Source: Desulfuromonadales bacterium (GTDB lineage: Bacteria > Desulfobacterota > Desulfuromonadia > Desulfuromonadales > BM103). From it: a stretch of 29,448 bases of DNA. Every line of letters starts with the position of its first letter. The stretch's first letter is position 1. The stretch lies in assembly GCA_029859485.1 (NCBI GenBank), contig JAOUDB010000002.1, forward strand, positions 1 to 29,448, in the 5' to 3' direction. Below are positions 1 to 29,448 of the stretch, piece after piece. Made by a program: the position numbers and the translations under genes. The notes under the pieces are model-generated. The model worked only from the letters and a program-made list of their open reading frames with translations. It made no database searches and had not been told where the DNA came from.

Positions 1-1
1 C

Positions 2-187
2 AAACAATCGCGTGGTGTCGCCAAGAACAGCTATCATATGCAAGGCAAGGCGGTTGATTTGCGGCTTCCAGGAGTTTCTCTCAAAACCGTTCGTAAAGCA
101 GCTCTCGATCTGAAGATGGGCGGTGTCGGTTATTACCCGCAGTCAGCTTTCGTACATATCGATTCTGGTAGGGTTCGGAGCTGGTAG
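2..187 (+). CDS. M15/YcbK-like (DUF882) peptidase, 3' end only
   Basis: This is the last 61 residues of a gene that begins before the window. The readable frame contains SYHMQGKAVDLRL, matching the metal-binding HxxGxAxD motif of the M15 peptidase/DUF882 (YcbK-like) fold, followed by a GGVGYYP turn and FVHID, which supplies the second metal-binding His. The end GRVRSW is the usual C-terminus of this family, so the gene is probably intact on its left side. Family members are exported and thought to act on peptidoglycan cross-links or stem peptides; that role is inferred from the family. A strong intrinsic terminator lies about 85 bp after the stop. The stop codon falls in the second copy of a short tandem repeat. 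Confidence 0.85.
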   Translation, partial: KQSRGVAKNSYHMQGKAVDLRLPGVSLKTVRKAALDLKMGGVGYYPQSAFVHIDSGRVRSW

Positions 188-195
188 GGTTCGGA
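165..195 (+). repeat. 15-bp tandem repeat at the end of the M15 gene
   Basis: CTGGTAGGGTTCGGA occurs at 165-179 and again at 181-195 (period 16). The period shifts the frame, and the TAG within the second copy serves as the stop. The first copy encodes the normal SGRVRS end of the protein. Confidence 0.7.
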
Positions 196-270
196 TGTTG
201 TAGAAACGAAATCAAAATGGGAATCTGAGTAAATAATGGGAATTGTCCCATAACGAATTTTAGTCATGCT

Positions 271-299
271 AAAAGCCTTCCGTAATGGAAGGCTTTTTT
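271..299 (+). terminator. Rho-independent terminator of the M15 peptidase gene
   Basis: AAAAGCCTTCC (271-281) pairs perfectly with GGAAGGCTTTT (287-297) around a 5-nt loop, and the descending arm runs into a T tract. It sits 84 bp after the upstream stop codon and is a textbook intrinsic terminator. It separates the peptidase gene from the spacer and the following cluster. Confidence 0.9.
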
Positions 300-460
300 G
301 TTTTATCGTCGGCTAACTTAAATAAGTTAGCTGTCTCATAATGGTTGGTACTAAAAAAGGGAGGTTTACAGGGTGTTTCCCTGAACACCCCAAAGCAATG
401 TAAGAATATAAATAGGAATAACCTACAAAATGATGGCCACCTGGGTCTGCCCGGTTGGCC

Positions 461-474
461 ATTTACTATTTATC
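461..474 (+). repeat. Solo copy of the MITE-like end
   Basis: ATTTACTATTTATC here is identical to 28711-28724, and each copy lies just after an inverted repeat (ATGGCCA/TGGCCAT here, CAGTCAG/CTGACTG there). Together with the extended CC and CAG flanks it also matches the inverted third copy at 28783-28796. Confidence 0.5.
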
Positions 475-618
475 AGTGTCAGTAGCCCTTTTGCCTTTCT
501 GCCAATACCACACCATTAAAGTAAGCTGAGACAATAAAATAAGAGACCCTACCTTCACTCATTAAAGTGGACGGACTGTTGCGAGTTTTTGTCGAAGGTA
601 ATCATCTCCTCCTCAATT

Positions 619-644
619 TATCCCTTCTTTTAGGGGATATTTTT
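619..644 (+). terminator. Weak terminator- or attenuator-like hairpin upstream of the barrel gene
   Basis: TATCCC (619-624) pairs with GGGATA (634-639) across a 9-nt loop and is followed directly by TTTTT (640-644). It lies 100 bp upstream of the 744 start, within the likely leader or promoter region of the cluster. It could therefore attenuate a transcript starting further upstream or end read-through. The six-base stem is short, so the call is tentative. Confidence 0.4.
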
Positions 645-743
645 CGATAAGTAATCTGGTTTAATTACATTACGAATTTCTTCAACCTTCATCAAGCCTA
701 ACAGGGTTCGATAAACATTAAGTATTCAACAGGAGGTCTCAAA

Positions 744-1610
744 ATGAAGGTCAAAAACTTTTTGCGATGCATCATCCCGAGCAGTTTAAGTCTTTTGCTC
801 TGTGTATGTCTTGTCGCATTCTCGGTGGCAATAACCCCGCTCGAAGTTGCGGCCGAGGAGACCAAGGCTGACCTGGGTGAAGCTGCGACTAACCCGGTCT
901 CGAACCTGATCCAGTTTCGCCTGCAGAACGCATACAACCCCAGCGTCTACAACGCAGACGGTTATAGCAATGCGTTTCTTGTTCAGACGGTTGTGCCCTT
1001 TTCCTCTCTGGCGGAAAAGTTCGACAGTCTGAAGGGTATCGTCACTCGCACCACCTTGCCATTTGTGTCCACCCCGGATCTTGATGACGTCGGCCGCCAG
1101 CATGGCTTCGGCGATACCAACTTCCTCGCCTTTGCTGTTCCCAAGGCAGCCCCAAAAAATACCGTATGGGGCGTCGGCCCGGCGCTTAACATCCCCACCG
1201 GGGGCACTGACCGGTTCACTGGGTCGGGCTCCTGGCAGGGCGGGCCCGCAGCGGTGGCCATGGTCACGCCCATTAAGGGCCTGCAGGTGGGCGCCCTGGC
1301 GTTTCACGTCTGGGATTTCCATAAATTCCGCAGTGACGCGAACGACGTCAGTACAACGTCCATACAGCCCATCCTCACCAAGCACTTCGACAAAGGCTGG
1401 TACGTTTCCCTGCCCGACACGCCGCAGAGCTATAACTGGCAGACTGAAAACTGGACCCTGAACCTCGGTGGCGTACTTGGCCGGGTTTTCCCGGTTGGTG
1501 GCCAGCCCATGCAGATCTTCGGTGGCGTCTACTACAACCCGGAAGACAACGATGTGCCTGCGGGGGAATGGACGTTCAAGTTCCAGATCGGCTGGTTGTT
1601 CCCACAATAA
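744..1610 (+). CDS. Outer-membrane beta-barrel protein, neuromedin-U/MetA-like
   Basis: The 288-residue product has a long signal peptide (charged N-terminus, hydrophobic LSLLLCVCLVAFSVAI core, likely cleavage near AAEE at about 39-41). The mature part is rich in alternating hydrophobic/aromatic strands and ends in GWLFPQ. The pattern LIQFRLQNAYNP, VVPFSSL, GFGDTNFLAF and GPALNIPTGG resembles the family often mislabelled 'neuromedin U', related to the MetA/phenol-pathway barrels. A perfect AGGAGG at 731-736 fixes the start. Its stop TAA directly abuts the next ORF. As first gene of the cluster it probably supplies an outer-membrane route for a small or hydrophobic solute; the substrate is not readable from sequence. 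Confidence 0.75.
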   Translation: MKVKNFLRCIIPSSLSLLLCVCLVAFSVAITPLEVAAEETKADLGEAATNPVSNLIQFRLQNAYNPSVYNADGYSNAFLVQTVVPFSSLAEKFDSLKGIVTRTTLPFVSTPDLDDVGRQHGFGDTNFLAFAVPKAAPKNTVWGVGPALNIPTGGTDRFTGSGSWQGGPAAVAMVTPIKGLQVGALAFHVWDFHKFRSDANDVSTTSIQPILTKHFDKGWYVSLPDTPQSYNWQTENWTLNLGGVLGRVFPVGGQPMQIFGGVYYNPEDNDVPAGEWTFKFQIGWLFPQ

Positions 1611-1628
1611 ATGATGATGGAGGCTACA

Positions 1629-2078
1629 ATGAGAAACTTGCTAAGCATTCTTCAGGTCCTGCTACTCGCGCTGCTCGTCGGTTGCAGTACGGCACCTTTA
1701 ACGCCGACCCAAGATGGTCTCATGCCGTCCGGTTCATTTGCGGTAAGGGAGTCTCAGGCCCTGCGGCTCGCGGTCGGTAATGCGGGTGAAGGCACACTAA
1801 TGTTCCAGGGTTGGCAGTACCCTTTCATATTAGAAAATGCGAAAGTGGATATCGACGGCAACAACCCAGTGGAAATAATAGGTTCAGTCTTCAATTTGCA
1901 GAAGACAGAAGATTTTGAAGGCAAATACACGCTGACAAAGGCCGATATCGAAACCGGAGAAGGAATCAGCGGATTAGAGGCAAAGAATGAAAACGGCGTG
2001 GTCATTCACGTTAGTACTCTGGGCCACGATGTTGCGATAGACGCCGAAGCGACGGGCTTGGAGATCACCCTCAAATAG
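1629..2078 (+). CDS. Putative lipoprotein of unknown function
   Basis: The 149-residue product starts MRNLLSILQVLLLALLVGCS, a lipoprotein signal peptide with LVGC lipobox, so it is probably lipid-anchored in the envelope. The mature domain (GTLMFQGWQYPF, IIGSVFNLQKTEDFEGKY, NENGVVIHV, GLEITLK) resembles small beta-rich exported proteins with G-x-VYNL-x-DFxGxY and NxNGVVI signatures, whose role I do not know. I chose 1629 because GGAGG lies just upstream. The earlier in-frame ATGs from 1611 (adding MMMEAT) abut the previous stop but have no good ribosome site and would spoil the signal peptide. It sits between the barrel and the DUF3604 genes and is likely cotranscribed with them. Confidence 0.7.
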   Translation: MRNLLSILQVLLLALLVGCSTAPLTPTQDGLMPSGSFAVRESQALRLAVGNAGEGTLMFQGWQYPFILENAKVDIDGNNPVEIIGSVFNLQKTEDFEGKYTLTKADIETGEGISGLEAKNENGVVIHVSTLGHDVAIDAEATGLEITLK

Positions 2079-2129
2079 GGGAAAACCGGAATGCGGGCCG
2101 CCATGCGCCTGGTTCGGAGGAGAAAAGCC

Positions 2130-4085
2130 ATGTTGACAAAGAAAGCTATAAAACTCACATTGTTCGCTGGTTTCGTCGCGACATTGCTGGCGATACCGGT
2201 GTACGCTCAGGAATCCGCTATTGGACTGCCACCGAGTGAAAGCGACCAGGCAAAGGTCGATAAGGCTCTCGGCCAGGGGTCTTATTCTCCTTATGCCGAC
2301 TTGAAATACCCTCTGAAACCACTCTTTGGTGACACCCACCTGCACACAGGCTTCTCGATGGACGCCGGGGTGTGGGGTTGTCGACTCAGGCCGAGAGACG
2401 CCTACCGTTTTGCCCGTGGTGAGCAGATTACGGCCTCTTCCGGGCAGCCGGCGAAACTTGCGCGGCCCCTTGATTTCCTGGTTGTCGCTGACCACTCAGA
2501 CAACATGGGCTTTGCCACCGACCTTTTGGCGGGCTCTTCTGCGCTGCTTGCCGAACCTAAGGGGCGTGAATGGTATGACTTGATCAATAAAGGCGAGGGG
2601 GGCAAGGCGGCACTGGACATGATCAATCTGTTCTCCCAGGGCAATTTTCCGAAAAAACTTCTCTATGCACCTGGCACGCGGCCATATCGTGACGCCTGGC
2701 AGGAGACGATCGACGCTGCCGAGGAATACAACGAACCGGGTCGTTTCACTGCCCTGATCGGCTATGAGTGGACCTCGCTGGTGAAGGGCGCCAACATGCA
2801 CCGGAACGTGATCCTCCGCGACGACGGTGACCGTGCGAAGCAGATCATCCCGTTTACCCTCATGCCTCCCGGCAGCGCCAACCCGGTCGACTTGTGGAAA
2901 TGGATGGAAACCTACGAAAAGAAGACTGGCGGCAGCGTGCTGGCCATAGCGCATAACGGCAACCTGTCCAACGGCATCATGTTCCCGGTCGAGAAGGCTT
3001 TCACAGGTAAGAAGGTCGACAAGAGCTATGTTGAGCAACGGGCGAAGTGGGAACGCCTCTACGAGGTCACCCAGACCAAGGGTACGGGGGAAACGCATCC
3101 ATACCTGTCGCCCAATGACGAATTCGCCGACTTCGAGATTTGGGACAAGGGCAATCTCGATGCAAGTCAGGTCAAGAAAAAAGAGATGCTCGAGTACGAG
3201 TATGCTCGTTCAGCGTACAAAAACGGCCTACAGCTCGAAGCCAAGCTCGGCACCAACCCCTACAAGTTCGGCCTGGTCGGCAGCAGCGACTCCCACACCG
3301 GTCTGGCAGCCATGGAAGAGGAGAACTTCTTCGGCAAGACGACCCCTCAGGAACCGAGTGCGGAGCGCATGACCGAGACCTTCATGGATAACAAGAAGAG
3401 CGGTGTGAAGATCATGGACTGGGAAGTCGGTTCATCCGGCTATGCCGCCGTGTGGGCCGAGAACAACACCCGCACCGCGATTTGGGATGCCATGCACCGC
3501 AGGGAGACCTACGCCACCACCGGAACCCGCATGACGGTTCGTTTTTTTGGTGGTTGGGATTTCAGTAATGACGACGCCAATTCCCGCAGCCCGGCCGAGA
3601 TTGGCTATGCCAAGGGTGTCCCCATGGGCGGTGACATGCGCAAGGCTCCCGAGGGTAAGGCGCCTTCTTTTTTGGTCGCAGCTCTCAAGGACTCGATCGG
3701 TGCCAACTTAGACCGCATCCAGATCGTCAAAGGTTGGATGGATGCCAAGGGCAAGCTGCATGAAAAAGTTTTTGACGTGGCCTGGGGCGGTGACCGTCAA
3801 CCCGACGCCAACGGCAAGCTCCCGTCCGTCGGCAGCACTGTCGATATTGAGAATGCCACCTGGACCAACACCATCGGGTCAGGCGAACTGATCGCGGTCT
3901 GGGAAGATCCGGATTTTGATGCGAAGGAGAGCGCTTTCTATTACGCCCGCGTGATCGAGATCCCGACCCCGCGATGGACCGCTTACGATGCCAAGCGTTT
4001 CGGGCTCAAGCCGCCACCCGGGACCAGGATGACCGTCACCGAACGCGCTTACACAAGCCCGATCTGGTACACGCCTTCGAAGTAA
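2130..4085 (+). CDS. DUF3604 exported PHP-like metal-dependent protein (paralog 1)
   Basis: The 651-residue product has a Sec signal peptide (LTLFAGFVATLLAIPVYAQ). It then has a full DUF3604 domain, which is related to the PHP/amidohydrolase-like metal-dependent phosphoesterase fold. Visible candidate metal ligands are GDTHLHTG (H70, H72), VVADHSD (D121, H122), IAHNGN (H275) and GSSDSHTG (D387, H389), all in the order expected for a PHP-type site. Start 2130 is chosen because GGAGGAG precedes it and the signal peptide follows at once; the upstream in-frame ATGs at 2091 and 2103 would add an Arg-rich extension. The substrate of the family is not established. A related copy follows 44 bp downstream, and the PPIase and HupE-like genes follow in the same operon. 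Confidence 0.88.
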   Translation: MLTKKAIKLTLFAGFVATLLAIPVYAQESAIGLPPSESDQAKVDKALGQGSYSPYADLKYPLKPLFGDTHLHTGFSMDAGVWGCRLRPRDAYRFARGEQITASSGQPAKLARPLDFLVVADHSDNMGFATDLLAGSSALLAEPKGREWYDLINKGEGGKAALDMINLFSQGNFPKKLLYAPGTRPYRDAWQETIDAAEEYNEPGRFTALIGYEWTSLVKGANMHRNVILRDDGDRAKQIIPFTLMPPGSANPVDLWKWMETYEKKTGGSVLAIAHNGNLSNGIMFPVEKAFTGKKVDKSYVEQRAKWERLYEVTQTKGTGETHPYLSPNDEFADFEIWDKGNLDASQVKKKEMLEYEYARSAYKNGLQLEAKLGTNPYKFGLVGSSDSHTGLAAMEEENFFGKTTPQEPSAERMTETFMDNKKSGVKIMDWEVGSSGYAAVWAENNTRTAIWDAMHRRETYATTGTRMTVRFFGGWDFSNDDANSRSPAEIGYAKGVPMGGDMRKAPEGKAPSFLVAALKDSIGANLDRIQIVKGWMDAKGKLHEKVFDVAWGGDRQPDANGKLPSVGSTVDIENATWTNTIGSGELIAVWEDPDFDAKESAFYYARVIEIPTPRWTAYDAKRFGLKPPPGTRMTVTERAYTSPIWYTPSK

Positions 4086-4129
4086 GCTGTCAAGCACAAT
4101 ACTTTTGCAGGAAAAGGAGAAATAGACAG

Positions 4130-6037
4130 ATGAATATCATCAAGCTAGCTGCAGTTGTTGCCTTTGCCAGCATCCTGTTGCCTTCGATGTCGTTTGCAGT
4201 GGAGTATCATCATGGTTCTGATGCCGTCGAGAAGAAAATCAGCGTCAAGGAGTTTTCTCCGTACGTGGGCCGTTCCTACCCGACACAGGTTTACTGGGGT
4301 GACCAGCACCTCCACACCGAAATCTCCGTCGATGCGGGAACCATGGTCCGGCTGGGTCAGGAGGACGCCTATCGCTTCGCTCGCGGCGAGGAAGTGACCT
4401 CGACCACCGGAGTCAAGGCCAAGCTTTCCAGACCCCTGGATTGGCTGGTGATCTCTGACCATGCCGAGATGTACGGCCTGATGCCGAAACTGTTGAAGGG
4501 TGACCCGAACCTGCTGAAAAACAAGGTGGCCAAAAAATGGTATGACGCCCTGAAGAGTGGCGACAAGAAGACGCAGTTCGCCACCCTCATGGAGATTGTC
4601 GGCGCGCTAAACAAGAAGGATCCGCCGTTCGACACAATCAAGATCACCAAAAATGCCTGGAAGGAATACACCGCATTGGCCGACAGGTACAACGAGCCGG
4701 GGCGCTTCTCGGCCATCATCGGCTATGAATACACGTCTCGCGGCGGGTACAACCTGCATCGCAACGTGCTCTTCCGCGGTGACGCCTCCGTGGCCAACCA
4801 GACTTTGCCGTTCTCCCAGTTTGACAGCCAAAATCCTGAAGACCTCTGGAAAGCGCTGGACCAATTCGAGCAGAAGACCGGGGCCGACGTGCTGGCCATT
4901 CCGCACAACGGAAACCTCTCGAACGGCTTGATGTTCTCTGTCGAAACCAACGATGGCAAACCCTACAGCAAAGAACTTGCAGCGCTGCGGGCGAAGATGG
5001 AGCCCCTTGTCGAAGTGACCCAGATCAAGGGTGACGGTGAATCGCACCCATTCCTCTCACCGAACGACGAGTTCGCCGATTACGAGACCTGGGACGATGC
5101 CAACCTGGACGGCACAGAGATCAAGAAACAGGAGATGCTGCAGTACGAATATGCGCGGTCCGCGCTAAAAATCGGCTTGCAGATGGAAGAAAAGCTCGGT
5201 GTAAACCCCTTCAAATTTGGCATGGCCTCTGGCACCGACGGTCACACGGCACTCACCGCCGTTGAAGAAAACAACTTCTTCGGCAAGCATCCCGGTGTCG
5301 AACCGGACCCAAAGCGCTGGGAGCATGTCGTGATCAAGTCCTCCCTGGATGACAAACTCACCACCCTCGGCTGGCAGCAGGCGGCCGGTGGCTATACCGG
5401 CGTCTGGGCGACCGAGAATACCCGTGAGGCGATCTTCGATGCGATGATTCGCAAAGAAACCTACGCCACCACCGGTCCGCGCATGCGGGTGCGTCTGTTC
5501 GGCGGGTGGGAGTTCACCGAAGAGGATTCGCAATCCCGTATGCCGGCACGAATCGGCTATGACAAGGGCGTCCCGATGGGCGGCGACCTGTATGACGCCC
5601 CCAAAGGCAAAGCGCCGACATTCCTCGTCGCAGCGGTCAAAGACCCTTACAGCGGCAATCTCGACCGCATCCAGATCATCAAGGGGTGGTTGGACAAAAA
5701 AGGCGAAACCCATGAGAAGGTTTATGACGTGGCCTGGTCCGGTGATCGCAAGCCTGGTAAGGACGGCAAGCTGCCGGCCGTCGGTAATACCGTTGACGTG
5801 AAGAAGGCCACTTGGACCAATTCGATCGGCGCACCTGAACTCGTTACAACCTGGGAAGACCCAGACTTCGACCCGAAGGAGAAGGCCTTCTACTACGCCC
5901 GGGTGATCGAGATTCCGACCCCGCGCTGGACGGCTTATGAAGCCAAGCGTTACGGTGTCGAGATGCCGGAGAACGTGCCGATGATCACCAATGAACGCGC
6001 TTATACCAGCCCGATCTGGTACAACCCCGAGGGATGA
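4130..6037 (+). CDS. DUF3604 exported PHP-like metal-dependent protein (paralog 2)
   Basis: The 635-residue product has a signal peptide (LAAVVAFASILLPSMSFAVE) and the same DUF3604 architecture as the gene before it. Ligand motifs are conserved: GDQHLHTE (H60, H62), VISDHAE (D110, H111), IPHNGN (H259) and GTDGHTA (D370, H372). The two proteins are clearly homologous end to end, including identical C-terminal stretches such as FYYARVIEIPTPRWTAY and ERAYTSPIWY. This is therefore an old tandem duplication in which both copies kept their catalytic-looking residues. Start 4130 has AAAGGAGA nearby; the frame is open upstream into the previous gene but without a plausible start. The stop overlaps the PPIase start by 4 bp. 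Confidence 0.88.
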   Translation: MNIIKLAAVVAFASILLPSMSFAVEYHHGSDAVEKKISVKEFSPYVGRSYPTQVYWGDQHLHTEISVDAGTMVRLGQEDAYRFARGEEVTSTTGVKAKLSRPLDWLVISDHAEMYGLMPKLLKGDPNLLKNKVAKKWYDALKSGDKKTQFATLMEIVGALNKKDPPFDTIKITKNAWKEYTALADRYNEPGRFSAIIGYEYTSRGGYNLHRNVLFRGDASVANQTLPFSQFDSQNPEDLWKALDQFEQKTGADVLAIPHNGNLSNGLMFSVETNDGKPYSKELAALRAKMEPLVEVTQIKGDGESHPFLSPNDEFADYETWDDANLDGTEIKKQEMLQYEYARSALKIGLQMEEKLGVNPFKFGMASGTDGHTALTAVEENNFFGKHPGVEPDPKRWEHVVIKSSLDDKLTTLGWQQAAGGYTGVWATENTREAIFDAMIRKETYATTGPRMRVRLFGGWEFTEEDSQSRMPARIGYDKGVPMGGDLYDAPKGKAPTFLVAAVKDPYSGNLDRIQIIKGWLDKKGETHEKVYDVAWSGDRKPGKDGKLPAVGNTVDVKKATWTNSIGAPELVTTWEDPDFDPKEKAFYYARVIEIPTPRWTAYEAKRYGVEMPENVPMITNERAYTSPIWYNPEG

Positions 6038-6939
6038 TTGGTGAAACAATGAACTACCTCAAGATCCTCCTGAAGGAGCCGCTGGTGCATTTTCTGCTGA
6101 TCGGCGCAGGGCTCTTTCTGATCTATAGCTTCAGCGATGGACCGGCGAACGACAATGCGAAGCGCATTGTCGTCTCGTCCGGCCAGGTTGAACAGATGGT
6201 CTCCAGGTTCACCCAGACCTGGATGCGCTCGCCCCTGGATGAGGAGTTTGACGGCCTGATCGAGAACTACGTGCGCGACGAGATCTTCTATCGAGAAGCC
6301 GTCGCCATGAGCCTGGACCGGAACGATCAGACGATCAAACAAAGGCTGCGCATGAAGCTGGAGTTTTTGCTCGAAGATTTAAGCTCGGTCAGCGAAATCA
6401 GCGACCAGGAGCTGACTGAATTCCTGGCGCGGCACCCAGAGAAGTTCATGGTGGAGCCGCGGGTCTCTTTCCGGCAGGTTTATCTCGACCCGCAAAAGCA
6501 CCATGACCCGGAGGCAGAGGCCCAAAGTCTGTTGCTCAGCCTGCAAAATGGCACAGACCCACTGCAGGCAGGTGATGCAACCATGCTCGCTTACGAACAC
6601 ATCAGAGCCTCACAGAGCAACATCGTTCGCTCCTTCGGCGAAAGCTTTGCCGAGCAGGTCAGCCGTCTCGACCCTGGCGACTGGACCGGCCCATTTGCAT
6701 CACAGTTCGGTGTTCACCTGGTCAAGGTCACGCAACGCGAGGAGGCCCGGCTTCCCGAGCTGGCTGAAATTCGCGACCAGGTCGAACGCGAGTACCTGGT
6801 TCTACGCCGCCAGGAGATGAAGGACGACACCTATCAGCGCCTGCGTGCTGGCTACCAGGTCGTCATCGAAGCTCCTGAACCGGCGGACGGTGCTCCGGGT
6901 GTTGCTGCCACGAAGCAACCGGTTGGGGGCGGTGGATGA
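6034..6939 (+). CDS. Membrane-anchored PpiC-type peptidyl-prolyl cis-trans isomerase
   Basis: The 301-residue product has one N-terminal membrane anchor (VHFLLIGAGLFLIYSF, about residues 18-33). A helical chaperone-like segment follows (YVRDEIFYREAVAM, LEFLLEDLSSVSEISDQEL), then a parvulin/rotamase-like domain (EPRVSFRQVYLD, FAEQVSRLDPGDWTGPFASQFGVHLVKV). This is the layout of SurA/PrsA/PpiD-like periplasmic foldases. The ATGA overlap with the preceding DUF3604 gene, and a second overlap with the HupE-like gene, indicate translational coupling. It likely helps fold exported proteins or barrels of this cluster. An alternative start at 6049 (MNYLKIL) is possible. Confidence 0.85.
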   Translation: MIGETMNYLKILLKEPLVHFLLIGAGLFLIYSFSDGPANDNAKRIVVSSGQVEQMVSRFTQTWMRSPLDEEFDGLIENYVRDEIFYREAVAMSLDRNDQTIKQRLRMKLEFLLEDLSSVSEISDQELTEFLARHPEKFMVEPRVSFRQVYLDPQKHHDPEAEAQSLLLSLQNGTDPLQAGDATMLAYEHIRASQSNIVRSFGESFAEQVSRLDPGDWTGPFASQFGVHLVKVTQREEARLPELAEIRDQVEREYLVLRRQEMKDDTYQRLRAGYQVVIEAPEPADGAPGVAATKQPVGGGG

Positions 6940-7958
6940 TGAAGCGTTTGCTTCTAAATATTGTCCTCTGCGTCTTGACACTCTGCAGTGGTTTTTCTTT
7001 CCAGGCCCAGGCGCATGAGTCTCAACCCGGCATGCTGGAACTAAACCAGTTGACAGACACCCGCTTCGAGGTGGTCTGGCGGGCGCCCATCTATTACGGC
7101 AAGCCGCACCCGGCACAACTGGAACTCCCGGACAACTGGCAGCCCATCAGCAACCCAACGGTCCGGCAGCTCTCCGATTCGGCGCTGCATCGGCTCATCG
7201 TTGAAGTGCCCAACAGTTTGATTGACGGGAGTGTCGTTCGTTTCCCAGGGCTCGAGTCGACGATCACCGATGTCTTCATCGTTATGACCCGGCTGGATGG
7301 CAGTCAGATGACCCAGGTCGTGCGGCCAACGGAGCCTTTTGCTGAGCTGCGCGGTGAGCGCTCCTGGTATGTTTCCGCCAAGGAATACCTGGTGCTCGGT
7401 TTGAATCACATCCTGACCGGCATCGACCATCTGCTCTTCGTGCTCGGGCTGCTGCTGATCGTCAGTGGTCGCTGGACGCTATTGAAAACCATTACCGCGT
7501 TCACCATTGCCCACAGTATCACCCTCGCGATCGCTACTCTGGGATATGCAACCGCGCCGGGGCCGCCGCTCAATGCGGCCATTGCCCTGAGTATCCTCTT
7601 CCTCGGTCCGGAGATCGTACGGGTCTGGCGTGGCCAGACCAGTTTTACTATCAGACATCCCTGGGTGGTGGCTTTTGCCTTCGGTCTGCTGCACGGCTTC
7701 GGCTTCGCCAGCGGCTTGACGATCAACGGCCTGCCGAGCTCAGAAATCCCGGTGGCACTGCTGCTCTTCAACGTGGGTGTCGAAATCGGTCAGCTGTTCT
7801 TTGTCGCTATCATCCTTTTGCTCGAACGCTCTTTCCGGATTCTCGAGGTCCGTTGGCCGCGTTGGGCGGAAGCCTTGCCGGCCTATACCGTCGGCGGACT
7901 GGGTGCTTTTTGGACAATCCAGAGGGTCGCCATGATGTTCGGAGGTTTTGCCAAATGA
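6936..7958 (+). CDS. HupE/UreJ-type membrane protein with periplasmic N-terminal domain
   Basis: The 340-residue product has a signal peptide (LLLNIVLCVLTLCSGFSFQAQA) and a roughly 110-residue extracytoplasmic beta-rich domain beginning HESQPGMLELNQ. A C-terminal bundle of about six to seven TM segments follows. The membrane part carries the HupE signature H-x5-D-H (HILTGIDH; H158, D164, H165), plus FTIAHSITLAIA and GLLHGFGFASGL, as in the long HupE/UreJ_2 group. HupE relatives move Ni2+ or Co2+ for hydrogenase or urease maturation; neither enzyme is encoded here, so metal supply to the DUF3604 proteins is my inference. It overlaps the PPIase gene and the next HupE gene by 4 bp each. Confidence 0.85.
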   Translation: MMKRLLLNIVLCVLTLCSGFSFQAQAHESQPGMLELNQLTDTRFEVVWRAPIYYGKPHPAQLELPDNWQPISNPTVRQLSDSALHRLIVEVPNSLIDGSVVRFPGLESTITDVFIVMTRLDGSQMTQVVRPTEPFAELRGERSWYVSAKEYLVLGLNHILTGIDHLLFVLGLLLIVSGRWTLLKTITAFTIAHSITLAIATLGYATAPGPPLNAAIALSILFLGPEIVRVWRGQTSFTIRHPWVVAFAFGLLHGFGFASGLTINGLPSSEIPVALLLFNVGVEIGQLFFVAIILLLERSFRILEVRWPRWAEALPAYTVGGLGAFWTIQRVAMMFGGFAK

Positions 7959-8566
7959 TCGAGATCAAACCTTCATCCCGAACCGTTCAAAGCGGATTCG
8001 TTCTGCTGCTGCTCGCAGTTTCGGCCCAGAGCGCTTTTGCACATGTCGAAGGCGGACAGGCCGCAGGGTTTATAACCGGTCTGCAACACCCCTGGTCGGG
8101 ACTGGACCATATCCTGGCGATGATCGCCGTCGGTCTCTGGGGAGCGCAGCTCGGCAAGCCGTCGATCTGGGTGCTACCGATCGCTTTCCCGATGATGATG
8201 GCAGCAGGGGCCATGATGGGTCTGTTGGGTATTCCTGTCCCCGGGGTTGAGATTGGCATCGCTTTTTCTGCGATCCTGCTGGGGCTGATGGTGCTGGCTG
8301 AGGTGCGACCGAAGCTCGCCGTTTCGATCGCGATGGTCGGTTTTTTTGCCATTTTCCACGGCCACGCTCACGGCACGGAGCTGCCGCCAGGGCAGAGCGG
8401 TCTTCTTTACAGTATGGGTTTCGTCATCGCCACAGGCTGCCTGCACGGTCTGGGGATTGTCATCGGCCTAGTGAAAGAGCTGCCGTTGGGACGACAGGCT
8501 CTCCGCGGAGCCGGGTCATTCATCGCGGTGATGGGTGTCGTTTTCCTCTGGAAGGCTTTGACATGA
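7955..8566 (+). CDS. HupE-family nickel/cobalt permease-like protein
   Basis: The 203-residue product has a cleavable N-terminal segment (FVLLLLAVSAQSAFAHVEGG) and then about six TM helices. Both canonical HupE motifs are intact: H-x5-D-H in HPWSGLDH (H45, D51, H52) and FHGHAHGTE (H135 to E142). Length and motifs match classic HupE/UreJ metal permeases. Start 7955 is supported by GGAGG at 7941-7945 and the ATGA overlap with the preceding stop. It is the most canonical of the three HupE-like genes. Nickel or cobalt as the ion is family knowledge, not seen directly. Confidence 0.88.
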   Translation: MIEIKPSSRTVQSGFVLLLLAVSAQSAFAHVEGGQAAGFITGLQHPWSGLDHILAMIAVGLWGAQLGKPSIWVLPIAFPMMMAAGAMMGLLGIPVPGVEIGIAFSAILLGLMVLAEVRPKLAVSIAMVGFFAIFHGHAHGTELPPGQSGLLYSMGFVIATGCLHGLGIVIGLVKELPLGRQALRGAGSFIAVMGVVFLWKALT

Positions 8567-9147
8567 GAGTCTTGACAACGACTCTGCTTTTGCTCTGTTG
8601 GCCGGTTTGCGCCTCTGCCCACCTGGTGACCACCGGTCTGGGACCGGTCTACGACGGCATCGGCCACCTGGTCATGACACCGGAAGACCTGATCCCGGTG
8701 CTGGCGATTGCCCTTTACGCCGGCATGCGTGGTGCTGCTCCAGGTAGATATGCGCTGTTCTCCTTGCCACTGGCCTGGTTCGCTGGCGGCTTGCTGGGTG
8801 TTTCCTTCACCAGTTTGCCGCCCTTGCCAACCCCGGCGTTCTCGATTCTCATCATCGGTGTCCTGATCGCAGCGGACTTCAAGCTGTCTGACCGGATTTT
8901 CCTCGTTATGGTACTGGCTGTCGGTTTTATCCATGGGGCATTAAATGGTGTCGCCCTCAAGGGTAACGCCGGTGTCCCTGGGTTGATCGGTATCATGGCG
9001 ACCCTATTCGTACTCGTTGCGCTCTTCTCGGCGCTTGTTGTTTCACTCAAAAAACCCTGGGCACGGATTGTGGTACGTGTGGCGGGCAGTTGGGTCGCCG
9101 CCATTGGCATGCTCATGTTCGGCTGGATGTTCCGCGGTCAGGTCTGA
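8563..9147 (+). CDS. Divergent HupE/UreJ-like membrane protein
   Basis: The 194-residue product has a signal peptide (TTLLLLCWPVCASA) followed by HLVTTGLGPVYDGIGHLVMTPEDLIPVLAIALYAG and five to six hydrophobic helices. It lacks the H-x5-D-H and FHGxAHG motifs of its neighbour. It keeps a GIGHLxxxPEDLIPVLALAL-type segment and GFIHGALNG, typical of shorter HupE-like accessory proteins. It overlaps the previous gene by 4 bp (ATGA), with GGAAGG upstream. It probably works with the two preceding HupE-like proteins, as a partner subunit or a second permease, but this is inferred only from the tight coupling. Confidence 0.72.
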   Translation: MRVLTTTLLLLCWPVCASAHLVTTGLGPVYDGIGHLVMTPEDLIPVLAIALYAGMRGAAPGRYALFSLPLAWFAGGLLGVSFTSLPPLPTPAFSILIIGVLIAADFKLSDRIFLVMVLAVGFIHGALNGVALKGNAGVPGLIGIMATLFVLVALFSALVVSLKKPWARIVVRVAGSWVAAIGMLMFGWMFRGQV

Positions 9148-9173
9148 GAAATAAACTCTGCTGGAGGGCTGTT

Positions 9174-10001
9174 ATGAAGGTTACAAAAGTGTTCGTTCTC
9201 TCACTTGTTGTCTCTGGTCTCCTTGGCCTATTAACGACACAATCATTTGCTCAGAGCGATGGCAAAGAGTGGTCAGACCCCTGGCGGTTCCATGTCAATC
9301 TTTATGGTTGGCTCCCGGATGCTCCAGCGACCATTAGTGTTAATGGAGAGGAAGTCGTAGATGTCCCTGAAGATCTGGATACCGTCCTCGATTCTTTGGA
9401 CATGACAGCGATGTTTGAACTGGAAGCTCACAAGGGGCCTCTCGTCCTGTTCACCAACAATGTCTATTACAAAGGCACGTATGACGAGAATTTTACCGGG
9501 CCGATCACCGGCCTGGCCAAAAAATATGAGCTGCAGGAAGAAGCCTGGGTGATCAAGTACGGTGTTGGTTATGATTTGGGTACGTGGAATCTTGGCAAAT
9601 CTGAAGATTCCCCGAACTTTAGCCTGATCCCCTGGGTTGGGGGGTTTTACTTTCATGATGACTGGTCATTGACAATCAAACCTTACGGTGAGCCTTTGAG
9701 TGGCAAGACAACAGGGACTTATGACTTTAACACACCGATGGTTGGTTTGGGCTCCCGTGTGATCCTCTCGGAAAAGTGGTATTTGAATCTCAGTTATGGC
9801 TACGGCGGTTGGGATGTAGACAGTGTCGATGAAATCTACGATTTTATCGGTAACGTCGGCTATCGCTTCAAAATGGGAGATGTCTCCAGCAAAGTAGTCG
9901 CTGGTTACAGGTACCTTTATTTCAATCGGCCGGATAATCGGGGCGTAGAATTAGAATTAACATGCAAGGGGCCGTTTATTGGGATTGGCTGGGAGTTCTA
10001 A
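9174..10001 (+). CDS. Outer-membrane beta-barrel protein
   Basis: The 275-residue product has a signal peptide (VFVLSLVVSGLLGLLTTQSFAQS). Its mature sequence starts with WRFHVNLYGWLPD and runs through many amphipathic strands to a C-terminal GIGWEF, a barrel-type ending in Phe. The layout 'LYGWLPxAPATISVNGE ... DLDTVLDSLDMTAMFELEAHKGPLVLFTNNVYY' matches a widespread uncharacterised porin-like family. Start 9174 follows GGAGGG and lies 26 bp after the HupE-like stop; the earlier in-frame ATG at 9090 is inside the previous gene. It likely forms the outer-membrane part of this envelope cluster. Substrate unknown. Confidence 0.75.
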   Translation: MKVTKVFVLSLVVSGLLGLLTTQSFAQSDGKEWSDPWRFHVNLYGWLPDAPATISVNGEEVVDVPEDLDTVLDSLDMTAMFELEAHKGPLVLFTNNVYYKGTYDENFTGPITGLAKKYELQEEAWVIKYGVGYDLGTWNLGKSEDSPNFSLIPWVGGFYFHDDWSLTIKPYGEPLSGKTTGTYDFNTPMVGLGSRVILSEKWYLNLSYGYGGWDVDSVDEIYDFIGNVGYRFKMGDVSSKVVAGYRYLYFNRPDNRGVELELTCKGPFIGIGWEF

Positions 10002-10048
10002 GGTTTCAATCACCCCAAAAGTGCACTTATTAGAAAAAGGCCATTTTA

Positions 10049-11266
10049 ATGAATTCCAAGCTTTTGATAGCGTTGGCTGTTTTTCTCATCCTCCCTTCTT
10101 TTGTCGCCGCAGAGATAGGGCCTGCGTTGTCCGGCCTGACCGGCAGTGCCAATGACGCCACGGCCGTCTTCTTTTCTCCTGCGGGCATCACCCGTCTCGA
10201 CCAATCTGAGATGGTTGTTCAGGCGGCTTTCGCTTTCAAAGAGTCAAAATTCGAGGTCGACGAGGCGACCTACTCCGGTGGAAATGCCGACAATGATCAG
10301 CAGATTGCCGTCATCCCCGGGGTGTTCTACGCCAAGCCCCTGAATGAACGCTGGCACCTTGGTCTCTCGGTCAATGTTCCTTCTGGCTTTGGTAACAATT
10401 ATGGCGACCGCTGGTCGGGGCGCTACCATACTCAAGAAAGCACGCTCGCCTTTGTCGCCGCAACCGGTGTCCTGGCTTACAAAGTGACCGACAAATTTTC
10501 CTTGGCGGCCGGCCCTTACGCGATGTATACGGACTCAACCGTCACAGCTCGGGTCAACAACCTGCTGCCAGGCTACGGTGATGGCAAAGTCGAGCTGGAA
10601 GAAGACGGTGCAGATCTTGGTTTCGTCCTCGGTGCGATGTACCAGTTTACCGACACAACCCGGGTGGGCCTGACCTACCGGTCGGAGCTCAAGCCCGATC
10701 TCGAAGGAACGCCGACATTCAAAAATCTCGATCCCCTGCTGCGCGACACCCTGGCCGCAGCCGATCTCCTCGGCACGGAAGTCGATGTAGACTTTACGAT
10801 TCCCGCCATGGCGTCGGTTGGATTTTACACCGAGGTTTCTGATCAGTGGTCGGTAACCGGCGACCTGACGTGGCTTGATATGTCCGAATTCGGCATCACC
10901 CATCTCAGGGTTGAAGAGGACAGCGTTTCGGTGAGCGGTAAATTTCGCGACATGTGGGCAACCAGTGCATCCGTTAAATATCGTTACGCGGAGGATCGCG
11001 CTGTTTCGATTGGCGGACTATACGCCTCATCCGCTGTGACGGATGATAATCGTGATATCGGCCTGCCACTCGATCGGGTCATCGGCGCAGGGGTTGGCCT
11101 CGATTTGCCCATTCATGATTATCCTTGTCATATCAATCTGAACTATTTTGACCTCGGTGATGCTGAAGTATCGCAGGAAGGTGGACCACTGACCGGTGAT
11201 TTTGAAGGGTCTTTCAGTAGTAACTGGGCGGTTATGTTGGATATTCAAGTCAAGCTGGCTTTCTAA
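10049..11266 (+). CDS. OmpP1/FadL/TodX-family outer-membrane transport protein
   Basis: The 405-residue product has a signal peptide (LLIALAVFLILPSFVAA). Right after it comes the FadL-family N-terminus (GPALSGLTGSANDATAVFFSPAGITRL; AxxNDATAxxxNPAGxxxL-like). GVFYAKPLNERWHLGLSVNVPSGFG, VGLTYRSELK and a C-terminal barrel strand ending in VKLAF follow. FadL relatives carry long-chain fatty acids or other hydrophobic compounds across the outer membrane. It is shorter than E. coli FadL but normal for environmental members. It lies 47 bp after the previous barrel gene; the ribosome site is weak (AAAAAGG). A small hairpin with a T run follows it. Confidence 0.88.
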   Translation: MNSKLLIALAVFLILPSFVAAEIGPALSGLTGSANDATAVFFSPAGITRLDQSEMVVQAAFAFKESKFEVDEATYSGGNADNDQQIAVIPGVFYAKPLNERWHLGLSVNVPSGFGNNYGDRWSGRYHTQESTLAFVAATGVLAYKVTDKFSLAAGPYAMYTDSTVTARVNNLLPGYGDGKVELEEDGADLGFVLGAMYQFTDTTRVGLTYRSELKPDLEGTPTFKNLDPLLRDTLAAADLLGTEVDVDFTIPAMASVGFYTEVSDQWSVTGDLTWLDMSEFGITHLRVEEDSVSVSGKFRDMWATSASVKYRYAEDRAVSIGGLYASSAVTDDNRDIGLPLDRVIGAGVGLDLPIHDYPCHINLNYFDLGDAEVSQEGGPLTGDFEGSFSSNWAVMLDIQVKLAF

Positions 11267-11285
11267 GGGCAGGTCATTGTAAAAT

Positions 11286-11306
11286 TAGCATTTAATGCTA
11301 TTTTTT
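11286..11306 (+). terminator. Weak terminator after the FadL-family gene
   Basis: TAGCA (11286-11290) pairs with TGCTA (11296-11300) and is followed by a six-T run (11301-11306). The stem is only five base pairs, possibly seven with a tiny loop. It marks a plausible partial boundary between the envelope cluster and the two-component genes and may be leaky. Confidence 0.45.
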
Positions 11307-11316
11307 AAGTGATTAT

Positions 11317-14300
11317 ATGTATTTGGGGTTTCTGCCTTTGATATTCAAACGATGCCATTTTAAGAAACTTTCCAGACGGACCCTGTCTCCATTCGTCCGT
11401 TCTGCTCTGCTGTTTTGCGCACTCATCTTCACGTTCTTTTGGTTATCTCCAGCTGTTGTTGCGGCAGAGAGCTCAAGGATTGAACTCACTGCCGAAGAAC
11501 AGGCCTGGCTGGCAGAGCATCCGGTAATCACTTTGGCTACCGGGAATGGTAACTATCCTCCCGCCGAGATCAAAAACCCTGACGGCACATGGTCCGGATT
11601 TAACATTGAATTCTTTGAACAGCTCAGCAAACTACTCGATATCGATATCCGCTTGCATTACGGGGCATGGGCAGAGACACAAAAAAAAGCGATGAATGGA
11701 GAGTTGGACGGTCTGAGCATCGTTGGCAAGGATCCCAGACGGGATGTTATTTTCAATGCAACCGATACCATTTATCCCTCGTATTTTTCTGTTTTTTCAG
11801 CATCCAGAGCCGATCTTAAAATAAACAGCTTCACAGACCTGGACGGCCTGCGAATCGGGTACAAAAGGGGGGCTCGTCCCGCAAAAACCCGCCTGAAAAA
11901 ACTTCCTGAGGCAACTGCCGTTCCCTTTGACAGTCATGAGGCCATGACCCAGGCACTGCTCAGTAAAGAGATCGACTTTATTGTCGCCTGGATGGGCTAC
12001 GATCATTGGCGCAAACAGACCTTGCAGGGTACGATCGACAAGGTTTATCTGATCACAGAGCACCCTCTAGAAATGGTCAGTTACATCCGCAATGATTGGC
12101 CGGAGTTTGTTCCGATCATGAACAAGGCCATCGCTGCTCTCAAGCAGGAAGAGCTGCCCCGAATCATGAACAAGTGGTTCCTTGAATGGCCTAAACAGGC
12201 AGCCAGAGTGTCTGGTGTCAATTTGACTCCGGAGGAGAAGTCCTGGCTTGCAAAAAACCATAGAGTTCGTGTCCGTTTCAATCAGCACCCACCTTATTTT
12301 TATTTCAAAGATGACATGGTTGTTGGCCTCGCGGTGGATTTTCTTAATGCAGTTTCAGAACGAGCCGGGATAAGTTTCCAGAATGAAGGGCAGAGCCATT
12401 TTTCTGCTCTCTTGGATGGATTGATAAAGCATCAGGGGCCAGATCTTGTGTCGGCAATAATGCCGACTCCAAAACGGGAAGAGGTTATACTGTTTACCCA
12501 GCCTTATATCTCTTCGCCCAGATTCATATTTACTCGGGACGACGCTCCCTTTTTTTCGTCGATCGAACATCTCTTCGACAAAAATATCGCTGTAGTTAAT
12601 GGCTATGTCACCTACCAATATCTTGCAGAAAATTATCCGAATCTCGATCTCTTGGTCTACAACACTTCTGAAGAAGCGCTTAGAGCAGTATCATCAGGAG
12701 AGGCGTTTTCCTACATTGGTGATTTAATTTCCACGCCAGCAATAATCAACGAATTCGGGTTAAGAAACCTGAAGGCCGCCTGCCCAAGTGGATTGCCAGA
12801 CCACCCGCTTGCCATAGGGGTTCGAAACGACTGGCCCGAATTAAGGAGCATCCTCGATAAAGCGATTGATACCTTACCCGCTGCGGAAAAGGCTGCCATC
12901 ATCAATAAATGGACCACGGTCAAGATTGAGCACGGTATCCGTTCAACGGATGTAAATAAGTGGATCATTATAATTGCCCTCTCTGTCCTGAGCATCATCA
13001 CGATGTTTCTTGTCTGGAACAAACAATTGAGTCGCAAGGTTGTAGAACGTACGGCCGAACTCTCGGACAGCGAAGCACGTTTCCGTGCCACCTTCGAGCA
13101 GGCAGCCGTGGGGATCGCTCACGTTGCCCCCGGCGGCCAGTTCCTGAGGTTGAACAAGAAGTTCTGTGATATCGTCGGCTATGCTCAGGAAGAGCTGCTG
13201 GAGTTGAACTTCCATGACATCACCCACCCGGACGACCTGGAAACGGATACAGGTCTCGTACAGGAACTGCTCGACGGAAAGAACGATTCCTACACCCTCG
13301 AAAAACGCTATCTCCACAAGGATGGTTCAACCGTCTGGGTCAACCTCACGGTCAAGATCCTGCGCGAGGATGATGGTAGCCCACGCTGGTTCGTCTCGGT
13401 GGTTCAGGACATCTCCGACCGCATCCAAATCCAGCAAGAGATCAAGAAAAGTTACGAATTCCTGAATCATCTGACCCAGGCCATTCCCGACGCGATCTTA
13501 TCCGTCAAACTGCCGGAACGTACAGTGACCTGGTGCACCGATACTTATGGGACACTGGGCTATGAAGCCAACGAATGTATCGGGGACACAACAGCCAAGT
13601 TTTATCCGACCCCCGATGAGGCAAAACAGTTCGGGACGCTCATGGACAAAGCCATTGCAGAAGGCAAAAAACTTGTCCAGACTGAACTCGAACTGCGGCG
13701 CAAGAACGGCGAACTCTTCCCGGCAGATGTCAAGCTCTCCTTTATGCAAGATGGCGATCGTGTGACCGGTGTTACAGCATTACTCCGAGATATAAGTGAG
13801 CGCAAGCTGGCTGAAACCAAATTGCAGAAGAGCCATGACTTTCTTGAATATATACTCAGCTCTATCCCGGAAGCGGTTTTCTATGTCAAGTTGCCTGAAC
13901 GTGTCATTGCCTGGGCCAATGATTCCTACAACATCATGGGTCTTGGAGAAAACACTGAACATCTTATGGGCCTATCGACAGAGGGTTTTTTCGCCAGCAA
14001 GGAGGAATACGCCCGATTTGGCGAGATCCAGAGACAAGCCATCGAAGAGGGTAAATCCTTCATGCACACAGAAGCGATGCTGCGCCATGAAAACGGGACA
14101 GTTTTTCCGGCGGATATAACGGGCACTTTTTTCAAGGAGAACGGAAAGGTCGTCAGCATCACCGCAATCGTGCGAGACATCACAAAAGCCAAGCTGGCCG
14201 AGAAGAAGTTCGTCGCTTACCAGGACCGCCTCAAGGCCCTGACCTCGCAGTTGACCATCGCCGAGGAGCAGGAACGCCGACGCATCGCAGAGAACCTGCA

Positions 14301-14895
14301 CGATGAGGTCAGCCAGGCCCTTGCCATGACGCGCCTGCAGCTGGCGGCCGCGATCCGCGGCACCATCTGCGACGACTCCAGTCTGAAAGAGCAGCTTGAT
14401 GAGATCTCCGGCTCGCTGCTCCAGGCGATCCGCGACACCCGGCAACTGATCTTCGAACTCAGCTCACCATCCATGCACGAACTCGGCCTTGCGTCTGCTG
14501 TCATTGAATGGGTCGAAGAAAAGAAGAGACAGTTGAAGAATGATGTCGATATTGCCATAGTTAATGAGCTGACCGGCACTGAGCTCGATGAAGATGAACG
14601 CACGATCCTGTTCCGAAATATTCGCGAGCTATTGACCAATACATTCAAACACGCGCGGGCAAAGAAGGTCAAAATCACCCTGGTTTCTGATCAAGAAACC
14701 ATCCGGGCTTCGGTTGAGGATGATGGTATCGGCTTCGATCCGGCGCAGGTACTGGACGGGCACAACCTGAACGGGGGCTTCGGCCTTTTCAGCATCGAGG
14801 AGCGCATGAAAGATCTGAACGGCACGATGAAGATCGAAGCCGCTCCCCACAAAGGCTGTAAAGTGACCCTCTCACTACCGAAAGAGATGGAGTGA
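11317..14895 (+). CDS. Sensor histidine kinase with two SBP_bac_3 domains and three PAS domains
   Basis: The 1192-residue product has an N-terminal membrane/signal segment (about 29-49) and two periplasmic SBP_bac_3-like domains (about 65-290 and 310-540). Each SBP domain is preceded by a LT-x-EE-x-WL linker typical of BvgS-like sensors. A TM helix lies at about 549-567, and PAS domains start near 585, 715 and 843. The kinase core is of NarL/DegS type: HisKA_3 with ENLHDEVSQ (phosphoacceptor H995), N box RNIRELLTNTFKHA (about 1100), DDGIGFD and GGFGLFSIEER. PAS2 and PAS3 share AIPDA.../SIPEA... and VKLPER, indicating a recent internal duplication. No good ribosome site precedes 11317. The regulator gene is translationally coupled downstream. 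Confidence 0.9.
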   Translation: MYLGFLPLIFKRCHFKKLSRRTLSPFVRSALLFCALIFTFFWLSPAVVAAESSRIELTAEEQAWLAEHPVITLATGNGNYPPAEIKNPDGTWSGFNIEFFEQLSKLLDIDIRLHYGAWAETQKKAMNGELDGLSIVGKDPRRDVIFNATDTIYPSYFSVFSASRADLKINSFTDLDGLRIGYKRGARPAKTRLKKLPEATAVPFDSHEAMTQALLSKEIDFIVAWMGYDHWRKQTLQGTIDKVYLITEHPLEMVSYIRNDWPEFVPIMNKAIAALKQEELPRIMNKWFLEWPKQAARVSGVNLTPEEKSWLAKNHRVRVRFNQHPPYFYFKDDMVVGLAVDFLNAVSERAGISFQNEGQSHFSALLDGLIKHQGPDLVSAIMPTPKREEVILFTQPYISSPRFIFTRDDAPFFSSIEHLFDKNIAVVNGYVTYQYLAENYPNLDLLVYNTSEEALRAVSSGEAFSYIGDLISTPAIINEFGLRNLKAACPSGLPDHPLAIGVRNDWPELRSILDKAIDTLPAAEKAAIINKWTTVKIEHGIRSTDVNKWIIIIALSVLSIITMFLVWNKQLSRKVVERTAELSDSEARFRATFEQAAVGIAHVAPGGQFLRLNKKFCDIVGYAQEELLELNFHDITHPDDLETDTGLVQELLDGKNDSYTLEKRYLHKDGSTVWVNLTVKILREDDGSPRWFVSVVQDISDRIQIQQEIKKSYEFLNHLTQAIPDAILSVKLPERTVTWCTDTYGTLGYEANECIGDTTAKFYPTPDEAKQFGTLMDKAIAEGKKLVQTELELRRKNGELFPADVKLSFMQDGDRVTGVTALLRDISERKLAETKLQKSHDFLEYILSSIPEAVFYVKLPERVIAWANDSYNIMGLGENTEHLMGLSTEGFFASKEEYARFGEIQRQAIEEGKSFMHTEAMLRHENGTVFPADITGTFFKENGKVVSITAIVRDITKAKLAEKKFVAYQDRLKALTSQLTIAEEQERRRIAENLHDEVSQALAMTRLQLAAAIRGTICDDSSLKEQLDEISGSLLQAIRDTRQLIFELSSPSMHELGLASAVIEWVEEKKRQLKNDVDIAIVNELTGTELDEDERTILFRNIRELLTNTFKHARAKKVKITLVSDQETIRASVEDDGIGFDPAQVLDGHNLNGGFGLFSIEERMKDLNGTMKIEAAPHKGCKVTLSLPKEME

Positions 14896-14900
14896 AGACC

Positions 14901-16304
14901 ATGCACGAACAGACCTCGATCCTTCTGGTTGATGATCATGCCATGTTGCGCAAAGGCCTTCGCGCGCTGATCGAACAGGAACAGGGCCTCTCTGTGATCG
15001 ATGAAGCCGGAGACGGCCTCGAGGCGATCGAGAAGGCCCGGGAACTGCAACCGGATGTCGTTATCATGGATATCAACATGCCCCGTCTCAACGGCATCGA
15101 GGCGACCCGTCGGATCCTCTGTGAAGCACCGGAAACCCGTATCCTGGCCTTGTCGATCCATTCTTCGAAGCGTTATGTCGAGGAGATGCTTGATGCCGGC
15201 GTGGCAGGTTACCTGCTCAAGGAGAGCGCGCCCGAAGAGCTGATCTCTGCGATCTGCGCCCTCAGGGACAACAAAAGCTACCTGAGTCCGGAGATCACCG
15301 AAATCGTCATCGAAAAGGCCCGCGAGACGACCTCATCTGCCGCAAACGTCGCCGATAAACGGCGTGAGCCGGGCAAAAGGCATAGACCTGAACTTCCGGA
15401 GGGGATGATCCACCGTCCTGAGCTGGTTGAACGACTCGAGAATGGGCACCACAAGCTCCTGACCTTGGTCGTGGCACCGGCAGGCTACGGCAAGAGCACC
15501 CTGGTCTGCGACTGGCTGACTCGGTACGCCCGTCAGTCTCTCTGGTGGGAAATCGACCCCAAGGACAACGATCTGCGACGGTTTCTAAAGAGCTGGGTCG
15601 CCTTGACCACGGCACTCTTTGCCGACCAGCCGAGTTACCTGCCGGCCCTGGTCGAAGCAGCCAACCTGCCGCCAACCTCGATCCTGTCCGGGGCCATGGT
15701 GGCCGAACTGGAAGAATATCCCGGAGACCTGACCATCGTCTTCGAGAACAAGAACCTGGTCAAGGACAAGTCGGTCTTCGACCTGCTGAGCCAGGTCCTG
15801 AAGAATCCTTTGGCATCCAAGCGTTTTGTCATCATCAGCCGACAGGACCCGTTCCTGCCGATCTCGACCTTGCGTGCGAACAATCAATTCAACGAACTCC
15901 GTACCGAGGACCTCAAGTTCACGGTCCGGGAAGTCCAGGCGTATTTGGAGAAGGCCTTGTCCAGGGAGGTCGATGCGGAGACTGCGGCGCTCTGGCAAGA
16001 GCGTACCGAGGGCTGGGTCACCGGTTTGCAGCTTGCCGTTCATAGCCTTACCGGCCAGGAGACCGATGAATCCGAGAAGCAACCCAGCATAGTGTCGGTC
16101 AACTGGCGGGACCTTCTGACTAACCGTGAATACGACGTGCTGCTGCTTTTGCAGCAGCGTCTGCGCGACAAGGAGATCGCAGACCGGCTCTGCATCTCGA
16201 CCGGAACGGTCAGGACTCACCTGAAAAACCTCTACAGCAAGCTCGATGCGACCAATCGCCGTGATGTCGTCGTCAAGGCGGAGAAACTCCAGATCCTGGA
16301 CTGA
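14901..16304 (+). CDS. Response regulator: REC + MalT-like ATPase + LuxR HTH
   Basis: The 467-residue product starts with a NarL-type receiver (acidic pair D11/D12, phospho-acceptor D57 in VIMDINMPR, then LALSIHSS and KES). A linker and a MalT/LAL-like STAND NTPase follow, with Walker A APAGYGKST (K198), WWEIDPKDNDLRRF, IISRQDPFLPISTLRA and LRTEDLKFTVREVQAYL. It ends with a LuxR-type HTH (LTNREYDVLLLL to LKNLYSKLDATNRRD, about 405-465). The long TPR sensor region of MalT proteins is absent. The usual Walker B LDDYH reads FENKN (E282, N283). ATG 14901 has GGAG at good distance; a GTG at 14892 overlaps the kinase stop and is the alternative start. It surely pairs with the kinase next to it. Confidence 0.88.
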   Translation: MHEQTSILLVDDHAMLRKGLRALIEQEQGLSVIDEAGDGLEAIEKARELQPDVVIMDINMPRLNGIEATRRILCEAPETRILALSIHSSKRYVEEMLDAGVAGYLLKESAPEELISAICALRDNKSYLSPEITEIVIEKARETTSSAANVADKRREPGKRHRPELPEGMIHRPELVERLENGHHKLLTLVVAPAGYGKSTLVCDWLTRYARQSLWWEIDPKDNDLRRFLKSWVALTTALFADQPSYLPALVEAANLPPTSILSGAMVAELEEYPGDLTIVFENKNLVKDKSVFDLLSQVLKNPLASKRFVIISRQDPFLPISTLRANNQFNELRTEDLKFTVREVQAYLEKALSREVDAETAALWQERTEGWVTGLQLAVHSLTGQETDESEKQPSIVSVNWRDLLTNREYDVLLLLQQRLRDKEIADRLCISTGTVRTHLKNLYSKLDATNRRDVVVKAEKLQILD

Positions 16305-16340
16305 ACACCTCGATCCGGAAGCGATAGCTCTCCTCCAGAC

Positions 16341-16354
16341 GTGACCCTGGTCAC
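16341..16354. promoter_or_regulatory. 14-bp palindrome, possible operator
   Basis: GTGACC-CT-GGTCAC is a perfect inverted repeat with six-base arms, 37 bp past the regulator stop and upstream of the terminator. Its size and symmetry resemble a dimer binding site, but it sits in a 3' region, so it may be chance or a minor RNA hairpin. Confidence 0.25.
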
Positions 16355-16481
16355 GGCTAAACAGCTTGAATCTAATGTCTTACCAGAAAATCTCCCCAGT
16401 TTTTCCTCCGTTTTGAGGCATAGATTATCCTCCTCCCCAAGGGTAATATCAAAATAATGGAAAAGGTTCACTCGTTGCTTC

Positions 16482-16527
16482 AGTGCGGTGGCTGTGCCGC
16501 CTCCTGGCAGTCACCGCACTTTTTTTG
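16482..16527 (+). terminator. Strong intrinsic terminator of the two-component operon
   Basis: AGTGCGGTG (16482-16490) pairs perfectly with CACCGCACT (16512-16520), and the descending arm continues into seven or more T residues. The 21-nt loop is GC-rich and can itself pair partly. It lies 178 bp after the regulator stop and cleanly separates that operon from the small gene at 16564. Confidence 0.85.
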
Positions 16528-16563
16528 ATGTTATAAAGAATTCTAACTGTATGCGGGGTGTAT

Positions 16564-16839
16564 ATGATCTCATTGAAACATTCGGCAGATTTGAAATTTA
16601 CCTCTCCGGCAGCCTACAGGATCTATGTCAAGGGGTTCCTCGATGAAAGTTGGTCTGAACGCCTCAACGGTATGACGATCCTCAATATGTTCTCCGATGA
16701 AGGCCTGCCGATCACGAAACTCTATGGCCAAGTTTGTGACCAGGCGGAATTGCTTGGGGTACTGAACAGCATCTACGAAATGCATCTACCGTTGATGTCC
16801 CTCAGGCTCGGTCTCGATGACAATGATGACACCGAGTAG
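16564..16839 (+). CDS. Small conserved hypothetical protein
   Basis: The 91-residue soluble product reads YRIYVKGFLDESWSERLNGMTI, then PITKLYGQVCDQAELLGVLNSIYEMHLPLMSLRLG. This matches the general pattern of a widespread small bacterial protein (YxIxVxGxLDxxWSxxxxGMxI ... TxLxGxVxDQAxLxGxLxxIxxLxLPLLSV). Its function is not known to me. It has no signal peptide or TM segment. GTG at 16558 is an in-frame alternative start. It is flanked by a strong terminator upstream and about 290 bp of spacer downstream, so it is probably its own transcription unit. Confidence 0.72.
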   Translation: MISLKHSADLKFTSPAAYRIYVKGFLDESWSERLNGMTILNMFSDEGLPITKLYGQVCDQAELLGVLNSIYEMHLPLMSLRLGLDDNDDTE

Positions 16840-17127
16840 TGACCTCAGAGTAACAGCGTCTCAAGATATTGCAGCTATAGACCAAAAACCTGAAAAAGTG
16901 CTGCCCGGCATCAAAGTTTCTTTGCCTGCAAATTGAGCACAAGCTAGAAACAATAAATGCATTGTTCTGCTCACCTGCCTGTTTTTTTTAATTTCGGTCC
17001 TGATAATGGGTGACGAAACCGCAGAAGGCTATAGCAGGATTCAAGGGGTACAGGAAATTCCGTTGGCGTAGTAGAGTGAAGCACCATTCAATGTTCATAA
17101 GTAGCTGTTAGGACAGCAGGAGAAGAT
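16840..17127. other. 288-bp spacer without a recognisable gene
   Basis: No ORF with a plausible ribosome site and no clear terminator is seen. It must contain the promoter of the hydrolase-mlaA pair. The only firm signal is the AGGAG ribosome site just before 17128. Confidence 0.5.
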
Positions 17128-18417
17128 ATGGAGAAATTGACGAGAAGAATAACCATCAACAGCGTTATTATGGTTCTGTTCCTAGGCACGAGTAGTTTAG
17201 CCTATGATTATCCTTTTGCTGACCCTTATGTGGCCACGGTGGTCGGCACACCTACGGAATATATGGAGGCTCTGCCTTCGGATGTTCCGGTCAAGTTCGA
17301 GACCCTCCAGATGTTCCCCGAGCGTGAAGTGCCGGGCATTCTTTGGAACCTCGATGAGCTACGTTACTCCTACATCCGACAGAAAGGCCCGGCGCCGCTG
17401 ATTTTTATGATCGCCGGGACCGGGGCGAATTTTAACAGCCCCAAGATGCAGGAGATGCAGAAGGCATTCTACCAGGCCGGCTACCATGTCATCTCGATCT
17501 CTTCACCGACCCATCCGAATTTCATTGTTGCGGCCTCGACCAGCGGCGTGCCGGGACATCTCGAAGAGGACTCTGCCGATCTCTACAAGGTCATGCAGGC
17601 GATCTGGCAGAAGCATCAGAAGAAGATGGCAGTGACCGACTTCTTCCTGACCGGTTACAGCCTCGGTGCCGCCCAGTCAGCGTTTATCGCCAGGCTCGAC
17701 GAGCAGGAAAAGGCGTTCAACTTCCGCAAGGTCCTGCTGATCAACCCACCGGTGAGCCTTTACAACTCGGTTCTGATCCTCGACGAGTTACTCGATTTCA
17801 ACATCCCCGGCGGAATGGACAATTTCGACGCTTTCTACGGGCGGCTCGTTAACGCCTTCGCTGATGTTTACGCGAATGGAGAGAATGTCGAGTTCAATAA
17901 CGACTTCCTCTATCGGGCTTACGAGTTCAAGAAGCCGCAGAGTGACGACCCCCTGGAGGCGCTGATCGGCATCTCGTTCCGAATCTCATCCGCGAACATG
18001 GTGTTCACCACCGACGTGCTGACCAAGGCCGGTTACGTGGTACCGAAGAACCTGGTACTGCGGCGCCATGACAATGTCACGAACTATGTCAAGGTCTTGA
18101 CACGACTTAGCTTCCTCGATTATTTCCGCGGGATCTTCCTGCCGCATTTCCAGGCCAAGGACCCGAGTGTGACCGAAGCTCAGCTGATCAAGACCTTGAG
18201 CCTGCGGTCACTCGACGGCTACCTGCGCAACTCGGCGAAGTTCGGCCTGATCGGTAATGAAGACGACGTGATCCTGCTGCCTGGCGAGATCGATTACCTG
18301 CGCGACCTGTTCGGAACCCGGGCGACGATCTTTCCGCATGGCGGGCATTGCGGCAATATGGCCTACCCGGACAACGTGTCCGCCATGGTCGGCTTTTTTG
18401 CCGATGTAAAGAATTAA
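17128..18417 (+). CDS. Exported alpha/beta hydrolase next to mlaA
   Basis: The 429-residue product has an N-terminal signal peptide (INSVIMVLFLGTSSLAYDYP). An alpha/beta-hydrolase fold follows: a LIFMIAGTGANFNSPKM oxyanion-type loop, the nucleophile elbow GYSLGAA (S178), and a C-terminal catalytic His in FPHGGHCGN (H404 or H407). A likely acid lies in the NEDDVILLPGE loop about 30 residues earlier. The enzyme is probably periplasmic and acts on an ester or lipid; substrate unknown. It ends 14 bp before the MlaA gene, a pairing I recall from other proteobacteria, which suggests a role in outer-membrane lipid handling. A good AGGAG precedes the ATG. Confidence 0.8.
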   Translation: MEKLTRRITINSVIMVLFLGTSSLAYDYPFADPYVATVVGTPTEYMEALPSDVPVKFETLQMFPEREVPGILWNLDELRYSYIRQKGPAPLIFMIAGTGANFNSPKMQEMQKAFYQAGYHVISISSPTHPNFIVAASTSGVPGHLEEDSADLYKVMQAIWQKHQKKMAVTDFFLTGYSLGAAQSAFIARLDEQEKAFNFRKVLLINPPVSLYNSVLILDELLDFNIPGGMDNFDAFYGRLVNAFADVYANGENVEFNNDFLYRAYEFKKPQSDDPLEALIGISFRISSANMVFTTDVLTKAGYVVPKNLVLRRHDNVTNYVKVLTRLSFLDYFRGIFLPHFQAKDPSVTEAQLIKTLSLRSLDGYLRNSAKFGLIGNEDDVILLPGEIDYLRDLFGTRATIFPHGGHCGNMAYPDNVSAMVGFFADVKN

Positions 18418-18431
18418 GGGAGGGGAGACAC

Positions 18432-19211
18432 ATGTATAAATCCATTGAGCATAAAGTGCGTATAGTGACGATTGCCCTGGCTGCGCTGGCGGTGCTGTTT
18501 GTTTCCGGCTGCAGCGTTACACCGAAGGTTGATCCGGACATCGCCTACGAGCCACCCAAACACAAGGTCGAAGACACTTTGAAGGAAACCGTGGTTTACG
18601 CTGCCGATGTCTATGACCCCTGGGAAGGGTTCAACCGGCGGGCCTACACCTTCAACTACTACTTCGATAAGTTCATTTATTTGCCGATCGTCAACACCTA
18701 CGAGTTCATCACCCCCAACTACGTCGAAAAGAGGGTGTCGAACTTCGTCGACAACGTGTTTGAATTCAATAATTTCACCAACAACCTGCTGCAGCTGAAA
18801 CTTAAGCGGACCGGGATCACCCTGACGCGTTTCCTGATCAACACCACGGTCGGTATCGCCGGTTTGTGGGATCCAGCCACCCATTGGGGCATGCCGCGCC
18901 AGACCGAGGATTTTGGTCAGACGCTCGGCCACTACGGGGTTGGCGACGGTCCGTATATTGTCCTGCCGGTTTTCGGCCCGTCGAACCTGCGTGACACCAC
19001 CGGACTGGTGACCGATGCCGTGGCGTTCTCTGTCGCCGGTCCACCTGCCTGGGTGGATGACGACACGACGACCCTGATCTTTAACGGCGTAGCCGCGGTT
19101 GACAAGCGTCACCGGCAGTCGTTCCGCTACTACCGGAGCGGTTCACCATTCGAGTACGATATGATTCGTATGCTCTACAAATCGAAACGCGAGATAGAAA
19201 TAGCAAAATGA
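18432..19211 (+). CDS. mlaA: MlaA/VacJ family outer-membrane lipoprotein
   Basis: The 259-residue product has a lipoprotein signal peptide (IALAALAVLFVSGCS). The MlaA core is present: DPWEGFNRRAYTFNYYFDKFIYLPI, NFVDNVFEFNNFTNNLLQLK, RFLINTTVGIAGLWDPA, EDFGQTLGHYGVGDGPYIVLPVFGPSNLRDTTG. MlaA extracts mislocalised phospholipids from the outer leaflet of the outer membrane and passes them to MlaC and MlaFEDB; none of those partners is in this window. GGGAGGGGAG just upstream fixes the start at 18432; the frame is open further 5' inside the hydrolase gene but without support. Length is normal for the family. Confidence 0.93.
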   Translation: MYKSIEHKVRIVTIALAALAVLFVSGCSVTPKVDPDIAYEPPKHKVEDTLKETVVYAADVYDPWEGFNRRAYTFNYYFDKFIYLPIVNTYEFITPNYVEKRVSNFVDNVFEFNNFTNNLLQLKLKRTGITLTRFLINTTVGIAGLWDPATHWGMPRQTEDFGQTLGHYGVGDGPYIVLPVFGPSNLRDTTGLVTDAVAFSVAGPPAWVDDDTTTLIFNGVAAVDKRHRQSFRYYRSGSPFEYDMIRMLYKSKREIEIAK

Positions 19212-19405
19212 GCTAGGGGGTCAGGTAAAGGGGATGGATCGTGCCTTAAAAGTTTCCGAGCGTATGCCCCTCAGGTTATTGTCGGGCATGTTGCGGCGGC
19301 TTCTTTTGGTAGTCTGCATGGCTTCCTGATGCCTCTCTTCTCAATGAAATATCAGCTATTTTATCTTTTCAGACAGTAGTGCAATAAACACCGGAGGCAA
19401 GACCC

Positions 19406-20614
19406 ATGTATGAAAACCTGGCGATTCTGGCCGCGTTTATTTTTCTCTACAGCCTTGTCAGCGGAGGTCTTGAAAAGACACTTTTCAACGGCGCTGTCGT
19501 CTTCATGACTTTCGGCCTGATTCTTGGGCCTCTGGGTCTGGGGGCATTGACTCTGGAAGTGGATGCGGAACTTTTGAGCACCCTTGCCGAGTTGGCCCTT
19601 GCTATGGTCCTCTTTACTGATGCCTCCAACGCAAACCTCCGTGAGCTGAAGCACTCTTTCAAGATTCCCCAGAAGCTCTTGCTGATCGGCCTGCCACTGA
19701 CGATCCTGCTCGGGTTCGTCACCGGCTACCTCTTGTTCGATGGGCTGGCCCTGCTGGAAATCGCACTGATTGCAACCATGCTGGCGCCCACCGATGCTGC
19801 ACTGGGCAAGGCGGTGGTGACCAACGAAGCCGTACCGAGCAACATCCGCGAGGGGCTGAATGTGGAGAGTGGCTTGAACGACGGCATCTGCGTGCCGATC
19901 CTCTTCATTTTCCTGGCCCTGGCCAGCAGCACCGGCGCCGATGGCAGCACCTCGATGCTCGCACTGAAGCTGGTGGTTGAAGCGATTGGTATCGGCGCAG
20001 CCATAGGTGCTGGTTTGACTTTCCTGGCGGTACGTCTGTTTCCTCACTGTGCCGAACGAGGCTGGGTCACCGAGACCTGGCAACAGCTCTCAGTCCCGGC
20101 GTTGGCAGTCACCTGTTTCGCCGTGGCGCAGTGGCTTGGCGGCAGTGGCTTCATCGCCTGTTTTATCGGCGGCATGTTGTATGGCAAGCTTGCAAGCAAA
20201 CATAAACATAAGTTTCTTCTGGCTGCCGAAGGGATCGGCGACACCCTGGCCCTGATCACCTGGGTGATCTTCGGCACGGCCGTCGTCGGCCAGTCGCTCG
20301 ACTCTTTCAGTTGGCAGGTTGTCGTCTATGCTCTGCTCAGCCTGACTCTCATCCGTATGCTGCCGGTCTTCCTCGTCCTCAAGGGGATGAAGCTGACTAC
20401 CGAGGAAAAGCTCTTTATGGGCTGGTTCGGCCCACGTGGGCTGGCCAGTATTGTCTTTGCCGTGATCGTTCTTAACGAACATCTGCCTGGCGGTGAGACC
20501 ATTTCGATGACTGTCGTCTTTACCATCATCCTGAGTGTCATCGGTCATGGTCTGAGTGCCAATCCGCTGGTCGCCGCACTCGGAGCGCGGCTGAAAAACT
20601 CGTCCGGTGGTTGA
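19406..20614 (+). CDS. CPA1-family cation:proton antiporter (copy 1)
   Basis: The 402-residue product is almost wholly hydrophobic with about 12-13 TM helices. It has CPA1/NhaP signatures: VLFTDASNANL, APTDAALGKAVVTN (ion-site Thr-Asp), LNVESGLNDG (Asn-Asp pair) and GWFGPRGLASIVFAVIVL near the C-terminus. There is no large cytoplasmic C-terminal tail. Such proteins exchange Na+ or K+ for H+ across the inner membrane. GGAGG lies a few bases before the ATG. A paralog follows 29 bp downstream, implying cotranscription. Confidence 0.9.
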   Translation: MYENLAILAAFIFLYSLVSGGLEKTLFNGAVVFMTFGLILGPLGLGALTLEVDAELLSTLAELALAMVLFTDASNANLRELKHSFKIPQKLLLIGLPLTILLGFVTGYLLFDGLALLEIALIATMLAPTDAALGKAVVTNEAVPSNIREGLNVESGLNDGICVPILFIFLALASSTGADGSTSMLALKLVVEAIGIGAAIGAGLTFLAVRLFPHCAERGWVTETWQQLSVPALAVTCFAVAQWLGGSGFIACFIGGMLYGKLASKHKHKFLLAAEGIGDTLALITWVIFGTAVVGQSLDSFSWQVVVYALLSLTLIRMLPVFLVLKGMKLTTEEKLFMGWFGPRGLASIVFAVIVLNEHLPGGETISMTVVFTIILSVIGHGLSANPLVAALGARLKNSSGG

Positions 20615-20643
20615 TGGCCGACGCATAGGGGCCAGGAGAGAAC

Positions 20644-21855
20644 ATGTATATTGAACTCGGCATTCTCGCCCTGTTTATTTTCTGTTACAGCCTGGTTGCC
20701 GGCCGGATTGAACGTGCCGCTGCATCCGGTCCCATCGTTTTTGTTATTTCCGGCTTCATCCTGGGGCCGGTGGTCTTCGGCTGGTTTGACGGTAGTGTTT
20801 CGCGAGACGGGATCAAGGTGCTCGCTGACCTGACTCTTGCCCTGATTCTCTTTATCGATGCGGCAAATGTGGACTTCTCCGTCCTGAAAAAGCAGTTCCG
20901 ACTACCGTCACGAATGTTGCTTGTCGGTCTGCCGGGAGTCATTATTCTGGGCGCCTTGACGGCTGCGATCCTGTTCAACAGGCTGTCCCTGTTAGAGGCT
21001 GCGATCCTCGGAACCATGTTGGCCGCAACCGACGCCGCACTGGGCAAGGCGGTTGTGACCAACAAGGCCGTCCCGAATCAGATCCGTGAAAGCTTGAACC
21101 TTGAGAGCGGGCTGAACGATGGTTTGTGTGTCCCCATCCTGTTTCTCTTTATTGCGCTGGAACTTGGGAACGTAGAGGGGAGCGGCACAATGCATGCTCT
21201 GTCTCTTCTCGTACAGGAGCTCGGCATCGGTCTCGTTGTCGGCGTGGTGCTGACAGCTGTTGGCACCAAGGCCTTCAAATGGTGCCAGGCGAAGGGGTGG
21301 GTGACCGAGATCTGGCGGCAGGTCATTGTTGTTGCGCTAGCCATTGCCTGTTTTTCCGTGGCACAGAGCTTACATGGCAGCGGCTATATTGCAGCTTTCG
21401 TAGGTGGCTTGCTCTTTGGATATATCGCCAAGGACGCGACGCACAAACTGGTTTTGGCCTCCGAGGGTGTCGGGGAGACGTTGGCCCTGATGACCTGGTT
21501 TGTTTTCGGGGCCGGTGTCATCGGTCAATCATTCCAGGCCTTCACCTGGGAGATGCTGGTCTATGCCTTCTTGAGCCTGACGGTCATCCGGATGCTCCCG
21601 ATCTTTCTGTCGCTTTCCGGCACCGGTGAGAAAACCGCGTCGAAACTCTTCCTTGGCTGGTTCGGCCCTCGGGGCTTAGCAAGTATTGTCTTTGCGATTA
21701 TTGTTCTGAACAAAGGCGTGCCCAATGCGAAGTTCATGGCCATGGTCGTTGTGTTGACGGTGTTCTCAAGCCTGGTTGCCCACGGCATCAGCGCGAATTC
21801 TCTCTCTGCTGCCATCGGGGCGAGATCTGGAGGAGAAGAGGAAAAGGACCATTAG
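20644..21855 (+). CDS. CPA1-family cation:proton antiporter (copy 2)
   Basis: The 403-residue product is homologous over its whole length to the preceding antiporter. It has the same key motifs: LFIDAANVDF, AATDAALGKAVVTNKAVP, LNLESGLNDGLCVPILF and LGWFGPRGLASIVFAIIVLN. Both functional motifs are intact, so this is a retained tandem duplicate rather than a decaying copy. The two could be redundant, differ in ion choice, or work as a heterodimer, since CPA antiporters dimerise; the last point is inference. AGGAG precedes the start. The FUSC transporter gene begins 25 bp after its stop. Confidence 0.9.
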   Translation: MYIELGILALFIFCYSLVAGRIERAAASGPIVFVISGFILGPVVFGWFDGSVSRDGIKVLADLTLALILFIDAANVDFSVLKKQFRLPSRMLLVGLPGVIILGALTAAILFNRLSLLEAAILGTMLAATDAALGKAVVTNKAVPNQIRESLNLESGLNDGLCVPILFLFIALELGNVEGSGTMHALSLLVQELGIGLVVGVVLTAVGTKAFKWCQAKGWVTEIWRQVIVVALAIACFSVAQSLHGSGYIAAFVGGLLFGYIAKDATHKLVLASEGVGETLALMTWFVFGAGVIGQSFQAFTWEMLVYAFLSLTVIRMLPIFLSLSGTGEKTASKLFLGWFGPRGLASIVFAIIVLNKGVPNAKFMAMVVVLTVFSSLVAHGISANSLSAAIGARSGGEEEKDH

Positions 21856-21880
21856 AGGGAAGACGAGGATTGCTTAAAGC

Positions 21881-24040
21881 ATGATCCCTGCAAAAGCCAA
21901 AGAACCATTCAAGACCGCCCTGGCAATGGTCATCGCCTATGGTATCGCATTGGCTATGGACTGGGACAAGCCTTACTGGGCTGGGTTCGCGGTTGCCTTT
22001 TGCAGCCTGTCGACGATTGGCCAGTCGTTCAACAAAGCCGCCATGCGCATGTTCGGCACCCTGGTGGCGGTCGTGGTCGCGCTCCTGCTGATCGGCCTCT
22101 TCCCCCAGGAGCGCTGGTTGTTCATGGCCGCCCTTTCCCTCTACGTCGGTCTCTGCACTTACCTGGCGACCGGTCCGAAGCGTCAATATTTCTGGCTCAT
22201 CAGCGGTTTCGTCTGCGTGATCATCTGCATGAGCGCCGGACCTGATCCGGTCAACGCCTTCGACATTGTGGTCTTGAGGGCCGAGGAGACCGGGCTGGGC
22301 ATCCTGGCCTACAGCCTGGTGACGGCGCTCCTGTGGCCTGTCAGCAACCGCAAGGATTTTTTCGCGGTCACCGGCGAACTTGCCTCCGGCCAGCGGCAGT
22401 TCTGCCGGGCAGGTTTGAAGCACGGCAAGGCAAGCGATCCCGTGCAAGCACTAGCACTGAAGGGACAGTTGATACAGGCGCAAACCCGGTTCCAGCAGCT
22501 CCTGGCTGCCGCGGAATCTGACACCCGGGAAGTCTGGGAGATGCGCCGGTACTGGCGGCTCTACAAAGAGCAGATGACCAAGCTGACTGAGATGATCGGT
22601 CGCAGCAGTCAGAACCTCGCCGAACTCGAGGCGTCACAGACTCCTCATCTCCTGTCCAACCTCGAGCCACTCCTCGATGAACTCGACAAACGCTTTGCCG
22701 GGATCGAAAAGATGCTGGCCGGCGAGGAACCGGAAGATCACCCGAACGATATCGAACTGGTCCAGGACACGGCCGGCTTGCAGGCCCTCTCGCATTTCGA
22801 ACAAGCCGAGGTGGTCGTCTTCAGGGACCGGCTCCAAAAACTGGATCAGCTCTCCCGTACCCAGTTTGAAACCGTCCAGGCGATCGGCGGGTTCGGTGAG
22901 CAAGCGGCCGCAACGGCGCCTCGCTCACTTCTCCCCACGCTGCAATGGCCCGACCCGGACCGCATGCTCGCCGTCGTCCGGGTCATGCTAACCATGTTGA
23001 TTGCCTACCTGGCACTGATCTACGTCGACAGCATCCCCGGTGGCAACAGCTTTGTGACCATGGCCGGCGTCTTCGGCATGATTGTGGCGTCCACTCCCAT
23101 GATCTCTCTGAGGATGATCTTCATCCCGCTGATCATGAGCGTGATCTTTGCCTGCCTGGTCTATATCTATATCCTGCCGCACCTGTCCGGTTTCTTAAGC
23201 CTCGGCTCGCTGCTCTTCATCGTGACCTTTGCCATCTGCTATCTCCTTTCCGACCCCAAACAGGCGTTGGGCAGGACTCTCGCGCTCGCCATGTTCGTAT
23301 CGATCGCATCGATCGACAACCAGCAGACCTACAGCTTCATGGTGGTCGCGACCAATATGTTGATGTTTCCAATATTGTTCCTGTTGCTGACGTTCACGGC
23401 CTATTTCCCGGTCAACCTTCGCCAAGAGAAATCCTTCCTGCGTTTGCTCGAACGGTACTTCCGCAGCTGCGATGGTCTGCTCTCGGGCATGCCCCGCGAC
23501 GCACAGCAGACCGAGACCGGATATGAACGCCTACGTAAGGCATTCCATCTCCGAGAGATCTCGAGCATCCCGACAAAGCTTGGAGGCTGGGCCAAATTCC
23601 TCGACACCAAGGCGCTGCCGGGCACTGATGCCCAGAACGTTCAGGCTCTGTTGTCCAGACTTCAGGACCTCGCTGGGCGCATCAGTGAGCTGATCGAGGC
23701 GCGCAGCTCACTGCGGAACCAATACCTGATCAACGAATTGGGTGACGATGCCATGGATTTGCGGCAAAACCTGCAGGCGGCGTTCGAGCTTCTCGGCACG
23801 GCCCCGGTGGACGTAGGTCGTGAGTCTTATCGTACCCGGCGGGACGAGCTGATAAAGCGACTGGAGGAGAGGATCAGGGAGACTCTTGATCGATCGACTG
23901 AGGAGCAGGTCGGTCGAGAGGATGGAGAGCGTTTCTACCACCTGCTCGGAGCTTACCGTGGCGTCGCGGAATCAGTGGTCGGCTATACGGCAACAGCCGG
24001 CGCCATCGACTGGGCGCCCTGGCACGAGGAGAGATTCTGA
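21881..24040 (+). CDS. FUSC/AaeB-like aromatic-acid efflux inner-membrane protein
   Basis: The 719-residue product has the FUSC layout. A first block of about six TM helices (about 10-165) is followed by a long soluble coiled region (about 170-365), a second TM block (about 365-530) and a soluble C-terminal helical tail. Segments such as YWAGFAVAFCSLSTIGQSFNKAAMRMFGTLVA and GGNSFVTMAGVFGMIVASTP are typical of AaeB/FusC-type exporters. These export aromatic carboxylic acids or fusaric-acid-like compounds with a HlyD-type adaptor. The genes for DUF1656, HlyD and OMF proteins follow, completing a tripartite pump. Substrate unknown. Confidence 0.88.
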   Translation: MIPAKAKEPFKTALAMVIAYGIALAMDWDKPYWAGFAVAFCSLSTIGQSFNKAAMRMFGTLVAVVVALLLIGLFPQERWLFMAALSLYVGLCTYLATGPKRQYFWLISGFVCVIICMSAGPDPVNAFDIVVLRAEETGLGILAYSLVTALLWPVSNRKDFFAVTGELASGQRQFCRAGLKHGKASDPVQALALKGQLIQAQTRFQQLLAAAESDTREVWEMRRYWRLYKEQMTKLTEMIGRSSQNLAELEASQTPHLLSNLEPLLDELDKRFAGIEKMLAGEEPEDHPNDIELVQDTAGLQALSHFEQAEVVVFRDRLQKLDQLSRTQFETVQAIGGFGEQAAATAPRSLLPTLQWPDPDRMLAVVRVMLTMLIAYLALIYVDSIPGGNSFVTMAGVFGMIVASTPMISLRMIFIPLIMSVIFACLVYIYILPHLSGFLSLGSLLFIVTFAICYLLSDPKQALGRTLALAMFVSIASIDNQQTYSFMVVATNMLMFPILFLLLTFTAYFPVNLRQEKSFLRLLERYFRSCDGLLSGMPRDAQQTETGYERLRKAFHLREISSIPTKLGGWAKFLDTKALPGTDAQNVQALLSRLQDLAGRISELIEARSSLRNQYLINELGDDAMDLRQNLQAAFELLGTAPVDVGRESYRTRRDELIKRLEERIRETLDRSTEEQVGREDGERFYHLLGAYRGVAESVVGYTATAGAIDWAPWHEERF

Positions 24041-24069
24041 CCGGACCGTGATCGGTCGCAAGAGACGTT

Positions 24070-24282
24070 ATGAACCTGATACCACACGAAATAGCCCTCG
24101 GTGAGGTCCTGATGCCGCCGCTGCTGGTCGCCGGTGCACTGGGAGTCATTGCCGCGATCGGCACGGTGCATCTATTGAACCGATACCGGCTGTCACGCCA
24201 CTTCGCCAGCCCGCCACTGGTGTTCTTCGCGCTGACCGCGATCTACACTGTAATCATAGGAACCTTCTTCATCAGGATATAG
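24070..24282 (+). CDS. DUF1656 small membrane protein (AaeX-like)
   Basis: The 70-residue product starts MNLIPHEIALGEVLMPPLL and has two TM segments (LLVAGALGVIAAIG; LVFFALTAIYTVIIGTFF). It carries the HEI-x-L-GEV-x-(M/L)PPLL pattern of DUF1656 proteins, which routinely sit between FUSC and HlyD genes in efflux operons. Its role in the pump is not defined. It is followed after 2 bp by the adaptor gene. Confidence 0.85.
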   Translation: MNLIPHEIALGEVLMPPLLVAGALGVIAAIGTVHLLNRYRLSRHFASPPLVFFALTAIYTVIIGTFFIRI

Positions 24283-24284
24283 TT

Positions 24285-25385
24285 ATGGAAATTTCCAAAA
24301 AGCATCTTTTGACCGGTGTCATCGTTCTCGTCGCCGTCTTGCTAGTCCTGTTCAAATACTGGGATTACGTCACCAACCCCTGGACCCGCAACGGCCAGGT
24401 CCGCGCCGAGGTCATCCAGATCACGCCGCGGGTCTCGGGGCCGATCGTGGATCTGCCGGTACGGGATAACCAGCTGGTCAAGGCCGGTGACCTGCTCTTC
24501 GAAATTGATCCGCGCACCTTCGACGCCAGCCTGGAGAAGGCCCGCGCGCAGTATGACAAGACCGGGGACAGCTACCTGGCCCAGGAGAAGCAGGTTGAGG
24601 CGGCCAGGTCCCAGGTCGAGATGTCAAGGGCCGCCGTACTCCAGGCGCAGAGCAGTGTCAGCCAGCTCGATTCGACCATCGAGAAGAACAAGGCTGAATA
24701 TGATCGTCAACTGGAGATGCTGCCAAAGAAGGCAACCTCGCAAAAAACCGTCGAGCGGGCCGAGGCGAACTACGAAGTCGCGGTCGAGCAGCGCAAGGGG
24801 GCCGTGGCCGGCCTGGCCCAGGCACGGGCCGGGTTAAGCCAGGCCGAAGCAAGCCTGGCACAGGCACAAGCCACCCTCGGTGCCCTCGGCGATGCCAACG
24901 CCAGCATTCGCGAAGCGCGGGCCACGGTGCGGCAGGCGGAACTCAACCTCGAATTCACCCGGGTTGTGGCGCCGGTGGACGGCTATGTAACCAATCTCAA
25001 CCTGCGGCTCGGCAGCCACACCGTGGCCAACCAGCCGGCCCTGGCGCTGGTCGATGTCAACAGCTACTGGGTCGACGCCTACTTCAAGGAGACCGCCATC
25101 GCCGACATGCAGGCGGGGGATCGCGCGATCGTCACCCTGATGTCCTTTCCCGATCAGCCGCTCGAAGGAACCGTCGACAGCCTCGGCTGGGGTATCGCTC
25201 AGCAGGACGGCAGCACCGGCTTCGAGCTGCTACCGAATGTCAGCCCGACCTTCGAGTGGATCCGCCTGGCGCAGCGGGTGCCGGTGCGCATTGAGCTGGA
25301 CAAGGTCCCTGAAGATGTCGCCCTTCGGATCGGGACGACCGGATCGGTGCTGGTCAGGACCGGCACCGGTGACAGGGAGGAATGA
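24285..25385 (+). CDS. HlyD-family periplasmic adaptor (AaeA/EmrA-like)
   Basis: The 366-residue product has one N-terminal TM anchor (HLLTGVIVLVAVLLVLFKYW). A biotinyl-lipoyl half-motif (RAEVIQITPRVSGPIVDLPVRDNQLVKAGDLLFEIDP) precedes a long Ala/Gln-rich alpha-helical hairpin (about 85-215). The second lipoyl half (LEFTRVVAPVDGYVTNLNLRLG) and a beta-barrel domain follow. It should link the FUSC inner-membrane protein to the OMF in the outer membrane. An AGGA ribosome site precedes it, and its stop overlaps the next start by 4 bp (ATGA). Confidence 0.92.
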   Translation: MEISKKHLLTGVIVLVAVLLVLFKYWDYVTNPWTRNGQVRAEVIQITPRVSGPIVDLPVRDNQLVKAGDLLFEIDPRTFDASLEKARAQYDKTGDSYLAQEKQVEAARSQVEMSRAAVLQAQSSVSQLDSTIEKNKAEYDRQLEMLPKKATSQKTVERAEANYEVAVEQRKGAVAGLAQARAGLSQAEASLAQAQATLGALGDANASIREARATVRQAELNLEFTRVVAPVDGYVTNLNLRLGSHTVANQPALALVDVNSYWVDAYFKETAIADMQAGDRAIVTLMSFPDQPLEGTVDSLGWGIAQQDGSTGFELLPNVSPTFEWIRLAQRVPVRIELDKVPEDVALRIGTTGSVLVRTGTGDREE

Positions 25386-26875
25386 TGCCGCTCTTGCTTT
25401 GTCGCCCGCTTGCGGGCCTCAGCATAATTCTGCCGCTGTTGCTCTGCGGTTGTATCAGCCTCGGGCCTGATTACGAGACACCGGCAGTCGATGTCGAGCC
25501 GGCCTGGCTCGACATCGAGGACCCGCAGATCTCGGATGAGCTTCCACTGGACCCGGCGTGGTGGTCGAGCGCCTTCCATGACCCCGACCTCGACCGCCTG
25601 ATCGAGACGGCCCTCGCCCAGAACCTGACCGTGCGCTCTGCCGGGCTGCGCGTTTTGCAGTCCCAGCAGCAGCTCGCCATCGCCATCGGCAGCCAGTTCC
25701 CGCAGCAACAGCAGGCCAACGGCTCGGCATCGCGCCAGAAAGAATCCGCGGTCATCTTCGAGAGCTACAACCTTGGCTTCAACCTGGCCTGGGAGGTCGA
25801 CTTCTGGGGCCGCTTTCGCCGCCAGGTCGAAGCGGCCTCGGCTGAACTCGATGCCAGCGTAGCCGACTATGACGGCGCGGTCCTCTCACTGGTCTCACAG
25901 GTGGCGCAGAATTACATCCTGGTGCGGACCTTCCAGGAGCGGATCGAGGTGGCCCGCAAGAACGTTCGCCTGCAAGCGGAGAGCCTACGGATTGCCCAAG
26001 CGAAGTTCGGCGCCGGTGATGTCAGTGAACTCGACGTCGACCAGGCCGAAACCCTGCTCTACAACACCAAGGCCACCGTCGCTGCACTGGAGACCTCGCT
26101 GCAGCAGTTCAAGAACGCCCTCGCCATCCTGCTCGGCAAGCCGCCGCACGACCTGAACTATCTGTTGACGTTCGGAGTCGATATCCCGGCGGCGCCGGCG
26201 GATGTGGCACTGGGGATGCCGCAGGACCTGCTGCGACGGCGCCCTGACGTGCGCAGTGCAGAACGTCGGCTCGCAGGCCAGAGCGCGCAGATCGGCTTCG
26301 CCGTGACCGACCTCTACCCGCATTTCTCGATTGGCGGCTCGGTCGGCACCAGCGCCCTGAGCACCGGTGACCTGTTCAAAGACGACAGCGAGACCTGGAG
26401 TCTGTTCGGCCTGTTCGAATGGAACCTGTTGAACTACGGCCGACTGCAGAGCAATGTTCGTCTGCAGGATGCCCGCTTCCAGCAGCTGCTGGTCGATTAC
26501 CAGAACACCCTGCTGGTCGCCCAGGGGGATGTCGAGAACGCGATCGTTGCCTACCTGAAATCGCACCAGCAGCTCGACGCCTACCGGATCGCCGCGGCGG
26601 CATCCCAGCGCTCGGTTGAAGTCGCAACCATCCAGTACCAGGAGGGGGCGATCACTTTCAACACCCTGATCACCACCCTGGCGTCGAATACCCAGCAGCA
26701 GGACCTGCTCTCGACCACCCAGGGCAGCGTTTTGACCAACCTGGTCGAGGTCTACAAGGCGCTCGGCGGCGGCTGGGAGATCCGCGAGGACCGGGACCCG
26801 GTCGAGCTGCTTCCGGAGCCGATGAAAGCCGAGATGCGCGAACGGACCGAGGCCTGGGATGGTCTCCTCAAATAA
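25382..26875 (+). CDS. NodT/OprM-type outer-membrane efflux lipoprotein
   Basis: The 497-residue product has a lipobox (LPLLLCGC). GPDYETPAVDVEPAWL follows, then two repeated OEP coiled-coil/beta domains, with family hallmarks WEVDFWGRFRRQVEAASAELDAS, LVSQVAQNYILVRTFQERI and LRRRPDVRSAERRLAGQSAQIGFAVTDLYPHFSI. As the TolC-like outer-membrane channel it completes the tripartite pump with the FUSC and HlyD proteins. Length is normal. It is translationally coupled to the adaptor by an ATGA overlap. Confidence 0.93.
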   Translation: MMPLLLCRPLAGLSIILPLLLCGCISLGPDYETPAVDVEPAWLDIEDPQISDELPLDPAWWSSAFHDPDLDRLIETALAQNLTVRSAGLRVLQSQQQLAIAIGSQFPQQQQANGSASRQKESAVIFESYNLGFNLAWEVDFWGRFRRQVEAASAELDASVADYDGAVLSLVSQVAQNYILVRTFQERIEVARKNVRLQAESLRIAQAKFGAGDVSELDVDQAETLLYNTKATVAALETSLQQFKNALAILLGKPPHDLNYLLTFGVDIPAAPADVALGMPQDLLRRRPDVRSAERRLAGQSAQIGFAVTDLYPHFSIGGSVGTSALSTGDLFKDDSETWSLFGLFEWNLLNYGRLQSNVRLQDARFQQLLVDYQNTLLVAQGDVENAIVAYLKSHQQLDAYRIAAAASQRSVEVATIQYQEGAITFNTLITTLASNTQQQDLLSTTQGSVLTNLVEVYKALGGGWEIREDRDPVELLPEPMKAEMRERTEAWDGLLK

Positions 26876-26888
26876 CAAGGTTCTCGTC

Positions 26889-27317
26889 ATGATTCTTACG
26901 AAAATTTTGATAGTTTCGATGATGTTGATCGTAACAACAGCTATTCACGCCTGCGGGATGCTTCTGGCTATGAAATTCTCTTGCCACCGGGATGAGACAG
27001 GTAAAGCTTACGGGGTGTGCAAGCGCATCCTACGTCTTAGCTTTATTGTGATCTGCATGTTCATCGTGTCGCTGATTGAAGTCACGGCCTGGGCACTCAC
27101 ATATTTGAAAATCGGTGCTATTGATGGTTTTGAGAAGGCCATCTATTTCTCAATGGTCACTTATACCACGCTTGGTTACGGTGATGTGTTGCTCGACGAA
27201 AACTGGCGGGTCCTCGCATCTTACCAGGCGGCAAACGGCATCATCATGTTTGGTTGGACCACAGCGATCATCCTATACGCGATCCGAGAAGTCTACTTCG
27301 AGGGTCACGTAGAGTGA
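26889..27317 (+). CDS. Small potassium-channel-like protein (Ion_trans_2)
   Basis: The 142-residue product has hydrophobic segments at about 3-28 and 46-70, a pore loop, and a final TM at about 110-135. The pore carries the K+-selectivity signature TTLGYGD (T93 to D99) in YFSMVTYTTLGYGDVLL. No RCK/TrkA regulatory domain is attached, unlike many bacterial two-TM channels. I chose 26889 since AAGG lies upstream and the TM starts at once; 26859 inside the OMF gene is an in-frame alternative. Placement 13 bp after the efflux genes suggests cotranscription, so it may balance charge along with the antiporters (inference). Confidence 0.82.
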   Translation: MILTKILIVSMMLIVTTAIHACGMLLAMKFSCHRDETGKAYGVCKRILRLSFIVICMFIVSLIEVTAWALTYLKIGAIDGFEKAIYFSMVTYTTLGYGDVLLDENWRVLASYQAANGIIMFGWTTAIILYAIREVYFEGHVE

Positions 27318-27497
27318 GAGTCAACATTAATAAAATCAGTCTTTCTAAAAACTACCATCAATACGATTGTGACCATGATTGTGGTCGGGTAGATATTGGA
27401 GCTGAGCCAGTCCTAAAGCCACAGACGGGTTATGGTTCTCATTGGTTCAGGCATAAGGATGTTTTTGTTGATTTTTAAGCGATATTTTAAATTATTT

Positions 27498-27541
27498 CAG
27501 GACATTCCCATTTTGAGAAACGTACAAACAGGACATTCCCA
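27498..27541. repeat. 13-bp direct repeat, 31-bp period
   Basis: CAGGACATTCCCA occurs at 27498-27510 and exactly again at 27529-27541. The first copy overlaps ATTCCCATTTTGA, whose reverse complement lies at 212-224 near the left edge. The layout resembles transposase-binding repeats at an insertion-sequence end, but no transposase gene remains here. Confidence 0.6.
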
Positions 27542-27647
27542 CTTATATCTACGCTTTTGGGTTGATGTTTAAGATGGGAAAGAAATGTAACTTTCTATTA
27601 TGATTAGATTCCCAATTCCCAACATCTTTAGTTCTTACATCGTAATC

Positions 27648-27745
27648 CCACATGCGTAAGCTTGTGGATGGAAGTACCCGCTGCTCAAGACGCCAGCGGG
27701 CGAGCAAAGCTTGGCCTTTATGATGCCATGGGCGTAAGCCCGTGG
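27648..27745. repeat. Three-hairpin block with two GTAA-loop stems (IS/REP-like remnant)
   Basis: Two related hairpins flank a third. CCACATGC-GTAA-GCTTGTGG (27648-27667) and CCATGGGC-GTAA-GCCCGTGG (27726-27745) share stem ends and a GNRA-type GUAA loop. Between them CCCGCTG (27677-27683) pairs with CAGCGGG (27694-27700). This looks like a REP-type element or the structured end of an IS200/IS605-type element; no transposase or TnpB ORF accompanies it. Confidence 0.55.
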
Positions 27746-27789
27746 TAGTTCACTTCATGAGGGTTCAAGAAAACCTGACATACGAGAAA

Positions 27790-27818
27790 GGCCACCAAGG
27801 ATCGAACCCCTGGTGGTC
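27790..27818 (-). terminator. Stable hairpin downstream of the nitroreductase gene
   Basis: GGCCACCAAGG (27790-27800) pairs with CCCTGGTGGTC (27808-27818), with one mismatch and one G-T pair. It lies 66 bp beyond the stop of the minus-strand nitroreductase gene and has short T-rich tails on both sides, so it may terminate from either direction. Its loop also imitates a tRNA T arm, but no complete tRNA is present. Confidence 0.5.
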
Positions 27819-27883
27819 ATAGTTTTGTGTATTAAGCAGCTTACTGAATACCTCTATCAATAAACTCATCTTTTAGATTAAGC

Positions 27884-28468
27884 TTAAACCCGTTTGATTA
27901 AAACATCCTTCAACAATCGTTTCGGCACAAAGTGGTTCTGGTTTTCATTCCGATAATATTTCACATCCCCTGCAAACGGAACCATTTGCACCTGTTCCAC
28001 CGGAAACCCGAACGCCACCGCATAGATAATTTCATAGTGCTCAGGAATCTCGAGTAATTCCACCAGTATTTTTTTATCCAGGTTGCCGATCATGCATGAG
28101 CCGATCCCCTCTGCTGCCGCGCATATACACATATTCTGCATGGCCAACCCAGCATCTACTTCACGGTAGGTCTGTTTAACTTCCGTATTGCCTAAAACAA
28201 TGATGTAGGCAACAGGACGTTCTACGTCTACCGGTCCATTCCAGTCAGGTAAGTAGCCAGCCCAGCGCATATGCTTATGCACTTTCGCAACCATCTCTTC
28301 TTTGCTAATGGTAATGTAACTGAGTGGTTGCAGATTGGCAGCACTCTGACTCATACGTGCTGCATCCACCAACTCGACCAAAACGTCCTCAGATATTTTC
28401 CGTCCAAAATCAAACCGACGGTAGGAACGGTTCTTCTCAATCAATAGTTTCAGATCTTTAATTCTCAT
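27884..28468 (-). CDS. Nitroreductase-family FMN-dependent oxidoreductase
   Basis: The 194-residue product has the nitroreductase fold. RSYRRF (14-19) is the FMN-phosphate-binding N-terminal motif. SQSAANLQPLSYI, DAGLAMQNMCICAAAEGIGSCMIGN and the C-terminal VAFGFPVEQVQMVPF are also present. The family reduces nitro compounds, quinones or related substrates with NAD(P)H. GGAG sits at proper distance before the ATG on the minus strand. It stands alone between AT-rich spacers and opposes the efflux operon. Codon use is more AT-rich than in genes left of 27 kb. Confidence 0.88.
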   Translation of the reverse strand: MRIKDLKLLIEKNRSYRRFDFGRKISEDVLVELVDAARMSQSAANLQPLSYITISKEEMVAKVHKHMRWAGYLPDWNGPVDVERPVAYIIVLGNTEVKQTYREVDAGLAMQNMCICAAAEGIGSCMIGNLDKKILVELLEIPEHYEIIYAVAFGFPVEQVQMVPFAGDVKYYRNENQNHFVPKRLLKDVLIKRV

Positions 28469-28811
28469 ATTTCACTCCACACAAAAGTATACGACTCTAT
28501 CCACGATCCCAAGGGTACAATTGAGTGCCCACCCACAAAAGTGTTGGTTCAGCGTGGCTAAATGCCGAAAGCGTACTTAAGATGGTTTTCTGTTGGGCAG
28601 CGTACAAAGTGACCTATTTTCGGTGTAATCGGCAAGTGGAATTTGTTAGAAAGGTTGAGTTTTAAAAACGAATTTCAGTCAGGTAGGGAGCTTGATACTT
28701 CTGACTGGGTATTTACTATTTATCCTCTCGCATTGTTTGGAGTGCCTGAAATTGGCTGAAACTTGGAATTATTACTAACCCTGACAAATAGTAAATGGGG
28801 ATGTTAAAAGA
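28469..28811. other. 343-bp AT-rich spacer with short inverted repeats
   Basis: No gene is seen. It contains the nitroreductase promoter (a TATACT box lies a short way upstream of that start on the minus strand, with no convincing -35). It also contains a CAGTCAG/CTGACTG hairpin (28676-28707) and a MITE-like unit at 28711-28796. Confidence 0.55.
28711..28796. repeat. 86-bp MITE-like unit with 14-bp terminal inverted repeats
   Basis: ATTTACTATTTATC (28711-28724) faces GACAAATAGTAAAT (28783-28796), a 13 of 14 inverted match, across 58 bp of non-coding DNA. The same left end occurs singly at 461-474. The size and structure resemble a miniature inverted-repeat element. No clear target duplication is seen. 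Confidence 0.5.
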
Positions 28812-29378
28812 TCACTTTGACTGACTGATGCTAAATGCTCCAATTATTTCTCCGAAAGAGAAGTCGATGGCTTGATCTCCTGGGTAAACCTCCTTGAGCT
28901 TAGCTTTCAGGTCGGGTTCGATTTGCTTTCCGTGGCAAGTCAGACAGGGTTCACCAACTGGGATAGCTTTCATGTAACGGAAAACTTGTTTTCCTCCTTC
29001 GTTTAAAGTCTCATAATATTCAAGGGTCTTAATATCTGCGCCCTTTATGCTGCTTTCCTCGAATGCCTCTAGTGCTTTTCTCTCCCAAACGTCTGGTGCG
29101 TTCCTAGGATTTCTTAATCGAAGGCTTACTCTGCCGATCTTCCACCCTTTTTCTTGAGAAATTCTGTCTGCGATCATCGAGGCTTTCTCGCTGCACACGG
29201 AGATGGCATTTATAGGGCCACCCTCTTTTAGGTTTACAATAAGTTCGCCTTTCAACTCACTGGCAAATTGTTTAATGACCATTTGACTCTCGGAGACACG
29301 ATCTTCTTCAATCGCATATGAACTGACTGCTCCAAAACATCCCGTCAAGAAGATAATTAATAAGCTAGCCTTTCTCAT
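28812..29378 (-). CDS. Periplasmic monoheme DUF3365 (Tll0287-like) protein
   Basis: The 188-residue product has a signal peptide (ASLLIIFLTGCFGAVSSYA). The body contains INAISVCSEKASMIADRISQEKGW and IGRVSLRLRNPRNAPDVWE. A single c-type heme motif CLTCHG (C145, C148, H149) is followed by an IGAFSIS C-terminus. These are hallmarks of DUF3365/Tll0287-like heme proteins, thought to be periplasmic redox or sensor proteins. The internal Cys of the mature part (VCS) is also conserved in the family. AGGAGG precedes the ATG on the minus strand. It is probably a separate transcription unit from the nitroreductase. The lipobox-like TGC within the signal peptide makes a lipoprotein possible. Confidence 0.88.
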   Translation of the reverse strand: MRKASLLIIFLTGCFGAVSSYAIEEDRVSESQMVIKQFASELKGELIVNLKEGGPINAISVCSEKASMIADRISQEKGWKIGRVSLRLRNPRNAPDVWERKALEAFEESSIKGADIKTLEYYETLNEGGKQVFRYMKAIPVGEPCLTCHGKQIEPDLKAKLKEVYPGDQAIDFSFGEIIGAFSISQSK

Positions 29379-29448
29379 GTTGTCCTCCTTTTCGTAGTGG
29401 CTGCAAAAGGGAGCTTACGGAAGATCGTACCTTCGCGCTGCAACCTAT

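Follow-up and report, generated by a model that had tools for sequence, protein, structure and literature searches.

Conserved association of DUF3604 proteins with a parvulin and a HupE-type membrane protein suggests a dedicated maturation kit

Introduction

What joins DUF3604 proteins to a parvulin and to HupE-type membrane proteins? The question is raised by a 29,448-nucleotide stretch of contig JAOUDB010000002.1 from a Desulfuromonadales bacterium (hereafter the window), in which positions 744-11266 carry ten open reading frames, all on the + strand in the ORF listing. The original prediction took these genes for a single undescribed envelope system, in which a metal-dependent hydrolase has its own metal supply, folding helper and outer-membrane route. 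Its observations stand in part, as does its interpretation: the DUF3604-PpiC-HupE neighborhood is conserved and the metal link is strengthened, whereas the ten-gene system is not upheld and metal supply by an importer is doubtful. Hydrogenase and urease families are absent among the 20 window proteins scanned, in line with the original remark that neither enzyme is encoded here. The conserved core of the locus comprises only DUF3604 (two copies here), a PpiC parvulin that is probably membrane anchored, and a HupE_UreJ_2 protein, HUP2; the barrels, the lipoprotein and two extra HupE genes lie outside it.

Gene content of the locus

DUF3604 copy 1 (2130-4085, + strand, 651 aa, with an alternative upstream start possible at 2091) and copy 2 (4130-6037, + strand, 635 aa counted from its ATG, with the scan begun at 4124) are 53% identical, and both match PF12228 over its full length, with 823.7 and 803.2 bits against a curated cut-off of 20.4. 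Each begins with a hydrophobic segment and is predicted to be a PHP-type metallohydrolase. The ligand motifs are intact in both copies, as had been claimed; in copy 1 they comprise H70, H72, D121, H122, E213, H224, H275, D387 and H389. Their order, HxH, DH, E, H, H, DxH, which we take to be the PHP pattern, is invariant in 147/147 DUF3604 proteins, save that D121 is present in 146 of the 147. A simple pattern for Tat-like motifs finds none in these 147 N-termini, so export is probably of the Sec type and the enzyme should acquire its metal in the periplasm. Although at least 8000 database proteins match the window DUF3604 query, a search by sequence returned no credible solved structure and the literature searched yielded no function: "DUF3604" appeared as a table entry only, and "PF12228" not at all.

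The PpiC gene (6034-6939, + strand) encodes a Rotamase_2 match of 49.9 bits (cut-off 27), assigned to the linked subfamily by our profile A5; a single N-terminal hydrophobic segment, residues 11-30, suggests that the protein is probably membrane anchored. Its start may lie at 6049, where an ATG preceded by GGTGA at 6040-6044 is equal to or better than the start at 6034. The 4-bp overlap claimed at 6034-6037 therefore hinges on the choice of start, while those at 6936-6939, 7955-7958 and 8563-8566 are plain ATGA junctions.

HUP2 (6936-7958, + strand) matches PF13795 with 145.7 bits against a cut-off of 24.5 and is laid out as a signal peptide, His27 as the predicted first mature residue, an outer domain of about 115 residues, and the membrane domain. 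Cleavage, judged from the sequence, is predicted at QAQA-HES. In alignment A2 (which includes the atypical or truncated L053 and L004), the residue after the predicted signal peptide is His in 77/88 relatives and Asp in the other 11; D164 and H165 are present in all 88, and H158, H193, H253 and E283 in 87. HUP2 has no solved-structure sequence match in the PDB, a weak test because two other HupE_UreJ_2 proteins likewise have none. Apparent PpiC-HUP2 fusions were rejected: the long HUP2 frames in L022, L026, L040, L211, L234 and L235 are over-extended ORFs, with PpiC in another frame, and L005, in which the first residues of PpiC are joined to a truncated HUP2, reads as a deletion.

Three HupE-like proteins had been proposed, and all three have Pfam matches. 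The accessory protein at 7955-8566 (+ strand; PF04955, 183.4 bits) carries both HX5DH and FHGx[AV]HGxE, presumably the HupE nickel permease motifs, and the degenerate one at 8563-9147 (+ strand; PF04955, 43 bits) lacks both; each has a His after its predicted signal peptide. Three barrels had also been proposed. Only the FadL/TodX-type outer-membrane transporter (Toluene_X) at 10049-11266 (+ strand) is a secure family match (PF03349, 187.8 bits); putative barrel A at 744-1610 (+ strand) has no Pfam or NCBIfam match, and putative barrel B at 9168-10001 (+ strand) matches OMP_b-brl at 20.4 bits, under the cut-off. The putative lipoprotein at 1611-2078 (+ strand) bears an LLVGC lipobox, read by eye.

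Conservation of the neighborhood

The original prediction depended on this neighborhood recurring elsewhere, and it recurs: PpiC and HUP2 both adjoin DUF3604 in 55 of the 80 named-genome loci compared, the best 80 of at least 578 by likeness to the window DUF3604, with L001 and L002 omitted from the comparison set as copies of the window. Counting the window and the loci of two relatives, the adjacency is found in 57/83. All 57 pair-bearing loci are co-directional, in two gene orders (32 and 25 loci), and the 4-bp PpiC-HUP2 overlap is present in 34 of them. Where at least 3 kb of flank is available on both sides, the pair is not nearby in 14/59 loci; two genomes from these 14 were examined further, and both have it. 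In G069, the DUF3604 locus L084 is without the pair, which lies elsewhere in the genome, and Ruegeria and Salipiger plasmids (the replicons searched, as opposed to the chromosomes) carry DUF3604 alone.

The same counts bear on the ten genes as a whole. The cluster of barrel A occurs in 9/81 loci, that of barrel B in 13/81, that of FadL in 4/81, that of the accessory HupE in 6/81 and that of the degenerate HupE-like protein in 4/81, the window included each time, and the only relative of the lipoprotein among the compared loci is in L028. Barrels A or B do adjoin the core in some loci, FadL recurs in L011, L023 and L048, and the ten window genes are co-directional and tightly spaced; nevertheless, on the neighborhood counts we reject a ten-gene unit, and it is very improbable that the locus is a single envelope system with an outer-membrane route of its own. 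When 115 neighbor proteins, drawn from 425 candidates and all encoded in loci L005-L039, were compared with Pfam, no fixed further partner emerged: among the families listed (25 of 92), none occurs more than four times, the commonest being DUF2092 (4), LysR (4) and FGE-sulfatase (3).

The contig itself looks native, since the gene at 17128-18417, which 12 of the 40 genomes screened carry (its own among them), has relatives at 88% identity within its taxonomic family and at 76% within its genus; a contaminant contig was rejected on these grounds. DUF3604 is present in 3/58 genomes of the relatives search, the window genome included, so the cassette was probably acquired or is often lost there.

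Occurrence across genomes

Gene presence in whole genomes is matched as well. Among 299 Pseudomonadota genomes, linked HUP2 occurs in 23, separated by a clean score gap (227 bits or more over the full length, the next match reaching 178 bits over the membrane domain only), and linked PpiC (E <= 1e-25) occurs in the same 23. Near-full-length DUF3604 is found in 22 genomes, 21 of which have both linked partners. The exception, the divergent G190, was omitted from the first Fisher tests and counted in a later one; 26/299 genomes have any DUF3604 match, the 21 strong ones and G190 being joined by fragments (G100, G220) and weak matches (G196, G271), which were left out of the count. In Planctomycetota, linked HUP2 above 200 bits occurs in 8/147 genomes, all eight with DUF3604; 36 further genomes with weak DUF3604 matches (E above 1e-50) were not counted. 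In the sample of the third phylum, the weak match of G568 was left out in the same way. The association thus extends, with exceptions, to samples of two more phyla, Planctomycetota and the window's own, the three Fisher p values, uncorrected for shared ancestry, being 6e-29, 4e-11 and 6e-7. In the own phylum, genus g51 (three genomes) and G553 have DUF3604 and lack linked HUP2; G496 shows the same pattern, with DUF3604 on two short contigs. The pair occurs in the absence of DUF3604 in G362 and, on a short contig, in G607.

Could the genes simply have traveled together? An operon held together by chance or hitchhiking is conceivable given that genes can move as a group and that the cassette is found on rhizobial plasmids; the association across three phyla, the existence of both gene orders and the retention of the pair when unlinked from DUF3604 make this explanation the least credible of all. 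The cassette is also annotated in NZ_CP021803.1, from a laboratory strain of Sinorhizobium meliloti. DUF3604 and HUP2 lie at most 6 kb apart in 19 of 21 Pseudomonadota genomes and for 24 of 33 DUF3604 copies, mostly on a shared strand (three of the 24, one in G136 and two in G335, are opposite), and in G068 and G315 the pair lies elsewhere than DUF3604. Across the 21 genomes, the 33 DUF3604 copies (one of which, G335:C29, has an in-frame stop) exceed the 24 pairs, and in no genome do pairs outnumber DUF3604.

Coupling within the pair is tighter than its coupling to DUF3604. Over 56 loci, the sequence divergence of PpiC and HUP2 is correlated at r 0.62, compared with 0.31 and 0.34 against the best-scoring DUF3604 of each locus, values that carry no species-tree control. 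Together with the overlapping genes and the identical set of 23 genomes, this would suit a parvulin that works on HUP2, a metal transporter that it would help to assemble, with DUF3604 a metal-regulated enzyme of the same regulon. A general metal transporter would not be expected to be nearly confined to DUF3604 genomes, as the pair is in Pseudomonadota (21/23), and we consider this arrangement unlikely.

Proposed mechanism

Two recurrent helper genes suggest a dedicated maturation kit for DUF3604. We posit, with a probability of about one half, that PpiC and HUP2 form an inner-membrane unit that folds DUF3604 and handles its metal, a module of client plus helpers. DUF3604 proteins would be periplasmic PHP-type metallohydrolases, exported probably via Sec; one functional unit would be made up of the SurA-like parvulin, tethered to the membrane, and of HUP2, the outer domain of which begins with a histidine predicted to bind metal; and a single such unit could serve several DUF3604 enzymes per cell. 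The physical complex and metal delivery by it are inferred, as would be any assignment of the metal or of its direction of movement. The link to metal is favored by the conserved PHP-type ligands, the near-invariant HupE membrane residues and the prevalent histidine, but its predicted form, supply of the enzyme by a HupE importer, is awkward because DUF3604 export looks Sec-type: HupE-type proteins are described as importers, a poor fit with loading an enzyme exported in this way. A more specific version, which we offer tentatively, makes PpiC-HUP2 a dedicated metalloenzyme maturase of the inner membrane, in which the parvulin would keep the enzyme open just after export while the N-terminal-His domain of HUP2 inserts the metal from the side of the membrane.

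Alternatively, the locus may be an uptake module, in which DUF3604 acts on a complexed substrate in the periplasm so that a metal or a small product is set free, the N-terminal domain of HUP2 captures and imports it, and PpiC gives folding help only. This possibility, which we regard as less likely than a maturation unit, accords with the capture-then-import model put forward in the anglerase main text (PMC12537917) and with the FadL-type transporters of some loci, and sits less well with a single pair that may accompany three intact DUF3604 copies and lie far from them, or with the lack of a recurrent uptake partner among the 115 scanned neighbors.

Should the maturation unit act as an insertase, a role other than import would open for HupE-type proteins, the insertion of metal in the periplasm. 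The partnership suggests seeking a bound metal in DUF3604 and places HupE-type proteins outside the hydrogenase/urease context, and the frequent parvulin-HupE partner is a guide to the genes to co-express toward an active DUF3604 enzyme.

Comparison with known systems

The closest published parallel is the anglerases, in which, as the main text of Franco Cairo et al. (2025) describes, Ang-1 is fused to HupE/UreJ-2 and capture is followed by import via HupE/UreJ-2 (PMC12537917). Judging from that text, anglerases and HUP2 have in common a PF13795 membrane domain, a signal peptide, an extracytoplasmic domain ahead of the membrane domain and a His as the first mature residue (predicted in HUP2); they differ in the size of the outer domain (about 175 residues in anglerases, about 115 in HUP2) and in the histidine, reported there as 100% conserved (PMC12537917) and replaced by Asp in the HUP2 relatives that lack it. 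HUP2 gave no PDB sequence match to the solved Ang-1 domain (9GCE), whose presence in the searched library is unproven. The main text of the anglerase paper makes no mention of DUF3604, PpiC or isomerase (PMC12537917), and it was the only hit for PF13795, IPR022028 and IPR032809 in the literature searched.

DUF3604 itself appears distantly related, by sequence, to the CehA/McbA family (NF038032), carbamate hydrolases that are exported, with a periplasmic location shown for one member (PMC8292978). The two families display PHP-like ligand motifs in the same order, and L226 bridges them, exceeding both cut-offs (81 bits for NF038032, 78 bits for PF12228). DUF3604 differs by large insertions, and the window proteins fall outside NF038032, copy 1 giving no match at E 10 and copy 2 none at E 1. 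By this distant analogy, the DUF3604 substrate may be ester- or carbamate-like.

SurA-type parvulin chaperones share the PpiC domain with the window protein, which matches SurA in the PDB weakly (E 6e-5). Unlike them, the window PpiC is, by its sequence, probably anchored in the membrane, and the linked PpiC profile at E <= 1e-25 matches only the 23 linked-HUP2 Pseudomonadota genomes.

Finally, HupE/UreJ nickel permeases are found in hydrogenase and urease operons, enzymes that the scanned window proteins do not include. Both permease motifs are also present in the accessory HupE, and HUP2 keeps HX5DH and conserved membrane histidines; it departs from the permeases in having an added N-terminal domain and, as its partner, a PHP-type enzyme.

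A conserved core in a variable neighborhood

Positions 744-11266 of the window hold ten ORFs, all on the plus strand, which encode, in order, barrel-like protein A, a lipoprotein, two DUF3604 proteins, a PpiC parvulin, a HupE_UreJ_2 protein (6936..7958; with its DUF3604-linked relatives, HUP2), two further HupE-like proteins, barrel-like protein B and a FadL-type transporter. The claimed gene overlaps at 6936, 7955 and 8563 were confirmed, and that at 6034 holds or not according to the start codon chosen.

An alignment of 12 DUF3604 proteins, searched against one genome per species (84,980 species), matched at least 578 relatives. The best 80 loci from this search were analyzed, along with the window itself and loci from two relatives. 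Both PpiC and HUP2 lie beside DUF3604 in 57 of these 83 loci; the original prediction had staked its case on DUF3604 and HupE-like genes not being rarely adjacent, and without the window and the two relatives' loci the pair still accompanies DUF3604 in 55 of 80. Where at least 3 kb of flank is available on both sides of DUF3604, the pair is present in 45 of 59 loci. The trio occupies one strand in all 57 loci, in the order DUF3604-PpiC-HUP2 (32 loci) or PpiC-HUP2-DUF3604 (25 loci), with a 4-bp overlap between the PpiC stop and the HUP2 start in 34, and its hosts span rhizobia, Betaproteobacteria, Gammaproteobacteria, Desulfobacteraceae, Verrucomicrobia, Planctomycetes and Gemmatimonadetes. A plasmid search matched 78 records; among the six whose annotation was inspected, RefSeq annotation gives the same trio on Sinorhizobium, Rhizobium, Neorhizobium and Ensifer records, and DUF3604 without the pair on those of Ruegeria and Salipiger. 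On the S. meliloti plasmid accessoryA (locus L085), the cassette carries two DUF3604 copies and is flanked by type IV secretion genes on one side and by plasmid mobilization genes on the other. Two HUP2-like proteins (L055:13309-15339 and L232:3116-5449), each adjoined by a linked PpiC, are similar to the linked family in their N-terminal region; their membrane part is larger or otherwise different.

Of the ten-gene envelope system first envisaged, DUF3604, PpiC and HUP2 form the conserved core. Across 81 loci, the window included, the remaining genes are sparse: the barrel A cluster is represented in 9, that of barrel B in 13, that of FadL in 4, and those of the second and third HupE in 6 and 4, and the lipoprotein has a single relative, in locus L028. 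When 115 of the 425 candidate neighbor proteins were scanned with Pfam, no recurrent further partner emerged. Inspection by eye picked out sulfatase-like proteins at 12 of the 81 loci (e.g., L031:17502-19253) and formylglycine-enzyme-like proteins at 7; FGE-sulfatase was found in 3 of the 115 scanned neighbors.

Directly downstream of the cassette, 11317-16304 encodes a sensor kinase, which contains PAS domains, HisKA_3 and two stretches of SBP_bac_3, and a LuxR-type response regulator composed of a receiver, an ATPase-like middle domain and a GerE domain; the two genes overlap by 4 bp. No Pfam family matched the 429-aa protein at 17128-18417, which adjoins MlaA; some members of the family encode relatives 71-88% identical to it, and the window genome has a 53% paralogue at G000:C54. 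Two similar Na/H-exchanger-like proteins in tandem (19406-21855), the second recognized from its sequence alone, precede a FUSC-HlyD-OEP efflux operon.

Co-occurrence across phyla

Among 299 evenly drawn Pseudomonadota genomes, 22 encode near-full-length DUF3604 (21 strong matches plus the divergent G190), and 21 of these 22 carry linked HUP2 and PpiC. A profile of linked HUP2 gave full-length matches of at least 227 bits in 23 genomes, the next-best match (178 bits) covering the membrane domain only, and a profile of linked PpiC (E <= 1e-25) retrieved the identical 23. The two additional genomes are G220, in which a broken DUF3604 adjoins the pair, and G362, in which no DUF3604 was found; the co-occurrence has a Fisher p of 6e-29, uncorrected for ancestry. 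Around HupE_UreJ_2 genes of DUF3604-free genomes, PpiC of the linked kind was absent from 19 of 20 stretches, the exception being G362. Of the 21 genomes with both DUF3604 and the pair, 19 have the two within 6 kb of each other, which applies to 24 of 33 DUF3604 copies, 21 of them on the strand of HUP2; the remaining two, G068 and G315, carry the pair at a different genomic location. So does G069, where the DUF3604 locus L084 is without it. Across the 21 genomes, DUF3604 copies total 33 (one has an in-frame stop) versus 24 pairs; pairs never outnumber DUF3604 in any genome and are fewer in six.

In Planctomycetota, DUF3604 (E < 1e-50) occurs in 11 of 147 genomes, in some as fragments, and all 8 genomes with linked HUP2 above 200 bits (one split) possess it; G501 and G453 have partial linked-HUP2 matches, and G496, whose DUF3604 resides on 11- and 3.8-kb contigs, has none. 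In the window's phylum (198 genomes, the window genome counted in), DUF3604 (E < 1e-100) is found in 10 and linked HUP2 above 200 bits in 6, of which 5 also have DUF3604. In G589, DUF3604 is adjoined by PpiC and a divergent HUP2 (151 bits); in G553 PpiC adjoins DUF3604 and linked HUP2 was not found, nor was it in three DUF3604-bearing genomes of genus g51 (G523, G561, G597); and G607 carries the pair without DUF3604, on a short contig. The link between DUF3604 and the pair is strong, not absolute.

DUF3604 as a probable exported metalloenzyme

Across 147 near-full-length DUF3604 proteins, H70, H72, H122, E213, H224, H275, D387 and H389 (numbered as in the first window copy) are invariant and D121 varies once, a residue set that corresponds to the PHP-type ligand pattern. 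Two Planctomycetota proteins match DUF3604 weakly: one exceeds the cut-offs of both the DUF3604 and the CehA/McbA metallohydrolase models and the other falls below the CehA/McbA cut-off; profile comparison of the DUF3604 core with the two gave E 1.6e-18, a value that is not independent because they were chosen for their PF12228 matches. CehA and McbA are reported to be carbamate hydrolases with essential histidines, one of them shown to be periplasmic (PMC8292978). Both window copies have one N-terminal hydrophobic segment and a simple pattern found no Tat motif in any of the 147 N-termini, making export via Sec likely. Chlamydia CT_425 is annotated as DUF3604 in a table of PMC11925237.

Possible roles of PpiC and HUP2

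The pair is near-obligatory, less numerous than its clients and retained when unlinked, and its members vary more with each other than with DUF3604 (divergence correlation r 0.62 for PpiC-HUP2 versus 0.31 and 0.34 for each against DUF3604, without species-tree control). This is as expected of a shared maturation unit, to which we assign a probability of about 0.5: PpiC would fold the exported DUF3604 enzyme at the membrane, and HUP2 would manage its metal. A Sec-exported enzyme is metallated outside the cytoplasm, and therefore a pure importer would not help DUF3604. On this ground the boldest reading, which we consider rather unlikely, is that PpiC holds the exported enzyme open while HUP2, as a periplasmic insertase, inserts metal from the membrane side; the main rival, likewise rather unlikely, is an uptake module in which DUF3604 releases a metal or product that HUP2 imports. 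DUF3604, PpiC and HupE_UreJ_2 are each known singly; their module would belong among the accessory modules of metalloenzymes, and no description of it appeared among the top results of the literature searched, which left out preprints and covered subscription journals thinly.

Comparison with anglerases

In HUP2, the predicted signal peptide is followed by an outer domain and then by a membrane domain; among 88 distinct linked proteins, D164 and H165 are invariant and H158, H193, H253 and E283 are conserved in 87. In the window, a His also follows the predicted signal peptide of each of the two further HupE-like proteins, only the first of which has both permease motifs. In a 2025 paper (PMC12537917), HupE/UreJ-2 proteins that begin with such a histidine are called "anglerases"; the authors propose that they feed a permease and report for one of them a Kd of 73.6 nM for Cu and 220 nM for Ni. 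The main text of the paper makes no mention of DUF3604, PpiC or an isomerase. HUP2 resembles anglerases in being of the HupE/UreJ-2 type and in the residue predicted to begin the mature protein, His in 77 of 88 and Asp in 11.
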